From a virus: DNA of 59,745 nt. The stretch covers positions 1 to 59,745 of the IMG/VR virus record IMGVR_UViG_3300017991_000121; one strand, written 5' to 3'. Shown piece by piece: positions 1 to 59,745 of this stretch. A program made the position numbers and the translations under genes. Positions within the stretch are counted from its first letter, which is position 1, and every line of letters begins with the position of its first letter. The notes below the pieces were generated by a model, which worked only from the letters and a program-made list of their open reading frames with translations, searched no databases and was not told where the DNA came from.

Positions 1-121
1 CGAGGGTCGGACGGTCGATCTTGCCGTCGCCGTCTTTGTCCACGAACAGCTGGAGCACCACCCCGCGCACGATGGCGGCGAACATGAGCACGATGACGGC
101 CCACACGGGCAGGTCGGGCAT
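1..121 (-). CDS. small membrane protein with EF-hand-like loop (partial)
   Basis: Reads on the minus strand from an ATG at 121 to the left edge of the window, so only the first 40 residues are visible. They form a short polar start, a hydrophobic segment (about residues 5-25: VWAVIVLMFAAIVRGVVLQL) and then DKDGDGKIDRP, which fits the calcium-binding loop pattern DxDxDG. No convincing ribosome site precedes the ATG. The combination of a membrane anchor and one calcium loop is too regular to ignore, but the fragment is short and its function is unknown. Confidence 0.45.
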   Translation of the reverse strand, partial: MPDLPVWAVIVLMFAAIVRGVVLQLFVDKDGDGKIDRPTL

Positions 122-150
122 GGACGACTAGCCGGGGATCGCGCTAGTGT
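121..150 (+). promoter_or_regulatory. promoter, leaderless type
   Basis: TGGACG (121-126), an 18-bp spacer and TAGTGT (145-150). The ATG of the next gene (156) follows the -10 by 5 nt, so transcription would begin at or next to the start codon. The -35 differs from TTGACG at one position. Confidence 0.6.
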
Positions 151-155
151 GAGAC

Positions 156-395
156 ATGACCGTTCGTGCCGACGACACAGTGGAGGTGTGGGCCGGGGTG
201 TTCCGCGGAACCGGGGGTGCCCCTCGGCCCGGGGACCCGTGGACTCCATGCAAGGTGCTCGACGCCAGGGAGGCGAGCCTGTACGTGAGCCCCCTGGGCG
301 GGGCCCTGTCCCCGATCACCGTCCCCCATCCCAGCAAAGTGGTGCGCGTACCTGCGCGCTCAACCGCGCCGGTAGTCCGGGGGGAGGTGTACTGA
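156..395 (+). CDS. hypothetical protein, 79 aa
   Basis: A small, beta-rich protein with no family I recognise. The ATG at 156 is chosen because a promoter ends 5 nt before it; there is no Shine-Dalgarno, consistent with a leaderless message. Its TGA overlaps the ATG of the next gene (TGATG). It is the first gene of the rightward accessory cluster, and its promoter probably serves several genes. Confidence 0.6.
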   Translation: MTVRADDTVEVWAGVFRGTGGAPRPGDPWTPCKVLDAREASLYVSPLGGALSPITVPHPSKVVRVPARSTAPVVRGEVY

Positions 396-859
396 TGCCG
401 TCCTTCAAGCTCCGCACCACCGACCCCAGCGGCGGCGGCCCGCCCATCCACCATCTGGTCCTCAAGCAGATGGACAATCTGCGGCGGCTCGACGGGGTAA
501 CCCACGTGGTGCTGTGGGACGGGCCCGGCAAGGGGTTCCACGGGGACAGGATCGGCCGGGGCCAGTGGCTACAGGACGCGGTGGAACAGGCCGTGGCCTA
601 CGCCCCCGGCAAGCCGTGGGCCAACCCCGCCGACCCGTTCCACCTCAAGACCGTGGCCGGGGGGTACACCTACGCCGTGCGGGTGGAGGGGGAGTACGCC
701 GTGGGGTGTGTGTTCGGGACGGGGACCAAGGCCGCCAAGAGCGTCAACCGATCCATGCGGCGGGTGCTCAAGGTGGCCGCCGAGACCAGGGGCCAGCCTG
801 TCCAAACCACGATCCCCGGGAGTGAAGCCCCGGACCACCGCCGCGGCAGCGGGGTGTAG
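395..859 (+). CDS. hypothetical protein, possibly Roadblock/LC7-like
   Basis: A 154-residue protein starting at the ATG at 395 after GGGGAGG. It opens with a helix (KQMDNLRRLDGVTHVVLWDG), then a second helix, and ends with strands around AGGYTYAVRVEGEYAVGCVF and a helix (KSVNRSMRRVLKVA). This helix-strand-helix-strand order, with 'DGV' before a hydrophobic strand, resembles the Roadblock/LC7 (MglB-like) fold, but the likeness is only in pattern. Translationally coupled to the gene before it. Confidence 0.55.
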   Translation: MPSFKLRTTDPSGGGPPIHHLVLKQMDNLRRLDGVTHVVLWDGPGKGFHGDRIGRGQWLQDAVEQAVAYAPGKPWANPADPFHLKTVAGGYTYAVRVEGEYAVGCVFGTGTKAAKSVNRSMRRVLKVAAETRGQPVQTTIPGSEAPDHRRGSGV

Positions 860-1102
860 GTGCGCAGGGGACTTGCGGGCACACGCGCCACGGGGCGCGG
901 TACCGCCACCTGTCCCCAGTGCCAGGGGAGGGGCCAAGTCCCCGGCCCGCCGATCGGCAAGAACCGCGGGATGGCCGCGTGCCCCCTGTGCGGGGGGCTC
1001 AACCGAGTGGACGTGATGGCCGCGTGTCGGGCAGGCTGGAGCGGGTCCCTCCACCCTATCGTAAACCTGGCTGCCAACGAACTGCTGACCGACGATGACT
1101 GA
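860..1102 (+). CDS. zinc-knuckle mini-protein (CxxCxGxG type)
   Basis: An 80-residue protein starting at a GTG immediately after the previous stop. It carries CPQCQGRG and CPLCGG about 20 residues apart. The first fits CxxCxGxG and the second its CxxCxG core, the cysteine pairs of the DnaJ zinc-binding region, where two pairs bind one zinc. There is no J domain. It is one of four such proteins in the first 5.5 kb (also 2612, 3938 and 5280). The role is unknown; protein or nucleic-acid binding is plausible. Confidence 0.6.
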   Translation: MRRGLAGTRATGRGTATCPQCQGRGQVPGPPIGKNRGMAACPLCGGLNRVDVMAACRAGWSGSLHPIVNLAANELLTDDD

Positions 1103-1442
1103 CTTCACCCACGAGGCCGCCAAGTACCGGATCCTGGCCAAGGAGTACCTGGAGGTGGCCGAGCAGGCCCTGGCCGCGTGCCAGGAGATCACCGGCCGCC
1201 TGGAGCGGGTGTCGGCCATGAACGAAGCCGCGTGCGACCAGCGGGACATGGCCCTCCTGGTCCTGGGGGAGCTGGTGGCCAAGTTCAGCCGCCGGCGGCT
1301 GGTGACCCTGGAGGGGAAGGTGAACCTGGACCACGAGGGGGCCCGGGACATCCTGGGGTTGGTGGCCGCCGCCGAAAAGGTGCTCCGGGACACCGCGGCG
1401 GCGCAGAACGCAGTACGGAATGGCCAGGACCCGCGCAAGTAG
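1095..1442 (+). CDS. hypothetical helical protein, 115 aa
   Basis: Overlaps the previous gene by 8 nt and begins at the ATG at 1095. The sequence is almost wholly helical with heptad-like leucines and alanines (RILAKEYLEVAEQALAACQE, then a second and a third helix), so it probably forms a helical bundle or coiled coil. No catalytic motif or membrane segment is seen and no family is recognised. Confidence 0.6.
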   Translation: MTDFTHEAAKYRILAKEYLEVAEQALAACQEITGRLERVSAMNEAACDQRDMALLVLGELVAKFSRRRLVTLEGKVNLDHEGARDILGLVAAAEKVLRDTAAAQNAVRNGQDPRK

Positions 1443-1447
1443 GGGGT

Positions 1448-1690
1448 ATGTCCAAGAGAGAACGACGTGCGGCCGAAGAAGCCGCGGCCCTGGCGTGGGT
1501 GGACGCCAACACCACCCCCCACAAGCCCCAACCCGCCCCCCGGGAACACCGGGCTGCCATCCGGCGCCTGGTCAAGCGGGGGGTGCTCGTGAGCCGGGTG
1601 GCCGCCGAGTCGGCCGCCCAGGTGAACCCCGACGAGTACGTGTACGGCTCCCAGCCCGTGCGGGCCCGGGTGATCGTGAGCCGCGCATGA
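1448..1690 (+). CDS. hypothetical protein, 80 aa
   Basis: Starts at the ATG at 1448 five bases after the previous stop, with a G-rich stretch before it. The N-terminus is basic and helical (MSKRERRAAEEAAALAWVDA), followed by a proline-rich linker and a small C-terminal part with VKRGVLVSRVAAESAAQVN. Not recognised. The stop overlaps the next start (ATGA), indicating coupled translation. Confidence 0.5.
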   Translation: MSKRERRAAEEAAALAWVDANTTPHKPQPAPREHRAAIRRLVKRGVLVSRVAAESAAQVNPDEYVYGSQPVRARVIVSRA

Positions 1691-1959
1691 CCCACTGCAT
1701 CAACGACTTGGTCCTCCTGGTGGCGTTGTGGAAGTGCGCCGCCGAGGGGCACGACAATCACCCGGTCAACGGGTACAACGCGGCGGCCAAACGGCTGGCG
1801 GCCAGGGGGCTGGTGTCGATCAACCCCACGTGCGCCTACCAGTGGCGGATCACGGAGGAGGGGCGGGAGTTCTGCGCCGACGTGGTGGCCTCCCTGGGCG
1901 CCCCCGTACAGCAACCCAACTGCGCCCAGGGGCCGCGGGTGGTGAGGGACAACTACTGA
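1687..1959 (+). CDS. hypothetical protein, winged-helix-like
   Basis: A 90-residue protein. NGYNAAAKRLAARGLVSINP followed by YQWRITEEGREF has the look of a winged-helix or MarR-like unit: a recognition-type helix, then a short hairpin, then 'T-x-E-G'. This resembles the 'itpeGr' motif of many archaeal and phage winged-helix proteins. It may be a small DNA-binding protein. ATGA overlap at its start and TGATG overlap at its end. Confidence 0.5.
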   Translation: MTHCINDLVLLVALWKCAAEGHDNHPVNGYNAAAKRLAARGLVSINPTCAYQWRITEEGREFCADVVASLGAPVQQPNCAQGPRVVRDNY

Positions 1960-2615
1960 TGGCGCGGCGACACTGGGATCGGTACGACCAGATCGAGCAT
2001 CTGGCCCCGGAGAAGATGAACGCGAGCACGGCGTTCGCAGAACTGGACGACTACCTGGGGAGCGGCGACGACCCCATCCGGTGGAAGGGCCAGGACACCA
2101 CCCCCAACAATGTGCGGTACCGGATCCAAGGGGACCCCAAAGCCACGGACGTGCGGGTGGGGTACTACGGGGGGCCGGGGTGCCAGTGGATCACCGCACG
2201 CAAGGGGACGTTGGCCAAGTTGGTGGCCGACCGCCGCCGCTTACGTGCCGAACGGGCCGTCAAGGACAGGGCCGCCGAGTTGAGCAAGGCCGCCAAGACC
2301 CGGGCCAAGACGGCGGCGGCGGGGGTTCCGTCCCTGGCCCGCGCGGAGGTGCGGTGGGCTGTGGAGATCACCTACTGGAAGAACGGCAAGGCGGTGGACA
2401 AGCCGTTCCTGGCCGGTCGGTTCTACTTCGACTCCCCTGGGGACCCCCTGGGGCCCCGCCATGGGCGAGGGGACATGCCTCCCGTGGCCACCTTCGACAC
2501 CCGGGACCTGGCCAGGGAGCGGTGCAAGCTGGTGCGGGGCGGCCACCCGTCGTGGAGGACCACGGCCCGGCCTGTCAAGGTGCGGGTGGAGGTCCACCGG
2601 GTGGAGGGGGCGTGA
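1959..2615 (+). CDS. hypothetical protein, 218 aa
   Basis: The largest of the early small genes. The N-terminal half is mixed and contains VRVGYYGGPGCQWITARKGT, the middle is a long basic helix (about residues 90-125, rich in Lys, Arg and Ala), and the C-terminal half is beta-rich (VRWAVEITYWKNGKAVDKPF, then RFYFDS). No known family or catalytic motif is recognised. It lies in an unbroken run of coupled genes. Confidence 0.55.
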   Translation: MARRHWDRYDQIEHLAPEKMNASTAFAELDDYLGSGDDPIRWKGQDTTPNNVRYRIQGDPKATDVRVGYYGGPGCQWITARKGTLAKLVADRRRLRAERAVKDRAAELSKAAKTRAKTAAAGVPSLARAEVRWAVEITYWKNGKAVDKPFLAGRFYFDSPGDPLGPRHGRGDMPPVATFDTRDLARERCKLVRGGHPSWRTTARPVKVRVEVHRVEGA

Positions 2616-2995
2616 CGGATCACCGCCGGGTGCTTGCCGCGGAGTTCGTTCTGTGCCCGTCGTGCGGTGGGACAGGCCTCCAGGTGGAGAAGGGGTCGAT
2701 CATGAACCCCAGCACGGAGCGCCCTCCCGCGGGGGAGGACGCCGTCCGCCGCCTTCGCCAGATGGTGGCGGGGGTGGCCGCCGACAACGACGACGACTAC
2801 GACCGGGACTACGACCCGTTCTCCGTAGAGGCCCAGATGGCGGAGTGGGACCACGACGACGAGTACGGGGCGGAGTACGGGGACCCTGCCACGTGGATGA
2901 ACACCAACATGGTGGAGAAGTGCGACCTGTGCCGCGGCCGGCGGCGGATCTTGAAGGCCAAGGCCGCCGCGTGGCTCATGGAGAACCCGGGATGA
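2612..2995 (+). CDS. zinc-knuckle protein with acidic insert
   Basis: A 127-residue protein starting at the GTG at 2612 (GTGA overlap with the preceding gene). It has CPSCGGTG near residue 15 and CDLCRGRR near residue 105, the same kind of paired knuckles as 860, 3938 and 5280. Here the pair is separated by a long insert with a very acidic run of Asp and Tyr (NDDDYDRDYDPF). If both pairs bind one zinc, the acidic loop would be displayed from the zinc site. Function unknown. Confidence 0.6.
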   Translation: MTDHRRVLAAEFVLCPSCGGTGLQVEKGSIMNPSTERPPAGEDAVRRLRQMVAGVAADNDDDYDRDYDPFSVEAQMAEWDHDDEYGAEYGDPATWMNTNMVEKCDLCRGRRRILKAKAAAWLMENPG

Positions 2996-3168
2996 CCCGC
3001 GGCCGCGCGTTGGTGTGGGTGGTGGTGTGGGTGGTCCTGGCCTTTGCCGCCGCGTGGGTGGGTCAGCAGTGGTGGCCTGCGTGGGTGGTGTTCGTGGTGG
3101 CCGCCCTGGGGCTTCTGGGGGCCGTGTCCGTGGTGGCCAAGGGAGGGGTGGATGATCAACATGAGTGA
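2992..3168 (+). CDS. small two-helix membrane protein
   Basis: A 58-residue protein with two hydrophobic segments, ALVWVVVWVVLAFAAAWVG and a second of similar length (WVVFVVAALGLLGAVSVV), joined by QQWWPA. A basic start (MTRGR) favours the N-terminus inside. Its ATG overlaps the previous stop. The size and shape would suit a holin or a superinfection-related membrane protein, but it is far from the lysis genes, so its role is left open. Confidence 0.55.
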   Translation: MTRGRALVWVVVWVVLAFAAAWVGQQWWPAWVVFVVAALGLLGAVSVVAKGGVDDQHE

Positions 3169-3475
3169 CTGGCCGGAACTGGCCGAGTTCGTGGTGGCGG
3201 CCGACGACGACGCCCTCACCCGGGCCGACCTGGCCAAGCTCCTGGATGGTGGGGTGGCCGCGGGGTTCTTCCGGGCCTACGCGGTCAAGGAGGTTTTCCT
3301 TGGCGGGGTGGTCCACGTGGTGGTGGAGGCTCCCAACGCGTCGGCCATGGACCGGCGGTGGATCGAGAAAGCCCGCCGAGCCGTGGACGCCCGCCGAGCC
3401 GCGGGGGTCAAGGTGGAGTGGAAGATCCTCACCACCGCGGAGGAGTGCGCCCAGCGCCTCCTGGGGGAAGATTGA
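3161..3475 (+). CDS. hypothetical protein, 104 aa
   Basis: The start could be the ATG at 3152 or at 3161; the later one is preferred because GGGAGGGG (3141-3148) is then 12 nt away rather than 3. It overlaps the end of the membrane-protein gene. The protein is alpha/beta (LAEFVVAADDDALTRADLAK, later GVVHVVVEAP and VKVEWKILTT). No family recognised. Confidence 0.5.
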   Translation: MSDWPELAEFVVAADDDALTRADLAKLLDGGVAAGFFRAYAVKEVFLGGVVHVVVEAPNASAMDRRWIEKARRAVDARRAAGVKVEWKILTTAEECAQRLLGED

Positions 3476-3720
3476 TGCCCCCCAAGAAGAAGACCATCAC
3501 CCGCAAGGAGCAGGACGCCCGCCTTCGGGCCGCGGTGGCGTTCGTGGTGGAGAAGGGCGCGGACAGCGGGGTCCAGGTGGATCAACTGGCCCTTACTGCC
3601 CCGGCCAGCGCAGAACCTACCGTAAAGCTCACCCTGCGGCTGGGGTACGATGGGGCCGAGGTGATCGGCGCGGCGCTCAAACTGGCCGCCAGCAAGTCCA
3701 TGCTGGAGGGAGGGGACTGA
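3475..3720 (+). CDS. hypothetical protein, 81 aa
   Basis: Coupled to its neighbours by TGATG overlaps at both ends. A strongly basic N-terminus (MPPKKKTITRKEQDARLR) is followed by a helix and then an amphipathic strand (VKLTLRLGYDGAEVIGAALK). Similar short Lys-rich tails occur on nucleic-acid-binding phage proteins, but no family is recognised. Confidence 0.5.
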   Translation: MPPKKKTITRKEQDARLRAAVAFVVEKGADSGVQVDQLALTAPASAEPTVKLTLRLGYDGAEVIGAALKLAASKSMLEGGD

Positions 3721-3974
3721 TGGCGGTCCCCGGGCGGGTGTACGCCTACGATGCGGACGGCAACCAGTTGATCTGGGATCCGATCAAACCCCCGCCGGGG
3801 TGGAGGTGGTGTTCTGCCTCACCAGGGTTTCCCCTGCACTACAAGCCGGACGACGGCGCGCCGTGCCCTTACTGCGGAACGCACCCCGAGGCCGAGGCCG
3901 AGGCGGTGTACGATGACATCGAGGACGTGGCTCCCCAATGGAACAGACCCCAGACCAAACACGCCAGCGGCTGA
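3720..3974 (+). CDS. hypothetical protein with single CxxC knuckle
   Basis: An 84-residue protein with one clear CPYCGTH motif near residue 50 and another Cys in WRWCSAS near residue 30. The C-terminal part is acidic. A single zinc ligand set (two or three Cys and a His) is possible. It overlaps the next gene by 37 nt in another frame, which is long for this genome. Function unknown. Confidence 0.5.
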   Translation: MAVPGRVYAYDADGNQLIWDPIKPPPGWRWCSASPGFPLHYKPDDGAPCPYCGTHPEAEAEAVYDDIEDVAPQWNRPQTKHASG

Positions 3975-4363
3975 AGGCCGTCCTGGAAACGGCCTTGTCG
4001 GCGGAGATCGCCGCGGCCAAGCGCGCCGTGGGCCGGGTGGAGTGCCCTTGCTGTGAGGGGACCGGGGTCACCCCGGACGTTCGTTCCACCACCACCCCCC
4101 AGGACGTGGTGGCTCGTCGGTTTCGCGCCCAGGCCAGCATGACCTTGTGCTCCACGTGCGATGGGACGGGATGGGCCGACCAGGACGCCGCCGCGGAGTG
4201 GCTTTTGGCCAACGACCCCGAGTCGTCCATGGCCGACCTGGGCCCGGTCCCCTACACCGCGGCCGAAGTAGCCAAGGCCCTTGCCGACGTGGATGGGGTG
4301 GCCGCGGTGGCGGTGGCGGACGTGACGATCACGGGCGACGCCCTTTCCGTGTCGCACGACTAG
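3938..4363 (+). CDS. zinc-knuckle protein (CxxCxGxG pair)
   Basis: A 141-residue protein. A helical N-terminus is followed by CPCCEGTG (about residue 36) and CSTCDGTG (about residue 72), the closest match in the window to two repeats of the DnaJ-type zinc region. The C-terminal 60 residues are separate and end in VAAVAVADVTITGDALSVSHD. There is no J domain. Likely a small zinc-dependent binding protein; function not known. Confidence 0.6.
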   Translation: MEQTPDQTRQRLKAVLETALSAEIAAAKRAVGRVECPCCEGTGVTPDVRSTTTPQDVVARRFRAQASMTLCSTCDGTGWADQDAAAEWLLANDPESSMADLGPVPYTAAEVAKALADVDGVAAVAVADVTITGDALSVSHD

Positions 4364-4379
4364 GCGCAAGGGTGTGGGT

Positions 4380-4856
4380 ATGGACGTTCGCGTCACCCGA
4401 CCAGACGAGTTCAGCGACACCCTCCGAGACGCCATGCCCGGGGCCGTGGTGTGGATCGAGAACCCCGACCAGGCCGTGGTCCAGATGCGGTTCCCATGGA
4501 CTCCGCAGGAGGCATGGGGGCGCGGGGCGTGGATGGTCCAGACGTACCCGGGGTACGAGGGGGGAGACGACGGGATCTTGGCGGTGGAGATCGCCACGGG
4601 GCTGGGGGCCTTGTTCCGCCCCGACGCCGCGGTGTGCATCCGGGAGTTGGCCTTGGTGGACCCCACCGCCACGGTTCCCACCCCGCCCCTGGAACGCCTG
4701 GTGGCGTCGTGGCGCAAGGCGGATAGGGATCACCTCAATGCGGGGCACCCAGAGTTGAGCGGGGCGGCCCGCGCTTTCGCGGACATGCTTGACCACGTGC
4801 TGGCCCACGGGACGTGGCCGCCGGAGGACGAGCCCGACCAGGAGGCGGGGGCGTGA
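4380..4856 (+). CDS. hypothetical protein, 158 aa
   Basis: ATG at 4380 is preferred over the in-frame GTG at 4374 because AAGGG (4368-4372) is 7 nt upstream of it. The protein has a mixed fold with PGAVVWIENPDQAVVQMRFP near the start and a helical C-terminus (ERLVASWRKADRDH, then ARAFADMLDHVL). No motif of a known enzyme family is seen. Confidence 0.5.
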   Translation: MDVRVTRPDEFSDTLRDAMPGAVVWIENPDQAVVQMRFPWTPQEAWGRGAWMVQTYPGYEGGDDGILAVEIATGLGALFRPDAAVCIRELALVDPTATVPTPPLERLVASWRKADRDHLNAGHPELSGAARAFADMLDHVLAHGTWPPEDEPDQEAGA

Positions 4857-4913
4857 AAGGGCACCCCACCACGTGCGTCCTCAACGGGCCCACCCTCCTG
4901 GTGGACGCGGTGA

Positions 4914-4919
4914 TAGGCT
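4914..4919 (+). promoter_or_regulatory. possible -10 element
   Basis: TAGGCT nine nt before the ATG at 4929 and about 100 nt before the well-supported gene at 5018. No clear -35. It resembles the other TAnnnT elements of the window but the spacing is not the usual 6 nt. Confidence 0.3.
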
Positions 4920-4928
4920 GATCGGCCC

Positions 4929-5033
4929 ATGGACCACTGCAAAACACCGCCACCTCCACCGTCCTTCAATCTGCTCACTCCACCCGGCGCAGTTGGCACA
5001 CCCCCGGAGGAGGTGGTATGCGCGTCCGCATGA
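4929..5033 (+). CDS. possible 34-aa proline-rich leader peptide
   Basis: An ATG nine nt after a -10-like element opens a 34-codon frame with a proline-rich centre (CKTPPPPPSFNLLTPPG). Its end overlaps the start of the 5018 gene, whose ribosome site (GGAGGAGG) lies inside it, so it could act as a translated leader. The interval 4857-5017 otherwise holds only a 22-codon GTG frame at 4853-4921. Real coding is uncertain. Confidence 0.25.
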   Translation: MDHCKTPPPPPSFNLLTPPGAVGTPPEEVVCASA

Positions 5034-5299
5034 TCGTGGAGGCAGAGCTTGTTCCGGGAACCGCGCTGGTGCGCGGCGACTTGGCCGCGCCTGCCTTGAT
5101 GGGGCCGGTGTACCGGATCGGGAGCATCACCCCCACCACCGCCAACGGGCGGGATGCGCTCATGGTGGAGTGCTTTGAGGCCGTGCGGGGGCGCGATGGT
5201 CGGACGGTGGAGGAGCGCAATCAGGTGTACGTGGGCCCGGATCACACGTGGTGGCGGGTGCCGCCCCCTAAGACCACCGATGCCACGTGCCAGGACTAG
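5018..5299 (+). CDS. hypothetical beta-rich protein, 93 aa
   Basis: ATG at 5018 follows a strong GGAGGAGG site. The protein is mainly beta (RVRMIVEAELVPGTALVRGD, YRIGSITPT, RNQVYVGPDHTWWRVP) and could be a small SH3-like barrel. It overlaps the next gene by 20 nt. No family recognised. Confidence 0.5.
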   Translation: MRVRMIVEAELVPGTALVRGDLAAPALMGPVYRIGSITPTTANGRDALMVECFEAVRGRDGRTVEERNQVYVGPDHTWWRVPPPKTTDATCQD

Positions 5300-5531
5300 C
5301 CCTCCCGCGTGCCCCACGTGCGGGGGTTCAGGGCGGGTGATCGAAGTCCTCCCCCCGGAGATCATGCAAACCCTGCGGGTGGACCTCCGGGGGCTCGCGG
5401 GGGTGGGGTTTTCCCGGGATACGTGCCCCACGTGCGGGGGGCGGGGGTCCTTGTCGCCACCGTGCCCCTTGGGGGAGTATCCTCCGTGTCCAAGGGACCA
5501 CCATGGGACTGATCAAGATCCGCCGAAGTGA
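5280..5531 (+). CDS. zinc-knuckle mini-protein (CPTCGGxG pair)
   Basis: An 83-residue protein starting at the ATG at 5280 inside the previous gene. It has CPTCGGSG (about residue 11) and CPTCGGRG (about residue 48), two near-identical knuckles of the DnaJ zinc type. Extra cysteines (PPCPLGEYPPCP) follow. It overlaps the start of the metallopeptidase gene by 29 nt, so the two are likely co-translated. This is the fourth member of the knuckle group in this region. Confidence 0.6.
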   Translation: MPRARTSPPACPTCGGSGRVIEVLPPEIMQTLRVDLRGLAGVGFSRDTCPTCGGRGSLSPPCPLGEYPPCPRDHHGTDQDPPK

Positions 5532-6066
5532 CCGCCGCCTGGCGGAGGACGACCGCTTGCGAGACAAGTACCTGGACCGCCACCGCTCCCCCGAGGAGTT
5601 GGTGGCACGGTACGAGGCCGAGGCCAAGCGCCTGGGGCTGCGGATCGAGAACAAGTCGAGCCACTGGGGGCGCCTGTCTCGGATGTCCACCACGTACTAC
5701 CGGGAGTTGCGCTTGGGGACTGGGGCCCAGAACTACAAGCCGTTCCCCAAGGCGCGGCTGCTGGCTCACGAGCTGTTCCACGCCCGCCAGTGGCGGTGGT
5801 GGGAGCCGACCAAGTTCCGCACCCGGTACGTGTTCTGGACTCGGTGGCGGTGGGCCATCGAGGTCCAGGCCTACTGCGAGTCGGTGCGGGCCATGATCAG
5901 CATGGGGGCCAGCGACAAGGCCGTGGACGCGTACATCGAGGACCGCCCCCGAGTGCTGTGGGAGAACTACGCCCTCAAGGGCCTCCGCAGGGACCACGTG
6001 TACCGGTACACCAAGGCCATCCTCCGCAACGCGGCCACCGAGCACAGGGCTCGTGTCGCCGCGTAA
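5503..6066 (+). CDS. zinc metallopeptidase-like protein (HELFH)
   Basis: A 187-residue protein; the ATG at 5503 has AAGGGA 6 nt upstream. LLAHELFHARQWRWW (about residues 86-100) contains the HExxH zinc motif, and a glutamate about 28 residues later in WAIEVQAYCESVRAM is in the right place for the third ligand. This arrangement, HELfHvrQ followed by E in 'EvqAY', occurs in small predicted peptidases of bacteria and phages. There is no signal peptide, so it would act in the host cytoplasm or in the virion. Substrate unknown; a role in processing or host takeover is only inferred. Confidence 0.65.
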   Translation: MGLIKIRRSDRRLAEDDRLRDKYLDRHRSPEELVARYEAEAKRLGLRIENKSSHWGRLSRMSTTYYRELRLGTGAQNYKPFPKARLLAHELFHARQWRWWEPTKFRTRYVFWTRWRWAIEVQAYCESVRAMISMGASDKAVDAYIEDRPRVLWENYALKGLRRDHVYRYTKAILRNAATEHRARVAA

Positions 6067-6450
6067 GTGGTGGGGGTGAGCAGGATCAGCGAGGACACTC
6101 TCAACGGGGACACCCCCGTGGTGATCATGGCCTGGATGCCCCGCCCGGACAGCGGGGAGGTCAACAGCCTGGTGTACGCCGGGGGCCTGACCCGGACCTA
6201 CTGGAAGGACAGGTTCGACGGCCGCGCCGCCCTGGGGGCGCACCGGGCCCCGCCCTACTTCCGGGACCCCCACGAGGGGGTGGCGTACATGATGCGCAAC
6301 CCTGGCACCCGGGGGTTGATCCAACTGGATGCCCGTGCCGCCATCGAGTTGGGGTGGGGGATCGGGGCCATGGGGGAGCCCCCCGGCGCGCCCGACGACC
6401 CCCCCACCATGGGGTACGCCGCCGCGGCAATGCTGGAGGGCGACCAGTGA
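6067..6450 (+). CDS. hypothetical protein, 127 aa
   Basis: Begins directly after the metallopeptidase stop at a GTG (6067; in-frame GTGs also at 6070 and 6076). It contains DTPVVIMAWMPRPDSGEVNS and AYMMRNPGTRGLIQLDARAA but no motif I can assign. The run from 5280 to 6746 looks like one translational unit. Confidence 0.5.
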   Translation: MVGVSRISEDTLNGDTPVVIMAWMPRPDSGEVNSLVYAGGLTRTYWKDRFDGRAALGAHRAPPYFRDPHEGVAYMMRNPGTRGLIQLDARAAIELGWGIGAMGEPPGAPDDPPTMGYAAAAMLEGDQ

Positions 6451-6746
6451 CCAAGGGCGCCAAGTTGCCGGTGGCCGAGTCGATCACCCTGGGCCTCCGG
6501 ATCGACAAGGTGTTCGTCCCCACCCCCAACGGGGGAGCGGCCCCTCGGTTCCGGGTGACCGTGTACCCCGTGGGGGAGGGGCGGTACGACTCCGAGCGGA
6601 CCCGGATCCAAGTGGAGGAGCCCTACATGCGCCAGTGGGCTGCCGACGAGGTGGCTGCCCTGGACGTGGTGGCCGCGGCTCTCCCCGACATCCGGGACGC
6701 GATCCGCGCGGTGGAAGTGGCCGCCATGGTGGAGGACGACGACTGA
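6447..6746 (+). CDS. hypothetical protein, 99 aa
   Basis: GTG at 6447 overlaps the previous stop (GTGA). Beta strands in the first half (SITLGLRIDKVFVPTPNG, RFRVTVYPVGEG) and a helical, acidic C-terminus (DIRDAIRAVEVAAMVEDDD). Not recognised. It is the last gene before the promoter-led membrane-protein gene. Confidence 0.5.
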   Translation: MTKGAKLPVAESITLGLRIDKVFVPTPNGGAAPRFRVTVYPVGEGRYDSERTRIQVEEPYMRQWAADEVAALDVVAAALPDIRDAIRAVEVAAMVEDDD

Positions 6747-6790
6747 CGCCCAACTGGGCGGACGACGATGTTCGCCAGCACTCGGTGGGG

Positions 6791-6796
6791 TAGGGT
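6791..6796 (+). promoter_or_regulatory. -10 element, leaderless type
   Basis: TAGGGT with 7 nt to the ATG at 6804. No good -35 at 17-19 bp. It fits the recurring -10-to-start pattern of the window. Confidence 0.45.
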
Positions 6797-6803
6797 GGTG
6801 GGG

Positions 6804-7091
6804 ATGACTGCCGCCGACATCGCCGGGTGGGTCCCCGCCGTAGTTCTCCCCACCGCCACGGCCGCCGCGTTGGCCGCAGCGATCCGAGCGGCCCGCCAGG
6901 GGGACACCACGGGGGTGTCCGTTCTGTCCTGGGTCCTGTTCGCCGCCGCCAACCTGGGAGGGTGGGTGTACACGGAAAAGCTCCTGGCTCCCCAGGCCTT
7001 GATCGCCTACGCGGTGACCACCGTCCTGGACGTGGTGATCATCGTGGTGGTCCTGGCTGCACGGCACCGTGAGCGGCCCTCCGCGGAGTAG
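6804..7091 (+). CDS. SemiSWEET/PQ-loop-like membrane protein
   Basis: A 95-residue protein with three hydrophobic segments (about residues 5-27, 38-58 and 67-87). Segment one is GWVPAVVLPTATAAALAAAI followed by RAARQGDTTGVS; segment two is WVLFAAANLGGWVYT; segment three is the strongly hydrophobic VTTVLDVVIIVVVLAA. The triple helix, the 'GDTTGVSVLSW' stretch after the first helix, and a tiny size recall the PQ-loop/SemiSWEET half-transporters, which have 'r.kst.gvS...w'. A holin or small transporter is possible. Confidence 0.5.
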   Translation: MTAADIAGWVPAVVLPTATAAALAAAIRAARQGDTTGVSVLSWVLFAAANLGGWVYTEKLLAPQALIAYAVTTVLDVVIIVVVLAARHRERPSAE

Positions 7092-7122
7092 TGGCCAACC
7101 CGGGGGCGCCGTGGTGTATAGT
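7092..7122 (+). promoter_or_regulatory. promoter, leaderless type
   Basis: Weak -35 TGGCCA (7092-7097), 19-bp spacer, good -10 TATAGT (7117-7122), then 6 nt to the ATG at 7129. Confidence 0.55.
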
Positions 7123-7128
7123 CCGCCC

Positions 7129-7536
7129 ATGGCGGCGAAGATCTCCCTGGACGTTGACCTGGCGCTCGACGTGCGCCTGGACTCCGGCACCTGCCCCGGC
7201 GGATCCACCGCCCCGGGGAGCGGGTACACCAACAAGTTCCCCTTGGCGGCGGACTTGGAGATCAGCCAGCAGCGGGCCGCGGTAGACCCCGGTCCCGACC
7301 CCCTTCCGTTCCCGGCCAACCTCCAGGGGCGGTTCCTGTACTTCAAGGCCCTGGCCGGGGGTCCCTTCGACGTGACGGTGACCCACGACGCCCAGGGGGC
7401 CACGGTGTACCCCGTGGCCGCGGCCAACAAGAACGGGATGCTCGTCCTGGTCCCGGCCGACGACGAGTTCATCACGGGGGTCACCGTGGAGGGCGCCGGC
7501 GAGTTCGAATGGCTGTGCGCGGGTGACGAGGCGTAG
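7129..7536 (+). CDS. hypothetical structural protein, 135 aa
   Basis: ATG at 7129 is selected because it lies exactly 6 nt after TATAGT. The protein is beta-rich with conserved-looking turns (KISLDVDLALDVRLDSG, GRFLYFKALAGGPFDVTVTH, EFITGVTVEGAGEFEWL), as in phage decoration or appendage proteins. It opens the first structural-looking block, followed by 7558-9104 and the long fibre. Confidence 0.5.
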   Translation: MAAKISLDVDLALDVRLDSGTCPGGSTAPGSGYTNKFPLAADLEISQQRAAVDPGPDPLPFPANLQGRFLYFKALAGGPFDVTVTHDAQGATVYPVAAANKNGMLVLVPADDEFITGVTVEGAGEFEWLCAGDEA

Positions 7537-7557
7537 GTCAAGTCGCAAGGGGGGACC

Positions 7558-7779
7558 ATGACCCGACAGCAAGCGATCAAGTTCCTGGACAACGCGTGCC
7601 GCGCCTACAAGGGAACACGGGAGGATCACGTGGCCCTCCAGAACGCCATCAACCTGATCCAGGCCGAACTGGCGCAGAAGGACGCGCTCCAGGCGGAACT
7701 GGACGCGCTCAAGGTGGTCCCCATGCCGGAGCCCGAGGCCGAAGGGAACGACGCCGCGGCGGGAGGGGACGCCGAGTAG
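7558..7779 (+). CDS. short helical protein, 73 aa
   Basis: ATG at 7558 after AAGGGGGG. Helical throughout (AIKFLDNACRAYKGTREDHV, then ALQNAINLIQAELAQKDALQ), with an acidic, glycine/alanine-rich tail. The leucine spacing suggests a dimeric coiled coil. Possibly a chaperone or small virion component; not recognised. Confidence 0.5.
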   Translation: MTRQQAIKFLDNACRAYKGTREDHVALQNAINLIQAELAQKDALQAELDALKVVPMPEPEAEGNDAAAGGDAE

Positions 7780-8259
7780 GTGCGCAACCTGCCCGCGGAT
7801 CTGTTCAACGACCGCCTCGCGCCGCAGGATGCACGCCTGCTGCGGGAGGCGTTGTCGTGCCCTGTCCAGGAGGGGCCCACCTTCTCCTGGGGGGTGATCA
7901 CCGCTCCCGGCACCGAGCTGTACGGTTCCCCGGCCGGGCGGGACCCTACCTCCGCGATCGGCGCGGACACGTACTGGCCCCAGGTGTTTCCCACGGAGAT
8001 CCTGGCCCTGGGGGTGAGCCTCCTGGCCGGCGCGGACTACACCCTTCGGATCTACACCTCCCAAGGTGCGGCCTCGGTGCTTCTCCGGGAGATTGAGATC
8101 GCCGATGGGGGCCCGGCCTTCCGCCGCCTGGACCTGGAAGACGACGCCGGGAACGGGGCCCTCCTGGTGCCCGCCCCCAGCGGGGTGGCTATCTCGGTGG
8201 CGGCATCGGCCATCGGGGGGATCACCGTCACCCCCTACCTTCGCCGGAGGACCGCATGA
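7780..8259 (+). CDS. hypothetical structural protein, 159 aa
   Basis: GTG directly after the previous stop. Beta-sandwich-like pattern in the second half (LSLLAGADYTLRIYTSQG, then LLREIEIADGGPAFRRLDLE, and VAISVAASAIGGITVTPYL). Its position directly before the two fibre genes suggests an appendage or connector. The stop overlaps the next ATG (ATGA). Confidence 0.5.
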   Translation: MRNLPADLFNDRLAPQDARLLREALSCPVQEGPTFSWGVITAPGTELYGSPAGRDPTSAIGADTYWPQVFPTEILALGVSLLAGADYTLRIYTSQGAASVLLREIEIADGGPAFRRLDLEDDAGNGALLVPAPSGVAISVAASAIGGITVTPYLRRRTA

Positions 8260-9104
8260 GCCTGGTGCTGGACAAGATCGACCTGCGGACCACCGCCCCG
8301 TCCATCCTGGACCAGATCGGGGAGTGGAAGGCCACCCAGGCCAAGACCCTTCAGGGTCTACGCCCGTTCAGCGTGAGCGCCCGGAACGGTGACGTGCTCC
8401 CGGCTCCCGGGGAGGACAGGGACGGGGAGCCACTCCCCAACCCCGCAGGGGACAGCGTGTACTTCCTGGACCACCCCTCGGCCATCACCCTGGGCAACCC
8501 GGTGATGCGGCCCGGGACCTACGACGGCCAGCGCGTCCGGCTGAGCCCAACCCAGGCTGCGGTGGCCCTACCCCCGGGGTCCGCCCGTGGGGCCGGCGCG
8601 ACGGTGCTGGTGGCTCCTGGCGGGGACGTGACCCTCCTGTGGGACCAGACCCGGGGGGAGTGGGTTCTGTCTGGGGGCGCCGGGACAGGAGGAGGGGGAC
8701 TCACCCCCGTCACCCGGGTGGCCGCGGTTGCTATCGCCGCGGGGGACGTGGTGGCTTTGGACACGGTGGTAGGCCAGGTGCGCCCTGCGGACGCCACCTT
8801 CGCTAGCGGCCTGTGGCAGCCCGCGGGAATCGCAGCGGTGGGTGCCTTGGCAGGTGCCGCCGTCCTGGTCCATGAGGTTCACGCCCAGGTGGTCCCTGCC
8901 AGGTTCGCCGCCGCGCCGCCGGCGTCTTCCCAGCGGCGACCAGTGTTCCTGGACGACACACCGGGGCAGGTGACCCTTACGCCGCCGGACGTTTCTTCCG
9001 CTGGTCGCGTGCGGTACTTGGTAGGTATCCTCCAAGGCGCGGACGGATTGTCCGCCACGCCGCCGATCCTGTATCAGCCCCAGTACATCAGCCGCCGCCC
9101 GTAG
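8256..9104 (+). CDS. fibre-like protein sharing its C-terminal domain with 9115
   Basis: A 282-residue protein. The N-terminal half is of unknown type. The last 125 or so residues match the end of the next gene: VPARFAAAPP / RRPVF / TPG / TLTPP / RYLVGILQGADG / PILYQPQYISRRP here, against VPVRFAVAPA / RRPVY / TPG / TLTPP / RFLLGYLQGADG / TIIYQPQYLSRTP there. A shared C-terminal module on neighbouring fibre genes usually serves trimerisation or capping. Likely a virion appendage component. Confidence 0.6.
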   Translation: MSLVLDKIDLRTTAPSILDQIGEWKATQAKTLQGLRPFSVSARNGDVLPAPGEDRDGEPLPNPAGDSVYFLDHPSAITLGNPVMRPGTYDGQRVRLSPTQAAVALPPGSARGAGATVLVAPGGDVTLLWDQTRGEWVLSGGAGTGGGGLTPVTRVAAVAIAAGDVVALDTVVGQVRPADATFASGLWQPAGIAAVGALAGAAVLVHEVHAQVVPARFAAAPPASSQRRPVFLDDTPGQVTLTPPDVSSAGRVRYLVGILQGADGLSATPPILYQPQYISRRP

Positions 9105-9114
9105 GAGACACACC

Positions 9115-11220
9115 ATGGCCGCCCTCACAGACGCAGTTCAGATTCTCGACCCCGCCGACCCGTTCCTCACGCGGGTTCTCGATCCTTCGGCGGACACCCT
9201 GGAGTTGAACGTCCCCTTGACGCTCAACCGGGACACCACGATCAACGCCAACCTGACCATCAACGGCACCCTCACGGCCACCGACGAGGAGCGCGTGCTG
9301 ATCCAGGACGGCTACCCATACCTCAACAATGGGTACACCAACCCGGTGGCCAAGACTGGCGGCCTGGTGGTCAACGTCCTGCCGAGCGTCACCAGTGACA
9401 CCGTGAACGGCGCGTTTGTGGCGGGCGTGCTAGCCACTAGCAACCCCGTGGTGACCACCGCAGGGAGCAACACGTTCTCGACGGGGGACTTCATCCAGAT
9501 CAGCGGCGCGGCGGATCCCGGCAACGACGGGCTGTATGAGGTGCTGTCCCACGTGGGGACCGCCCTGGAGATCCGCGGCGTGGGGGTCACCGCCGCCCAA
9601 GAGAGCTTCACGCAGACGGACTTCACGGCCGACGCCACGGCGCAGGGCACGATCACCAAGCTGGACACGGTGTCGATCCTGCGGGCCAACGCCAGCGGCG
9701 TGTGGGAGTCCGCGGCCGGCGGATCCAGCCCTACGGGCACCCCCCTCACCTTCACCGCCCTTGGCGGCGGCGCGGCGGGCTTGGACCCCAACTACCAGGC
9801 AGGCAACACGATCACCACCGACGCGGCGAACGGCTCGGTCACCATCGGCGGCACCGAGGCGTTCATCATCACCGCCACCGGCGGCCTGAACGTGGACACG
9901 GTGGCCGACTTCGACGTGTCGGTGTTCGACGTGCAGATGACCGGGGCCAATGGGTTCTCGATCGACGGCACGGCGGCAAGCAACCTGTCGGTGGCCAACG
10001 GCAACCTCACCCTGGCGGCCACGGGCGCGGGTTCCGACGTGATCCTGTCCGCTGCCGACTTGGTGGACATCGACGGGACCACCCTGGACCTGGACGCGAG
10101 CGGGGCGGCCACCTTGGACGCGGGTACCACCCTGGGCCTGACCGGCGGCACCGGAGCGACAATGACCGCCACGGCGGGGCAGGCCCAGATCACCGCCCCG
10201 GCGGGCGAGGTGGACATCACGGCGAACACCGTCGTGGACATCAACGGCGCCACCCTGGACGTGGACACCACGGGCGATGCCGCGATCACGAGCGGCGCCA
10301 CCCTGGACTTGGACGGCGCCACGGTGGACATGGACTCCACCGCCGCCACGACCATCGACGCGGGCACCACCCTCGGGCTCACCGGCGCCACGGGTGCCAC
10401 CCTGTCGGCCACCGCCAACAACGCCACGGTGCAGGCCCCCGGCGGCAATGTGGTCCTCAACGCCAACGCGGTGGTGGACATCGACGGGGCCTCCCTGGAC
10501 GCCGACATCACCGGCGCCGCGGAGATCGACGCCCAGTCCTTGTCCCTGGACGCCACCGCGTCGAGCAACCTAACGGTCGCCGGCAACAGCGGCTCTGCCA
10601 CGGACCTCACCCTGTCGGCCACCAACGCCGGCGCGGGTACGGGCAACGTCCTAGTGGCGGCCGACGACGAGATCGACCTGACCAGCACCACGCTGGACAT
10701 GAACGTGGCCACCGGACAGGCCGCCGCGGCCACTCTGTCGGCGGGTGGTACGGACTTCTTCACCGCGGACAGCACCAGCGGCGCCGAGCAGTTGGTCACT
10801 GGGACGTTCCTCAACGTCCAGGGCACCGCGGGGGTCCGCCTCACCGCTACCCCGGCCGTGACCGCGGGTGACGTTCTCACCCTCAACGCCTCCGGGGAGG
10901 TGGAGCAGGCCGACGCGAGCGCGGCGGCACTGGATGGTCTGTCCGTGGGGATCGCCCTTCGATCGGCAGGCGCCGGCGCCGACGTGGACGTGGTCACCGT
11001 GCCGGGCTGCCTGGTGCCGGTTCGGTTCGCGGTGGCGCCCGCAGGGGCGAACAACCGGCGGCCGGTGTACGTGAGTGGCACTCCGGGGTTGGCCACCCTT
11101 ACCCCGCCCACGGGGAGTGGCACCACCCGGTTCCTCCTGGGTTACCTCCAAGGCGCGGACGGTGTCACCACCACGCCGACCATCATCTACCAGCCGCAGT
11201 ACCTCTCGCGCACGCCATAA
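9115..11220 (+). CDS. long beta-repeat fibre/tailspike-like protein
   Basis: A 701-residue protein with the ribosome site TAGGAGA. Residues about 260-560 are built from short repeated strands of the type VDIDGTTLDLD, LDLDGATVDMD, VDIDGASLDAD, with two longer units 80 residues apart (see the repeat entry). This Asp/Gly/Thr-rich periodic pattern suits a beta-helix or fibre shaft. The C-terminal 125 residues are a second copy of the module in the 8256 product. Likely host recognition or capsid/tail decoration. It has no enzymatic motif that I can see. Confidence 0.65.
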   Translation: MAALTDAVQILDPADPFLTRVLDPSADTLELNVPLTLNRDTTINANLTINGTLTATDEERVLIQDGYPYLNNGYTNPVAKTGGLVVNVLPSVTSDTVNGAFVAGVLATSNPVVTTAGSNTFSTGDFIQISGAADPGNDGLYEVLSHVGTALEIRGVGVTAAQESFTQTDFTADATAQGTITKLDTVSILRANASGVWESAAGGSSPTGTPLTFTALGGGAAGLDPNYQAGNTITTDAANGSVTIGGTEAFIITATGGLNVDTVADFDVSVFDVQMTGANGFSIDGTAASNLSVANGNLTLAATGAGSDVILSAADLVDIDGTTLDLDASGAATLDAGTTLGLTGGTGATMTATAGQAQITAPAGEVDITANTVVDINGATLDVDTTGDAAITSGATLDLDGATVDMDSTAATTIDAGTTLGLTGATGATLSATANNATVQAPGGNVVLNANAVVDIDGASLDADITGAAEIDAQSLSLDATASSNLTVAGNSGSATDLTLSATNAGAGTGNVLVAADDEIDLTSTTLDMNVATGQAAAATLSAGGTDFFTADSTSGAEQLVTGTFLNVQGTAGVRLTATPAVTAGDVLTLNASGEVEQADASAAALDGLSVGIALRSAGAGADVDVVTVPGCLVPVRFAVAPAGANNRRPVYVSGTPGLATLTPPTGSGTTRFLLGYLQGADGVTTTPTIIYQPQYLSRTP
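10066..10545 (+). repeat. two 240-bp coding repeats in the fibre gene
   Basis: Two in-frame units, 10066-10305 and 10306-10545, each 80 codons. Both contain DAGTTLGLTGxTGATxxAT at the same offset (10111 and 10351, 240 nt apart), followed by AP-G-V and VVDIxGAxLD. The units differ at many positions, so this is an old duplication, with a shorter inner period of about 10-12 residues. Confidence 0.65.
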
Positions 11221-11229
11221 GGAGCGGTC

Positions 11230-11889
11230 GTGCCCGACCGTCGCCTGATCTACACGGACCCTGCCACGGGGTTGCCCATCGAGATCCTCTCGGAGATCGA
11301 GGTGTGGGGATTCGGCACCCTCGCCCAGCGGCCCGCCGCGGGCAGCGAGCCAGGCGATCTGTTCTGGCTGATCGACGGCGGCGCCGTGCGTCCCCAGGTG
11401 TGGGATGGCGGCGCGTGGTTGGAGATCTCGGCGTCTCCGTTCGGTTCGGCCGGCGGCGCCCTGTCCGGCAACTACCCCGCGCCTACCCTCAACGAGGCGG
11501 CGGTGCCGGGGGCGGTGTTCGGCAAGGAGATCCACCGGGCCTCCCGCCTGGACGACCTGTTCACCACGGGCACCACGTTCGTGGACCACCTGGACTTCGA
11601 CTTCACGGTGGCCGAGGCGGGGCAGTTTCTGATCCTGGCCCAGATCACCGTGGGGGGCGACAACAACCAAACCCGGGTGGAGGGGCTGATCAGCCTGGAC
11701 GGTATCCCCTTCGCCGGCGGTGCAGTCCGCCCCGGCGCGGGGGCCTTGGGGGAGGTGACGTACACCGAGATCCTGGACGTGGCCCTGGCCGTGGGTCCCC
11801 ACAACCTCCTGTCCCAGTTCCGCCGCGTGACTGGTGCGGGGACGGCTTCGTGCCTGCGCTCGCGGTTCTTCCTGTGGAGGGCTGACTGA
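11230..11889 (+). CDS. tail-fibre-type protein, 219 aa
   Basis: GTG at 11230 after AAGGAG. Residues about 80-90 read GGALSGNYPAPTLN, close to the 'GDLSGTYPNPTV' motif common in phage tail fibres and other trimeric appendages. N-terminal residues 20-75 have the 'tlaqRPaaG...Gdlfw..dgg' pattern seen in many phage collar or fibre proteins. The C-terminal part is a beta-sandwich-like domain (C1q/TNF-type topology is possible). A virion appendage is likely. Confidence 0.65.
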   Translation: MPDRRLIYTDPATGLPIEILSEIEVWGFGTLAQRPAAGSEPGDLFWLIDGGAVRPQVWDGGAWLEISASPFGSAGGALSGNYPAPTLNEAAVPGAVFGKEIHRASRLDDLFTTGTTFVDHLDFDFTVAEAGQFLILAQITVGGDNNQTRVEGLISLDGIPFAGGAVRPGAGALGEVTYTEILDVALAVGPHNLLSQFRRVTGAGTASCLRSRFFLWRAD

Positions 11890-13229
11890 TGGCCATGGAA
11901 TGGAACCCCGAAGGCACCGTGCTCACGTTCTCGATTGCGGCGGACACCAAGTTCGCCCGACTGGACCCCGCCTCGTTGGACGACGCCCTGCGGGGGCTTG
12001 CGGTCACCAAGGCTCTGGACGGGGTGTCCGGTGGGAGCACCAACGACGTGGGGACGATCACCTACCGCGCCGAAGTGCCACCCGCTGAGCGGATCCTTGT
12101 CCAGCAGGTAGTCAACGACCACACTGGGATCCCGGCGGTGTCGGCCGAGCCGGACGTGGTCAACGGTAAGCTACGGGTGGAGGTCCGGCCGCGGGACGGG
12201 ACCAGTTACGAGGACTACTCCGTCAACTGGACGGACCCCACCACGTGGCACACGGACAGCGTGCGCCACACCGCACACGTGCCAGCCGACCAGGGTGGCG
12301 GGGTGTACCGGATCACCGGAGTCACCTACGGGGTGGTGGACGTAACCCATGGCAAGATCACGCAGGAGCGTCGCCTGGCGGACATGCGCCTGCGTGTGTA
12401 CGTGGACGGGGTGGAGGTGCCCGAGGAGGAGTTCGGGTGGGCGGACTACGAGGCCGACCCCCACGTGCTCCCGGACGGGTCCACTCGGCCCAACCCGTTC
12501 GCCGCGGGTGACTGGACTTGCGACTACGCCACCGGCACGATCACCTTCAAGTCCCCACCGGCAGGGGTGGTCACATGCGACTGGAGCGACGCGGTGTCCA
12601 GCGCCTGGTACATCACACCGGATGTCGGTCACCAGTTGCACCTGCTCGCGGTGGAGATCAACGCGTCGATGGACGTGGTGATGCGGGACTCGGTGTGTTT
12701 CGTGCCGCAGATCTTGGCGGCGGCCGCTGCTGCGATCGGGGAGTTGGACCAGGAGGCCGCGGCCATAGGGATCACACCGGCTGCCATGGCAGGGCTGGGA
12801 CTCACTGGTCTGCCCGGGACCATGATCTTGGCCAGCCGGGAGGCCGACGCCGCACCGTTCTACGCGGCCGCAGCCGCGTCCCAGGGGGTCACGGTGGAGC
12901 AGTTCAAGGCCGGGGTGGGCCTCCCCCTCCAGGACGACGCGTACTTGGACGTGAGCGCGGATATTCACGAGTACAAGGTGGTGCGGGACTTCATCGTGGA
13001 GAGCCAGCGCGCCTACCCGTTGATGGCCAAGGTGGGCGGCGCCAACAGCCGCGGCATGACCGTGGACTGGTTCACTTGGCGGTGGCCCTACGAGGAGGCC
13101 GCGGCGCGCCTGCTGGTGGGAGCCAACGGCACACGGGTCAAGATCCATTTGCGGCACGACATCCCCTACGGTGGGGAGTACGCCAACGCGTCGGTGTACG
13201 CGATCGATGAAAACGGGGCGGGCCAGTGA
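11889..13229 (+). CDS. putative virion structural protein, 446 aa
   Basis: Starts ATG at 11889, overlapping the previous stop. The first half is beta-rich with two likely Ig-like or carbohydrate-module strands (MRLRVYVDGVEVPEEEFGWA, DYATGTITFKSPPAGVVTCD). The middle is helical (ILAAAAAAIGELDQEAAAIG) and the end is mixed (ESQRAYPLMAKVGGANSRGM, then a beta stretch). No family recognised, but placement between fibre and capsid genes supports a structural role. Confidence 0.5.
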   Translation: MAMEWNPEGTVLTFSIAADTKFARLDPASLDDALRGLAVTKALDGVSGGSTNDVGTITYRAEVPPAERILVQQVVNDHTGIPAVSAEPDVVNGKLRVEVRPRDGTSYEDYSVNWTDPTTWHTDSVRHTAHVPADQGGGVYRITGVTYGVVDVTHGKITQERRLADMRLRVYVDGVEVPEEEFGWADYEADPHVLPDGSTRPNPFAAGDWTCDYATGTITFKSPPAGVVTCDWSDAVSSAWYITPDVGHQLHLLAVEINASMDVVMRDSVCFVPQILAAAAAAIGELDQEAAAIGITPAAMAGLGLTGLPGTMILASREADAAPFYAAAAASQGVTVEQFKAGVGLPLQDDAYLDVSADIHEYKVVRDFIVESQRAYPLMAKVGGANSRGMTVDWFTWRWPYEEAAARLLVGANGTRVKIHLRHDIPYGGEYANASVYAIDENGAGQ

Positions 13230-13531
13230 GCACCTGGCGTGACCGCCGAGCCGCCGACCGCCGTCTGTGCAGGATCGCGTGGTCCATCGCGCGGGACCGG
13301 AAGCAGTCCCGGTCCACTCGTCGTGCAGCCCGGAAGGTATGGGCTGTGTTCGCCCTGCGGGTTGCGCTGGGGTGGCACGCCAAGCCCACCAAGGCACTGG
13401 AGGCGTTGGTGGGTTCTTTCCGGCACGGGGAATACTGCGGGGTGGGCCACGGCCTACCAGACGGGGAGTCCGCCGACCCGGTGGATGCCCTGGACGCCGC
13501 GTGCCAGGATCACGATCAGGCATACGGGTAG
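13226..13531 (+). CDS. phospholipase A2-like mini-protein
   Basis: A 101-residue protein starting at the GTG at 13226. The first 65 residues are basic and helical. The end has the PLA2 signature: EYCGVGHGLP (calcium loop type YCGxGxG), then ADPVDALDAACQDHDQAYG, which holds the catalytic H-D pair in C-x-x-H-D-x-x-Y. The pattern is especially close to the PLA2 of the parvovirus VP1 unique region (…PVN-ADAAA-EHD-AY). Known PLA2 domains continue past this helix with a second helix bearing an Asp; here the stop codon follows at once, so activity is uncertain. Position just before scaffold and capsid would suit a virion or entry role. Confidence 0.6.
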   Translation: MSTWRDRRAADRRLCRIAWSIARDRKQSRSTRRAARKVWAVFALRVALGWHAKPTKALEALVGSFRHGEYCGVGHGLPDGESADPVDALDAACQDHDQAYG

Positions 13532-13552
13532 GGGAGGGCGCTCCAAACACCC

Positions 13553-13582
13553 TTGCCTTTTGCGCGGCCGTAGCGCTAGTCT
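13553..13582 (+). promoter_or_regulatory. promoter for scaffold/capsid genes
   Basis: TTGCCT (13553-13558), 18-bp spacer, TAGTCT (13577-13582). The ATG (13607) lies 24 nt further on with a CCAGGAGG ribosome site, so this message has a normal leader, unlike the leaderless genes. Confidence 0.65.
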
Positions 13583-13606
13583 TGCCCCCGCCAGGAGGAC
13601 TCCGAC

Positions 13607-14404
13607 ATGACCAACCCGACTCACGCCACGCCAAGCAACCCCGCACCCCTGCCCGCCACCGAACCCGGCGCTGGGGAGAGCGGGCACGCACCGGGTGCGC
13701 CGCAGTCCCAGCCGGGACCCACCCCTACTCCCCCCACTGGTCCAGCCCCCGAGAGCGCGACCCCACCTGCTCCGTCGCCGGAACCTGCACCTGCCCCCAC
13801 CCCGCGCACCCCCCCGGTGAGCGAACTGCTCCAGACCCCGGAGATCCAGGCGGAGATCGCCAAGGCTGCCAAGAAGGCCGCCAAGGAAGCCCGGGAGGCC
13901 GAAGCTGAAGCGGCACGCGTGGCGGCCGAACGGGCCAAGATGGACGAGGTGGAACGGCTCAAGGCGGAGAAGGCCGACCTGGAAGCTCGCGCCACCAAGG
14001 CCGAGGCCACCGCTACCGAGGCGGCCATGGAACGAGACCTGGCCAACGTCCTGGTGAGCGAGGGGACTCAACTCCAGGACGCCAAGGCGGTGGAGTACCT
14101 TCGGTACCAGGCGTTCAAGGCCTGCGCCGACGACGACGGCCTGTCCATGAGCGCCGCCGTCAAGAAGGTGCTCGCGGACAGCCCGTGGCTGGTGAAAACC
14201 GCCGCGACCCCCGCCAGCGCCCCCGCGCCCGATCCCACGCCGGCACCCCCGGCGCCCGTGCCTGCCCCTTCAACGGCGCCCAGCGCCCCAAAGCCGACTG
14301 CTACGCCGGCCGCGGGGGAAAAGCCGTCCCAGGGGGTTGACACCATGAAAATGAGCCGCGCAGAGTATGAGGAGTACAAGCGGAGGCAACACAACCTCCA
14401 CTAG
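13607..14404 (+). CDS. capsid scaffolding protein
   Basis: A 265-residue protein directly before the major capsid gene. The N-terminal 65 residues are a Pro/Ala/Thr-rich linker. Residues about 70-150 are a charged coiled coil (EIAKAAKKAAKEAREAEAEA, and onward through KADLEARATKAEATATEAAM). A helical region and a second Pro-rich linker follow, and the end is basic and amphipathic (MSRAEYEEYKRRQHNLH). A coiled coil with a basic C-terminal helix that contacts the coat is the usual layout of phage scaffold proteins of the gp20 type. It acts inside the prohead and is absent from the mature virion. Confidence 0.75.
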   Translation: MTNPTHATPSNPAPLPATEPGAGESGHAPGAPQSQPGPTPTPPTGPAPESATPPAPSPEPAPAPTPRTPPVSELLQTPEIQAEIAKAAKKAAKEAREAEAEAARVAAERAKMDEVERLKAEKADLEARATKAEATATEAAMERDLANVLVSEGTQLQDAKAVEYLRYQAFKACADDDGLSMSAAVKKVLADSPWLVKTAATPASAPAPDPTPAPPAPVPAPSTAPSAPKPTATPAAGEKPSQGVDTMKMSRAEYEEYKRRQHNLH

Positions 14405-14466
14405 CGGCCCCACCCAGGGGCACTCAACCGCCCCGCGCGAACGACTGACACAAGGAGACACACACC

Positions 14467-15882
14467 ATGGCCGCCGGACTCGGATCCATTCTTCCGCCCC
14501 TCGCTTTCCTCGACCCCATCGTGCAGGACAACACCCTGGCGCGCGAGTTTCGGGACGCTCTGTTCCCGCAGCTCCTGTTCCGCGAGGAAGCCATGCCCGA
14601 GAAGTGGGAGATCAACGTGGGCGATTCGCAGATCTTCACCCGGAGCAGCTTGCTGCCCCCGGCCGTGAAGCCGCTCACCCCCGGGACGGATCCCACGCCC
14701 AAGCAGCCGTCGTTCGAACAGTGGAGCGTCCGCGCCGAGCAGTACGGCGACTCGATGGACACCCACATGCCGTCGAGCCGCACCAGCCTGGCGCCGATCT
14801 TCGCTCGCAACGCCAAGACCCTGGGCCTCCAGGCTGGCCAGAGCCTCAACCGGGTGGCCCGTAACCGCCTGTTCTGCGCCTACACCGGCGGGGACACGGT
14901 GACCGACAATGCCGGTGCACCTTCCGCCACCCTCGTGGTCGCGAGCCTCAACGGGTTCACCACCACGATCGTCAACGGCCAGGAGGTCCCGATCAGCGGC
15001 GGCAACCCCAAGGTGGTGCGGATCAGCGGCGTGGCGGGAACCCACAACGTGATCGCGGCCGCCCCCGCCGATCCCAACAACCCCTTCGGCCCGGGTACCC
15101 TCACCCTGGCCGCGGCCACCACGTTCCTGGCAGGCGCTCGCGTCCTGGCCGTGGACGCTCCCCGGATCATCCGGGTGGGTGGTGCCGCCACCGTGGACGG
15201 CCTCACCGCCGTGTCGGCTCTTTCCCTCAAGGAGATCCGCCAGGCCATTGCCATCCTCCGGCGCAACCGGGTGCCCACCCACGCGGACGGGTACTACCAC
15301 GTCCACCTGGACCCGGTGGCCGAGTCGCAGATCTACAACGACAACGAGTTCCAGCGCCTCAACCAGGGGGTGCCGGACGGTCTGCGCTACGCCGAGTTCG
15401 CCATCGGGCGCCTCCTGGGTGCGATCTTCTTCACCAACAACGAGAGCCCCAACGTGTTCAACAGCGACCCCCTCCAGGGCGCTGGTCTGGTGGGGAGCCG
15501 CCCCCTGTCCGCGGGTTCGGCTCTGGCCAGCCCCGAGCACTACGGCGAGGTCCGCAACGCCGCGGGCGTGGGCGTGATCCGCACGATCATCACCGGCGGC
15601 GGCTCCATCATGGAGAAGTGGATCGATGAGGAGAGCGACTACCTCACCGAGGCCGGGTACGTGGGCAAGGTGGGCCAGTTCTCGGTGGTCAACAACGGGA
15701 TCCAGATCAGCACCGAGCGGATCCGGTACATCATCCGCGCCCCGCAGGACCGCCTCCAGCAGCAGGTCTCCCAGTCCTGGTCCTGGAGTGGTGACTGGGG
15801 CGTCCCCACGGACCTGCTCGGCGGCCAGACCGGCGGCCGGTACAAGCGGGCCATCGTGATCGAGAGCGGGTCGGAGGACTAG
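14467..15882 (+). CDS. major capsid protein
   Basis: A 471-residue protein with ribosome site AAGGAGA. It follows the scaffold gene and is closed by a strong terminator, as expected for the most expressed virion gene. The region about residues 275-325 (ADGYYHVHLDPVAESQIYND, then RYAEFAIGRLLGAIFFTNNE) has the 'dg.Yv.v.hP' and 'G.l.Gv.f...n' pattern seen in N4-gp56-type major capsid proteins with an HK97-like fold. There is no obvious maturation-protease gene next to it, and no N-terminal delta domain is evident. Confidence 0.8.
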   Translation: MAAGLGSILPPLAFLDPIVQDNTLAREFRDALFPQLLFREEAMPEKWEINVGDSQIFTRSSLLPPAVKPLTPGTDPTPKQPSFEQWSVRAEQYGDSMDTHMPSSRTSLAPIFARNAKTLGLQAGQSLNRVARNRLFCAYTGGDTVTDNAGAPSATLVVASLNGFTTTIVNGQEVPISGGNPKVVRISGVAGTHNVIAAAPADPNNPFGPGTLTLAAATTFLAGARVLAVDAPRIIRVGGAATVDGLTAVSALSLKEIRQAIAILRRNRVPTHADGYYHVHLDPVAESQIYNDNEFQRLNQGVPDGLRYAEFAIGRLLGAIFFTNNESPNVFNSDPLQGAGLVGSRPLSAGSALASPEHYGEVRNAAGVGVIRTIITGGGSIMEKWIDEESDYLTEAGYVGKVGQFSVVNNGIQISTERIRYIIRAPQDRLQQQVSQSWSWSGDWGVPTDLLGGQTGGRYKRAIVIESGSED

Positions 15883-15904
15883 TCCTCAACCCCTGATCGA
15901 CCCC

Positions 15905-15935
15905 AGCCCCGTAGCGGTTCGCCGCACGGGGCTTT
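15905..15935 (+). terminator. terminator after major capsid gene (UUCG loop)
   Basis: Twelve paired bases with one bulged A (15913): AGCCCCGT-GCGG (15905-15917) with CCGC-ACGGGGCT (15922-15933), closed by the stable tetraloop TTCG, then TTT. The T-tract is weak, so some read-through to 15974 is likely. A second small hairpin (GGGGG/CCCCC, 15936-15950) follows. Confidence 0.7.
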
Positions 15936-15973
15936 GGGGGTAGAACCCCCACCCTCCCGCAGGAGACAGAGAC

Positions 15974-16399
15974 ATGGCCAACCCGCGCAGCGCACAGATC
16001 GACAAGCACTCCCCCACGGACTACCTGGACCAGCTTCGGGTCATCGCCCCCGCGCTCCGTTCCGCGCTGGAGTCCAACCTTCCCCCCGTGGCCCGCGACG
16101 CCAATGTGACCGCCGTGGCCGTGGCCGCCGACACGACCGGCGCCCTGGGTGACGCCGCCGCCAAGACCGGGTTCGCCGGCGAGGTGGTCCGGGTCAACGT
16201 CACCGCTGGTGGCGCCCCCGGTGACAAGACCATCGTGGCTGGCGCTCCCGCGGCCGGCGAGGCGCAGGTTGCCTACGACGCCAACGGGATCCCCACCGTC
16301 AACTTCAACGCCGCCGACGCGGTGACGGAGTGCGAGATGGTGGCCAACCTCCTCCCCCCCAACTTCAAGGCCCTCATGGCCGAGGAGGCGGGGCCCTAA
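15974..16399 (+). CDS. putative head decoration protein
   Basis: A 141-residue protein with CAGGAGA upstream, directly after the capsid gene and its terminator. Sequence is Ala/Val/Thr/Gly-rich and beta in character (NVTAVAVAADTTGALGDAAA, EVVRVNVTAGG). No own promoter is apparent, so it probably relies on read-through, which would set its amount below that of the coat protein. Position and composition suit a capsid decoration protein. Confidence 0.5.
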   Translation: MANPRSAQIDKHSPTDYLDQLRVIAPALRSALESNLPPVARDANVTAVAVAADTTGALGDAAAKTGFAGEVVRVNVTAGGAPGDKTIVAGAPAAGEAQVAYDANGIPTVNFNAADAVTECEMVANLLPPNFKALMAEEAGP

Positions 16400-16432
16400 G
16401 CCTCGCCGCCGCGGCTCTCACCTCACCGGGTG

Positions 16433-16441
16433 TGGTAGGGT
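16433..16441 (+). promoter_or_regulatory. extended -10 promoter
   Basis: TGGTAGGGT (TG at 16433, -10 at 16436-16441). The next gene starts 21 nt later with a GGAGGA ribosome site. Confidence 0.5.
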
Positions 16442-16462
16442 TCAACCCGGAGGAACACGCAG

Positions 16463-16666
16463 ATGCCCAAGAAGCAGCCCGTCCACAAGACCAACAGCCT
16501 GTGCCGCAACGAGTGTGGCCCGTCCGCGCCGGGGGGCACTTCCCTGGGCAGCGTCCTTCCCCAGAAGGGGAGCAACACCGCCCCCAAGGGGGAGAAGCAC
16601 CCAGGCCAAGGTCACGCGGCGGCCACCGGTCCCATGAAGGCCGGGGGCGGCTCCACCGAGCAGTAG
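16463..16666 (+). CDS. small basic glycine-rich protein, 67 aa
   Basis: A 67-residue protein with no regular secondary structure: many Gly, Lys, Ser and Pro, two Cys (NSLCRNECGPS). It is a single-gene unit with its own promoter and terminator, so it is transcribed independently. A similar low-complexity basic gene lies at 41638. Function unknown; a packaged DNA-binding or virion filler protein is possible. Confidence 0.5.
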   Translation: MPKKQPVHKTNSLCRNECGPSAPGGTSLGSVLPQKGSNTAPKGEKHPGQGHAAATGPMKAGGGSTEQ

Positions 16667-16694
16667 GCTCCTCGCCCTTCCCTCCTTCAGACCG

Positions 16695-16732
16695 AGCCCC
16701 CGCCACGCCCCGCGTGCCGGGGGCTTCGTTTT
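16695..16732 (+). terminator. Rho-independent terminator
   Basis: AGCCCCCG pairs with CGGGGGCT, and inside it CACGC pairs with GCGTG around a CCC loop (16695-16725). The T-rich tail TTCGTTTT follows. This is the clearest intrinsic terminator in the window; the next promoter begins 3 nt after it. Confidence 0.8.
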
Positions 16733-16734
16733 CC

Positions 16735-16743
16735 TGGTAGACT
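16735..16743 (+). promoter_or_regulatory. extended -10 promoter
   Basis: TGGTAGACT directly after the terminator (TG at 16735, -10 at 16738-16743). The gene at 16765 follows with a CCAGGAGG site. No good -35. Confidence 0.6.
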
Positions 16744-16764
16744 GTGCGCGCCAGGAGGACACCA

Positions 16765-17313
16765 ATGCCCAACGACCCCAAGACCAGCAAGCCCGCCCCT
16801 CTCAAGGAGCAGGTGGCAGAACTCCGAACCGCCATGGACGCCAAGGACACCGAACTGGCCGCGCTCCGCGACCAAGTGACCACCCTGACCAGCAAGGTGG
16901 AGCACCTCACCAACGTGGTGACGGCCAACTCCACCCGCCTGGAGATCATGGAGGTGGCGGCTCCCGCGGAACTCCGCGCCCTCAACGCCGACGCCTTGGC
17001 GGGGATGGTCCAGGACAACCCCTATGCCCGCCTGGAGATCCTGGAGGACTGGGCCAAGAGCGCCAACAGCCAGTTCCGCAAGGGGGCAATCGTCCGCGCG
17101 GACCACGTGCCCCACCTCGTGGACTACGTGCGCCACGGACTCAAGGTGGGGATCCCCCAGGACCAGGCGGCCCAGATCGCCAAGCTCAAGGCCGAGCACG
17201 CCGCTCGGCTCGCGGCCGCCGAGGCCGAGGGACAGTTGGCCAAGGCGCAGATCGAGAGCGCCGAGGCCCGGATGGCCGCTGCACGAGCCGAGGCAATCGC
17301 CGCAGGAGGGTAA
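16765..17313 (+). CDS. coiled-coil head-tail region protein, 182 aa
   Basis: ATG at 16765, chosen because it lies 7 nt after AGGAGGAC. Residues 12-60 form a heptad-repeat coiled coil (LKEQVAELRTAMDAKDTELA, then LRDQVTTLTSKVEHLTNVVT). The middle is globular and the last 60 residues are again helical (AKLKAEHAARLAAAEAEGQL). It starts the head-completion block that runs to 20616. A second scaffold-like or neck protein is plausible. Confidence 0.55.
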   Translation: MPNDPKTSKPAPLKEQVAELRTAMDAKDTELAALRDQVTTLTSKVEHLTNVVTANSTRLEIMEVAAPAELRALNADALAGMVQDNPYARLEILEDWAKSANSQFRKGAIVRADHVPHLVDYVRHGLKVGIPQDQAAQIAKLKAEHAARLAAAEAEGQLAKAQIESAEARMAAARAEAIAAGG

Positions 17314-17316
17314 CCC

Positions 17317-17721
17317 ATGGCACTCACCCAGGAAGAACGCGCACGGACCCGGTATCACCTGGGGTTCCCCAACATCGCCGCCGGCGCGGCGCTGGCCCTG
17401 GGGTTCCCCGCGGCCGGGCATCCCGCGTACCTCCTGGAGGCCGCCATGAACGACATCGTCCCGGAGGCCGAGCCCAAGTTCAGGGAGGTGCTCCATCAAT
17501 GCGAGTGCATTGAGCGCCAGATCATGGACGCCAAGAAGCGCCTCCAGGCGGTGTCGGTGGGCGGGGTGATCCTCCGGGGGCCGGAGGAGCTTGAGGCCCT
17601 GGAGGACCAGTACGACTACTGGACCGACGCCCTCGTGGACATCTTCGGCGTCAACAAAAACCCGTTCAGCAAAAAGCACCAGCGCGTCGGCGGCGAGTAC
17701 GTCGTCATCAACCCATCGTAG
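17317..17721 (+). CDS. head completion-region protein, 134 aa
   Basis: ATG at 17317 after AGGAGG. It is helical (RARTRYHLGFPNIAAGAALA, later QCECIERQIMDAKKRLQAVS) and ends with a short hydrophobic strand. 'tRyHLGfp' at the N-terminus is a phrase I associate with conserved phage proteins encoded after the capsid gene, but I cannot name the family. Probably a head-tail connector or head-completion component. Confidence 0.55.
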   Translation: MALTQEERARTRYHLGFPNIAAGAALALGFPAAGHPAYLLEAAMNDIVPEAEPKFREVLHQCECIERQIMDAKKRLQAVSVGGVILRGPEELEALEDQYDYWTDALVDIFGVNKNPFSKKHQRVGGEYVVINPS

Positions 17722-17730
17722 GAGAACCCC

Positions 17731-17952
17731 GTGCCCGTCAACACCAACTGCATCATCCGCACCAAGGGCGCGCCCGATCCCGCGCCCGCCACCGACGATC
17801 CGCCGCCGCGGCCGTACCCGGAGGGGGACCCCTCCGAGGACTGGAAGCGGGTGGAACTGGACGCGTGGTGCCAGGACAACGGGGTCGCGGACTACCAGGA
17901 CGCCCGCACCAAGGCGGACGTGATGGACCTGATCGACGGGACGCGTGACTGA
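17731..17952 (+). CDS. small protein with SAP/HeH-like helix-extended-helix motif
   Basis: GTG at 17731 after AGGAG. A Pro-rich N-terminal linker is followed by WKRVELDAWCQDNGVADYQD and ARTKADVMDLIDG, which matches the SAP/HeH pattern (…veLkawc.enGi.dy...tKadlidli). Such motifs bind DNA or other proteins and are common in small phage genes near head-tail joining proteins. Coupled closely to its neighbours. Confidence 0.6.
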   Translation: MPVNTNCIIRTKGAPDPAPATDDPPPRPYPEGDPSEDWKRVELDAWCQDNGVADYQDARTKADVMDLIDGTRD

Positions 17953-17954
17953 TC

Positions 17955-18452
17955 ATGGGACTGGCAGGAGACACCCCCCGCTACAACGAGTGGATCGTGG
18001 CCCGCCAGATCGCGGTGGACGGGTTCGCGCCTGACCCGGACTGGGTTGCCACCCAGGACCCCCGCCTCCTGGACGGGGCCGGGAATCCTTCCCGGGCCTT
18101 CCAGGTGCCCAACCTCCCCGGCCGCCCCGCCAAGGGGTGCGCTGTAGCCGTGGTGGCAGTGGACGCAGACGGGAACGTGCAGGTCCCCGCGGGTGTGTCC
18201 GTGGACGTGGACGTGGTGGAGGTGGTCCAGTTCAGCGGTGACTACAACGACCGCGCGCCACACATCATGGCGGTGGAGGACCCCACCACCCCTCTCACGG
18301 CGTGGTCGTTCACCCTCCCCGCCGCCATCGTGGCCCGCCTCCCTGGGATCGGTGGAGCGCAGAACCAGTTCGCCTTCCGGGTGTCCGCAGCCGCGGGCGG
18401 CCCGGCGGGCGGCGAGTACCGGATCCTGGTCAAGCCCCTCGGAGGCGGATGA
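17955..18452 (+). CDS. head-tail joining region protein, 165 aa
   Basis: ATG at 17955, three bases after the previous stop. Largely beta (CAVAVVAVDADGNVQVPAGV, DVDVVEVVQFSGDYNDRAPH, WSFTLPAAIVARLPGIGG, YRILVKPL). The pattern suits a small virion beta-sandwich. ATGA-type overlap with the next gene. No family recognised. Confidence 0.5.
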   Translation: MGLAGDTPRYNEWIVARQIAVDGFAPDPDWVATQDPRLLDGAGNPSRAFQVPNLPGRPAKGCAVAVVAVDADGNVQVPAGVSVDVDVVEVVQFSGDYNDRAPHIMAVEDPTTPLTAWSFTLPAAIVARLPGIGGAQNQFAFRVSAAAGGPAGGEYRILVKPLGGG

Positions 18453-19168
18453 TGTCGTGCTGCTCCGCTTGCGGCGCACCGGGGGCAGTCACCCCGGGCG
18501 CGCCCTGCGGGGCGTGCGGCGCCATCGTTGATCCCGTCACGGGGGCAGTGGTCCCCGCCCCAGGGGTGTGCGCCCCAGGACCGGCCAACGTCCCGATCAC
18601 GGACGAGGAGTACGCCAACAGCCTGGGGGTGTGCCTTCAGGACGCGGTGGACTCGGCCCGCAAGATCCAGCACGACCTCGGCCTTCGGCCGTACCGGGTG
18701 CGCCTGGTGTGGTGGGAGCGAGACGGCCGCCAGCGGTTCACCAAGATCTACCGGGAGTTGGAGTTGACCCCGGTCCAGGTGAGCACGTTCAACGACCTGG
18801 ACTGGGAGTTGACGGAGGCGGGGATGCAGGACCAAGGGGACCTCCTCCTGTCCGAGATCTCCCCGGTCCAAGTGGACCAGGCCACCCTCCTGGGCAAGAT
18901 CGACGGCGCCGACCCACCTCCGGGGGTGGAGTTCTTCTACGAGGTCCAGCAGATCGGTCGGTGCGTAGGTACGCCGCCGATCAACCCCGGGCGGTTCACC
19001 CCCACCGCCATCCCCTACCTGGACGGGGAGCAGTTCCAGTATTTCATGGTGATCGGGTCCCAGAATCACCCCCGGGCTGCCGCGCCGGGACCGGACACCC
19101 CGGACAGGGACAACACCTTCAAGCCCGCGCGTCTCCGCAGGCGTAGGCGCGGGACCCTGCGGACGTGA
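18449..19168 (+). CDS. zinc-ribbon virion protein, 239 aa
   Basis: Starts at tandem ATGs (18449, 18452) after GGAGGCGG. The N-terminus carries a treble set of cysteines: CCSACGAPG and CGACGAI (residues 4-30), a four-Cys zinc ribbon. The rest is beta-rich (RVRLVWWERDGRQRFTKIYR, GVEFFYEVQQIGR, EQFQYFMVIGSQNH). Its place just before HK97 gp10-like and tail-completion genes suggests a neck component. Confidence 0.55.
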   Translation: MMSCCSACGAPGAVTPGAPCGACGAIVDPVTGAVVPAPGVCAPGPANVPITDEEYANSLGVCLQDAVDSARKIQHDLGLRPYRVRLVWWERDGRQRFTKIYRELELTPVQVSTFNDLDWELTEAGMQDQGDLLLSEISPVQVDQATLLGKIDGADPPPGVEFFYEVQQIGRCVGTPPINPGRFTPTAIPYLDGEQFQYFMVIGSQNHPRAAAPGPDTPDRDNTFKPARLRRRRRGTLRT

Positions 19169-19171
19169 TGG

Positions 19172-19876
19172 ATGGCGTACAAGCGGATCACCCTTCCCCA
19201 TCCCAGCCGGATGCGGGCCGCGGCCAACAAGCTGGACATGGCCACGGGCAACGCGGTGCGGATCGCCATGGTCAAGACCGCGGAGTTCGGCCTGGGCGCG
19301 GTTCGACGGACCACCCGCCAGACCAGCCCCAAGCCGATCGCCCATGGGACCTACGATCAAGCGTGGGAGATCAAGAAGACCAAGACCGGCGCCGTCCTGG
19401 GCAACAGCGCCCGGCACTCGATCTTCGTGGAGGTGGGCCGCCGCCCCGGCAAGATGCCGCCCCTGGAACCCATCCTGGAGTGGGTCAAGATCAAGCGGTT
19501 CAAGTTTGACAAGCAGGGGAAGGTGGTCAAGAAGGGCCAGGGCAAGAAGCGCAAAGGGAGCGCCAAGAAGAAGTCCCCCGGTCAAAGGGCGGCCGACAAG
19601 GCCCAGCGAGATCTGGCCGCCAAGTACGGTCCCACGGGGAGCGGGGGCGGACCCCAAGCCCCCAAGAAGCCCAAGGGGGCCAAGAAGCCAAGCAAGGCCG
19701 CCCTCCGAAAGGCTGAGCACCAGGAGGCGTTCGCCTGGATGGTGGCGCGGGCCATCGGTAAGCGGGGGACGCAGGGGCGGTACGTTCTCCTGCGCACCAT
19801 GCCGCGGATCCAGAAGTACGCCAAGCGCGAGATCAACCGCCAACTGGGCAAGGCCCTCAAGAAGCTCACCCCATGA
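19172..19876 (+). CDS. head-tail connector / HK97 gp10-like protein
   Basis: A 234-residue protein. The central phrase NSARHSIFVEVGRRPGKMPP followed by LEPILEWVK matches the HK97 gp10 family ('n...YA.fvE.Gt....mpp.pfl...v'). The N-terminal helix (LDMATGNAVRIAMVKTAEFG) also fits. A basic Lys-rich insert (about residues 110-165) is an addition to the usual domain. The final ATGA overlaps the tail-completion gene. It is expected at the head-tail interface. Confidence 0.65.
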   Translation: MAYKRITLPHPSRMRAAANKLDMATGNAVRIAMVKTAEFGLGAVRRTTRQTSPKPIAHGTYDQAWEIKKTKTGAVLGNSARHSIFVEVGRRPGKMPPLEPILEWVKIKRFKFDKQGKVVKKGQGKKRKGSAKKKSPGQRAADKAQRDLAAKYGPTGSGGGPQAPKKPKGAKKPSKAALRKAEHQEAFAWMVARAIGKRGTQGRYVLLRTMPRIQKYAKREINRQLGKALKKLTP

Positions 19877-20616
19877 CTGACCAGCACCACCAGCACGAGA
19901 ACGCGGACGGCACCACCGTTCCATGGGATGGGGAGCACGACGGTGTCCGCCAGATCATCCCCCCGGGCCAGAACGAGGGGCTGTCCCCCCGCCTGTTCGT
20001 GGACGACCTCACCGCCCTCCAGGTGGGCATGGCGGACATCCTCACCAGCCTCACGTTCACCACGATCGACCGCAAGGCCCTCCTGGAGGACCGGCGGGTG
20101 GAGGCCAACGAGATGCGGGTGGAACGGGTGTTCCTGGACTGGCCGGACACGGAGGACGACCAAGTCCCCGTCCCCAGCGCCACCGTGATGGCCCCGGACG
20201 CGCAGGACATCGAGTTGGCGGGTCCCCTGAGTGGCCGCCAACTGCTGGAGGACACCGTGGGGGTGTACGGGGAGGGGACGGTCCTCCGCCATCTGGGGGA
20301 GGTGTCCACCACGATCCAGGTGGTGTTCTGGGTGGCCCACAAGGACGAGCGGGCCGCGGTGCGCCGGGAGATGATCAACGCGTTCATCGCAGAGCCCGAC
20401 GACGAGCGCGGAGGGCGGCGGGTCACCGTCCCCGAATACTTTGACCGGGTGGCGCGGTTCTCACTGCGAGACGTGGCCTACCAGGACAACCCCACGGATG
20501 CCCGGCAGAAGATCTGGCCCCTGGTGGCCCGCTTCGACGCCGACATCCAGTTGGTCAAACTGGTCCAGGCGCCCGCCACCCTCCTTGTGCCGCGGATCGA
20601 CGTACAGGCCACGTGA
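19873..20616 (+). CDS. tail completion/terminator protein
   Basis: A 247-residue protein immediately before the sheath gene, the usual site of the tail terminator. It has an acidic/His-rich start, a strand-helix core (TSLTFTTIDRKALLEDRRVE), and the phrase TTIQVVFWVAHKDERAAVRR, which suits the compact alpha/beta fold of gpU- or gp37-type terminators. The identification rests mainly on gene order. Confidence 0.5.
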   Translation: MTDQHHQHENADGTTVPWDGEHDGVRQIIPPGQNEGLSPRLFVDDLTALQVGMADILTSLTFTTIDRKALLEDRRVEANEMRVERVFLDWPDTEDDQVPVPSATVMAPDAQDIELAGPLSGRQLLEDTVGVYGEGTVLRHLGEVSTTIQVVFWVAHKDERAAVRREMINAFIAEPDDERGGRRVTVPEYFDRVARFSLRDVAYQDNPTDARQKIWPLVARFDADIQLVKLVQAPATLLVPRIDVQAT

Positions 20617-20620
20617 GCAC

Positions 20621-20655
20621 TTGACGCGACAGGCGGCGCCGTGCTGGGTTAGACT
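20621..20655 (+). promoter_or_regulatory. promoter for tail sheath operon
   Basis: Perfect actinobacterial-type -35 TTGACG (20621-20626) and -10 TAGACT (20650-20655), but the spacer is 23 bp, longer than the usual 17-19. The ATG is 43 nt downstream with GCAGGAGA. Confidence 0.5.
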
Positions 20656-20697
20656 TGCCGGCGGCGCCCCACCCGACCCAGCAGGAGACACCCCACC

Positions 20698-23238
20698 ATG
20701 GCAGGATTCAAGCGCGTATTCGTTCAGTTCCCCGGCTTCAACATCCTCGGGAACATCGAGAGCGTCAACACGATCGACATTCCCCCTCCCGCTGCGCCCC
20801 TGGGCGCGGGTGTGGGCGTCACGGCAGTCATCGGGGAGTTCGAACGCGGCCCGGTCAACACCCCCCTCCGCGTGTTCGGCGGGAGTGACCTGGAGGCCAC
20901 CTTCGGGGGCTTCGGCCACACCTACAACGGGGAGACCAACCAGCTCCCAGTGGCCGCCAAGTCGGCCGGATCCGACACCGACAACTTCTGGAACGGCAAC
21001 GGGTTCATCGCCCTGCGCAACAAGCGGTTCAGCGGCCTGATCCTGGTGCGGGTGGACAACTCCCCCGGGACCGTGTCCTTCAGCCGCCTGGCGTGCGTGG
21101 TGGGCGGCCGAGGGCCGTTCGAACTGGTCAACGGCGACACCGTGGACATCTCGGTGGACGGCGCAGCGCCGGTCACCGGCACGTTCCTGGGCACCAAGGG
21201 GATCCTCACCGGCGTGGGTGGCGTGTACCCCACGGGTTTCGTGGGGGGCGAGACCCTGGAGGTGAGCGTGGACGGAGGCCCCACCCGGGTGATCACGTTC
21301 ACCGCCGCCGATCAGACCGTGTTCCAGGTGCGGGACCGGATCAACGCGGTCCTGGCCGCCGACGTGGCCTTCGAAGTGGGCGGCGAACTGGAACTGCGCT
21401 CCCTGGTGGAGGGGTACAGTGGCACCATCGAGGTGATCGGCGGAACCGCGGTGGCCACCTTCGGCCTCCCGTTCCCTCCGGTCCAGCAGTTGGACACGGT
21501 CACGATCAACAGCAACACCGGCGGTGGCGCGTTCACCCTGCGCACCACGGTGGTGATCGACGGGGTGAGCACGGACTTCGACGCCACCTACGTGGCCGGC
21601 GCTCTGGACACCCCTGCCGTGGTACGGGACAACCTCCTGCTCGCGGCACAGGGGCTTGGAGTCCCGGGTGTCACCTACGCCACCAGCGGCGTGGCCGATA
21701 TGACGGTGGAGGGGGACGTGAACGTTCCGTTCACCACCTCCGTGGTCGCAGAGCCGGCCGGCGGCGACATGACTATTGCCCTCACCACCCCGGGGGTGTT
21801 CTCCCTGGGGGTGGGTACGGGCAACGTGGCCAACCTCCTCCTGGTGACCCAGGCCGAGGTGGCGTCCATCCTGGGCGCCCTGGCGGGCGTGGCCGTGGAC
21901 GCCAACCCGGACGGCAACCTGCGGATCTGCGCCACCACCACCCCGGCCACCGGGTCCATCCTGATCGCCGGAACGAGCACCGGCGCTGCGGCCCTGGGGC
22001 TCACCACGGGGACCACCGTGTTCGCCAACGTGGGCACGGAGACCGTGATCCCCGCAGGAACCCGCGTGCGGGACGTGACCAGCGGTGCCCTGTGGGTGAC
22101 CCTGGAGGACACCACGGTCCCCGCCAACCAGAGCAGCGCCCTGGACATCAAGGTGCGCCCGGGTGTGGACGACGACACCACCCCCACGGCCGCCATCGGT
22201 GACCTGTCGGAGTTGGTGGACACCCTCCTGGATGGGTTCTCCGTCACCAACGCGGCGGCTCTGTCTCGTCTCACCGCGGCCCAGATGGACGTGCGGTACC
22301 TGGAGGCGATCGACACCACGATCGACGTGAGCGGGGTCCCCCACGACATCAACATCATGTACTCGGCGCGTACCAGCGAGCGGATCATGCAGAAGCTCCG
22401 GGACAACGCCCTCCAGGCCACGGCCACGGGCCACCGAGCCCGCAAGGCCGTGGTGTCTCCCCCGATCGCCACCAGCCGCGCCGACGCCAAGGCGGCCAGC
22501 GGGGTCGGGGTGGGCAACGTGGGCCGTGAGCAGCGGGTGTTCTACGCCTTCCCCGGCCTGATCACGTTCATCCCCGAGATCGCCGCCAAGGGGGAACTGG
22601 GCGGCCCCGGGTTCACCGACGACGGGGTGATCCAGGCGCGGTCGGACGGGTTCTACGCGAGCGTGGGTTCCATCCTGCCGCCCGAGGAGAACCGCGGCCA
22701 GCAGTTGAGCGACACCAACTACGGCCCCCTCAACGCCCTGGGCCTGGAGGACGCCTACAACAAGGAGCAGGGCGGAATCGGCCTCACGATCGATGACTAC
22801 ATCGACTTCAAGGCCAACGGGATCATCGCCCCCCGCACCGACCGCGTGGCGGGGATCGTGTTCCAGAGCGACGTGACTTCGGTCCAGCCGGCCACCCAGC
22901 CCGCGCTGGTGGACGCCAAGCGCCGTTTCATGGGCGACTTCCTGATCGACTCGTTCAGCGACATCGGGGTGGGGTACGTCAAGAAGCTCAACACCCCCGT
23001 GCGCCGGCGGGCCCTCCTGGGCACCCTCAACGGATTCCTGGAGCAGCTCCAGAGCGCCAACCAGCCGGAGTCCTCCCGGATCGAGGACTTCAACGTGGTG
23101 GACGACACCACGGAGGAACAGCGCGGCCAGGGGTTCCAGATCATCTCCATCGCGGTGCGCCTGTTCGCATCCATGGACTTCATCGTGTTCCGCACCACGG
23201 TTGGCACTACCGTCAACGTGGAGGAGATCAGCAGCTAA
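20698..23238 (+). CDS. contractile tail sheath protein
   Basis: An 846-residue protein. The N-terminal 100 residues (PGFNILGNIESVNTIDIPPP, VGVTAVIGEFERGPVNTP) and the C-terminal 200 (YIDFKANGIIAPRTDRVAGI, RRFMGDFLIDSFSDIGVGYV) carry the usual features of phage sheath proteins. RQ and ERG-type phrases such as GEFERGPVNTP are typical. Sheaths are commonly 400-550 residues. The excess here is a beta-rich insertion of about 350 residues (roughly 130-480), presumably displayed on the outer surface. It is followed directly by the tube gene, which fixes the assignment. Confidence 0.85.
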   Translation: MAGFKRVFVQFPGFNILGNIESVNTIDIPPPAAPLGAGVGVTAVIGEFERGPVNTPLRVFGGSDLEATFGGFGHTYNGETNQLPVAAKSAGSDTDNFWNGNGFIALRNKRFSGLILVRVDNSPGTVSFSRLACVVGGRGPFELVNGDTVDISVDGAAPVTGTFLGTKGILTGVGGVYPTGFVGGETLEVSVDGGPTRVITFTAADQTVFQVRDRINAVLAADVAFEVGGELELRSLVEGYSGTIEVIGGTAVATFGLPFPPVQQLDTVTINSNTGGGAFTLRTTVVIDGVSTDFDATYVAGALDTPAVVRDNLLLAAQGLGVPGVTYATSGVADMTVEGDVNVPFTTSVVAEPAGGDMTIALTTPGVFSLGVGTGNVANLLLVTQAEVASILGALAGVAVDANPDGNLRICATTTPATGSILIAGTSTGAAALGLTTGTTVFANVGTETVIPAGTRVRDVTSGALWVTLEDTTVPANQSSALDIKVRPGVDDDTTPTAAIGDLSELVDTLLDGFSVTNAAALSRLTAAQMDVRYLEAIDTTIDVSGVPHDINIMYSARTSERIMQKLRDNALQATATGHRARKAVVSPPIATSRADAKAASGVGVGNVGREQRVFYAFPGLITFIPEIAAKGELGGPGFTDDGVIQARSDGFYASVGSILPPEENRGQQLSDTNYGPLNALGLEDAYNKEQGGIGLTIDDYIDFKANGIIAPRTDRVAGIVFQSDVTSVQPATQPALVDAKRRFMGDFLIDSFSDIGVGYVKKLNTPVRRRALLGTLNGFLEQLQSANQPESSRIEDFNVVDDTTEEQRGQGFQIISIAVRLFASMDFIVFRTTVGTTVNVEEISS

Positions 23239-23273
23239 GGCCGCCGCGCCGCCCACCCGCAGGAGACTGAAAC

Positions 23274-23711
23274 ATGCCCGCAGCACAACGCGCAAAAGGC
23301 CAGGAGGTATCGATCGCCATCACGGTGGACGGTGCCCTCCAAACCCAGATCGACACCATCCAGAGCGCCGAGATCGAGTTCGAACAGGAGCTACTGGAGG
23401 AGGGGTACCTGGGGGAGACGAGCGACCGGGTGGACTCGGTCTTCAAGTTGATCCGGGTCAACCTCACCGGCCACGCCAACAGCCAGGCGTACCTGGAACT
23501 GGCCGACGCCATCGTGGCCCGGTCCCAGCGCCGCGCGGGCGGCCTGGTGCGGGTGGACATCATCGGGTCGTTCGCGTTCCCCAACGGGGATTTCCCGTCG
23601 ATCGTGATCCCCGACGTGTACTTCGAGAACCTGCCGTTCAACATCGGCGGCCGCAACGAGTTCATCGAGTTCACGCTGGCCGGCAAGGCGAGCAACTACA
23701 AGATCATCTAG
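23274..23711 (+). CDS. tail tube protein
   Basis: A 145-residue protein with ribosome site CAGGAGA, 36 nt after the sheath stop. Size, position and beta composition (VSIAITVDGALQTQIDTIQS, ETSDRVDSVFKLIRVNLTGH, GLVRVDIIGSFAFPNGDFPS) fit the Hcp-like tube of contractile tails. It stacks as hexameric rings inside the sheath. Phages commonly have the tape-measure chaperones next; here two unrelated blocks intervene. Confidence 0.75.
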   Translation: MPAAQRAKGQEVSIAITVDGALQTQIDTIQSAEIEFEQELLEEGYLGETSDRVDSVFKLIRVNLTGHANSQAYLELADAIVARSQRRAGGLVRVDIIGSFAFPNGDFPSIVIPDVYFENLPFNIGGRNEFIEFTLAGKASNYKII

Positions 23712-23718
23712 GCGGCCC

Positions 23719-24087
23719 ATGCCCACCCTGCACACGTTCCGGGTGGAGGCCGTGGTGGAGCACGCGTACTCCGTGCGCATGGTGGACGCGGAACGAGCCG
23801 AGGCGCTGCTGATCGCCTTGGCCGACAAGGTGGGCCCCGGGCAGACCGCTTACGACCCCCAAGTGGCGCGGATGGAGCCCCCCGAGGGGGGCCTGTCCGC
23901 GTCGTGCCTGTTCCCCGGGGGCCACGCGATCCTGCACACCTACGAGGCCGCGGGGCGCCTGCCACCCCGGTACCTGCTCGACGTGACCGCCACCGACCCC
24001 ATCGACGGCCAGGCCGTCCTGGAGGTGGTGGAGCGGCGCCTGGGTATCCCCGCGGCGAGCTTGAGCACCCGCGCTACGGCGTGGTGA
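23719..24087 (+). CDS. SpeD (AdoMet decarboxylase)-like protein lacking pyruvoyl Ser
   Basis: A 122-residue protein after the tube gene. HTFRVEAVVEHAYSVRMVDA, then GGLSASCLFPGGHAILHTY (about residues 57-75) and YLLDVTATDPIDG, align by eye with the SpeD pattern: 'G.sg..vi.ESH..iHTwPE...a.vDvftCG', followed by a helix (AVLEVVERRLG). In SpeD the Ser of ESH becomes the pyruvoyl cofactor; here the three positions read GGH. If the homology is right the protein could not self-process and would be a pseudo-enzyme or have another role. SpeD homologues are known from other phages. Confidence 0.45.
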   Translation: MPTLHTFRVEAVVEHAYSVRMVDAERAEALLIALADKVGPGQTAYDPQVARMEPPEGGLSASCLFPGGHAILHTYEAAGRLPPRYLLDVTATDPIDGQAVLEVVERRLGIPAASLSTRATAW

Positions 24088-24616
24088 ACCCCAAGTCGTC
24101 GTCATCGGCGGTGAGCATGGCCTGTGCCAGGAGGGACCGCCGCTTGGTCGGGGATTTCTTGGCGGCCAGTGCGTCGGCCTTGGACACCCCCACCCGGGAC
24201 GCGATCGACACCCACCGTGGAACCCACACGTCGGCGGTCTTGCACTCCGCGGCGGTGGGCACCTTGACCTTGTTCCGCCGGGCTCGCTCCTGGAGGCTCG
24301 CCACCCCCCGAGGATCCGGCTGGGCCTTGATCCCGATGCTCGCCGCCAGGGCGGCCGACTTGCCATTGTGGGGGACGGGGACCCACCCCCGGGACCGTAG
24401 GCGGTTCTCCTTGTGCCCCGGCTGGAGCTTGGCCCTGGGCTTTCGCTTGCGGGTGTGGGGGTAGTCCCTGTCCACGGTGGCCCGGAGTTCCCGCAGGGCG
24501 TCCAGCACGGCCTCCCGTGCGTTGGCCCTGGCCCGGGGGCCCTGGTCGGGGTCAAGCCTACGCAGGGCTATCTGCAAGTCCTTGTTCCGGTCCTTGACTG
24601 TTTTCCGTCGTCCCAT
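24074..24616 (-). CDS. basic protein of minus-strand cassette, 180 aa
   Basis: Minus-strand gene, second of the pair, starting at the ATG at 24616 with AAGGA about 9 nt upstream. Rich in Arg and Lys: a helical N-terminus (RRKTVKDRNKDLQIALRRLD, then AREAVLDALRELRATVDRDY), a basic linker, and a C-terminal part with GVSKADALAAKKSPTKRRSL. No family recognised; a nucleic-acid-binding role is possible. Its 3' end overlaps the + strand SpeD-like gene by 14 bp in convergent orientation. It starts inside the upstream cassette gene, so the two are co-transcribed. Confidence 0.6.
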   Translation of the reverse strand: MGRRKTVKDRNKDLQIALRRLDPDQGPRARANAREAVLDALRELRATVDRDYPHTRKRKPRAKLQPGHKENRLRSRGWVPVPHNGKSAALAASIGIKAQPDPRGVASLQERARRNKVKVPTAAECKTADVWVPRWVSIASRVGVSKADALAAKKSPTKRRSLLAQAMLTADDDDLGFTTP

Positions 24617-24950
24617 CGTCCGGGTCCTTGCGCGCTCCGGCCAGCACCGTTGCGCCCTGGACCACCAGCCCCCGGAGGGCAGCCTCGGACAGGCGGAACT
24701 TGTCGTACAGCCTCCAGGCCCCCCGGTCTCGCTTCCACCGGGTGATCACCCACCGCCTGGGTCCCCACGTCCCAGCGCGCCGGTCTTGGAGGGTCAGGAG
24801 GACAGTGGCCCACCCGTTGGCCTGCTGGACCACCACGGGGGGCGCAGGCTGCCTCACGACCTGCTGGCCGTCGTGGTGCCGCTCCCAGATGATCTGGTCC
24901 AGGGAGTCCACCACCCGCTCGCCGTCTGTATCAAGTGCCATCGGGTCCAT
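24558..24950 (-). CDS. hypothetical protein of minus-strand cassette, 130 aa
   Basis: First gene of the minus-strand pair. Starts are possible at the ATGs at 24950 and 24941; the longer is listed and neither has a strong ribosome site. Features are SLDQIIWERHHDGQQVVRQP, then TVLLTLQDRR and RRWVITRWKRDRGAWRLYDK followed by FRLSEAALRGLVVQG. The alternation of Trp, Arg and hydrophobic residues indicates a folded domain, but no family is recognised. Its start is divergent from, and overlaps, the promoter of the tail-chaperone gene at 25004. Confidence 0.6.
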   Translation of the reverse strand: MDPMALDTDGERVVDSLDQIIWERHHDGQQVVRQPAPPVVVQQANGWATVLLTLQDRRAGTWGPRRWVITRWKRDRGAWRLYDKFRLSEAALRGLVVQGATVLAGARKDPDDGTTENSQGPEQGLADSPA

Positions 24951-24951
24951 C

Positions 24952-24981
24952 TTGCGCCACCGCGGCGGCGTGGGGTACGGT
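24952..24981 (+). promoter_or_regulatory. promoter for tail chaperone/tape-measure genes
   Basis: TTGCGC (24952-24957), 18-bp spacer, TACGGT (24976-24981), then 22 nt with CCAGGAGA to the ATG at 25004. It lies immediately outside the divergent minus-strand gene and would restore transcription of the tail operon after the insertion. Confidence 0.6.
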
Positions 24982-25003
24982 GGGCACCGCCAGGAGAACA
25001 CCC

Positions 25004-25432
25004 ATGAGTGACAACGACCCCGGACTCGGAATCCCCAACCGCGGCGCCGCGAGCGGCCTTATCACCGACAAGGCCCGCCCGCACATCGAGTACACCCTTC
25101 CCGCCAGCATGGTGGGGATCGCCTTTTCGGCGGAGGGGTTCTCGGATGAGGACCGCACCTTCAAGATGATCGAGATCACCCCGCGGCAGCAGGATCACGC
25201 CGCCAAGGTGGCCAACAACAACCCGTCGATCCTGAGCCGCGAACTCCTGTACGCGGCGATCTGGAAGATCGGCGGCTGGACCACCCGGGACAACCGGGAG
25301 AAGCTCACCAAGTGGTGGGACGCGATCGGGTCCAAGGGCCGCCGGCTGGTGGAGGCTGCGTTCATGAAGATGCAGTCGGTCGAGGAGGCCGACGTGGAAA
25401 ACTTTCTGGCTGCCGGGAAGCCCGCGGTCTGA
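25004..25432 (+). CDS. tail assembly chaperone (upstream frame)
   Basis: A 142-residue protein two genes before the tape measure, the normal place for the first of the overlapping tail chaperones (lambda G or P2 E position). It has an N-terminal beta part (PHIEYTLPASMVGIAFSAEG) and a helical C-terminal half (LSRELLYAAIWKIGGWTTRD, then WWDAIGSKGRRLVEAAFMKM). The next gene is in the +1 frame, and that frame stays open back into this gene, so a fused product made by frameshift is likely. Confidence 0.65.
   Translation: MSDNDPGLGIPNRGAASGLITDKARPHIEYTLPASMVGIAFSAEGFSDEDRTFKMIEITPRQQDHAAKVANNNPSILSRELLYAAIWKIGGWTTRDNREKLTKWWDAIGSKGRRLVEAAFMKMQSVEEADVENFLAAGKPAV
25398..25430 (+). other. candidate +1 programmed frameshift window
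   Basis: Between 25398 and the stop at 25430-25432 the +1 frame is open and continues into 25455. The zero-frame codons AAC TTT CTG (25400-25408) contain UUU C, a known +1-prone site, and TTT is unusual in this genome. CCC G at 25421-25424 is an alternative. The linker read in the +1 frame contains SEPDEPEPD, which looks like a real protein linker. Confidence 0.4.
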
Positions 25433-25454
25433 GCCAGACGAGCCGGAGCCCGAC

Positions 25455-25784
25455 GTGGAGCACGTCTTCGCGCCGCGGCTCCGATACGACAACGGCCACC
25501 TCGTGGCTGTGACCCCCTTCCCCGTTCAGCGTGACCCGCTGGAGGGGTACGCCGCGTCCTTCCAGACGTGGTGCGATCTGGTGATGGCGGATTGGTCCCG
25601 CAACATCCAGCACACGTGGAAGCTCATGGTGGCCGCGGCCCGGTACGGGGCCCAGGACATCGAGACCATGAAGGACTGGCCGATCTCCGAGGTGGTGCGG
25701 GTAGTCCGCCTCCTGGGGGACCTGCTGGAAAAGGAGAACCCCGACCCCACACGCCCCAACTCCGCGGCGTCCGGGGCGTGGTAG
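25455..25784 (+). CDS. tail assembly chaperone (downstream frame)
   Basis: A 109-residue reading from a GTG at 25455; alternatively the C-terminal part of a frameshift product with the 25004 gene. It is helical (YAASFQTWCDLVMADWSRNI, EVVRVVRLLGDLLEKENPD) and lies right before the tape measure, as lambda gpT or P2 E+E' do. No separate ribosome site is evident before the GTG, which supports the frameshift model. Confidence 0.55.
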   Translation: MEHVFAPRLRYDNGHLVAVTPFPVQRDPLEGYAASFQTWCDLVMADWSRNIQHTWKLMVAAARYGAQDIETMKDWPISEVVRVVRLLGDLLEKENPDPTRPNSAASGAW

Positions 25785-25787
25785 GCT
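25779..25787 (+). promoter_or_regulatory. possible extended -10 before tape measure
   Basis: TGGTAGGCT with 12 nt to the ATG at 25800. The TAG is also the stop codon of the preceding gene, so chance is possible. Confidence 0.3.
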
Positions 25788-25799
25788 AGGCCCGCTCCC

Positions 25800-27866
25800 A
25801 TGGCCCAAGGGATCGAGTATCACGTCCGCGCGATCTTGGAGGCGCGGAAGGGACGGAACGCTGCGTCCAAGCTGGACAAGTGGGCGGCCGGGATCGTCCG
25901 CGTGTCCCAGGGGGTGGAGAACGTCGGCAACCGCCTGATCGGCAACACGTTCCAGACGGTGGCGCTGTGGGGGAAGCTCGGGGCGTCGATCGCCGCAGCC
26001 GCCGGCGCAGCGGGCCTGGTGGCCATGGTCAAACAGGGGTTCGCGTTCAACGCGCAGTTGGAGCAGATGCAGTACAGCATGGCCTCCACCCTCCAGCTCA
26101 TGGGGCACGCGCAGGGGGACTTCAACAAGAACCTCCAGATCAGCGAGGTGGTGCAGAACCGCCTGTTCGCCATCGCCGCCAAGTCGCCGGCCAGCTTTGA
26201 GCAGGCCAGCCAGATGTTCACCAACATGCTCCCCGGCGCCCGGTCGGTGACGGACAACATGGAGGACATCCTCCAACTGTCCAAGGAGTCCCTGGCCCTG
26301 GGCATGATCATGGGTGGCGACTTCGCCACCACCGGCGCGCAGATGAGCCGGATCCTCACCGGCGGCGCCGGTGCGGAGTTCGAAACGTGGAAGGTGCTCC
26401 AAAAGCCCATCCTGGAGGCGGGCAAGTCCCTGGACTACTTCGGGGACAACATGGCCTTGGGCACCAAGCTCACCCAGGAGTTCAACCGCCTGTCCCCGGA
26501 GAAGCGGTTCGAACTGGTGCGCGCCGCCACCGAGAAGTTGGGGGTGGCCACCGAGGCGTTCGGCGGCACGTGGGCTGGTGTGTCCAGCACCATGATGTCC
26601 GACCTCCAGATTCTCAAGAAGGAGATGACCAGCGCCACGTTCGGCGCGCTCAAGGAGACGTTCAAGGGCCTCACCCAAACCGGCGGAGTGCTCGACCCCA
26701 CGGGGGAGACCATGAACAAGCTCCGCGAGGCGGCGTCGTTCCTGGGGTCCAAGCTCGGCATGTTCGTGAGCCGCGCCGTGGAGCCCATGGGGCGGTGGAT
26801 CCAGGACTGGGCCGACAACTGGCAGGCCAACCTCACCAAGCTATTCAACTTCATCGATCGGTTCGAACGCGCGGTGAAGATGGTGCTCAAGGCCAAGATC
26901 GCCAGCGTGGGGATCGGCATGGGGCTCAAGGGCGCCGGGATGGTGGGCAAGGGCGTGGGCAAGGCCATCCAGGGGATCCAGAAGGTCTGGCCCGTGATCA
27001 TGCAGATGGGCGCCGCGGCGCTGTGGGCACTTCCGGCGATCCTGGTCCTGGGCTTTGCTCTGGCGGGTGTGGCCGCGATCGGTGGCGCCGTGGCTGCGTA
27101 CATCATCGCCCACTGGCAGGACATCGTGGACGCGGTGAAGTCCGGGGCCCTGGCGTTTGAGCCCCTGTTCTACGCGATCGATGACCTATGGGCAGCGCTC
27201 GTGGCGTTGGGCAACGCTATGTTCGGCACGAGCGGCCCGGCGGGGCTCCTCCAAGGGGTGGTGGACTTCCTGGGCAAGGCCATCTACTTCCTCATGGGGA
27301 TCATGGTCACGGGCATCCGGGTGATCGGCGCGTTCTACTTCGTGTGGAAGATGCTGATCATGGGCGCCAAGACGGTGAAGCTCGGCATGATCGCCATGAT
27401 CATGGGGATCGTGGGCATCATGAAGGCCGCGGCCGACGCGATCGGCCTGGACGACATGAGCCAGACCCTCCAGAACGGGATGAACTCCCTGTACCGCACC
27501 AGCAAGGAGACGGTGATGGGGATGAAGGACGACGCCAAGGAGGCCACCAAGTTCTTCGAGTACGCCAACGCGTTTGAGAACGCCCGCGCCGACCCGGATG
27601 CGGGGATCACTAAGGGGCTCCGCGAGGGCCTGGCGTCGTGGCGCAAGGAGGGAGACAAGGACATGGACCTGGGGACCATGGGGGGCGCGGGGGGCAAGAA
27701 GCCACCCAGCGGTGGCGGCCGCGCCACCCACATCCACAAGATGGTGGTCCACCAAGACCTGCGGAACCAAGACCCCGACCGAGTGATCGGCGCGTTCTAT
27801 CGGGCGGTGGACCGCTCGATCGAGAAGCGCACGAGCAGCCTGGCCCTGGAGGAGCAAGGGGTGTAG
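25800..27866 (+). CDS. tail tape measure protein
   Basis: A 688-residue protein. A helical N-terminal half has phrases common in tape measures (GAAGLVAMVKQGFAFNAQLE, AKSPASFEQASQMFTNMLPG). Strong hydrophobic segments occupy about residues 390-450 and 480-545 (ALPAILVLGFALAGVAAIGG and others), and a basic, Gly-rich tail precedes a last helical region. The protein length sets tail length; at the usual ~1.5 Å per residue it suggests a tail of about 100 nm. No peptidoglycan hydrolase domain is apparent. Confidence 0.85.
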   Translation: MAQGIEYHVRAILEARKGRNAASKLDKWAAGIVRVSQGVENVGNRLIGNTFQTVALWGKLGASIAAAAGAAGLVAMVKQGFAFNAQLEQMQYSMASTLQLMGHAQGDFNKNLQISEVVQNRLFAIAAKSPASFEQASQMFTNMLPGARSVTDNMEDILQLSKESLALGMIMGGDFATTGAQMSRILTGGAGAEFETWKVLQKPILEAGKSLDYFGDNMALGTKLTQEFNRLSPEKRFELVRAATEKLGVATEAFGGTWAGVSSTMMSDLQILKKEMTSATFGALKETFKGLTQTGGVLDPTGETMNKLREAASFLGSKLGMFVSRAVEPMGRWIQDWADNWQANLTKLFNFIDRFERAVKMVLKAKIASVGIGMGLKGAGMVGKGVGKAIQGIQKVWPVIMQMGAAALWALPAILVLGFALAGVAAIGGAVAAYIIAHWQDIVDAVKSGALAFEPLFYAIDDLWAALVALGNAMFGTSGPAGLLQGVVDFLGKAIYFLMGIMVTGIRVIGAFYFVWKMLIMGAKTVKLGMIAMIMGIVGIMKAAADAIGLDDMSQTLQNGMNSLYRTSKETVMGMKDDAKEATKFFEYANAFENARADPDAGITKGLREGLASWRKEGDKDMDLGTMGGAGGKKPPSGGGRATHIHKMVVHQDLRNQDPDRVIGAFYRAVDRSIEKRTSSLALEEQGV

Positions 27867-27869
27867 CCC

Positions 27870-29072
27870 ATGGTCCAGGTCAACCCCCAGGCCCTGGCCA
27901 AGCTCGACGCCGTCCCGTCCCAGGCGTTCCCCCTATTCATCCAGGAGGTGACGGGGGAGGGGCGGACCATGGTGTTCCGCGGCCGGAGCCTCCCCTACCG
28001 CGGCGTCCCGTGGGGCGCGGAGTTGCGGGTGGAGACCAAGTATTTCCCCGGCAACCCCGTGGCCCAGGCCCAGGTGCTCGGCCCCACGTGGACCGACACC
28101 ACCATGACCGGGATGTGGAAGGACGCGTTCCTTTTCAACGACGACAGCAAGGTGACCCTGGTCAACTTCCCCCGGATCAGCACGGAGGGGCGCCCCGGGT
28201 CGGCCAACTTCGGCGGCAAGTCGTTCGCCAGCGGCGGCGCCACGCCGATCCCCGGAGACGCCAAGCGGGCCCGGGTGGTGCGGGACGCGATCTTCCTCCT
28301 CCAGCGCGGGGGCCAACTCCTGCGGGTGGAGTGGGGGAGCATGGTGCGGTACGGGTTCATCTCGGCCTTCGAAGCGGACCACGACCGGGAGGAGGACATC
28401 CGGTGGGAGATCACGTTCAAGTGGATCGGTGACACCGCGAGCGCGCCCAAGCTCAAGATCCGCCCCAAGCTCGACCCCCCGGGCCTGCTCGCGGCGATCC
28501 TGGCGGCGATCCAGGCGTTCCTCAACGCGGTCAACGCCGCCCTGGCCATCGCCCGGGGGTACCTCACCCTGGTGTCCCAGCGGATCACCAAGATCGGCCA
28601 GTTGGTGGCGGGGCTGATCGACGCCCTCAACGGGTTCGTGTCCCTGGTGTTCGCCCCCGCGGAACTGCTTGGGGTCCTCCAGCAGCAACTCACGTCGATC
28701 GTCCTGGCCTGCAAGGACTTGATCGACACCATCCGTTCCATCCCCGCGGCCTACGGGGCCACCCGGGACGGGGGCAACAGCAACGACGCCAACCTGGCTG
28801 CCGAGGCGGCCGCGGCTATCGCCTTCAACGCGGCCAAGTTGGGTGTGGAGTCCGCGATCACCCGGGACCAACTTGGTGACCTCCAGAGCCCGGACATCCT
28901 GGGCACGTTCACGTCCCCCGAGGACGTGACCCTGCGGGACGTGAGCACCCAGTTCTACGGGACCGCCAACAACTGGACCTTGATCGCGGACTTCAACGGC
29001 CTCAAGGGGTCGATCGCGCCGCGGGGGACCATCGTCAGGATTCCAGCACTGGACGGCGCGCAGGGGGTGTAG
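27870..29072 (+). CDS. LysM-containing tail/baseplate protein
   Basis: A 400-residue protein between tape measure and hub. The N-terminal part is a tail-specific beta domain, and the centre has several helices (LLAAILAAIQAFLNAVNAAL). The last 50 residues (VTLRDVSTQFYGTANNWTLI, then GSIAPRGTIVRIP) form a LysM-like unit ('tL..iA..fYGd...W..Ia..N.l......pG..l.iP'). Proteins of this layout join tube and hub at the baseplate in P2- and Mu-like phages and in phage-like tail machines. Confidence 0.75.
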   Translation: MVQVNPQALAKLDAVPSQAFPLFIQEVTGEGRTMVFRGRSLPYRGVPWGAELRVETKYFPGNPVAQAQVLGPTWTDTTMTGMWKDAFLFNDDSKVTLVNFPRISTEGRPGSANFGGKSFASGGATPIPGDAKRARVVRDAIFLLQRGGQLLRVEWGSMVRYGFISAFEADHDREEDIRWEITFKWIGDTASAPKLKIRPKLDPPGLLAAILAAIQAFLNAVNAALAIARGYLTLVSQRITKIGQLVAGLIDALNGFVSLVFAPAELLGVLQQQLTSIVLACKDLIDTIRSIPAAYGATRDGGNSNDANLAAEAAAAIAFNAAKLGVESAITRDQLGDLQSPDILGTFTSPEDVTLRDVSTQFYGTANNWTLIADFNGLKGSIAPRGTIVRIPALDGAQGV

Positions 29073-29074
29073 CT

Positions 29075-30997
29075 GTGGCGGACGTGTTCTACCCCCAGTG
29101 CTGGATCCGCCTCCAGCTCCGGTTCGAAGACTACATCTCGGTGCCGCCGCCGCTCCCCCAACCCACGTTTGACGGGGACCCCGTGGACCAGGGTGGGTTC
29201 GTCACCCTGGACAAGAAGATCATCCCCATCAGCGCGCAAGTGACTCTCAACTCGTACCGCCAGGCCGACGAGGCGCGGGTCACCATCCCCTACGGCGCCC
29301 TGCCGATCGACCCCCGGGTTCTCCGCCAGGCCACGGTCCAGATCTACGCGGGCACGTTTGAGAACCCCCAGGACTTCGCGGACGGGATCGGGCCGATCAG
29401 CGGCGAGAGCCAGTTGACCTTGATCCCCGAGACGGGGACCTACGGCCTGCCGGCGGGGGAGGACATCGTCCTGCTGGAGGAGACCAGCAACGAGATCTTC
29501 CGGGGGTTCATTGACGACTGGGAGGTGAGCCAAGACGGGGACGACACGATCACCATCTCGGCGCGGGACATCACCGCCATCCTGATCGACACCGAGATGC
29601 CGATTGACGGCCTGGCGGGGATCCCCGCGTCCACGCCGATCGATGAGGTGATCAAGGCCGTGGTGGTGGGGGACGAGCAGGCCCAGTTCCTCCCCGTGGA
29701 CGCGCGAGAACAGCGGGCCGGGCGGATCGATGCGCGCCGGGATGTTCGGCGGCTCACGTACCAGGCGGGGATCGTGGCCAAGAAGCTGGCCCAGTTGTCC
29801 GCCCAGCAACCCCCGAGCGCTGAAGTGACCGCGGAGATCGCCCGCCTCACCGCCAAGCAGTCGGCCATCGCCGCCAACCTCACTGCCGCCACCGCACAGG
29901 CCGCGGCCGCAGACGCACTCCCGATCCTGGCCAAGCGGTACGGCCTCCCCGGGATGCGGGGGCTGGAGGTGGTCAACGCCACGGGGGAGGAACTCCCCAC
30001 GATCGGGGAACTCAAGGGGGCCACTTGGTTTGACAGCAAGGGCAACGCCAAGAAGGCGCGGGGCGGCGGCGCCAAAGAGCAGATCAGCTACTGGGATTTC
30101 GTCACGGACCTGTGCGTGGGGGTGGGGCTGATCTGCTACATGCGCACCCCCATTGAAACCCAGGGCGCCCTGGGTGCGCTCCCTCCCGCGGAGTTGGTGA
30201 TCGACCTCCCCAAGACCTACTACAAGGAGAGCGGCCAGGAACTGCGGCGGTTCGCCTACGGGGACAACGTGGACAGCCTGTCTGTGGTGCGCAACTACAA
30301 CGGCCGGAACGTCCCCACGGGAGTGGCCGTCACCGCCACCGAGGCCAAGACCGGGCGGAGCATCACCAGCAGGTTCCCCGAACTCCCCCTGACCACCAAG
30401 GCCGGCGTCAACCCCCTGGGGACGGGGGACCGCGCCGAGTACAAGACCGTGGTCCTCCAAGACCGGATCCCCAGCGACCGCGCCCAGGAGGTGCTCGACC
30501 GGATCGCGGAGTCCCTGTACGAGCAGTTCGGCCGCAAGGAGATGGAGATCAAAGTGTCCACCACCTCCCTCAACGCGTTCCCGAGCAACCGGGGCACGGG
30601 CACCCCTGACATGCTCCAACTGCGCGCCGGGGACCCCGTGGAGATCGTGATCGTGCCGAGCCTGCCGGACAACGTGGAGAACACGTATGTCACCCAGGCC
30701 GGCAACTTCTGGAAGCTGTCCACCCCGGAGCGGATCGAGGCGCTGATCACCACCTACGACTTCGACCCGGTGATCGCGGCCCAGTTGGCCCTGGCCATGG
30801 AGAGCGACCTCCTCCAGACCGTGTTCTACGTGCGGGAGGTGGCAGTGGACTTCCAGTACGACAGCGGGTTCAAGTTCGACATCCAAGCCATCAACTTCCT
30901 GGACGCGCGGTACGCCCTGATCCGCCAGTCCGTAGACTTCCTCCCCGCCGCCGTGGAGTTGGCGGAGGTGTTCCTGCCGGTGATCGAGGATCTGTAA
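29075..30997 (+). CDS. baseplate hub protein (gpD/gp27-like)
   Basis: A 640-residue protein starting at GTG 29075 just after the LysM gene. The order LysM protein, hub, spike is that of contractile tails. The sequence DWEVSQDGDDTITISARDIT followed by AILIDTEM resembles the 'gyd..i..t..D.. a.L.d......g.. ..I' stretches of late-control-D family hubs. A long helical insertion (RRLTYQAGIVAKKLAQLSAQ, through about residue 290) and a beta C-terminus complete it. It would form the trimeric ring to which the spike attaches. Confidence 0.7.
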   Translation: MADVFYPQCWIRLQLRFEDYISVPPPLPQPTFDGDPVDQGGFVTLDKKIIPISAQVTLNSYRQADEARVTIPYGALPIDPRVLRQATVQIYAGTFENPQDFADGIGPISGESQLTLIPETGTYGLPAGEDIVLLEETSNEIFRGFIDDWEVSQDGDDTITISARDITAILIDTEMPIDGLAGIPASTPIDEVIKAVVVGDEQAQFLPVDAREQRAGRIDARRDVRRLTYQAGIVAKKLAQLSAQQPPSAEVTAEIARLTAKQSAIAANLTAATAQAAAADALPILAKRYGLPGMRGLEVVNATGEELPTIGELKGATWFDSKGNAKKARGGGAKEQISYWDFVTDLCVGVGLICYMRTPIETQGALGALPPAELVIDLPKTYYKESGQELRRFAYGDNVDSLSVVRNYNGRNVPTGVAVTATEAKTGRSITSRFPELPLTTKAGVNPLGTGDRAEYKTVVLQDRIPSDRAQEVLDRIAESLYEQFGRKEMEIKVSTTSLNAFPSNRGTGTPDMLQLRAGDPVEIVIVPSLPDNVENTYVTQAGNFWKLSTPERIEALITTYDFDPVIAAQLALAMESDLLQTVFYVREVAVDFQYDSGFKFDIQAINFLDARYALIRQSVDFLPAAVELAEVFLPVIEDL

Positions 30998-31909
30998 ATG
31001 CCCATGCACCGCACAGCGCCGCCGCCCCGCGACTGGTCCCGCCAACGGGAGGGGATGCGGGGGATGCCCAAGAACTTCATCAGCATGGGGACGGTGGGCC
31101 ACCTGGACTTCACCCCCGAGTACGTGCGGGTGCAGGACGGGGACGTGCTCGTGGAGGTGACCCTGGCCCCCAGCGGCGACGAGATCGTGGCGCGCCTAGA
31201 TCTGTCCGCGGTGGACACCGGGGGCCTGTACTTCCCCATCTCCTATGGCCAGCGGGTGGTGGTGGCCACGCCCCAGGGGCGGGGCGGGGACGCGGTGATC
31301 GTGGGGCGGTGCAACGACCAGGCGTGGCCGTTCCCACCTAGCGTGGCGGGGGTGAGCACCGGCCCCAGCGCCCCCATGTTCGTGTTCCTGCGCACCGCGG
31401 ACGGCCAGCTTCTCGCCATCCAGACGGGGGACGGGGCCGACATTCTGATTCACAGCGGGGGCGGCCTCCAACTCAAGACCCTGGCTGGGGAGCACATCCT
31501 CCTCACAGGACGCACGCACATCGGCGCGGGTGCCGACTGGACCTCCCCTCCCACGGGGGGACAGGTGACCGACGCGGGGTTCGCAGCGCCTGGCGACCCC
31601 GGGGTGAACTACGTCCCCATCCCCAACACCAACACCGTGATCCCCCCGGTGCTCGACACCACGGTGGTCCCCCCGGTCCCCAAGCCCGCGGACGGGGTGG
31701 TGCGGATCAAGGACCCCGTTCAGAGCAACATCACCATCGACCAGGCGTTCTGGGCCTGGGTGGCCGCCATGGGCACCGCCGTGGGCCAGTTGGCGGCCTA
31801 CGTCAACGCCCTGGTGCCCGGAACCGTCACCCTCCCCCCTGTCCCCCCGCCGAGCACGCTCACCTCCCAGCACGCAGACGGATCCCTCAACACTTGCGCC
31901 GATGGTTGA
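30998..31909 (+). CDS. baseplate spike protein (gpV/gp45-like)
   Basis: A 303-residue protein; ATG at 30998 with an alternative at 31004. After an N-terminal extension it has an OB-type domain (GTVGHLDFTPEYVRVQDGDV, LYFPISYGQRVVVATPQGRG) and a glycine-rich segment (LIHSGGGLQLKTLAGEHILL), the pattern of the Mu gp45/P2 gpV membrane-piercing spike. A Pro-rich C-terminal extension (residues ~200-303) is added. It makes the tip of the tail. Confidence 0.75.
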   Translation: MPMHRTAPPPRDWSRQREGMRGMPKNFISMGTVGHLDFTPEYVRVQDGDVLVEVTLAPSGDEIVARLDLSAVDTGGLYFPISYGQRVVVATPQGRGGDAVIVGRCNDQAWPFPPSVAGVSTGPSAPMFVFLRTADGQLLAIQTGDGADILIHSGGGLQLKTLAGEHILLTGRTHIGAGADWTSPPTGGQVTDAGFAAPGDPGVNYVPIPNTNTVIPPVLDTTVVPPVPKPADGVVRIKDPVQSNITIDQAFWAWVAAMGTAVGQLAAYVNALVPGTVTLPPVPPPSTLTSQHADGSLNTCADG

Positions 31910-32201
31910 GCCCCCCTCCCCCGGGGCGAACTGGATTCCCCGCCTTGCCACCGTCAAGCGGATCGCCGGACGGCTCCTCCGCGCGCACCGCGGCGGCCAC
32001 CTGGACATCGGGGGGTCCCAAGTGGACTCGTGCGTGGAGGTGCTCACCCGGGGGTTCGTGCCCACCCACCTGCGGCGGATCATGGGCGCCATGTGGCTCA
32101 AGCACGGCGCGGAGATCGCCGCCGGAGGGTGGGAGGAGCCTACCCGCCGCAAACCCGTGGACGACGAACTCGACGCCATGGTCCCCCCGGTTGTAGAGTA
32201 G
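31902..32201 (+). CDS. hypothetical baseplate-region protein, 99 aa
   Basis: Overlaps the spike stop by 8 nt. A mixed helical protein (RLATVKRIAGRLLRAHRGGH, then VDSCVEVLTRGFVPTHLRRI). No family recognised. Coupling to the spike gene suggests a baseplate function. Confidence 0.5.
   Translation: MVEPPSPGANWIPRLATVKRIAGRLLRAHRGGHLDIGGSQVDSCVEVLTRGFVPTHLRRIMGAMWLKHGAEIAAGGWEEPTRRKPVDDELDAMVPPVVE
32170..32199 (+). promoter_or_regulatory. promoter, leaderless type
   Basis: TCGACG (32170-32175), 18-bp spacer, TAGAGT (32194-32199), then 6 nt to the GTG at 32206. It lies inside the end of the previous gene. Confidence 0.6.
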
Positions 32202-32205
32202 GGCC

Positions 32206-34041
32206 GTGGCCGCCGCGAACATCGTGATCACCCAGAGTGGCGTGCGTGGTGCTCCCGGCGTGAGCCGCGACGACATCGCACTGTTCTCCGGCGCCAATCC
32301 AGTGGTGCTGTCCAACGCCGACGACAACGGGGTGCGGGGGTGGCGGTGGACCCTCCTGTCTGTTCCCCGCGGTTCCAGCGCGGTCCTGTCCAACGTGGTG
32401 GCCGCGCAGCCCACCTTGGAGCCGGACATCGAGGGGACGTACCTGATCCAACTCCAGGTGAACGAGGGGCTCACCGGGGAGGTGGACACCGTGGCGGTGG
32501 CGGTGCGCAACGCACCGATCACGATCGGCCCGGACACGTTCAACACCCGGTACATCGCAAGCGCCGAGACCGTGGAGGCCAACTGGGAGGCCGCGTGGGC
32601 CAACCCTGGCAACCCCAACGATACCGGGTGGTGGGAGGACTTGGACCAGTGGCTTCACCTCCTCCAGGCCGTGGCCGGGGCGATCGGCGGCAGCGGCGGC
32701 GGGACCGAGGCCATCACCAACCCCGCCCTCACGGGAGGGCCTGGGGACACACTGTCCCCCGCGCTCGGTGAGCGGGTGGTGTTTATCAACTCCGGCCCGT
32801 TTCCCTTCCCCCCGCCCATGTCCCTGGTCCTCCCAGAGATCACCCCCGCGGAAGCGGGCGGCGGCCGGCGGTGTTCCGTGGTCCTTCCCTTCGGCAACCC
32901 CTCCGCGGACCTGGAGATCACCCTGGCGGGCGGGGATGACTCCATCGTGGACTTCCTGACCGCCGCTGCCCCAGCGCCCGCCCTCACGTACCCCGCGGGG
33001 ACGTTCACCGGGTACACGGTGATCCAGTGGGAGGCGGTCAAGGACTTCACCCCGCCGCCGCCGGGGACGGTGCTCTCTGTGGTGCCGGACACCTTCGCAG
33101 GGCCCAACCCCGCCCCCGTGCCCATCGTGATCAGCGGAACCGGTGGCACCCTTCCCGCCCTGCTCGACATCGCCGTGCTCCTGATCCCCCAAGGGCCCGG
33201 GTTCCCCCTGTTCCTCAACGTGACGGCAGCGGACCAGCCTGGGGGACCCGGCACCCCGTGGACGATCGACGCGGAAATCTTCGCGTTCGACCTCGCGGGG
33301 GTCCCCAACCTGTACGACCTCCAGATCCAAGACAACAGCGGGTTCCCGCCTGCGAACTTTGCCATCCTCAATGGGGCGTTCGGTGACTCCACCCCCGCAG
33401 CGCCATCTGGTCCCCTCGTGGACTTGTGGCTCCCCGAGTACAACACGGGGGGCGGTGGTGGTGGTGGCCGATGGGACGAGGTGCTCGCCGCCGGGCCCAA
33501 CACCAATGGCAACGACGGGTTCGTCAACCTGGAAGACTGGCTGTTCTGGGACCCCTACGAGTCCACCCCCCTGGGCGACCCCACCACGGAGCCAAGCGGC
33601 CGCCCCTTGGGCCTCACGGACACGTTCCATGGCAAGGGTGTGCGCCGCGCCACGCTGTTCCCCATCGGAGGGGACCCTCCGGTCCCGTTCCACGCCAACA
33701 TCGGAGCACCGATCTACACGTGGAGCCCGGCGGCAGACGGGGCCAACTGGAAGATCCACATTCGCGCCGTGGTGTCGCGTAAGGAGGAGACGCTATCCCC
33801 TGCCCCCACCCGCATCGGGGTCCTGGAGGAGGTGTGGGAGTACACGTTCGGGGTGTGGACCAAGGTGGAGACGATCGTCAAGAGCGCCGACATCGGGGCC
33901 GACATCCAGTTTGGACCGGACGTGTTCGCCCCGGACGCGTCGATCTACCTCCAAGGACTCAACGTGGCCGCGCCTGGCCCCCCGCTCACGTACACCGGGT
34001 ACGTGGAGTACACCGTGGTGGACGGATACCCAGCGAGCTAG
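32206..34041 (+). CDS. putative tail appendage/fibre protein, 611 aa
   Basis: GTG at 32206, six nt after TAGAGT. The N-terminal 100 residues look like an Ig/PKD domain (GVRGWRWTLLSVPRGSSAVL, then PDIEGTYLIQLQVNEGLTGE). The rest is a chain of beta domains rich in Pro and Gly with the flexible GGGGGGGRWDEV near residue 420. No catalytic motif seen. Its place between spike and baseplate wedge genes suggests a structural extension or receptor-binding protein. Confidence 0.55.
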   Translation: MAAANIVITQSGVRGAPGVSRDDIALFSGANPVVLSNADDNGVRGWRWTLLSVPRGSSAVLSNVVAAQPTLEPDIEGTYLIQLQVNEGLTGEVDTVAVAVRNAPITIGPDTFNTRYIASAETVEANWEAAWANPGNPNDTGWWEDLDQWLHLLQAVAGAIGGSGGGTEAITNPALTGGPGDTLSPALGERVVFINSGPFPFPPPMSLVLPEITPAEAGGGRRCSVVLPFGNPSADLEITLAGGDDSIVDFLTAAAPAPALTYPAGTFTGYTVIQWEAVKDFTPPPPGTVLSVVPDTFAGPNPAPVPIVISGTGGTLPALLDIAVLLIPQGPGFPLFLNVTAADQPGGPGTPWTIDAEIFAFDLAGVPNLYDLQIQDNSGFPPANFAILNGAFGDSTPAAPSGPLVDLWLPEYNTGGGGGGGRWDEVLAAGPNTNGNDGFVNLEDWLFWDPYESTPLGDPTTEPSGRPLGLTDTFHGKGVRRATLFPIGGDPPVPFHANIGAPIYTWSPAADGANWKIHIRAVVSRKEETLSPAPTRIGVLEEVWEYTFGVWTKVETIVKSADIGADIQFGPDVFAPDASIYLQGLNVAAPGPPLTYTGYVEYTVVDGYPAS

Positions 34042-34044
34042 CCC

Positions 34045-34518
34045 ATGTCCCGCAAGCAGAACACGTGGTCCTTCGCTAACGCAGACCAACTCACCTCCTT
34101 CATCGGCGCGGGGAGCATCGGTGCCGTTCATGGGGACTTCGCCATCCTGGAGGACACGGGGCAGCGGTACGTGTACCGGGCGCCCCCGGTGAACGCGTGG
34201 GAGCCGATCGACAGGCCCCAGGCCATCGCCACGGTGGACAGCGTCACCACTGCGATCGACTTCGCCAACGGGCGCAACGTCCACCTGGACATCAGCGCCC
34301 AGGCGAGCGCCGCGGACTTCACGTTGTCCAACGCCGTAGCGGGGATCACCTACGTCCTTCGGTTCGCCAACGGGCCGGGGGTGGGGATCGGGTCCACGTG
34401 GCCCGCCAACGTCCTGTGGCCTGGCGGCAGCGCGCCGGCGATCGACCCCACCGCCCTGATCCGCCTGTACTACGACGGCACCAACTTCTACGGCGTGGGG
34501 GACAGCAACTTCCTGTAG
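34045..34518 (+). CDS. putative appendage protein, 157 aa
   Basis: ATG at 34045, three bases after the previous stop. Phrases such as ERWEPIDRP-like VNAWEPIDRPQAI, then AIDFANGRNVHLDISAQASA and YVLRFANGPG with YYDGTNFYGVGDSNF are typical of trimeric tail-fibre heads and repeats that decorate many phage fibres. Likely a short appendage subunit. Confidence 0.55.
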   Translation: MSRKQNTWSFANADQLTSFIGAGSIGAVHGDFAILEDTGQRYVYRAPPVNAWEPIDRPQAIATVDSVTTAIDFANGRNVHLDISAQASAADFTLSNAVAGITYVLRFANGPGVGIGSTWPANVLWPGGSAPAIDPTALIRLYYDGTNFYGVGDSNFL

Positions 34519-34528
34519 GAGCCCCGCC

Positions 34529-35047
34529 ATGAGCTACCCCAACCCCACCCCGTTCGGCCCGTACCTCCCCGACCGCCGGCTGGTCATGCCCCCCATGCCT
34601 GTGCCGATCCCCATCGGCCGGATTGCGGACTTCCCGGGGTACCTGGGGCCGAGCTTGATCATCCCTCTCCAGATCCAGCGGGGGGACAGCCTGCGGTGGG
34701 TGTTTCGTGCGTACCGCGAAGTGACAGGCGCCCCCGGCGCGGGTTGTGTGGATCCCGACTACCCCTACGGTCGGGGCACCGGGCCCCAGGCGCTCACGGG
34801 ACTCCAGGGGCGGGCGGTGATTCGGCGGGCCAAAGATCACCCCCAGGAATGGGCCCTGGCGGTGGCGGTGGATCAGACCAGCGGCACCCCCACGAGCGGC
34901 CAGATCATCGTGACCGCCCCGGCCAACGAGACTCGGCTGTACCCCGACCACGGGGTGTGGGACTTGGAACTGAACGACGGGACGGACGTGCTCCGCAAGA
35001 CCGTGGCGGAAGGCCCCGTGGCCTTCAACCGGGACACCGCCATCTAG
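34529..35047 (+). CDS. BppU-like or baseplate appendage protein, 172 aa
   Basis: ATG after TAGGAG. A Pro-rich N-terminus (residues 1-45) is followed by LIIPLQIQRGDSLRWVFRAY, AVIRRAKDHPQEWALAVAVD, IIVTAPANETRLYPDHGVWD and LELNDGTDVLRKTVAEG. This is the 'rGdtl.....v.d....pi.l.g' pattern of small beta-sandwich domains (BppU N-terminal type) found on baseplates. Assignment by pattern only. Confidence 0.5.
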   Translation: MSYPNPTPFGPYLPDRRLVMPPMPVPIPIGRIADFPGYLGPSLIIPLQIQRGDSLRWVFRAYREVTGAPGAGCVDPDYPYGRGTGPQALTGLQGRAVIRRAKDHPQEWALAVAVDQTSGTPTSGQIIVTAPANETRLYPDHGVWDLELNDGTDVLRKTVAEGPVAFNRDTAI

Positions 35048-35049
35048 TC

Positions 35050-35079
35050 TCGACACCGCCGTGGCGCGCGGTGTAGGCT
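35050..35079 (+). promoter_or_regulatory. promoter, leaderless type
   Basis: TCGACA (35050-35055), 18-bp spacer, TAGGCT (35074-35079), then 6 nt to the ATG at 35086. One of the best-formed promoters in the window, lying in the short gap between genes. Confidence 0.7.
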
Positions 35080-35085
35080 CCTCCC

Positions 35086-35508
35086 ATGGCGCGAGAGACC
35101 CAAGCACGACCCGCCCTCCGCGAACGCCTCGGCAAGTGGGATGCCTCCCGCGCCGGGGACCTCGTGGGGGTCAAGACCCAGGACGTACCGGACGGGAGCA
35201 CCGCCGGGAATGACGTGGAGGCCGACCCCGAGGCCAACCTCCACGTGAGCCGCGAGGCCACCGACGCGCACGCGTTCGTGGGCCTAGACCTCACCGATGA
35301 GGCGGTTCAGCCCATCCCCCACACCTTCAAGCGATCGGCGGCGGCCACCGAGGTGACCACCATCACCCTGGCCCAGCCGATCGACGGCAACACATCGTAC
35401 ACCCTGGACACGGCCGGCGCCGCGATCACGGTGATGCCCGTGGTGGGGTCGCCCACGCCCGCGTGGGAACTGGTGGCCGCGATCGGCACCGTCACCGCCG
35501 TCCCGTAG
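35086..35508 (+). CDS. hypothetical structural protein, 140 aa
   Basis: ATG at 35086 fixed by the leaderless promoter. The first 65 residues are polar; the second half is beta-rich (SAAATEVTTITLAQPIDGNT, AAITVMPVVGSPTPAWELVA). No family recognised; virion placement is inferred from its neighbours. Confidence 0.5.
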   Translation: MARETQARPALRERLGKWDASRAGDLVGVKTQDVPDGSTAGNDVEADPEANLHVSREATDAHAFVGLDLTDEAVQPIPHTFKRSAAATEVTTITLAQPIDGNTSYTLDTAGAAITVMPVVGSPTPAWELVAAIGTVTAVP

Positions 35509-35514
35509 TACACT
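35509..35514 (+). promoter_or_regulatory. -10 element, leaderless type
   Basis: TACACT, 6 nt before the GTG at 35521. It directly follows the previous stop. No convincing -35. Confidence 0.5.
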
Positions 35515-35520
35515 GGGCGC

Positions 35521-36396
35521 GTGACCGCGTTCGGCCAGTCGCCGCTGGGTACTGGGCCTGGCCCCTTCGGGGGACCGGGCCTGATCACTGTGCTCGGCGT
35601 CCTCCCCTTGTCCAACGGGGAGTTCGTGGTGGTGTTCGACACCCCGCCCGAAGTGCTGGATCCCCAGGCGTTCACGAGCGCCACCAATGAGGAGAACTTC
35701 GCGCTGGCCGCCATCGACCCGAGCTACACCGCCACGGACGGAACCGTGGTGGTGCCGCCGGGCGAGTTCGTCCCCACCCGGTTCCCCAAAAGCGCCATCG
35801 CGAGCGAGGACCCAGACGGTGACCCCACCCAGATCGTGGTGGCCGCCGACTCGGCACTCCAGCCGCGGGTGCGATACGAGGTGACCATCTCCCCGTCGAT
35901 CTGCGGCGCCAACGGGGAGACGTTCGCCGGGCCCAACGTGTTTGAGTTCCGGGCCCCAGGCCTGTCCCGCCAGTTGAGCGTGACGGAGATCTCGCAGGAG
36001 CGGTACCGGGACTTCGACTACATCATCGAGCCCCGGCCAGGGGAGGTGTCCCAGGTGTACCGGCAGGATGCCAACGGGGACATCGGCCTCCAGGACGCAG
36101 TGACCAGCCTCCGCAAGCGGATTTACCGCAGGGTGTTTACGGACCCCGGCGCGTTCTCGTGGCTCCCGGAGTACGGGGTGGGGGTCAAGGTGAAGTCCCT
36201 GGCCCGCGCCGGACGGCTCCAAGAACTGGCGGGGCTGATCGCAGAGCAGATCAAGGCCGAGCCGGACGTGGTGAACGCGGGGGTGGAAGTGTCCGTGGAC
36301 CGCACGGGGAGCGGCACGTTCGTCAACATCGCAGCGTTCGTCCAGCAACGGGACGCTACGACCCGGCGCCTACTGTTTTCCGAGCCCCTGTCCTGA
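35521..36396 (+). CDS. baseplate wedge protein with gp25-like domain
   Basis: A 291-residue protein starting at GTG 35521, 6 nt after the -10. The C-terminal 130 residues (NGDIGLQDAVTSLRKRIYRR, PEYGVGVKVKSLARAGRLQE, then VVNAGVEVSV) match the T4 gp25/P2 gpW-like wedge domain: 'I..al.t..G...w.p.yG..l...'. The N-terminal 130 residues are an added beta domain (ITVLGVLPLSNGEFVVVFDT), Ig-like in pattern. It sits just before the J-like wedge gene, as gp25 does in most contractile baseplates. Confidence 0.75.
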   Translation: MTAFGQSPLGTGPGPFGGPGLITVLGVLPLSNGEFVVVFDTPPEVLDPQAFTSATNEENFALAAIDPSYTATDGTVVVPPGEFVPTRFPKSAIASEDPDGDPTQIVVAADSALQPRVRYEVTISPSICGANGETFAGPNVFEFRAPGLSRQLSVTEISQERYRDFDYIIEPRPGEVSQVYRQDANGDIGLQDAVTSLRKRIYRRVFTDPGAFSWLPEYGVGVKVKSLARAGRLQELAGLIAEQIKAEPDVVNAGVEVSVDRTGSGTFVNIAAFVQQRDATTRRLLFSEPLS

Positions 36397-36398
36397 CG

Positions 36399-36407
36399 TG
36401 GTAAGCT
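36399..36407 (+). promoter_or_regulatory. extended -10 promoter
   Basis: TGGTAAGCT (TG at 36399, -10 at 36402-36407), 9 nt before the ATG at 36417. Confidence 0.45.
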
Positions 36408-36416
36408 GCCGCCGAG

Positions 36417-37523
36417 ATGGCGGACGCACCCACCCAGCGCGACCTGTTCCTGGTAGGGCGCAACAACGCGCTCCTGAGCCCCACGCGCTTCGACCGCGCC
36501 ATCATCGACACGGACGGGTCCGACGTAAACACCGTCCTCAACAGCAGCGCCGCCATGGGGGAGGAGGTGGTGCGGTACCTCCAGGTGAGCCTCAACGAGC
36601 TTGCCCTGGCCACGTCGCGCGGGGAGGCCCTGGACCGGTGGGTGTACGACCGGTACCAACTCACCCGCAAGGAGGCCACCAACGCGGTGGTCACGCTCTC
36701 CCTCCAGCGGTCGGACGGCACCATTGGGTTCACCATCCCGGAGGGGAGCCGGTTTGGCACCGAGGATGGGGTGGTGTTCGCCATCGTCAACGACGTGGCT
36801 TTCGGCGCGGGTGTCCTGGGTCCGCTCACCGTCTTGGCCACCGCCGAGCGCACGGGGCCGGAGGGCAACGTGAGCGAAGGGACGATCACCCAGGTGCTCA
36901 CCGCCCAGGCGGACAGTTCCCTGGCGGTGACCAACCTCCAGGTGGCCGCGGGGGGCAACGAGCGGGAAACGGACGACGAGCTACGCGCCCGCGCCCGCGA
37001 TTTTTTCGTGACCGCCCGCCGGGGCACCCGGGAGGCGATCGAGTTCGGCGCCACGGAGGTGGGGCGGGTGGACCAGGCCAGTGCGGAGGAGGTGTTCCAG
37101 GAGAGCACGGGCCTCCCGGGATACCGGGTCCTCCTCAACATCAGCGACCCGGACGGCCAGAGCAACGCCGCCCTGGGGGACGAGGTGGCCCGGAGCCTGG
37201 ACGAGTACCGCGCCCTGGGAGTGCCCGTGAGCGTGGTGCCGGCGGTCCCCCAGTTCGTCAACATCGCCGCGAGCGGCCTCCAGTTCACCAGCGGCGCCAA
37301 CACCACCCAGGTGCTCCAGAACGCCGCCAACGCGGTGCTCGCCCTGGTCAACGGCCTGGCCCCAGGCGCCACCCTCCGGTACGCAGACATCCTGCGCGTC
37401 CTGTCCAACACCGAGCAGTTGATCGTGCCCAACGGGGCCGTGTCCACCCCCGCGGGGGACTTGGTGCCCCTCACCGGCACGGTCATCCGTACCACCCGCG
37501 ATCGGATCAGCCTCACGGGGTAG
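36417..37523 (+). CDS. baseplate J-like wedge protein
   Basis: A 368-residue protein after the gp25-like gene. Typical features of the J/Mu gp47 family are GEALDRWVYDRYQLTRKEAT ('gs.LD.la...gl.R..at'), TIGFTIPEGSRFGTEDGVVF ('..iP.Gt.f...dg..f'), GPEGNVSEGTITQVL (the 'G..gNv..g.i' phrase), then ERETDDELRARARDFF and TREAIEFGATEVGRVDQAS. This gp6-like protein forms the ring of wedges around the hub. Confidence 0.85.
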   Translation: MADAPTQRDLFLVGRNNALLSPTRFDRAIIDTDGSDVNTVLNSSAAMGEEVVRYLQVSLNELALATSRGEALDRWVYDRYQLTRKEATNAVVTLSLQRSDGTIGFTIPEGSRFGTEDGVVFAIVNDVAFGAGVLGPLTVLATAERTGPEGNVSEGTITQVLTAQADSSLAVTNLQVAAGGNERETDDELRARARDFFVTARRGTREAIEFGATEVGRVDQASAEEVFQESTGLPGYRVLLNISDPDGQSNAALGDEVARSLDEYRALGVPVSVVPAVPQFVNIAASGLQFTSGANTTQVLQNAANAVLALVNGLAPGATLRYADILRVLSNTEQLIVPNGAVSTPAGDLVPLTGTVIRTTRDRISLTG

Positions 37524-37526
37524 GCC

Positions 37527-37847
37527 ATGGAGTTTCCCGCAGGACGATTCTGGTGCCCCCGGTGCGCCGCCATGACGGACTTCACAGTGGCCGAGGGCGC
37601 GAGCCCAGACGACCCCGAGTGCGCCCTGGAGTGCTGGGAGTGCGGCAAGGTCATGGACAAGGTGGTGGAGGAGATCGACCCCAAGACCCGCCTCCCCTAC
37701 GCCACCCCCCGAGTGCGCCCCGCGATCAGCCGCGCCGAGCGTGAGCGGGCACGCGCCGAGATGCGTGCGGAGTTCCGCGCGCATGTGGAGCGCGGGGGCG
37801 CCCGGCGGGAGAACTTCACCAAGGGGAGGCGCCTGACCGATGGCTAA
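37527..37847 (+). CDS. zinc-ribbon protein, 106 aa
   Basis: ATG three bases after the wedge stop. Residues 9-40 hold FWCPRCAAMTDF and LECWECGKVMDK, a four-Cys zinc ribbon (CxxC...CxxC). The C-terminus is a long basic helix (ERERARAEMRAEFRAHVERG). Zinc ribbons are uncommon inside a baseplate operon; it may be an assembly factor rather than a virion part. The stop overlaps the next start. Confidence 0.6.
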   Translation: MEFPAGRFWCPRCAAMTDFTVAEGASPDDPECALECWECGKVMDKVVEEIDPKTRLPYATPRVRPAISRAERERARAEMRAEFRAHVERGGARRENFTKGRRLTDG

Positions 37848-39783
37848 GACCCTCCCCGCGCCCGCAGGACCCCCCACCCCCGAGCAGTTGATCGAGGTGT
37901 GGCGCCGGGTGGTCCCCCGGGAGTACAGCGAGCCGTTCCTCAACGGGGGGAACGCCCCTGGCGACGCCCACCCGTCCTTCGCCTTGATCCGGTCCATGGC
38001 CTACCAGTGGGCCCAGGTGGCCGCCAAGGCCAACCGGTCCATCCAGGCCCGGTACCACCTCCCGAGCGCCATCCAGACGGACCTCCCCGCCTCCAGCGCC
38101 CGCGCGGCGGGGATCGCCCAAGGGGACGTTGTCCTCCGGCGCGTGGGGGACCGCAGTGATGCGCTGGTGATCGACCCCGGGCGGATGCGCCTGGCCGCGG
38201 ATGGGGGCCGGTTCTACGTCAACCGGGACCGTGTGGTGTGGAACCCCGGGGACACCAACGACCGTACCGTGCGGTTCGTGTGCGAGGTGGTGGGGTTCAT
38301 CGGCAACCTGGACCATCTGGCCAACCCCGAGGGGGGCCTGGACGTGGATCTGATCTCCATCGTGGACCAGGCCGGCGGTCGGGCCGCGGGGGAGGGGTCG
38401 ATCCTGCTCCTGTCCCAGAGCGTCCTCCAGGACAGCGGGATTCCCGACCTATTCAACCCCGCCGACGTGGGCCTCCACGTGCGGATCGATACCGCCGCCA
38501 CCCCCAGCAACGTGGGGCGGTTCATGCGGATCGTGGGGTTCGACTGGCCGGAACTGGAGATCCCCCTGGGGAGCGGCCGCTTCCCCCGCCGGGTGTTCCT
38601 GGAGGACGAGCGCCGGGTCAACACGGTGGAGGCCCTACAGGACGACGGCGGCGTGTTCACGGACTACGACATCCAGGCGCGCAACGAGAACGGGATCGGT
38701 GACGTTCCCCTGCTCCCCGCCGTGCCTGCGGTGGGGGACGCGTTCTACTTCGGGTTCACCGAGTTCACCACGGGGGTGGAGATCCGCCTAGACACGCCGG
38801 GGGTGGGCGACTGGACGATCGTGTGGGAATACTGGGACGGCCTGGCGTGGCAGCCCCTCCCAGACATTGACGACCCCACGGAGGGGTTCAAGCCCACGGC
38901 AGGAGCCGGCACGTACGACGTGCGGTGGACCATCCCCCTGGGGTGGCAGTCCCTCCTGTCCCCTGCGGGGTCCGGCCTCAACCTGTTCTACGCCCGTGCG
39001 CGGGTGGACGCGTTCGTGGCAGTCACGGACCCCCCGGCAGCCGGGCGGGTGGTGATGTACAACCCCCAGCCCCTCACCGCCGAGGCGGCGGACCCAGTGA
39101 CCGGCACGGTCAAGTGGACCTTGCTCGACTACACCGCGGCCGGGGTGGGCCTGGAGATCGTGGAGGCCGAGCCGTTCACCGGCGGCCGGGACGACGACCT
39201 GTTCATCCTGGGGGACCAGCGAGGGCTGTACCAGCAGAACGGAGAGAGCGACGACGTGTTCCGGGACCGGGTGAGCCGCCTGGCCGACGTGGTGAGTCCC
39301 AACGCGATCCTCCGCGCCGTCAACCGGGTCCTTCGGCCGCTCGGCTTCCGAGGTGACGTGTGCGATGTGACGATCGGGGACACCGTGGGGGCGGGGTTCA
39401 CCGGCCTGTTCTTCGACCTGGACCCCGCGCTCGCGCCCGAGATCGTGGCCGCGTTCGATATGTACGCGGCGGGGGACTTGTTCCCCAAGGACCCATGGCT
39501 CGTCCTCCAGTCCGCGCAGGAGGCATACGGCTGGTTCTTGGTCAAGGCGCCGTACCTTGGCGAGGGGGACTTCGGGATCTTCCTGGACGAGGGGCCGCTG
39601 TTCTTCGATGAGACGGTCCAGGTGTACTACGGCCCCAGCGCGTTCGGGTTCATGGATGGGTTCCCGATCGACGGCTATGCCACGTACGCGGCGATTTACT
39701 CCGCCGTGGACGCCATCCGAGCCGGTGGCGTAGGATTCACCCTCCTCCGCCGCGAAGACCTTACCGTCCCAGGAGCCTGCTAG
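37840..39783 (+). CDS. baseplate/tail protein I-like, 647 aa
   Basis: Follows gp25- and J-like genes at the place of the P2 gpI/Mu gp48 wedge protein. The middle contains TIVWEYWDGLAWQPLPDIDD and DVRWTIPLGWQ, the 'yWdG.aW..l.....' module seen in baseplate proteins of contractile tails. The region about 480-530 (FRDRVSRLADVVSPNAILRA, then VNRVLRPLGFRGDV) resembles the linker and helix seen in gpI-like proteins. It probably connects the wedge to fibres. Confidence 0.65.
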   Translation: MAKTLPAPAGPPTPEQLIEVWRRVVPREYSEPFLNGGNAPGDAHPSFALIRSMAYQWAQVAAKANRSIQARYHLPSAIQTDLPASSARAAGIAQGDVVLRRVGDRSDALVIDPGRMRLAADGGRFYVNRDRVVWNPGDTNDRTVRFVCEVVGFIGNLDHLANPEGGLDVDLISIVDQAGGRAAGEGSILLLSQSVLQDSGIPDLFNPADVGLHVRIDTAATPSNVGRFMRIVGFDWPELEIPLGSGRFPRRVFLEDERRVNTVEALQDDGGVFTDYDIQARNENGIGDVPLLPAVPAVGDAFYFGFTEFTTGVEIRLDTPGVGDWTIVWEYWDGLAWQPLPDIDDPTEGFKPTAGAGTYDVRWTIPLGWQSLLSPAGSGLNLFYARARVDAFVAVTDPPAAGRVVMYNPQPLTAEAADPVTGTVKWTLLDYTAAGVGLEIVEAEPFTGGRDDDLFILGDQRGLYQQNGESDDVFRDRVSRLADVVSPNAILRAVNRVLRPLGFRGDVCDVTIGDTVGAGFTGLFFDLDPALAPEIVAAFDMYAAGDLFPKDPWLVLQSAQEAYGWFLVKAPYLGEGDFGIFLDEGPLFFDETVQVYYGPSAFGFMDGFPIDGYATYAAIYSAVDAIRAGGVGFTLLRREDLTVPGAC

Positions 39784-39785
39784 TC

Positions 39786-41372
39786 ATGCCCAGCAACAAC
39801 CGCCGCCTGATCTTCAACACCCGTGAGCGCCTGCTGTCCACGGACCTCAACGACATGACCACCCTCCTCCACGCCAAGGGGACGGACGAGGTGGCGGCGG
39901 TTCTGAGCGGGGATCTGTACAAGAGCGGGGTGCCGGTGGCGGGCGTGGTGAGCGGCCTGCGGGTGTCGGCGGCCAACCCGGGGGTGGACCACACCGTGGC
40001 GATCACCCCGGGGGTGGCGTTCAAGAATGACACCCCGCCCACGAGCCTGGACAGCCCCTACCTCAAGGTGGAAACCCTGGCCACGTCCACCCTGGACTTG
40101 GCGGCGTTCGTGGACCCGGGCAATCCCCGGTGGGTGTGCATCGAGGTGGCCCCTGGTGACACGGCGGAGTTGGTGTCGGCGCGGGACATCTTCCAGCCGC
40201 CCCTGGGCACGTTCATCCCGGCCAACGTGGACAAGATCCGCCGCCCCGAGCCGGTGTTCTCGGTCAACGCGGGGGTCCCTGGGCCCACCCCCGCGTTCCC
40301 CCCGGGCAACCCTGGCCAGATCCCCCTGGCCTACGTGTACCTTCCGGCCGCGGCGGCGAGCGTGATCGCCACCGACGTGGTCCTGTGCCGCCCCCTATTC
40401 AACAGCACCACCCTCACGGCGGAGTTCACCAAGGACAAGGGTGGGATCAACGTCCTGGCGGCGGGCGGCGGCACGGTCCAGTTTCGGGAGTACACGATCA
40501 AGTTCCGCACCCAGGGCACGATCAGCCAGGTTCCCGCAGGGACGATCGCGGTGGCGAACTTCCCGGGCAACCCGGGATGGCGCCTGGGCGAGTCGTACCC
40601 CGTCACCGACGAGGTGATTTACGCGTACCTGATCGCGCCGCCGTATCCCGCGGGGTACGACGCCGACGTGGCGTTCAACCGGGAGTTCCTGGACGTGAGC
40701 GGCCGGATCCCGAGCAACACCCTGTCCGCGATCAACGGGGTGGTCATGTGGAGCAACGTGGCCCCGGTGGGGAGCACGTCCACGGGGCCTCACCCCGCGG
40801 GGTCGGTGAGCCTCAACGACCCCACGTGGGGCGGAGGTTCAACCCCTTTCACCAGCTACCTGGGGTCGGTCACCCACATCCAGTCCTTGGCGCCCGCCGG
40901 GCTCACCCAGCAGCTCACCCGCGCGGACCAAGTGCGGATCCTGGAGACCGCCAAGCTCCCCGAGGACCAGGACACCCAGACCGCGTCGTCGGTGGTGGGC
41001 CAGGTCGGGTCCTTGCGCAACCTGTCTCCCCTCCTCAACGGCACCGTGCATGGCGTGTTCGCCATCGTTCTCCCGGAGGCGTTCGAGTACAAGGTGCGGG
41101 TCCTGGACAACAACCTCCTCCAGGGGCAGAGCTACACGTTCAACATGACCGCTGCGGAGGAGCCCAACCAGAACCTGGCGGGTGTGTTCGTTGAACCGGT
41201 GGCCTTCGGCTACAGCAACAACGCCCTGGACAGCTACGCGCACCGGTACGAGTTCGACATCATGGCGGGCACCGCGGGGGCGATCACCTTCGACCACGCC
41301 TGCGGCATCGCCACCAACGCGGTCAACTTGGCCGTGGTGGGGTACCGGGACCGGATCCTTCAGCAACGATAG
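39786..41372 (+). CDS. tail fibre/appendage protein, 528 aa
   Basis: Starts with a helix typical of fibre attachment ends (NTRERLLSTDLNDMTTLLHA, cf. '...l.sedlN.lq....'), then a beta domain (AITPGVAFKNDTPPTSLDSP), a second beta domain, and a C-terminal jelly-roll-like region. The phrases '...Gvaf....' and 'I.LAYV.lPAGA'-like IPLAYVYLPAAAASV are common in phage fibre/appendage proteins. Probably binds the host surface, at the end of the baseplate operon. Confidence 0.65.
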   Translation: MPSNNRRLIFNTRERLLSTDLNDMTTLLHAKGTDEVAAVLSGDLYKSGVPVAGVVSGLRVSAANPGVDHTVAITPGVAFKNDTPPTSLDSPYLKVETLATSTLDLAAFVDPGNPRWVCIEVAPGDTAELVSARDIFQPPLGTFIPANVDKIRRPEPVFSVNAGVPGPTPAFPPGNPGQIPLAYVYLPAAAASVIATDVVLCRPLFNSTTLTAEFTKDKGGINVLAAGGGTVQFREYTIKFRTQGTISQVPAGTIAVANFPGNPGWRLGESYPVTDEVIYAYLIAPPYPAGYDADVAFNREFLDVSGRIPSNTLSAINGVVMWSNVAPVGSTSTGPHPAGSVSLNDPTWGGGSTPFTSYLGSVTHIQSLAPAGLTQQLTRADQVRILETAKLPEDQDTQTASSVVGQVGSLRNLSPLLNGTVHGVFAIVLPEAFEYKVRVLDNNLLQGQSYTFNMTAAEEPNQNLAGVFVEPVAFGYSNNALDSYAHRYEFDIMAGTAGAITFDHACGIATNAVNLAVVGYRDRILQQR

Positions 41373-41380
41373 GAGGCGCC

Positions 41381-41641
41381 ATGCCACTCAAGAAAGGCTA
41401 CACCCCCAAGACGATCGGCAAGAACATCAAGACGGAGATGGCGGCGGGCAAGTCCAAGAAGCAGGCCACCGCCATCGCCCTGTCTACGGCCCGCAAAGCC
41501 GCGGCCGCGGCGGGCAAGAAGGGACCACCTCCGCCACCCGGCAAGGGGGCCGCTGGCAAGTCCAAGGCCGGCGGCAGCGGCAAGAAGTCCAAGGGGAAGT
41601 CCAAGGGAAAGAACACCACCACGGGGAGCAAGAAGAAGTGA
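41381..41641 (+). CDS. small Lys-rich phage protein, 86 aa
   Basis: ATG at 41381 after AGGAGG. MPLKKGYTPKTIGKNIKTEM followed by KKQATAIALSTARKA matches a family of short phage proteins ('mplkkG.s.k.i..Ni...i..Gk..kQAvAIAl..ar'), usually of unknown function. A long Lys/Gly/Pro tail ends in KKK. The basic tail suggests DNA binding or packaging. Confidence 0.6.
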   Translation: MPLKKGYTPKTIGKNIKTEMAAGKSKKQATAIALSTARKAAAAAGKKGPPPPPGKGAAGKSKAGGSGKKSKGKSKGKNTTTGSKKK

Positions 41642-41826
41642 GCCACGACCCAGCAGCAGAGAAGCGCGCCAAGATCAACCTCCCCCAGACGGGGCGGGGT
41701 AGCTCGGCGCAGAACGCCACCAAGGCACCCCCGCTCCAGCCGGCTCGCCAAGACGCCGCCACCCGGGGGCTGTCCTCCGGCAACGGCGGGGTCCAGGGGG
41801 CCGGAAAGGGGATGCGGAGCAAGTGA
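41638..41826 (+). CDS. small basic protein, 62 aa
   Basis: GTG at 41638 overlaps the previous stop (GTGA), and its own stop overlaps the start of the endolysin. Low-complexity and basic (INLPQTGRGSSAQNATKAPP, then GNGGVQGAGKGMRSK). Composition resembles the 16463 product. Function unknown; it may couple translation of the basic protein and the amidase. Confidence 0.5.
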   Translation: MSHDPAAEKRAKINLPQTGRGSSAQNATKAPPLQPARQDAATRGLSSGNGGVQGAGKGMRSK

Positions 41827-42797
41827 CCATTCTGCGCACCACGGAGTGGGAGGGGGAGCACACCCGCCTGGTGCGCCTGGATGGCCTTCCCACGGGCCCC
41901 GGTCGGTACCGCGAGATCCGCGGCCGGGAGATTGAGACGGTGTTCGTTCACCAGTCGGCGGGCAATATGCTCCGCGGCCAAAAGGCAGCCGAGCGGATCA
42001 GCTGGTTCCACACGGCGCCGCCGAAGTACAAGCTCAACCCGGACGGGTCGATCCGCACCCGCATGGTGCGGGGCAAGCCCCGCAAGTGGTGGATCGGCGG
42101 CGGGCGAGGGTGGCCGGGCGCCGGGTACACGTTCGTGATCCCCGCCTTCCCCGACACCGTGGAGGGCAAGCTGGAGGTGTACCGCCTCCATCCCGACGAG
42201 ACGGTCAGCTACCACACCGGCGGCCGCAACAACCGCCGCGGGGTGGCCGTGTGTGTGGCGGGCCTGTACCGCACCCGGCACGGCAAGAGCCGCGGCCAGG
42301 AGGCCCCGGACCCCACGGCGCAGATGGCCCTCCAGGAGTTGGTGTTCGACTACCTCCTCCCCCGGTATGGGCTCACCCCCGGGCCTGGGGATCCTGACGC
42401 CCTGTGCGGCCACTTCGACGCAGGGAAGGCCGCGTGCCCTGGGGACTGGATGGAGCAGTGGGTGCGGTTCATGCGGGGGGAGGACGTGCCAGACCCCCGC
42501 ACGGACGGCGTGCTGGTGGACCCACGAGACCGGGACGACGAGATCGACCGCCGTCCCCTGGACACGCACGCTCAACGGCAGGCAGCCCTGGTGGAGCTAG
42601 GGTTCGACCTGGGGCCGTGGGGGCCCAACGGGGACGGGGTGGACGGGTCCTGGGGGGAGGACTCCAAGGGGGCCCTGCTCGCGTTCCAGGACACCGCCGA
42701 GATCAAGGTAGACGGCCGGTGGGGCGGCCAGACTGAGGCCGCGGTGCGGATCGCCTTGGCACAAAACGCCGCGGGGAAGTGGCCCCCGGGGAGCTAG
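41823..42797 (+). CDS. endolysin: PGRP-type amidase with peptidoglycan-binding domain
   Basis: A 324-residue protein starting at GTG 41823. Residues about 35-215 have the features of N-acetylmuramoyl-L-alanine amidases (Amidase_2/PGRP): VFVHQSAG (first zinc His), VSYHTGGRNNRRGVAVCVAG (the 'awHag......igi' strand), and GHFDAGKAACPGDW (third zinc region, 'gH.d...t.CPG'). Residues 250-315 (RQAALVELGFDLGPWGPNGD, DGRWGGQTEAAVRIAL) are a peptidoglycan-binding_1 domain. It would cut the amide link between glycan and peptide at lysis. Confidence 0.85.
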   Translation: MTILRTTEWEGEHTRLVRLDGLPTGPGRYREIRGREIETVFVHQSAGNMLRGQKAAERISWFHTAPPKYKLNPDGSIRTRMVRGKPRKWWIGGGRGWPGAGYTFVIPAFPDTVEGKLEVYRLHPDETVSYHTGGRNNRRGVAVCVAGLYRTRHGKSRGQEAPDPTAQMALQELVFDYLLPRYGLTPGPGDPDALCGHFDAGKAACPGDWMEQWVRFMRGEDVPDPRTDGVLVDPRDRDDEIDRRPLDTHAQRQAALVELGFDLGPWGPNGDGVDGSWGEDSKGALLAFQDTAEIKVDGRWGGQTEAAVRIALAQNAAGKWPPGS

Positions 42798-42800
42798 GAT
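42795..42800 (+). promoter_or_regulatory. -10 element, leaderless type
   Basis: TAGGAT, 6 nt before the ATG at 42807. Its TAG is also the endolysin stop codon. Confidence 0.5.
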
Positions 42801-42806
42801 CACGAC

Positions 42807-43442
42807 ATGACCACCGACGACCTCCGCCACGAGATCACCCGGGATGTCAACACCACCCTGGAGGCCAAGCTGTCCGAACTCCGCGCTTACCAGGAGCAGA
42901 TGGAGGCGGAGAAGGACAAGAAGCGGAAGGAGGAGGAGGCTGCCCGCAAGAAGGTCCAGGACGACGCGGTGAGCCAACTCCTCCAGCTCCAGGTGAAGGA
43001 GGCGGAGGAGCGAGCCAAGCGCCAGGGGTTGTGGAACAAGATCCTGGCCGCGCTCGCGGTGATCCTCACGGGGGTGGCGGGCACGGTGGGAGTAGTGGCC
43101 ACCCGGGCGCCGACCCCGAAGCAAAAGGAGCAGGAAGCCGCGCCTGTGATCGAACGGGTGGAGCAGGAGGGGGCCCAGATCGAGAAGCGGATCAAGGCCA
43201 ACGAGGACAAGGTGGAGCGGCTCAAGGACTTGGCGCTGGAACAGCAGGTGCAGATCTCGGACTCGTCCGAGTACATCGTCAAGAAGATCGACGCGGCCCA
43301 CCCCAGGACTGCCGACGACGTGGAGCGCCCCAAGACCATGGACGCCGCCAAGACCAAGGCCGACGCGATCAAGAAGAAGCGAGCCTCCGAACAGCGGGAG
43401 GCGATCGAGGCGGAGGTTGACCCCTTCGCCGGCCTGGAGTAG
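42807..43442 (+). CDS. coiled-coil single-span membrane protein
   Basis: A 211-residue protein directly after the endolysin. Residues 20-72 form a charged coiled coil (EAKLSELRAYQEQMEAEKDK, QLLQLQVKEAEERAK). Residues 74-98 are a single membrane span (LWNKILAALAVILTGVAGTV), and a second coiled coil follows (EQEGAQIEKRIKANEDKVER). This is compatible with a holin or lysis-accessory protein. If the host has no outer membrane, a spanin is less likely. Confidence 0.55.
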   Translation: MTTDDLRHEITRDVNTTLEAKLSELRAYQEQMEAEKDKKRKEEEAARKKVQDDAVSQLLQLQVKEAEERAKRQGLWNKILAALAVILTGVAGTVGVVATRAPTPKQKEQEAAPVIERVEQEGAQIEKRIKANEDKVERLKDLALEQQVQISDSSEYIVKKIDAAHPRTADDVERPKTMDAAKTKADAIKKKRASEQREAIEAEVDPFAGLE

Positions 43443-43455
43443 CGCACCAGCCGCG

Positions 43456-43464
43456 TGGTACCCT
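43456..43464 (+). promoter_or_regulatory. extended -10 promoter, leaderless type
   Basis: TGGTACCCT (TG at 43456, -10 at 43459-43464), 6 nt before the GTG at 43471. Confidence 0.55.
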
Positions 43465-43470
43465 GGCCAG

Positions 43471-44043
43471 GTGCCAGGATCGCAACTCATTCAGTACGGG
43501 GAGAAGGAGGGTCAGGGGGCCATCCTGATCGACGTGGACGACGTGGACCTCCAGGACGAGGCGTCCCTGGTGGCCGCGGTGGCCGCCAACCGCCTCCCCG
43601 GGGCCAGCGTGGTGATGCTCACGGGGACCGTTCCGTGGGGGTCCAAGGAACTGGACAGGTGCCTCCTCATGCTCGGCGCCGACGCCCGCACGTCCAACGT
43701 GGAGGTGTGGGTCCGCCGGCCAGTGAGCGAGCACCGGTGGAGCGCCCAGCCGCTGTGGTGGGTCCACGACGTGAGCGAGATCCTGTGCGCTCCCCGCGCC
43801 ACCCAAGCGGTGATCCACGCCCTCAACGCCATCCCGTTCGTCCCGCCGCCCGCCGAGGTGGTGGCGATCGACCCCCACCCCGACACGATCTCGGCGGTGA
43901 GCCTGGACGAGGTGGCCACCCGCCTGGATGCGGGGTGCGGTTGGCTGTACGTGGAACGAGGCTCCAAGGCCGCGGCTGTGGCGGAACGCGAGGTGTTCCG
44001 CGCCGCGACCCTGTGGGGGGTGCGGTACCGTGGGGCGGCGTAA
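43471..44043 (+). CDS. hypothetical protein, 190 aa
   Basis: GTG at 43471 set by the -10. An alpha/beta protein with GAILIDVDDVDLQDEASLVA, SVVMLTGTVPWGSKELDRCL and NVEVWVRRPV. 'LTGtvPwGskeL...L' followed by a strand recalls part of QueE-type radical-SAM proteins ('lTGGEPllQ..l..L'), but the CxxxCxxC iron-sulphur motif is absent, so such a function is not proposed. Not recognised. Confidence 0.5.
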   Translation: MPGSQLIQYGEKEGQGAILIDVDDVDLQDEASLVAAVAANRLPGASVVMLTGTVPWGSKELDRCLLMLGADARTSNVEVWVRRPVSEHRWSAQPLWWVHDVSEILCAPRATQAVIHALNAIPFVPPPAEVVAIDPHPDTISAVSLDEVATRLDAGCGWLYVERGSKAAAVAEREVFRAATLWGVRYRGAA

Positions 44044-44902
44044 CCTGAGCGCCGTTCCCAACATCGCGGGGCGGCCAGAGGACACGATCACCCCCCAGCA
44101 GTACAAGGTGGGGTGGGACTTGGTGAGCACCGGTCACACGGTGCAGCAGGTGCTGAGCGCCACCGGCCTGTCCCGGCCGCAGTTGGCGTGGCTCATGAAG
44201 GTGGGGGACGAGAGCCGGGGGATGGCCTCGTACCAGGGGCGGATCGCGGAACTGTCCGCCAAGATCCGCTCTCGCGCCCAAGATGCTGCCGACGCGGTGG
44301 GGAGCGGGTCGGTGGACCACCTCAAGCGGGCCGTGGAGATCGGCGGGGTGGCCCAGACGATCGCCCGCAACCTCATGGCAGCCCACCTCAAGCATCGGGT
44401 GGGCCCGGCCAGCGAACGGATCCGCGCCGGGAAGGGGACCGACAAGGACTTGGCCCAGATGGCCATGCCCCACTCCATGCGGGAAACCCTCAAGGCCCTG
44501 CGCCCGTTCACCGATTTCAGCGAGACCGCGCGCGCGTTCCGCATCGTGTTCGACTCGCCGCACCAAGGACAGGACCCCCTGTCCCAACTGCCCAAGGAAG
44601 CCCGCCTGGACCTGTCCGGGGAAGCCCTCCTGCCCGCCGCCACCGCGCTGGTGGAGGAGTTGGTGGGGGAGGACGTGGGCCACGACATCCTGGACGACCT
44701 ACTCCCCGAGTTCCGCGGGTGGACCGAGGAGGACATCGAGCACTTTGCGGAGACGGGGGAGCGCCCCGCCCGTGACTTCGGGGACGACGACCCGCTACCC
44801 TTGCCAACGGCGCCGGACGACGTGATCGACGTGGAACCGGCCAAGGAGACCGACCATGAAGCACGTGACCCAGTTCCTCCTCAAGACCCTGACCAGCCGT
44901 AA
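44030..44902 (+). CDS. candidate small terminase subunit
   Basis: A 290-residue reading from GTG 44030, inside the end of the previous gene; the start is uncertain. The N-terminal 70 residues include an HTH (YKVGWDLVSTGHTVQQVLSA followed by TGLSRPQLAWLM). The middle is helical (AELSAKIRSRAQDAADAVGS, AVEIGGVAQTIARNLMAAHL), and the C-terminal region is acidic. HTH, central oligomerisation helices and an acidic tail, two genes before the large terminase, fit a small terminase (DNA-recognition) subunit. Confidence 0.55.
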   Translation: MGRRNLSAVPNIAGRPEDTITPQQYKVGWDLVSTGHTVQQVLSATGLSRPQLAWLMKVGDESRGMASYQGRIAELSAKIRSRAQDAADAVGSGSVDHLKRAVEIGGVAQTIARNLMAAHLKHRVGPASERIRAGKGTDKDLAQMAMPHSMRETLKALRPFTDFSETARAFRIVFDSPHQGQDPLSQLPKEARLDLSGEALLPAATALVEELVGEDVGHDILDDLLPEFRGWTEEDIEHFAETGERPARDFGDDDPLPLPTAPDDVIDVEPAKETDHEARDPVPPQDPDQP

Positions 44903-45236
44903 GTTCTGGGCGGCGGTGGCAGCCAGCCTCCCGTTCGCCCTCAACGAGGACTGGACCAACTTCGCCCTGGTGTGGATGAGCTACGCCGGCATCCAGGGCG
45001 CCGTGGATGCCTCCGAGCGCGTGGGGACGCAGAAGGCCATCACCGCCGCCGATGCGGCCAAGGCCGTGGGTGCAGGCCTGGAGGATGGGGTCCCCCAGTC
45101 CAAGGAGGAGATCCTTGCTGCGATCCAGGCCGTCGCGGCCGACCTGGCCAAGGACGAGCCGGGGACACCCTCCCCGGAGATCGACAGCGACCTCACCCCT
45201 GTGGATGGAGCGGTAGAGGAACCCGGGGATGCCTAG
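44856..45236 (+). CDS. candidate holin, 126 aa
   Basis: ATG at 44856 after AAGGAGA, overlapping the previous gene by 47 nt. Two membrane-compatible segments (FWAAVAASLPFALNEDWTNF, then ALVWMSYAGIQGAVDA) are followed by a helical, acidic soluble tail. Small two-span proteins of this kind next to amidase genes are often holins. It lies directly before the second amidase-like gene. Confidence 0.55.
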   Translation: MKHVTQFLLKTLTSRKFWAAVAASLPFALNEDWTNFALVWMSYAGIQGAVDASERVGTQKAITAADAAKAVGAGLEDGVPQSKEEILAAIQAVAADLAKDEPGTPSPEIDSDLTPVDGAVEEPGDA

Positions 45237-46260
45237 CCCCAACGCCACCCCCAAGGATGTCGCCCTCCTGACCTCCGCCGGCGCGCCCGTGGACGCCGCG
45301 GGGGCGTACCTGGGCCAACTGGCCCCCCAACTGGACGACCAGGGCGCCGCGGACCACGTGGCCCGCCTGTCCCTGTATCTCCAGGAGGAGGCCATGCACC
45401 TGCGCTCCATGGCGCGGGCCAAGCTGGAGTACCTCCAGGAGCAGTGGGACAAGGAGGACGGGGAGAGCGCGCCCGTCGATCACGACTGGCTGTACGCGGT
45501 GTACGACCAGCGGGCCGTCACCGACCGCGGCGCCGACAACGTGAAGTGGTACAACCCGTTCACGGACGAGAACGACTCGTCCGGCAGCACCCGCAACACC
45601 TACAAGCGGGGGATCTGCTTCCACCACACCGCGGTGGCCGGGGGGTTCGGCACCCACGGATCCCGCCGGGACTACTGGGAGAAGCAGATCGACAGCGGCC
45701 TATGGACTCCCAAGGTCCCCCAGCCCAACGGCAAGATGGTCCAGACGGAGTGGATCGACCAACCCCGTGGCGCCGCATGGGAGGAGCTGTCCGCCGCCGA
45801 GCGGGATCAAGCGTGGGTTCGGGCCATGGCGTTGGCCGACCGGTATCGGGGGTACAAGCCCCAGCAGTACAACACCGGCGTGCCGTACCACGTGGTGAGT
45901 GGCGCCAACTCGGTCCTGTACCTCAACCTGCCGTTCCGGTGGGTCACCTGGCATGGCAACGGCGCCAACAACTGGTACTTGGGCTTCGCCTGGGACGCCA
46001 ACAGCAACGACGACAACCTGCACGAGGAGGATATGGAAGCCGACGTGCGCAGGGTGATCGAGATCGGCCGCGGTGAGGGGCACTTCGCTGACGGCCTGGA
46101 GTTCACCATGCACTGCGCCTTCACCAACAAGCCCACGGACGCGGGGCGCAAGTTCGCGGAGTTCCTGGTGGACCTGGCCGACAAGGTGGGCGCCACGATC
46201 CGCATGGACTACAAGGCCAAGGACAGCTACTCGTCCTTCAACGACGTGCTCGCGGCGTGA
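45229..46260 (+). CDS. second PGRP-type amidase-like protein
   Basis: A 343-residue protein after the holin candidate. The first 100 residues are helical. Then KRGICFHHTAVAGGFGTH (first His), VPYHVVSGANSVLYLNL and WVTWHGNGANNWYLGFAWD (the 'aWHag..N...iGie' strand), and MHCAFTNKPTDAGRKF ('H......K.DpG') follow the N-acetylmuramoyl-L-alanine amidase fold. There is no peptidoglycan-binding domain. Two amidases in one phage suggest one for lysis and one for entry, or different cut sites; which is which cannot be told from sequence. Confidence 0.7.
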   Translation: MPSPNATPKDVALLTSAGAPVDAAGAYLGQLAPQLDDQGAADHVARLSLYLQEEAMHLRSMARAKLEYLQEQWDKEDGESAPVDHDWLYAVYDQRAVTDRGADNVKWYNPFTDENDSSGSTRNTYKRGICFHHTAVAGGFGTHGSRRDYWEKQIDSGLWTPKVPQPNGKMVQTEWIDQPRGAAWEELSAAERDQAWVRAMALADRYRGYKPQQYNTGVPYHVVSGANSVLYLNLPFRWVTWHGNGANNWYLGFAWDANSNDDNLHEEDMEADVRRVIEIGRGEGHFADGLEFTMHCAFTNKPTDAGRKFAEFLVDLADKVGATIRMDYKAKDSYSSFNDVLAA

Positions 46261-47750
46261 ACCCACTCCAGGCAGAGGAACGTGCCCGGCTCCGCCTGCG
46301 GCAGCAGGTGCTCCGGGCGCGGCGGGACAGCGTGGAGTTCGTCCACCGGATCGGCCGCCAGGAGGGGGACCGGCCGATCCGCATGGGCAAGGTCCACGTG
46401 GAGTGGCACCGGCTCATGGACGAGCACGACCGGTGCGTCCTGTTCGCGCCGGTGGGCCACGGCAAGAGCAACCAGATCACCCGGTGGCGCCTGCTGTACG
46501 AGATGGGGCGCAACCCCAACATCCGCATCGGGGTGATCTCGGTGAGCAAGAGCGGCGTCCCCTCCAAGTTCCTGTCCGCGATCAAGGCGGACATCGAGAC
46601 CAACAAGTGGCTGCGGGTGGTGTTCCCCCACCTCAAGCGGCAGCGGAAGGGTCAGCGCATGTGGAACGACGAGGGGATCATCATTGAGCGCACCCTGTCC
46701 CTCCCCGACCCCACGGTCCAGATGTTCGGCCTGTACGGCAAGATCCTGGGCTCCCGCCTGGACCTGATCGTTATTGACGACATCTGCAACCTGGAGAACA
46801 CCATGACCGAGCGCTCCCGGGACAAGATGTGGGAGTGGGTGAGCGGCGAGGTGCTGTCCCGCCTGCCGCGGGAGAGCGGCCGCGTGTGGGCGGTGGGCCA
46901 CGTGTGGCACCGGGAGGACGTGCTCCACCGACTGTCCCGGATCGAGGGCTACCACACCCGCAAGTACAGCGCGTTTGTCCCTGCGGAGGTTGGCGAGGCG
47001 CCGTTGATCCCAGAAATGTGGTCGATCAGCGGCCTGCGCCGCCGGGAGCAGGAGCTTGGCCGCTTGGCGCCCAACATGCTCCGCAACGTGATCCCCGCCT
47101 ACGACGACGCCCGGATCAAGGCGTCGGCCATCGAGCGGTGCCTCCTCCGCGGCCGCGGCGAATCCCTCAAGGACTCGTGGAACCCGGCGGACAGCCCCAC
47201 GTTCACCGGGGTGGACTTGTCCGTGGCGAGCGGCACCGGGGGTGACCTGGCGTGTGTCTTCACCATCACCGTCCTCCCAGACGGCACCCGCCAGTTGCTC
47301 GACATCCGCGCCGGGCGGTGGACCGGGCCGCGGATCCTCCAGGAACTACTGGACGTGCATCGGCGGTTCGGTTCGCTGATCATGGTGGAGAACAACGCCG
47401 CGCAGGACTACCTGATCCAGTTCGCGGGGGAACTGTCCACCTTGCCCCTCAAGCGCCACACCACCACGGCGCGCAACAAGTACCACATGGCCTTCGGGAT
47501 CGAGTCCCTGGGGACGGAGTTCGACCAGGGGAAGTGGATGATTCCCTGCGACGACAACCTCGTGCCGCCGCCGGAGGTGGCCGAGTGGCTCCGAGAGTGC
47601 CAGGCCTACACCCCCAGGGAGCACACCGGCGACCGCCTGATCGCGTCCTGGATCGCGCGGGAGTGCGCCCGGCAGGCAGGGTACGCGGGAGGGGCCTGGA
47701 CGTACCAGGACGACGCGGTCTACACCAACGTGGACACCCTGGTGCGGTGA
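46257..47750 (+). CDS. terminase large subunit
   Basis: A 497-residue protein starting at GTG 46257. Walker A-like CVLFAPVGHGKSNQITRW (about residues 64-71: PVGHGKS), Walker B LDLIVIDDI (about 169), then a nuclease domain beginning FTGVDLSVASGTGGDLACVF (about 316) with later acidic residues (MVENNAAQDYL). This is the two-domain layout of phage packaging motors: ATPase that translocates DNA into the prohead, nuclease that cuts the concatemer. It acts with the candidate small subunit at 44030 and the portal next door. Confidence 0.9.
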   Translation: MNPLQAEERARLRLRQQVLRARRDSVEFVHRIGRQEGDRPIRMGKVHVEWHRLMDEHDRCVLFAPVGHGKSNQITRWRLLYEMGRNPNIRIGVISVSKSGVPSKFLSAIKADIETNKWLRVVFPHLKRQRKGQRMWNDEGIIIERTLSLPDPTVQMFGLYGKILGSRLDLIVIDDICNLENTMTERSRDKMWEWVSGEVLSRLPRESGRVWAVGHVWHREDVLHRLSRIEGYHTRKYSAFVPAEVGEAPLIPEMWSISGLRRREQELGRLAPNMLRNVIPAYDDARIKASAIERCLLRGRGESLKDSWNPADSPTFTGVDLSVASGTGGDLACVFTITVLPDGTRQLLDIRAGRWTGPRILQELLDVHRRFGSLIMVENNAAQDYLIQFAGELSTLPLKRHTTTARNKYHMAFGIESLGTEFDQGKWMIPCDDNLVPPPEVAEWLRECQAYTPREHTGDRLIASWIARECARQAGYAGGAWTYQDDAVYTNVDTLVR

Positions 47751-47761
47751 TCTGGTAGGGT
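47731..47761 (+). promoter_or_regulatory. promoter for portal gene, leaderless type
   Basis: TGGACA (47731-47736), 19-bp spacer, extended -10 TGGTAGGGT (-10 at 47756-47761), then 6 nt to the portal ATG (47768). Confidence 0.6.
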
Positions 47762-47767
47762 ACCCCC

Positions 47768-49636
47768 ATGGCAGAGCAGGGCTCCAGCGGCGTGATGCGC
47801 GACGGCAAGGTGGTCACCCTTGCCGACCATGCCGGCGCGGAGGCCGGCAACGGCTTGGTGCGGGAGTACCTGTCCGCCATGCGAGTCCTGGGCCTGGAGG
47901 AGGACGACCGGTGCGTCATGCTCCGCCACTGCCAGTCGTTCTACGACGGCACCCAGCACGACCACACCGGCATGGACTGGAACGGGATCCCCCGGGACCC
48001 CGGGGTGGGGTACCTCCACGAGCGGCTAAAGCCCCAGGGGTTCGTGCCGGTCAACTCCAGCCAGTACGCAGCGCGCAAGCCGGACGCCCCCGTCCCCTTG
48101 GCGCGCCAGGTGGTGTCTCGGTTCACGGAGATGCTCCTCGGTGAGGGGCGGTGCCCCTCAATCCGGGTTCCCAGTGACCCCGCGAGCGAGGAGTACCTGG
48201 AGGCGGTATTCAAGTGCGCCGATCTGTGGGACGTGCTCGCGGAGGCTCGCGATGTGGCGGGCGCGTGCGGAACCGCGGCGGTGGCGGTGGGGATCACCGC
48301 CGGATGGATCAACGCCGAGGTGCTCCACCCCCGCAACTTGTGGGTGGCCGAGTGGGACAACGACGACCCCGGGTGGGCGCCGCGGGTGGTGGTGGAGCAG
48401 TACAAGGCCACCGTCCAGGTGCTCGATGACGGGGACGACGGCAACGGGCGCCTCAAGAGCGTGGACGTTTGGCGTACCCGCGCGTGGACCCCCGAGGAAG
48501 TGGTGTACTACGAGGACGTTCCGTGCGGCGACGTGCCCGACGACGGGATCCCCGAGCGAGAGCGCAAGCCCCACAAGTTCGGCGCGTGCCCCGTGGTGTG
48601 GTACCAGAACACCCGGGTCACCGCGTGCCCGGACGGCAAGCCCGACTGCGAGGGGACGTGGCCCCTCCTGGACAAGCTCGACCGCCTCCAGTCCCAGGTG
48701 TACAAGGCGGCCATCGCCAACACCGACCCCACCTTGGTGATCAAGGAGCCCCGGCACAGCCGTCGCCGCAACTCGATCATCCAGAAGGGGTCCACCGGCG
48801 CCATCCCCCTTCCCCCGGAGGGGTCGGCGGAGTACCTGGAGATGCAGGGCACGTCCGTCAAGGTGGGCCTGGAGGGGATCAACGCGCTGGTGAGCGAAGT
48901 CCTCCAGACGGTGGAGTGCGTGGTGATCTCCCCGGAGTACGCCAAGGCCTACCAGAGCGGCGAAGCCCTCCAGATTCTGTGGCGGTCCATGGAGAGCCGC
49001 GCCAACCGCCTCCGCGTCACCCTGGGCACCGCGATCCAGCGCCTGTGCTGGCTGATCCTGGAGGTGGGGACGGCCCACAAAGTGGCCAACGTGGAGGTGG
49101 TGGACCTCTCCAACCCGGAGAACTACCGCGGCCAGATCCTCCTGCCCCCGCGGCGAGTGGTGGAGGAGCCCGAGCCCCCAGACCCCCCGGAGCCCGGGGA
49201 GCCCCCGCCGCCCAAGCCCGAACCTGTGGTCACGTGGGAGCCCCACGACCCTGGCAACGCCCAAGCGCACGTGGTGCTGGACTGGCCGCCGTACTGGACC
49301 CCCACGGCCCAGCAGATCCTCGCGAGCGCCCAGGCCATGGCCACGGCCACCACCGCCAAGCAGATCATCAGCGCCGAGACCGCCACCCGCCACCTGGCCC
49401 AGATGATGGGCCATGACGGGGACGAGGAGGTGCGCCTCCTGGAGGCCGAGAAGGACAGCGGCATGGCCAAGATGATGGCCATGGGCGCCACCCTCAACGG
49501 GGTCCCGGACGACGTAGACGACGACGAGGACGAGGACGATGGGGACGGGGACGGCGACGGTGACGACGAGCCGCGGCCGCCCCAAAACCCCGCCAACGCA
49601 GCCCAGGCGGACGGGGACGGTGATGGTGACGCGTGA
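47768..49636 (+). CDS. portal protein (SPP1 gp6-like)
   Basis: A 622-residue protein between large terminase and MuF, the standard portal position. Characteristic phrases are VPLARQVVSRFTEMLLGEGR in the wing, WPLLDKLDRLQSQVYKAAIA, then SPEYAKAYQSGEALQILWRS in the stem/clip region. The C-terminal 45 residues are a strongly acidic Asp/Gly/Glu tail (DDDEDEDDGDGDGDGDDE). Twelve copies form the DNA gateway of the capsid. The ATG is fixed by a promoter 6 nt upstream. Confidence 0.8.
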   Translation: MAEQGSSGVMRDGKVVTLADHAGAEAGNGLVREYLSAMRVLGLEEDDRCVMLRHCQSFYDGTQHDHTGMDWNGIPRDPGVGYLHERLKPQGFVPVNSSQYAARKPDAPVPLARQVVSRFTEMLLGEGRCPSIRVPSDPASEEYLEAVFKCADLWDVLAEARDVAGACGTAAVAVGITAGWINAEVLHPRNLWVAEWDNDDPGWAPRVVVEQYKATVQVLDDGDDGNGRLKSVDVWRTRAWTPEEVVYYEDVPCGDVPDDGIPERERKPHKFGACPVVWYQNTRVTACPDGKPDCEGTWPLLDKLDRLQSQVYKAAIANTDPTLVIKEPRHSRRRNSIIQKGSTGAIPLPPEGSAEYLEMQGTSVKVGLEGINALVSEVLQTVECVVISPEYAKAYQSGEALQILWRSMESRANRLRVTLGTAIQRLCWLILEVGTAHKVANVEVVDLSNPENYRGQILLPPRRVVEEPEPPDPPEPGEPPPPKPEPVVTWEPHDPGNAQAHVVLDWPPYWTPTAQQILASAQAMATATTAKQIISAETATRHLAQMMGHDGDEEVRLLEAEKDSGMAKMMAMGATLNGVPDDVDDDEDEDDGDGDGDGDDEPRPPQNPANAAQADGDGDGDA

Positions 49637-52600
49637 GCGCCGAGATCCGCGAGCTGTTCCAGGCGCAGTCTGACGCGGTCCAGAACCTGTCCGCCCAGGC
49701 GCAAAAGCGCGCCCTACGGATCACCCAGGCGCGCCTCAAGGCGATCCGCAAGGAACTCCAGCGCCTGGAGCCTGGGTCGTGGGGGTACGCGTCCCGCGCG
49801 GCCACCATGCGCCAGTTGCAGGTAGCCGTGGGGGAACTGGCGGTCCTCCAGGGCCAGGCCCTCCAGGGCCACCTCCGCAAGGTGGGCGGGGTGTCGGCCC
49901 GCACCGCGGCCCAGACCCTGCGCCAACTGGACAAGCACTACGCAGGGGTGGTGCGCCCCCTTCGGTTCGACACCACCCGGTGGATCACGGAGAACGCCCA
50001 GATGGCAAGCCAGGTGCGCCTCCGGGAGTACAGCCAGTCCTTTGCTCGGTACGGCTCCCGCACCGTGTCCCGGATCGAGGAGGAGATCGCCGGCACCATT
50101 CTCACCGGGGAACCCTGGTGGAAGGCGCGGCAGAAAGTGTGGCAGGCCACCCGGCACGTCGTTGGGGATAACCAGTGGATGGTGGATCGGATCTGCCGCA
50201 CGGAGACGGCGGCCGCGTACAACGGCACCCAACTGGCCGCCATGATGGAGGAGGACGTAGACCCCGACGACCGCATGATGAAGCGCCTGGTGGCCACGTT
50301 CGACGGGCGGACGGGCAAGGACTCCGTGATGCTCCACGGTCAGACGGTGCCTGTGGACAAGCCGTTCGTGGACCCCTACTTCGGCAAGGAGTACATGGCG
50401 CCGCCCAACCGCCCCAACGACCGCGAGGTGATCGTCCCGTGGCGCCAGTCCTTCGGGGAGATGTACGCCGGGGGGAGCGAGGGGTTCATCGCGGACACCG
50501 CCGCCACGGACGAGTGGGGCGGCCCCGTGGTGGTGGCCGAAGGCAAGATGAGCGCCGCGGTTCAGCGGCGGCTCCGAGACCTGGCCAAGCGGAGCGCACA
50601 GCCCCGGAGCCTGGACGAGATCCGCCGCCAGATGGTCCGGGGGCAACTGGCCGACCTCCGCCGCCAGATGGACCAGTACCTCAAGATGCGCACGGGGATG
50701 ACCGCGGAGGAGGCCCTTCGCCTGGACACCACCCTCACCGGCCTTCGGCGGTCCATCGCTGGCCTGGAGGACGAGGGGGTGATGCTCGACCTGCGGATCG
50801 CGGACGCCAAGGCCAAGTTGGACATGCCCGAGGGGACGTTCGCCAAGACCCACGCGGCGGCGGAGTACGGGGTCAACCCCAAGACGGTCAACGCGGCGGT
50901 GAAGAAGGGGGACCTCAAGTACATCGACGTGGAACTGCCTGGGGGGCGCGTGGTCAAGGGCTTCGACGCGCAGGAGTTCCACGAGTGGGCGCGGGACGCC
51001 AAGAAGGTCCGGGGGTGGGACAAGCCCTTCCCGCCCAAGCCCCCGCCCCGCAAGCCCATCCACAAGCCCAAGCCCCCCACCCCGCCCAAGCCCCCGGACC
51101 CAGTGCCGCCGCGGCCGCCCAAGGTCCCCACGGTGGACGGGGTGGCCGTCACCGATGGCCGCCTCACGATCACCCGCGCGGGCGCGTCGGTGCAGGACAC
51201 GTGGGGGATCAACCCCAAGGCGATCAAGGCCGCCATCGACAGCGGGGACCTCAAGCTGATCAAGGTGGTGGGCCCTGACGGCAAGAAGACCAAGGGGTTC
51301 GACGCGGCGGAGTTTCAGGTGTGGGCCCGGGACGCCAAGAAGAAGCGGGGGTGGAAGGGGGACCACCCCGACATCACCGGCGGCAAGGTGGCCCCCAAGC
51401 CGGAACCGGGACCCAAGACCCCGCCCAAGCCCGCGCCCAAGCCCAAGGGGAAGGGCAAAACCGAGCCCAAGCCCAAGGCGCCCAAGCGCGTCCTGATCAG
51501 CAAGACCAAGGCCGCCAAGGAGGTGGGGGTGCCGGCCAAGGACATCAAGGCCGCCGTGGCCCGGGGTGAGTTGACGGAGTACGGGGCCAAGAAGCAACTG
51601 GACCTGGAGGAGGTCAAGGCCTGGGCCGCCAAGCACCAGGCCGGGCCCAAGCCCGGCAGGGCCATGGACCCCGCGCGGCGACCGGGGGCGTGGCGAGACA
51701 AGACCGCCACGGACATCATCGACCGCAAGGAACTTCTCCGCGCCACCAAGCGGATCGACGCGGACGACCTCAAGGAGGGAGCGGAGGTTCTGTGGAAGGG
51801 GAACATCCCCGCCCGGGTCAAGGAGATCGACGGCCAGTATGTGGTCCTGGACGTGGGCGGCGGCGCCACCATCGAGACCGCGATGGAACGGTACTCCGTC
51901 ACCCTGTACACCGACAGCGCCGCGTTCCGCCGCCACCTGGGGGAGCCCAAGTCCAAGATCGAAGCCCTGCGGCGAGCCCAGGCGCGGATGGAGGCCCACC
52001 ATCACCAGGCTCGCCGCGGGAGTCCTGCGGATCGCTTGTACCGGGACGTGGGGGACAGCCGCCCGGACCTGGCCCAGGCGCGCACCGACGCGCGGGTGGC
52101 CGAGTTCAAGCAGGATCTCACCCGTGAGTTCCGGGTGGCGTACTCCGACGCCAAGATGGCCTCCACCGCGGATGGGGCCGGGCAGTTGCAGATCGGCAAG
52201 CCCCCCGACCTCCCCGAAGGCCTGCGGAGTCCAGTGGGGATGCGGCGTGATGGCAAGCCCGACGCACTGGCGTACCAGCCCGTGGAGGTGCGCAAGGAGG
52301 TGCAACGGCGCGCCAAGGCGGCCGGGAAAGTCCAAGGCCCCTCCCCCGAGTGGCGCGTGTTCGTGGAGGACACCCTCCAGGCGATGCACAAGGAGCGATC
52401 CGCGGTGGTCCGCAAGGCCATCGACGCCGATGAGGCCACGTTCATGGCGTCCAGAAAGCGCCAGCGGAAGGCCATGGCGGAACACGCCCGCAGGGGCCGC
52501 AAGTCCGACTACGCCCCCAAGCGGCTGGACGAGTGGGAGGAGATCGGCACGGAGATCCGCGGGACCGTGGCCCGGGAGACCCGCCAGTTGGTGGAGGACG

Positions 52601-53295
52601 TGGCGTGGGCGCCAGACCAGATCGACTGGATTCAGGCCCTCCCGCCCAAGGACGAGAGCGGGGGGACGTTCGCGTTCTGCGGCCCCGGCGGCGGGTATGG
52701 CGGGGACACCGCGGAACTCATGGCCAACGGCCAGCGGCGCCCCTTGACGTACTTCGGGTACGGCCAACGGTCCATGGGCAACCGCGCCCAGGTGATGCAC
52801 AACTGGGAGCCGGGGGTGTTGGCCCACGCCGATGGGAAGATCGCCCACAACGCCATCCCCCGCGGCAAAGCCCGCAAGAAGCTCATGGACGACCTGGCCG
52901 ACGCGGGGGTCACGGGCAAGGACGCCCACGCCGAGATCGCGCGATCGGCCGTGGTCCGCCACGAGTTCGGCCACGCCGTGGACCACAACCTCCAGCACCT
53001 GGCCCGCCAGGGCAACGCGGAGGCCCAGGCCGTCCTGGACTTGTGGGAGAACGCGGTCAAGCAGGTCAACCGGGCCACGTGGCCGGACCTGGGCGGCCGC
53101 CCCGGCAAGAAACTGCGCCACGACGCCGAGCCCAAGGACGGGACGTGGGGCCAGTTGAGCCGGTACGCGTCGAGCAACCCCCGGGTGGAGGGTCTGGCCG
53201 AGGCCTTCGCCATGGCCACGTTCGGGGACTGGGACACCATCCCCAAGCCCCTCCACCGACCCCTCCAGATCATGCTCGGCCTTCTCAAGCCGTGA
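49633..53295 (+). CDS. giant MuF-type head protein with HTH repeats and zincin
   Basis: A 1220-residue protein, GTG overlapping the portal stop. Residues 1-290 are a MuF/SPP1 gp7 domain (VDRICRTETAAAYNGTQLAA, then APPNRPNDREVIVPW). Residues about 402-673 hold three HTH-like repeats joined by two Lys/Pro linkers (see repeat entry). Residues about 690-760 look like an SH3-type barrel (GAEVLWKGNIPARVKEIDGQ). The C-terminus has VRHEFGHAVDHN (about 1110) and NPRVEGLAEAFAMATF (about 1190), the zinc motif and third ligand of a zincin. Head proteins of this class carry enzymes into the host with the DNA. Confidence 0.75.
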   Translation: MSAEIRELFQAQSDAVQNLSAQAQKRALRITQARLKAIRKELQRLEPGSWGYASRAATMRQLQVAVGELAVLQGQALQGHLRKVGGVSARTAAQTLRQLDKHYAGVVRPLRFDTTRWITENAQMASQVRLREYSQSFARYGSRTVSRIEEEIAGTILTGEPWWKARQKVWQATRHVVGDNQWMVDRICRTETAAAYNGTQLAAMMEEDVDPDDRMMKRLVATFDGRTGKDSVMLHGQTVPVDKPFVDPYFGKEYMAPPNRPNDREVIVPWRQSFGEMYAGGSEGFIADTAATDEWGGPVVVAEGKMSAAVQRRLRDLAKRSAQPRSLDEIRRQMVRGQLADLRRQMDQYLKMRTGMTAEEALRLDTTLTGLRRSIAGLEDEGVMLDLRIADAKAKLDMPEGTFAKTHAAAEYGVNPKTVNAAVKKGDLKYIDVELPGGRVVKGFDAQEFHEWARDAKKVRGWDKPFPPKPPPRKPIHKPKPPTPPKPPDPVPPRPPKVPTVDGVAVTDGRLTITRAGASVQDTWGINPKAIKAAIDSGDLKLIKVVGPDGKKTKGFDAAEFQVWARDAKKKRGWKGDHPDITGGKVAPKPEPGPKTPPKPAPKPKGKGKTEPKPKAPKRVLISKTKAAKEVGVPAKDIKAAVARGELTEYGAKKQLDLEEVKAWAAKHQAGPKPGRAMDPARRPGAWRDKTATDIIDRKELLRATKRIDADDLKEGAEVLWKGNIPARVKEIDGQYVVLDVGGGATIETAMERYSVTLYTDSAAFRRHLGEPKSKIEALRRAQARMEAHHHQARRGSPADRLYRDVGDSRPDLAQARTDARVAEFKQDLTREFRVAYSDAKMASTADGAGQLQIGKPPDLPEGLRSPVGMRRDGKPDALAYQPVEVRKEVQRRAKAAGKVQGPSPEWRVFVEDTLQAMHKERSAVVRKAIDADEATFMASRKRQRKAMAEHARRGRKSDYAPKRLDEWEEIGTEIRGTVARETRQLVEDVAWAPDQIDWIQALPPKDESGGTFAFCGPGGGYGGDTAELMANGQRRPLTYFGYGQRSMGNRAQVMHNWEPGVLAHADGKIAHNAIPRGKARKKLMDDLADAGVTGKDAHAEIARSAVVRHEFGHAVDHNLQHLARQGNAEAQAVLDLWENAVKQVNRATWPDLGGRPGKKLRHDAEPKDGTWGQLSRYASSNPRVEGLAEAFAMATFGDWDTIPKPLHRPLQIMLGLLKP
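50836..51650 (+). repeat. three HTH-like coding repeats
   Basis: Copy 1 (50836-51015): AAAEYGVNPKTVNAAVKKGD, then GFDAQEFHEWARDAKKVRG. Copy 2 (51157-51370): WGINPKAIKAAIDSGDLK, then GFDAAEFQVWARDAKKKRG. Copy 3 (51487-51650): AAKEVGVPAKDIKAAVARGE, then DLEEVKAWAAKHQ. Each has the excisionase/MerR-type layout: helix-turn-helix, 'G-x-L', a short wing, then an acidic-start helix. Linkers are Pro/Lys-rich. Confidence 0.65.
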
Positions 53296-53326
53296 CAACG
53301 CCGGCGCCAAGGCGCAAGGTGGGACC

Positions 53327-53605
53327 ATGGCAGAGCCCCAAGACCCCGGCCCCGTGGTGGACTACAACCCGATTTGCCGACACTGCATCCACTCCGGCGC
53401 CGGCAACGGCGAGGCCAAGTGGGACTGCGGCGCGTACCCCGATGGCGTCCCCCTGCGGATCCTCCAAGGTGACCCCCACGTGGGGGTGGCGAGCGACCAG
53501 GCAGGCACCCAGACTTTCACCCCGATCCCCTACATGATCCCCACCCTGCGCGGGATGGTGGCGGAGGGGGAACTGCCGCGGAAAGTGCTCTCCGCGCTGG
53601 GTTAG
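53327..53605 (+). CDS. small zinc-binding protein, 92 aa
   Basis: ATG at 53327. PICRHCIHSGAGNGEAKWDC followed by GAYPDGVPLRILQG belongs to a recurrent phage pattern: CxxCxH...C-x-(A/F)YPdGIP. Three Cys and a His could bind one zinc. Likely an accessory factor at the end of the packaging operon; function unknown. Confidence 0.6.
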   Translation: MAEPQDPGPVVDYNPICRHCIHSGAGNGEAKWDCGAYPDGVPLRILQGDPHVGVASDQAGTQTFTPIPYMIPTLRGMVAEGELPRKVLSALG

Positions 53606-53864
53606 CCGGCATCCCCCGCGCCGCGGCGCCCTTGCTCGTGCCAGGAGGTGAGTTGACCGCGGCGCGGGGTGGCCTTTCCCAACGCTGCGCAGGTCCGCGC
53701 GGCCGCGTCAACCCCCCGCGGCCACCCTGTGCGCGGGGTGGGCTACCCCCCAAAAGTGCGCGTTTTGCGCACCCCCACGGGGGACTCCTAGAGGATGGGC
53801 CCCGGCTCGACCCCGCTCCTCCAGGCCGCCGGGGCACCGTGCAGGGGGGCTGCGTCCCGTGTTC
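53606..53864 (+). other. non-coding region with dense hairpins
   Basis: No credible gene. Contains GGCCGCG/CGCGGCC (near 53701-53722), GTGCGC-GTTTT-GCGCAC (53756-53772), and CCCCC-AC-GGGGG just after. These could end transcription of the packaging operon, though no long T-tract follows. Together with 53865-53968 it forms the control region of the AAA+ gene. Confidence 0.5.
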
Positions 53865-53885
53865 GGTTATTTGGTGAAAATAACC
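53865..53885 (+). promoter_or_regulatory. 19-bp dyad operator, copy 1
   Basis: GTTATTTGGTGAAAATAAC (53866-53884) with arms GGTTATTT and AAATAACC. On the reverse strand it is 16/19 identical to the second copy at 57167-57185. It overlaps the -35 of the promoter for the AAA+ gene and is strikingly A+T rich for this genome. Confidence 0.75.
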
Positions 53886-53901
53886 GGGGAGGGGGTATAT
53901 T
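53871..53901 (+). promoter_or_regulatory. promoter of AAA+ gene
   Basis: TTGGTG (53871-53876), 19-bp spacer and TATATT (53896-53901). The -35 lies inside the operator, so a bound regulator would block it. Confidence 0.55.
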
Positions 53902-53906
53902 TGAGA

Positions 53907-53927
53907 CCCGGGGGACGGACCCCCGGG
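53907..53927 (+). other. GC hairpin in 5' leader of AAA+ gene
   Basis: CCCGGGGG (53907-53914) pairs with CCCCCGGG (53920-53927), 5-nt loop. It is just after the start of transcription and upstream of the ribosome site AAGGAAACGAG. A near match sits in the leader of the 57253 gene. Confidence 0.55.
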
Positions 53928-53968
53928 AGACACCACACCAACCCAAACCCAAGGAAACGAGACAGACC

Positions 53969-55345
53969 ATGCAGGACTACACCACCACCCTCACCCACCG
54001 CGAGCTTCTCAACATCATGATCGCCGCCTGGTTCACCCCCGGCCGGAAGGGCTCCGCCGCGGTTGCCACCAACGACACCGCCGCGCCCCGCGGCCGCTCC
54101 GCCGCCGACACCGCCGACACCCCGGACGCCGACACCGCCCCGACCGACGCCGCGTGGGTCCGGGAACACGGTGCCGCGATCCCCTTCGGACTCAACCTGC
54201 TGGTGTGGGATGAGCCCGGAACCGGGAAGACCTCCGCGGTGGAGTTGCTCGGCTGGGTGTGCGGGTTCGACCACGTCCAGACGATCGCCCTCAACAACCG
54301 TGCCCCGGAGGACGTGGGCGGCTACGCGGTGCCCAACAAGACCCGGACGGGGATGACCAAGCTCCCCGACGGGTGGGTGGACGCCGCCAACGGCGCCCGC
54401 CGCTCCCTGGTCGTGTTTGACGAGTTCACCGTGGACGAGGACCGCCAGGCCGCCGCCCTCCGGGTGTTCTCCGAGCGGATGGCCGGGGAGTTCCGCATCC
54501 TCCCCCACGTGCGCACCGTGGCGCTCGCCAACCCCCCGATGTGCGCCGCCACCCCTAACGAGATCACCCCGCCCAACGCCAACCGGTTCGGGCACTGCAC
54601 GTTCGTCCCCTTCAGTGAGGACGAGTTCGGTGACTGGCTGATCGCCGGCGCCGGGAGCCAGGAGATCGAGCAGATCGACCCCGACGCCCACGAGGCCCGC
54701 ATCCTGGCCGCCTGGCCCGAGGCGTTCGGTAAGGCCGCCGCCCTGGTCAAGGGGTACCTGCGCCGGTTCCCCCACCACCTCCACCAGATGCCCAAGGGCC
54801 AGGGGTTCCGCAACCCTGGTGACGGTGAGGAGGACAACCTCCGGTGGGCGAGCCGCCGGATCTGGGAGAACGTGGCCCGTGCCGTTGCCTCCGCCGAGTG
54901 CCACGGCCTCACGGAGGTGGAGACGGACTCGTTCATCGGGTTCTTCCTTCCCGCCGGTATCGCCGCGGGGTTCAACACTTTCCGCCGTGAGCAGGACATC
55001 CCGGAGCCCCGCGCCCTCCTGACGGGGAACGCCAAGTTCCGCATCACCCCCAAGGTGGACCGGACCTTCGCGGTGCTGGAGATGTGCGCCGGGTTCCTGG
55101 CCAACACCACGGACCCCGCACGGGTGGACATGGCCCGGGTGTGGTGGGGCCTGGCCGCTGAGGTGCTGGAGCACACCCACGGGGGGAAGGACTTTGTGGT
55201 CCCCTCCGCCAAGATCATGGCCCGGCCCAAGGCCAAGGGCGGCGCCGGGCTGGGACAGGACGTGGTCCCCGAGGCCGCCCCGGTGGTGACCGCCTTGTAC
55301 GACGTGCTCGCCGCGGAACGGGACGCCAAGCGGGCCGCCAAGTAG
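53969..55345 (+). CDS. AAA+ ATPase (MoxR/CbbQ-like)
   Basis: A 458-residue protein. The ATG at 53969 is chosen over earlier in-frame starts because it follows the promoter, leader hairpin and AAGGAAA site. Walker A is DEPGTGKTSA (about 81-88; the first Gly of the motif is Asp), Walker B LVVFDEFTVDEDRQ (about 147), and sensor 1 VALANPPMCAATPNE (about 184). This is the MoxR/CbbQ pattern. Such ATPases act with VWA proteins, and one follows at once, so the pair probably forms a remodelling complex. Confidence 0.8.
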   Translation: MQDYTTTLTHRELLNIMIAAWFTPGRKGSAAVATNDTAAPRGRSAADTADTPDADTAPTDAAWVREHGAAIPFGLNLLVWDEPGTGKTSAVELLGWVCGFDHVQTIALNNRAPEDVGGYAVPNKTRTGMTKLPDGWVDAANGARRSLVVFDEFTVDEDRQAAALRVFSERMAGEFRILPHVRTVALANPPMCAATPNEITPPNANRFGHCTFVPFSEDEFGDWLIAGAGSQEIEQIDPDAHEARILAAWPEAFGKAAALVKGYLRRFPHHLHQMPKGQGFRNPGDGEEDNLRWASRRIWENVARAVASAECHGLTEVETDSFIGFFLPAGIAAGFNTFRREQDIPEPRALLTGNAKFRITPKVDRTFAVLEMCAGFLANTTDPARVDMARVWWGLAAEVLEHTHGGKDFVVPSAKIMARPKAKGGAGLGQDVVPEAAPVVTALYDVLAAERDAKRAAK

Positions 55346-55376
55346 GACCACCACGGACTAGGAAAGGAACAGACCC

Positions 55377-56705
55377 ATGACCACCGACGCCATCACCACC
55401 GCCACCCTGGACCCCGCGATCCGCCGCAAGGCCCGTGATGTCCTGTCCGTTGCCCGCGCGATCTTCCGGGGTCGCGCCCCCTACTGGTACAACGCCCTGT
55501 GCAAGTTGATCGTGGTGGAGGCCCCCGGGCTCGCCACCTACGCCGTGTCGAGCCGGGGACAGCTCCTCCACGACCCCTCCACCACGGTCCAGTGGGCCGA
55601 CCAGTGGGGGACCGACACGATCGCCGGGGTCCTGGCCCATGAGGTGCTCCACATCATCCTGGAACACCTCCTCCGCCGGGGGAACCGGACACCCCGCCGC
55701 TGGAACATCGCCGCCGACTTGTTCATCAACTGCCTCCTCCGGGACGCGGGGTGGAAGCTCCCCCCGGTGGGCGTGTTCCCCGAGCAGTTCAAACACAAGA
55801 CCACCGGCGCCCCCCTGCCCGGCGGCCTGACCGCGGACGAGTATTACGACCTCCTCCCCGACTACGAGAACGACCAGGGGGGTGACGCGGACAAGGACGG
55901 GAACGGCCAGGAGGGCCCGTGTAACGGCGACTGCGGCTCCGGTGCCGGCGGTGAGGCCATGCCGGAGGAGCCGGAGGCCGGTGCCAACGGTGGGTCGGAC
56001 GGGGAACGGTCCCTGGACGAGCTTCGGAAGGCCGCCGAGGACGCGGCCCGTGAGACGGCCAACGCCGCCAAGTCCAACCCCGGTTCGGTGCCCGGTGCGA
56101 TGCGCCGGTGGGCGGAACAGGCCCTCAAGCCCCCGGTGGTCCCCTGGACGCAGGTGCTCAACCGGGCCGGGACCGCGGTGATGGCCAAGGCCGGACGGGG
56201 GCGCCGTTCCTACCGCCGGCCCCACCGCCGCCAGTCGTGCATGGGCGCCCATCCCCGGACCCCGGTCCTCCCCTCCAGGGAGACCAACGTGTGCGACGTG
56301 TGGTTCGCGGTGGACACGAGCGGCTCGATGTCGGCCCGGGACCTCACCCGCGCCGCCTCCGAGATCGACTCGGTTCTCCGCCGCCGGAAGGGCCGGGTGG
56401 CCACCCTGGCGTGTGACGCCGCGGTCCAGGGTGAGCCCAAGACCGTCAAGTCCATCCAGGAGGTGCTTCCCATGCTCCGCGGCGGCGGGGGGACGGACTT
56501 CCGACCGATCTTCGCCAAGGTGATGGAACAACCGGCCAAGGCCCGTCCCGACCTCGTGGTGGTGATCACGGACGGGTTCGGCCCCGCCCCCGAAACGGCG
56601 CCGCCGGGGGTGGCGGTGATCTGGGTGATCACGGAGGGTGGCCGGGCCCCGGTGTCCTGGGGGGAGATCATCCACATCAACGAGTCCAAGTTGCGGGCGG
56701 CGTAG
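55377..56705 (+). CDS. zincin-like/VWA-like protein, AAA+ partner
   Basis: A 442-residue protein 31 nt after the AAA+ gene, with AGGAAAGGAA upstream. The N-terminal domain has LAHEVLHIILEHLLRRGN (HExxH at about 88) and NIAADLFINCLLRDAGW, a layout I know from phage and bacterial 'metallopeptidase-like plus VWA-like' proteins. An acidic, Gly-rich linker follows (about 165-220). The C-terminal domain has WFAVDTSGSMSARDLTRA (MIDAS DxSxS near 313), then VVVITDGFGP. VWA proteins present substrates to MoxR-type ATPases. Confidence 0.8.
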   Translation: MTTDAITTATLDPAIRRKARDVLSVARAIFRGRAPYWYNALCKLIVVEAPGLATYAVSSRGQLLHDPSTTVQWADQWGTDTIAGVLAHEVLHIILEHLLRRGNRTPRRWNIAADLFINCLLRDAGWKLPPVGVFPEQFKHKTTGAPLPGGLTADEYYDLLPDYENDQGGDADKDGNGQEGPCNGDCGSGAGGEAMPEEPEAGANGGSDGERSLDELRKAAEDAARETANAAKSNPGSVPGAMRRWAEQALKPPVVPWTQVLNRAGTAVMAKAGRGRRSYRRPHRRQSCMGAHPRTPVLPSRETNVCDVWFAVDTSGSMSARDLTRAASEIDSVLRRRKGRVATLACDAAVQGEPKTVKSIQEVLPMLRGGGGTDFRPIFAKVMEQPAKARPDLVVVITDGFGPAPETAPPGVAVIWVITEGGRAPVSWGEIIHINESKLRAA

Positions 56706-56731
56706 TCCCGCCTGCGGGTGTGGTGCCCATG

Positions 56732-56760
56732 GACCCCCGGGGGATCGACCCCCGGGGGTC
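56732..56760 (+). terminator. terminator after VWA gene
   Basis: A perfect 12-bp stem, GACCCCCGGGGG (56732-56743) with CCCCCGGGGGTC (56749-56760), 5-nt loop ATCGA, followed by GCTTTGTCT. It ends the AAA+/VWA transcript. Confidence 0.75.
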
Positions 56761-57162
56761 GCTTTGTCTGGTGCCCCAGCACGCCCCGTCGAGCGAGCCC
56801 CATCCCTTCCCGGTCCCACGGTGGACCCCCGGGCACCCCGGGGCTCGCACGGGGGACGTGCGGTCCTGGACGAGGGTGGGGCCGGTAGCTGTCCGCCAAG
56901 GCTCCAGCAGACCCCCATTTCCAGCGTGCTGGGCCCCGCTCCAGTCGGAAGGGGAAGGTGAGACCCCTCCACCCGGGCCAGCGCCGGGGGGCCTGCGGAG
57001 CCTGCGGGGGCCTCGTGATCTGCCCCAGATCACCACTCCTGGCCGGGGTGGGCCCCTGGTGCTCGGAAGGGTACGCTGCCGTCTCGTTTGCGGGGTGCCA
57101 CGGGGTGCTCCCGTAGGGGGTTCGCAGAAGGCCCCGCACAGGGGTGCTGCACCCCGCGGTGA
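56761..57162 (+). other. 400-bp non-coding region
   Basis: No credible gene: the open frame from 56720 lacks a ribosome site and has shadow-like composition. It contains an exact palindrome (57013-57031), three GGGGTGC copies (57092, 57102, 57141, the last within GGGGTGCTGCACCCC), and a control region at its end. It could hold regulatory sites, a structured RNA or a replication element; nothing decides between these. Confidence 0.45.
57013..57031. repeat. perfect 19-bp palindrome
   Basis: GTGATCTGCCCCAGATCAC: two 8-base arms (57013-57020, 57024-57031) around CCC. It is in non-coding DNA, with no T-tract after it, so it looks more like a protein-binding site than a terminator. Confidence 0.6.
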
Positions 57163-57168
57163 TACAGT
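57160..57168 (+). promoter_or_regulatory. extended -10 promoter of 57253 gene
   Basis: TGATACAGT (TG at 57160, -10 TACAGT at 57163-57168). The start of transcription would lie within the operator at 57167-57185. Confidence 0.5.
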
Positions 57169-57185
57169 TATTTTCACTTGATAAC
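57167..57185 (+). promoter_or_regulatory. 19-bp dyad operator, copy 2
   Basis: GTTATTTTCACTTGATAAC. It differs from the reverse complement of copy 1 (GTTATTTTCACCAAATAAC) at only three central bases. GTTAT and ATAAC form the outer dyad. It covers the last bases of the -10 and the likely transcription start. Confidence 0.75.
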
Positions 57186-57213
57186 TAAACGGTAACGGTC
57201 CACCATGGTGACC

Positions 57214-57230
57214 CGGGGGTGGACCCCCCG
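57214..57230 (+). other. GC hairpin in 5' leader of 57253 gene
   Basis: CGGGGG (57214-57219) pairs with CCCCCG (57225-57230), loop of 5. The sequence GACCCGGGGGTGGACCCCCC resembles the AAA+ leader (GACCCGGGGGACGGACCCCC). Confidence 0.5.
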
Positions 57231-57252
57231 CACGAAAGGAAACGACAGACCG

Positions 57253-58146
57253 ATGAACACCGCTACCGCCACCGCTCGCATGACTCACAAGGACTTGACC
57301 GTTGCCCCGGAGACCAAGGGTGCCGCCATTGCCGGCCGCACCGCATGGTGGGACCTCCGCGGCCCCGTGGGGATCGACCGCGTCCACGACGTGCTCACCG
57401 CCGCCGGGGTCCCGGAGGACAAACTGCCGGGTGCCCCCACGGTGGCCCCCCGCCTGTTCCGGGCGTGTGAGGCCGTTGCCGACCGCGACCAGATGGTGCG
57501 CCCCGTGAAGTCCGGGACGTTCCGCGGAGGGTACGCCCTCATGACGGAGGGCCAGGACGCCAACGGGTTCCCCAAGGGGGGCACCGCGCTCGCGGTACGC
57601 GCCAGCCGGGATGACCAGGGGGTCCTCACCTTGGAGTTCTCCGACGCCGCCCACCCCAAGGCCAAGGCCCTTGCCGCCGAGTTCACCCGGGCCGGCGAGA
57701 TGCTCACGGGCACGGACATCTCCGCCTGGCTCGCCACCACCCTGGTGCCTCTGTGCCTGGCGGTGCGCCTGCGCCAGTCCGGGGGGTTCTACTTCATCCC
57801 CGCCCCCCGGTGCGCCTTGTGGCTCGCCGCGGTGGAGGCCATTGCCTCGGTGACGGGGTGCGAGTTCTACGACCTGCCGGTCCACACCCAGGCCACCGCG
57901 ATCCGGGCCGCCGTCAAGGCCATCCAGAACGAGGCGGAGGAGGGGTTCGCCAAGGTGGCCAAGAGCCTCCAGGACGGGACCGGCCGCCGGGGACTCCGGT
58001 CCCGGGAGCGGGAGATGGAGGCCCTTGCCGCCAAGCTCGCGGAGTACGAGGCGGTGCTGGGGGTCACCCTGGACTCGGTGAAGGCCAAGGCCAAGCTGGC
58101 CAAGAACAACGTGGCGCAGGCCCTCCTGGAGGACGACGAGGACTAG
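57253..58146 (+). CDS. conserved-looking protein of AAA+/VWA regulon, 297 aa
   Basis: Starts at the ATG at 57253 with AAAGGAAACGACAG upstream, almost the same as before the AAA+ gene; the in-frame ATG at 57205 is in the leader hairpin and is rejected. The protein has a mixed core (RLRQSGGFYFIPAPRCALWL, SVTGCEFYDLPVHTQATAIR) and a long charged C-terminal helix (LRSREREMEALAAKLAEYEA). Function unknown. The shared operator and leader tie it to the AAA+/VWA pair, so it may be a substrate or adaptor of that complex. Confidence 0.7.
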   Translation: MNTATATARMTHKDLTVAPETKGAAIAGRTAWWDLRGPVGIDRVHDVLTAAGVPEDKLPGAPTVAPRLFRACEAVADRDQMVRPVKSGTFRGGYALMTEGQDANGFPKGGTALAVRASRDDQGVLTLEFSDAAHPKAKALAAEFTRAGEMLTGTDISAWLATTLVPLCLAVRLRQSGGFYFIPAPRCALWLAAVEAIASVTGCEFYDLPVHTQATAIRAAVKAIQNEAEEGFAKVAKSLQDGTGRRGLRSREREMEALAAKLAEYEAVLGVTLDSVKAKAKLAKNNVAQALLEDDED

Positions 58147-58161
58147 GACCCCCCGACCGAC

Positions 58162-58188
58162 CGCGGGCCCGGCACGACCGGGCCTGCG
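58162..58188 (+). terminator. terminator after 57253 gene
   Basis: An 11-bp stem with one G-T pair, CGCGGGCCCGG (58162-58172) and CCGGGCCTGCG (58178-58188), loop CACGA, followed by TTCGCTCT. The T-run is short. Confidence 0.6.
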
Positions 58189-58218
58189 TTCGCTCTGGAC
58201 CCTTCGCGGAGGCCCCTG

Positions 58219-58812
58219 ATGCACCTATCACCCACCATCTACGACACCCTCACTCCCGTGGTCGAGCAGGCCGTGCGCGCCACGTCGCGCCGTTGGTCCG
58301 ACATGGACCCGGAAGACCTACGGCAGTTCGCCTGGCTCACCGTGCTGGAGAGCCTGCCCACGTTCGACCCCTCCAAGGGGAAGCTGGTCCACTACATGAG
58401 CCGGATCCTCAAGCGGAGCCTGCCCAACGAGGCCCGGCGCACCCTGTGCCCCGTCCGGGGACCCCGGAACAAGGAACACACCATCCCCGCCGCGGCCGTC
58501 CGCAAGACGAGCGGGGAAGTGGCCGACGCCGCACTGCTCGGCTGCGCCGCGGCGGTGTTCCGCCCCGATGTGGCCCTGGACGCCTACCGCATGGCCAAGG
58601 CGGCCCGGGAGGCCGTGGCCGCGGTGACCCGCGACCAGCCGGAGGTGGCCGCCGCGGTCCTGTCCGGGGGAGACATCGGCCCCCGCCACCTGGCCGCCGC
58701 GTTCGGCGGTGCCCCGGAGGACTACCAGGCCGCCACCCGTCGCGTGTACCAAGACCTGCGTGGTATCCTCACGGTGCGCCTGCGCCAGGACTTGCGTGAC
58801 ACCTCGACTTGA
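58219..58812 (+). CDS. sigma-70-like factor (region 2 type)
   Basis: A 197-residue protein with GGAGG upstream. DMDPEDLRQFAWLTVLESLP followed by TFDPSKGKLVHYMSRILKRS is the sigma-70 region 2 pattern ('DL.Q...l.l..a...FDp.kG..f..y....ir'). The C-terminal region (DIGPRHLAAAFGGAPEDYQA followed by ATRRVYQDLRGIL) could be the region 4 HTH. A phage sigma factor would direct host RNA polymerase to phage promoters. Its targets are not known; the recurring TAgnnT sites are candidates but also look like host promoters. Confidence 0.65.
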   Translation: MHLSPTIYDTLTPVVEQAVRATSRRWSDMDPEDLRQFAWLTVLESLPTFDPSKGKLVHYMSRILKRSLPNEARRTLCPVRGPRNKEHTIPAAAVRKTSGEVADAALLGCAAAVFRPDVALDAYRMAKAAREAVAAVTRDQPEVAAAVLSGGDIGPRHLAAAFGGAPEDYQAATRRVYQDLRGILTVRLRQDLRDTST

Positions 58813-59473
58813 ACCTGCCCTCGACCTAGCTCTCGTGGCGGATCCGCCGCGGAACCCCAACGACATGCGCCCCCACGAGTATGAACTGCTCGTGGGGGCG
58901 ATCCGCGCAGAGGGGTTCCTCCAGCCGGTGCTGGTGCGGGATCTCCTCCCTCCGGGAAGCTCCGCCGCCGACGCGCGAGATCCCGCGTCTCGTCTGTACG
59001 AGATCGTGGACGGGGTCCATCGCTGCCGCGCGGCCCGGGACGCCAACCTGTCCCACGTTCCGGCGGTGGTCCTCCCCATGGACTACCCCGAGGAGAAAGC
59101 GCGCCTCCTCCAGATCGGGATGAACCGTCTCCGGGGGGAGTTGGACTTGGTGGCCGTGGGGGAGACGCTCGCGGAGTTGAGCGAGCTTGTGCCGGACCTG
59201 GACCTTGCCCTGTCCGGGTTCACCGAGGCGGAGGTGGACGGCCTCCTGGCCGCCCAAAGCCCGATCAACCCCAACGACCTCCTGGGGGACGGGATGGACG
59301 CGCCGGATCCCGCCGACGCCCAGCCCGAGGCGGCGGTATTCATGCTGGAGATCCCCCTGGACTCCGCGGCGGAGTTGAAGGCCGCCAAGAAGTCCCTTCG
59401 CCGCGCGGGGGGCAAGGGGAACCGAGACTTGGCCAAAGGCCTCCGGGCGGCGCTAGGTCTGGGGGATGGCTGA
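58796..59473 (+). CDS. ParB-like nuclease-fold protein
   Basis: A 225-residue reading from GTG 58796 (overlapping the sigma-like gene by 17 nt); GTG 58835 is an alternative. NPNDMRPHEYELLVGAIRAE, GFLQPVLVRD and YEIVDGVHRCRAARDANLSH followed by VPAVVL are the ParB/Srx boxes ('N....d....L..SI...G...Pi.V......y.ivdGh.R..Aa...g...ip.iv'). Single ParB-fold proteins next to DNA methyltransferases are common in phages. Possible roles are DNA binding or nicking. Confidence 0.75.
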   Translation: MTPRLEPALDLALVADPPRNPNDMRPHEYELLVGAIRAEGFLQPVLVRDLLPPGSSAADARDPASRLYEIVDGVHRCRAARDANLSHVPAVVLPMDYPEEKARLLQIGMNRLRGELDLVAVGETLAELSELVPDLDLALSGFTEAEVDGLLAAQSPINPNDLLGDGMDAPDPADAQPEAAVFMLEIPLDSAAELKAAKKSLRRAGGKGNRDLAKGLRAALGLGDG

Positions 59474-59745
59474 CCAGTACGCGTGCATCGCCGCCGACCC
59501 CCCGTGGGCCGAGCGCGGCGGCGGAAAGATCAAGCGGGGCGCCGACCGGCACTACCCCCTCCTATCCACCCCCCAGATCATCCAGGTGATGCTGTCCGCG
59601 CCCGCGTGGCGCCCCGCCGACAACGCGCACTTGTGGCTGTGGGTGACCAACAACTTCCTGGCGGACGGCCTCCACGTCATGCAGGCCCTGGGGTTCCGGT
59701 ACGTCACCAACATGGTGTGGACCAAGATCAAGGCGGACGGGACAG
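59466..59745 (+). CDS. MT-A70-like N6-adenine methyltransferase (partial)
   Basis: The first 93 codons, cut by the window end. ATG at 59466 overlaps the ParB-like stop. CIAADPPWAERGGGKIKRGA holds the catalytic DPPW motif, then HYPLLSTPQIIQVMLSAPAW ('HYpt...eei..l') and AHLWLWVTNNFLADGLHVMQ, then GFRYVTNMVWTK, the order found in the MT-A70 family. It would methylate adenine in phage DNA, for example against host restriction. Confidence 0.85.
   Translation, partial: MADQYACIAADPPWAERGGGKIKRGADRHYPLLSTPQIIQVMLSAPAWRPADNAHLWLWVTNNFLADGLHVMQALGFRYVTNMVWTKIKADGT

What the first reader, a model, noticed from the sequence alone, without database searches (positions are those of the whole stretch)
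49633..53295. MuF head protein with three excisionase-type HTH repeats and a C-terminal zincin
This 1220-residue protein combines a MuF domain, three repeats of the form GVxPKxIxxAVxxGxL...FDxxEFxxWA joined by Lys/Pro linkers, an SH3-like region and HEFGH plus a downstream Glu motif. MuF proteins with enzymatic ends are known as 'polyvalent' or toxin-bearing proteins. I am not aware of such a series of DNA-binding-like repeats within one. It could grip DNA at the portal and deliver a protease on ejection.
Basis: partly seen in the sequence, partly recalled or inferred. Interest (0 to 1): 0.75.

Follow-up and report, generated by a model that had tools for sequence, protein, structure and literature searches.

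The report
Phage head protein with DNA-binding repeats
In an uncultured tailed phage, the protein that normally sits inside the head at the DNA exit carries three excisionase-like DNA-binding modules and ends in a likely protease; relatives keep the head part and often the DNA-binding modules but swap the enzymes, suggesting an effector packed with, and perhaps tethered to, the phage DNA.

Summary
ORF 49633-53295 (1220 aa) directly follows the portal gene and has a MuF-type head domain (residues 1-290). Three excisionase/MerR-type winged-HTH repeats follow (401-462, 511-574, 619-668), joined by Lys/Pro linkers. A lethal-factor-like zincin motif (HEFGH at 1110-1114, Glu at 1186/1190) lies near the C-terminus. 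A model built only from relatives' repeats found all three places in this protein (E 3e-4; best of 2000 shuffles 0.48). AlphaFold2 of repeat 1 (pLDDT 77) matched RacA, BldC, Pukovnik Xis and lambda gpNu1. The zincin is supported by sequence profiles, but its structure model failed. The 'SH3-like' region is weak. The protein is not unique. Four relatives share 54-62% identity over the MuF part: three carry one or two such repeats (one is cut by its contig end) and one shows none. The C-termini have turned over: HipA-kinase-like plus ART-like, ART-like, or nothing recognised. This is a polyvalent/MuF-effector protein (known kind) with an apparently unreported DNA-binding module, a new variant. 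DNA binding, presence in the virion, injection and proteolysis are inferred, not shown. Best reading: a portal-anchored injected effector held on phage DNA by the HTH array.

The parts
47768..49636 (+). portal protein (SPP1 gp6 type), stop overlaps the start of the MuF gene by 4 nt
   Evidence: Pfam SPP1_portal 2.4e-17; PHROG portal 3.6e-23
46257..47750 (+). terminase large subunit
   Evidence: PHROG 38, 1.5e-46
49633..53295 (+). 1220-residue MuF / triple HTH / zincin protein
49633..50502 (+). MuF-type head domain, residues 1-290; 54-62% identical in L009, L010, L026, L028
50833..51018 (+). repeat R1, residues 401-462, excisionase/MerR-type winged HTH
51019..51162 (+). Lys/Pro-rich linker 1 (20 Pro in 48 residues, net +6)
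51163..51354 (+). repeat R2, residues 511-574 (57% identical to R1)
51355..51486 (+). Lys/Pro-rich linker 2
51487..51636 (+). repeat R3, residues 619-668, shorter wing
51748..51927 (+). possible small beta (SH3/YajC-like) region, residues 706-765; weak
52633..53292 (+). zincin-like metallopeptidase region, residues 1001-1220
52960..52974 (+). HEFGH zinc motif, residues 1110-1114
53327..53605 (+). 92-aa ORF after the MuF gene, no family match; position of a possible immunity gene, nothing shown

Best explanation
The protein is a portal-anchored effector of the MuF/polyvalent type. The MuF N-terminus docks it on the portal inside the procapsid (inferred from SPP1 gp7, its position and its similarity). 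The basic middle, three excisionase-type winged HTH modules on Lys/Pro linkers (net charge about +31 over residues 401-705), binds the packaged phage DNA near the portal. On ejection the protein enters the host with, or on, the DNA (inferred). The C-terminal zincin then cleaves a host protein, or the effector itself, at the start of infection (inferred). Shown by sequence or model: domain order, HTH fold of the repeats, zincin motif with homologues, recurrence of the repeats in relatives and turnover of the enzymes. Not shown: virion location, DNA binding, injection, proteolysis.
For: Gene order terminase-portal-MuF, with a portal/MuF overlap also in L009, L010 and L028. MuF and head-morphogenesis matches. 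Repeats: shuffle-controlled profile, HTH_17 above cut-off in L026, E-H-H-E-E-H model with pLDDT 77.5, Foldseek best hits RacA-DNA, BldC-DNA, Pukovnik Xis, GlnR-DNA, gpNu1 and RdfS at probability up to 0.99 although E-values are only 0.04-0.3, sequence profile to Pukovnik Xis 1.8e-4, nearest annotated phage genes are excisionases/RDFs (weak E-values). The repeats occur in L026, L009 and L028, starting in L009 and L028 at the same place after the MuF part as R1. Zincin: 6e-11 against other phage zincins, lethal-factor catalytic domain 1.3e-7 by profile. MuF-zincin fusions elsewhere: L111, L094; VG15-zincin with a SAP/HeH DNA-binding motif and ART: L055. Literature: SPP1 gp7 is targeted inside the procapsid by the portal and the primary paper's title calls it a DNA-binding protein (PMC6316719); MuF toxins, 20% with a metallopeptidase (PMC5576092); injected polyvalent proteins with zincins and infrequent HTH domains (PMC5512222).
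Against: No virion, DNA-binding or protease data exist. Pfam scores for this protein itself are below curated cut-offs. The zincin model failed (pLDDT 52, no fold match). L010 has the same MuF part but no visible HTH repeat (it is cut by its contig end), so the array is not needed for the MuF function. MerR-like domains can also bind proteins.
Confidence: 0.55

Rival explanations
1. The HTH array recognises specific sites in the phage genome (packaging site, genome end or early promoters), so the protein is a packaged regulator or genome-end organiser rather than a general tether; the zincin is a separate cargo or releases it.
For: Excisionase/MerR-type domains are usually sequence-specific and often bind direct repeats cooperatively (general knowledge); the fold match includes the cos-binding domain of lambda gpNu1. 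Three linked copies suit a repeated site.
Against: No convincing triple-repeat site was found in the intergenic stretches examined; linkers are long, varied and basic, which suits non-specific binding as well; repeat number differs between relatives.
Confidence: 0.25
2. The zincin is mainly a self-processing peptidase that frees the DNA-binding and/or head part inside the capsid or after entry, not an effector against host proteins.
For: Autoprocessing by zincins is proposed for polyvalent proteins (PMC5512222).
Against: The zincin is the last domain with nothing downstream to release, and relatives have other enzymes or none in its place.
Confidence: 0.15
3. The repeats are structural or protein-protein modules (spacers, scaffold contacts) that no longer bind DNA.
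For: Strong divergence between copies; a MerR-like domain that binds protein (CbpM) is among the weaker fold matches; L010 shows no repeat.
Against: The region is strongly basic and the best fold and sequence matches are DNA-bound proteins and excisionases.
Confidence: 0.1
4. The similarities are chance in a low-complexity Lys/Ala/Pro-rich protein.
For: Pfam scores for this protein are below cut-offs.
Against: Shuffle controls, an independent relative above cut-off, and absence of the repeats from the other large ORFs examined outside this lineage.
Confidence: 0.02

Closest known systems
SPP1 gp7 / Mu gpF (MuF) minor head proteins
   Same: MuF domain, gene directly after the portal; gp7 is portal-bound and described as DNA-binding (title cited in PMC6316719)
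   Different: SPP1 gp7 is far shorter and lacks HTH repeats and enzymes (general knowledge)
MuF polymorphic toxins (Jamet et al. 2017, PMC5576092)
   Same: MuF head plus variable C-terminal enzyme, metallopeptidase among them
   Different: Those are described from temperate phages, mostly of Firmicutes, with small downstream ORFs; no HTH array is mentioned in the text searched; no integrase is seen here
Polyvalent proteins (Iyer et al. 2017, PMC5512222)
   Same: Several unrelated domains in one injected protein; zincin is the commonest domain; rare DNA-binding domains including other HTH
   Different: Tandem excisionase-type HTH array on Lys/Pro linkers between MuF and enzyme not described in the text searched
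Excisionases / RDFs (Pukovnik Xis, 4j2n) and BldC, RacA wHTH
   Same: Predicted fold and sequence profile of each repeat
   Different: Those are small separate DNA-binding proteins; here three copies sit inside a head protein
Head protein of L055 (VG15, zincin, SAP/HeH, ART)
   Same: Head domain, DNA-binding motif and enzymes in one chain
   Different: Unrelated head family and another DNA-binding fold

Membership tests
MuF (PF04233) minor head protein | Matches the MuF profile | tested here: inconclusive
   20.1 bits, below the 29.6 cut-off; close relative L009 30.9 bits, above it; PHROG head morphogenesis 2e-9
MuF (PF04233) minor head protein | Gene follows the portal gene in the packaging module | tested here: met
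MuF (PF04233) minor head protein | Bound to the portal inside the virion | not testable with these tools
   no virions available
MuF polymorphic toxin | Conserved MuF N-terminus with exchangeable C-terminal enzyme | tested here: met
   MuF part 54-62% identical across relatives; C-termini zincin, kinase-like + ART-like, ART-like, or none recognised
MuF polymorphic toxin | Encoded by a temperate phage with a downstream immunity gene | tested here: inconclusive
   no tyrosine integrase in the 59.7-kb fragment; a 92-aa ORF follows but has no match
Polyvalent protein | Multiple domains of unrelated activities in one virion-delivered chain | tested here: met
   domain content met; delivery itself not testable
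HTH_17 / excisionase-type winged HTH | Passes the family profile | tested here: inconclusive
   R1 17.5 bits, below the cut-off of 27; homologous repeat in L026 34.9 bits, above it
HTH_17 / excisionase-type winged HTH | Winged HTH fold | tested here: met
   AF2 model pLDDT 77.5, best matches MerR/Xis folds; modest E-values, one repeat modelled
HTH_17 / excisionase-type winged HTH | Binds DNA | not testable with these tools
   needs a binding assay
Zincin metallopeptidase, lethal-factor-like catalytic class | HExxH plus downstream Glu in homologous context | tested here: met
   (relatives were chosen by both motifs, so motif conservation in A5 is partly by construction)
Zincin metallopeptidase, lethal-factor-like catalytic class | Zincin fold | tested here: inconclusive
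   model failed, pLDDT 52

The most novel reading that the evidence does not exclude
A phage lineage has built into its portal-bound MuF protein a covalent array of excisionase-type DNA-binding modules that ties an exchangeable effector enzyme to the packaged genome, so that the leaving DNA tows the effector into the host or keeps it on the phage DNA afterwards.
Probability: 0.3. Interest if true: 0.7.

Novelty: new variant of a known kind. Interest (0 to 1): 0.5.

Why it matters
How head-packaged effectors stay with the genome and pass through the tail is poorly understood. A recurring DNA-binding array between the portal anchor and an exchangeable enzyme gives a concrete, testable tether model, and a module that could be looked for in other phages.

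Tried and rejected
tblastn of the whole protein, the repeats and the C-terminus against 50,697 phage records: no match; only the MuF part hits Gordonia phages at about 34%. Structure and fold search of the zincin region: uninformative. Chance origin of repeats and zincin: rejected by shuffles. SH3-like homology to L026: weak, not claimed. HTH repeats as a general feature of MuF proteins: not found in about 30 gammaproteobacterial MuF loci nor in the other large ORFs of the loci fetched. Triple operator-like sites in intergenic stretches: nothing convincing. Tyrosine integrase: none. Single-protein PDB search: nothing. An HTH_17 search of the L010 record found no repeat there.

Full report
Observation. 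The window is a 59.7-kb linear virus record with contractile-tail genes: major head (PHROG, 14467-15882), weak tail sheath (20698-23238), baseplate wedge (36417-37523), endolysin, then terminase, portal and the ORF in question. ORF 49633-53295 has the coding signature of its neighbours and starts inside the portal stop codon.

MuF part. The Pfam MuF score is below cut-off (20.1 vs 29.6 bits). PHROG head-morphogenesis families match at 2e-9 and 1e-7, and the N-terminal 300 residues are 54-62% identical to proteins in the same position in four other contigs. L009 passes the Pfam cut-off.

Repeats. R1 and R2 are 57% identical over 56 aa, R1 and R3 36% over 50 aa; R1 and R2 are also clearly related as DNA. 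Relatives carry the same kind of repeat: L026 two (one passes Pfam HTH_17 with 34.9 bits), L028 two, L009 at least one before its contig ends. A profile from the relatives' five repeats alone hits this protein at all three places (E 2.9e-4, per-place scores low; best of 2000 shuffles 0.48). Among 918 large frames from all loci fetched, only this lineage's MuF proteins score convincingly. AlphaFold2 of R1 with eight repeats gives strand-helix-helix-strand-strand-helix at pLDDT 77.5. Foldseek's top matches are RacA-DNA, BldC-DNA, Pukovnik Xis, MerR regulators, GlnR, gpNu1 and RdfS (probability up to 0.99, E-values only 0.04-0.3). The profile's best PDB sequence match is Pukovnik Xis, 1.8e-4. The nearest annotated phage genes to the L026 repeat are excisionases and RDFs, at weak E-values. 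'Excisionase-type HTH' is therefore right. R1-R3 with their linkers (residues 401-705) carry a net charge of about +31.

C-terminus. No Pfam family matches. A pattern scan for HEFGHA[..]D in viral contigs gave many phage zincins. Those also bearing Y-x-E-xx-AE downstream align with the window protein (both motifs were selection criteria). A profile of them without the window hits it at 6e-11, against 0.94 for the best shuffle. The family profile matches the catalytic domain of lethal factor at 1.3e-7, the same class Iyer et al. report for polyvalent-protein peptidases (PMC5512222). This is a fold-class relation of the catalytic domain only; no toxin delivery parts are present. Two of these relatives are themselves MuF-zincin proteins (L111, L094); two others are VG15 head proteins (L122, L055), and L055 also holds a SAP/HeH DNA-binding motif and an ART. 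The zincin structure model failed.

Variation. The MuF part is conserved while the rest turns over. The window has three HTH and a zincin. L026 (1972 aa) has two HTH, two HipA-kinase-like domains related to each other and an ART-like C-terminus read from motifs only. L010 (cut by its contig end) has no visible HTH and an ART-like end (PF03496, 17.3 bits, below cut-off; PHROG minor head protein 1.4e-5). L028 (in a gammaproteobacterial MAG contig) has two HTH and no recognised enzyme. More distant L006 and L012 have short MuF proteins (319 and 369 aa). The anchor, the DNA-binding array and the enzyme thus behave as separable modules.

Mechanism. SPP1 gp7 is brought into the procapsid by the portal, and its primary paper calls it a DNA-binding protein (PMC6316719). 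Most simply, this lineage added a stronger or specific DNA grip to such an anchor and hung an exchangeable enzyme on the end. Steps shown: domain order, fold of the repeats (predicted), zincin motif and homology, modular turnover. Steps inferred: packaging, DNA binding, injection, proteolysis. Rivals are given separately; site-specific binding is the most serious.

Known or new. MuF effectors and polyvalent proteins are known kinds (PMC5576092, PMC5512222), and rare HTH domains in polyvalent proteins have been mentioned. The tandem excisionase-type array between MuF and enzyme was not found in the literature searched, which covers open-licence papers only. I rate it a new variant of a known kind.

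Noticed in passing
53795-56705: A MoxR-like AAA ATPase (PHROG 1297) followed by a DUF2201 metallopeptidase/VWA protein lies just after the MuF gene; L026 has a similar ATPase ORF after its MuF gene (13428-14687).
   Followed up: partly
56729-56760 and 56822-56833: Intergenic tandem copies of GACCCCCGGGGG forming a perfect 12-nt inverted repeat, with a partial third copy downstream, in a 500-bp gap; could be a regulatory or partition site, but 6 of 100 shuffles give as many matches.
   Followed up: partly
58709-59473: ParB_N-domain protein (Pfam 35 bits, above cut-off) after a sigma-70 region 2-like protein (58219-58812) at the end of the record.
   Followed up: no
L026 10277-11880: Two tandem HipA-kinase-like domains inside a phage head protein; similar domains occur in several cultured phages in genes annotated as ADP-ribosyltransferase or hypothetical.
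   Followed up: partly
L055 4803-8726 (-): 1308-residue frame with VG15 head domain, HEFGH zincin motif, Rho_N/SAP/HeH motif and ADP-ribosyltransferase.
   Followed up: no
9115-11220: 701-aa protein with a weak secretin-like match (18.3 bits, below cut-off) in a phage structural region.
   Followed up: no
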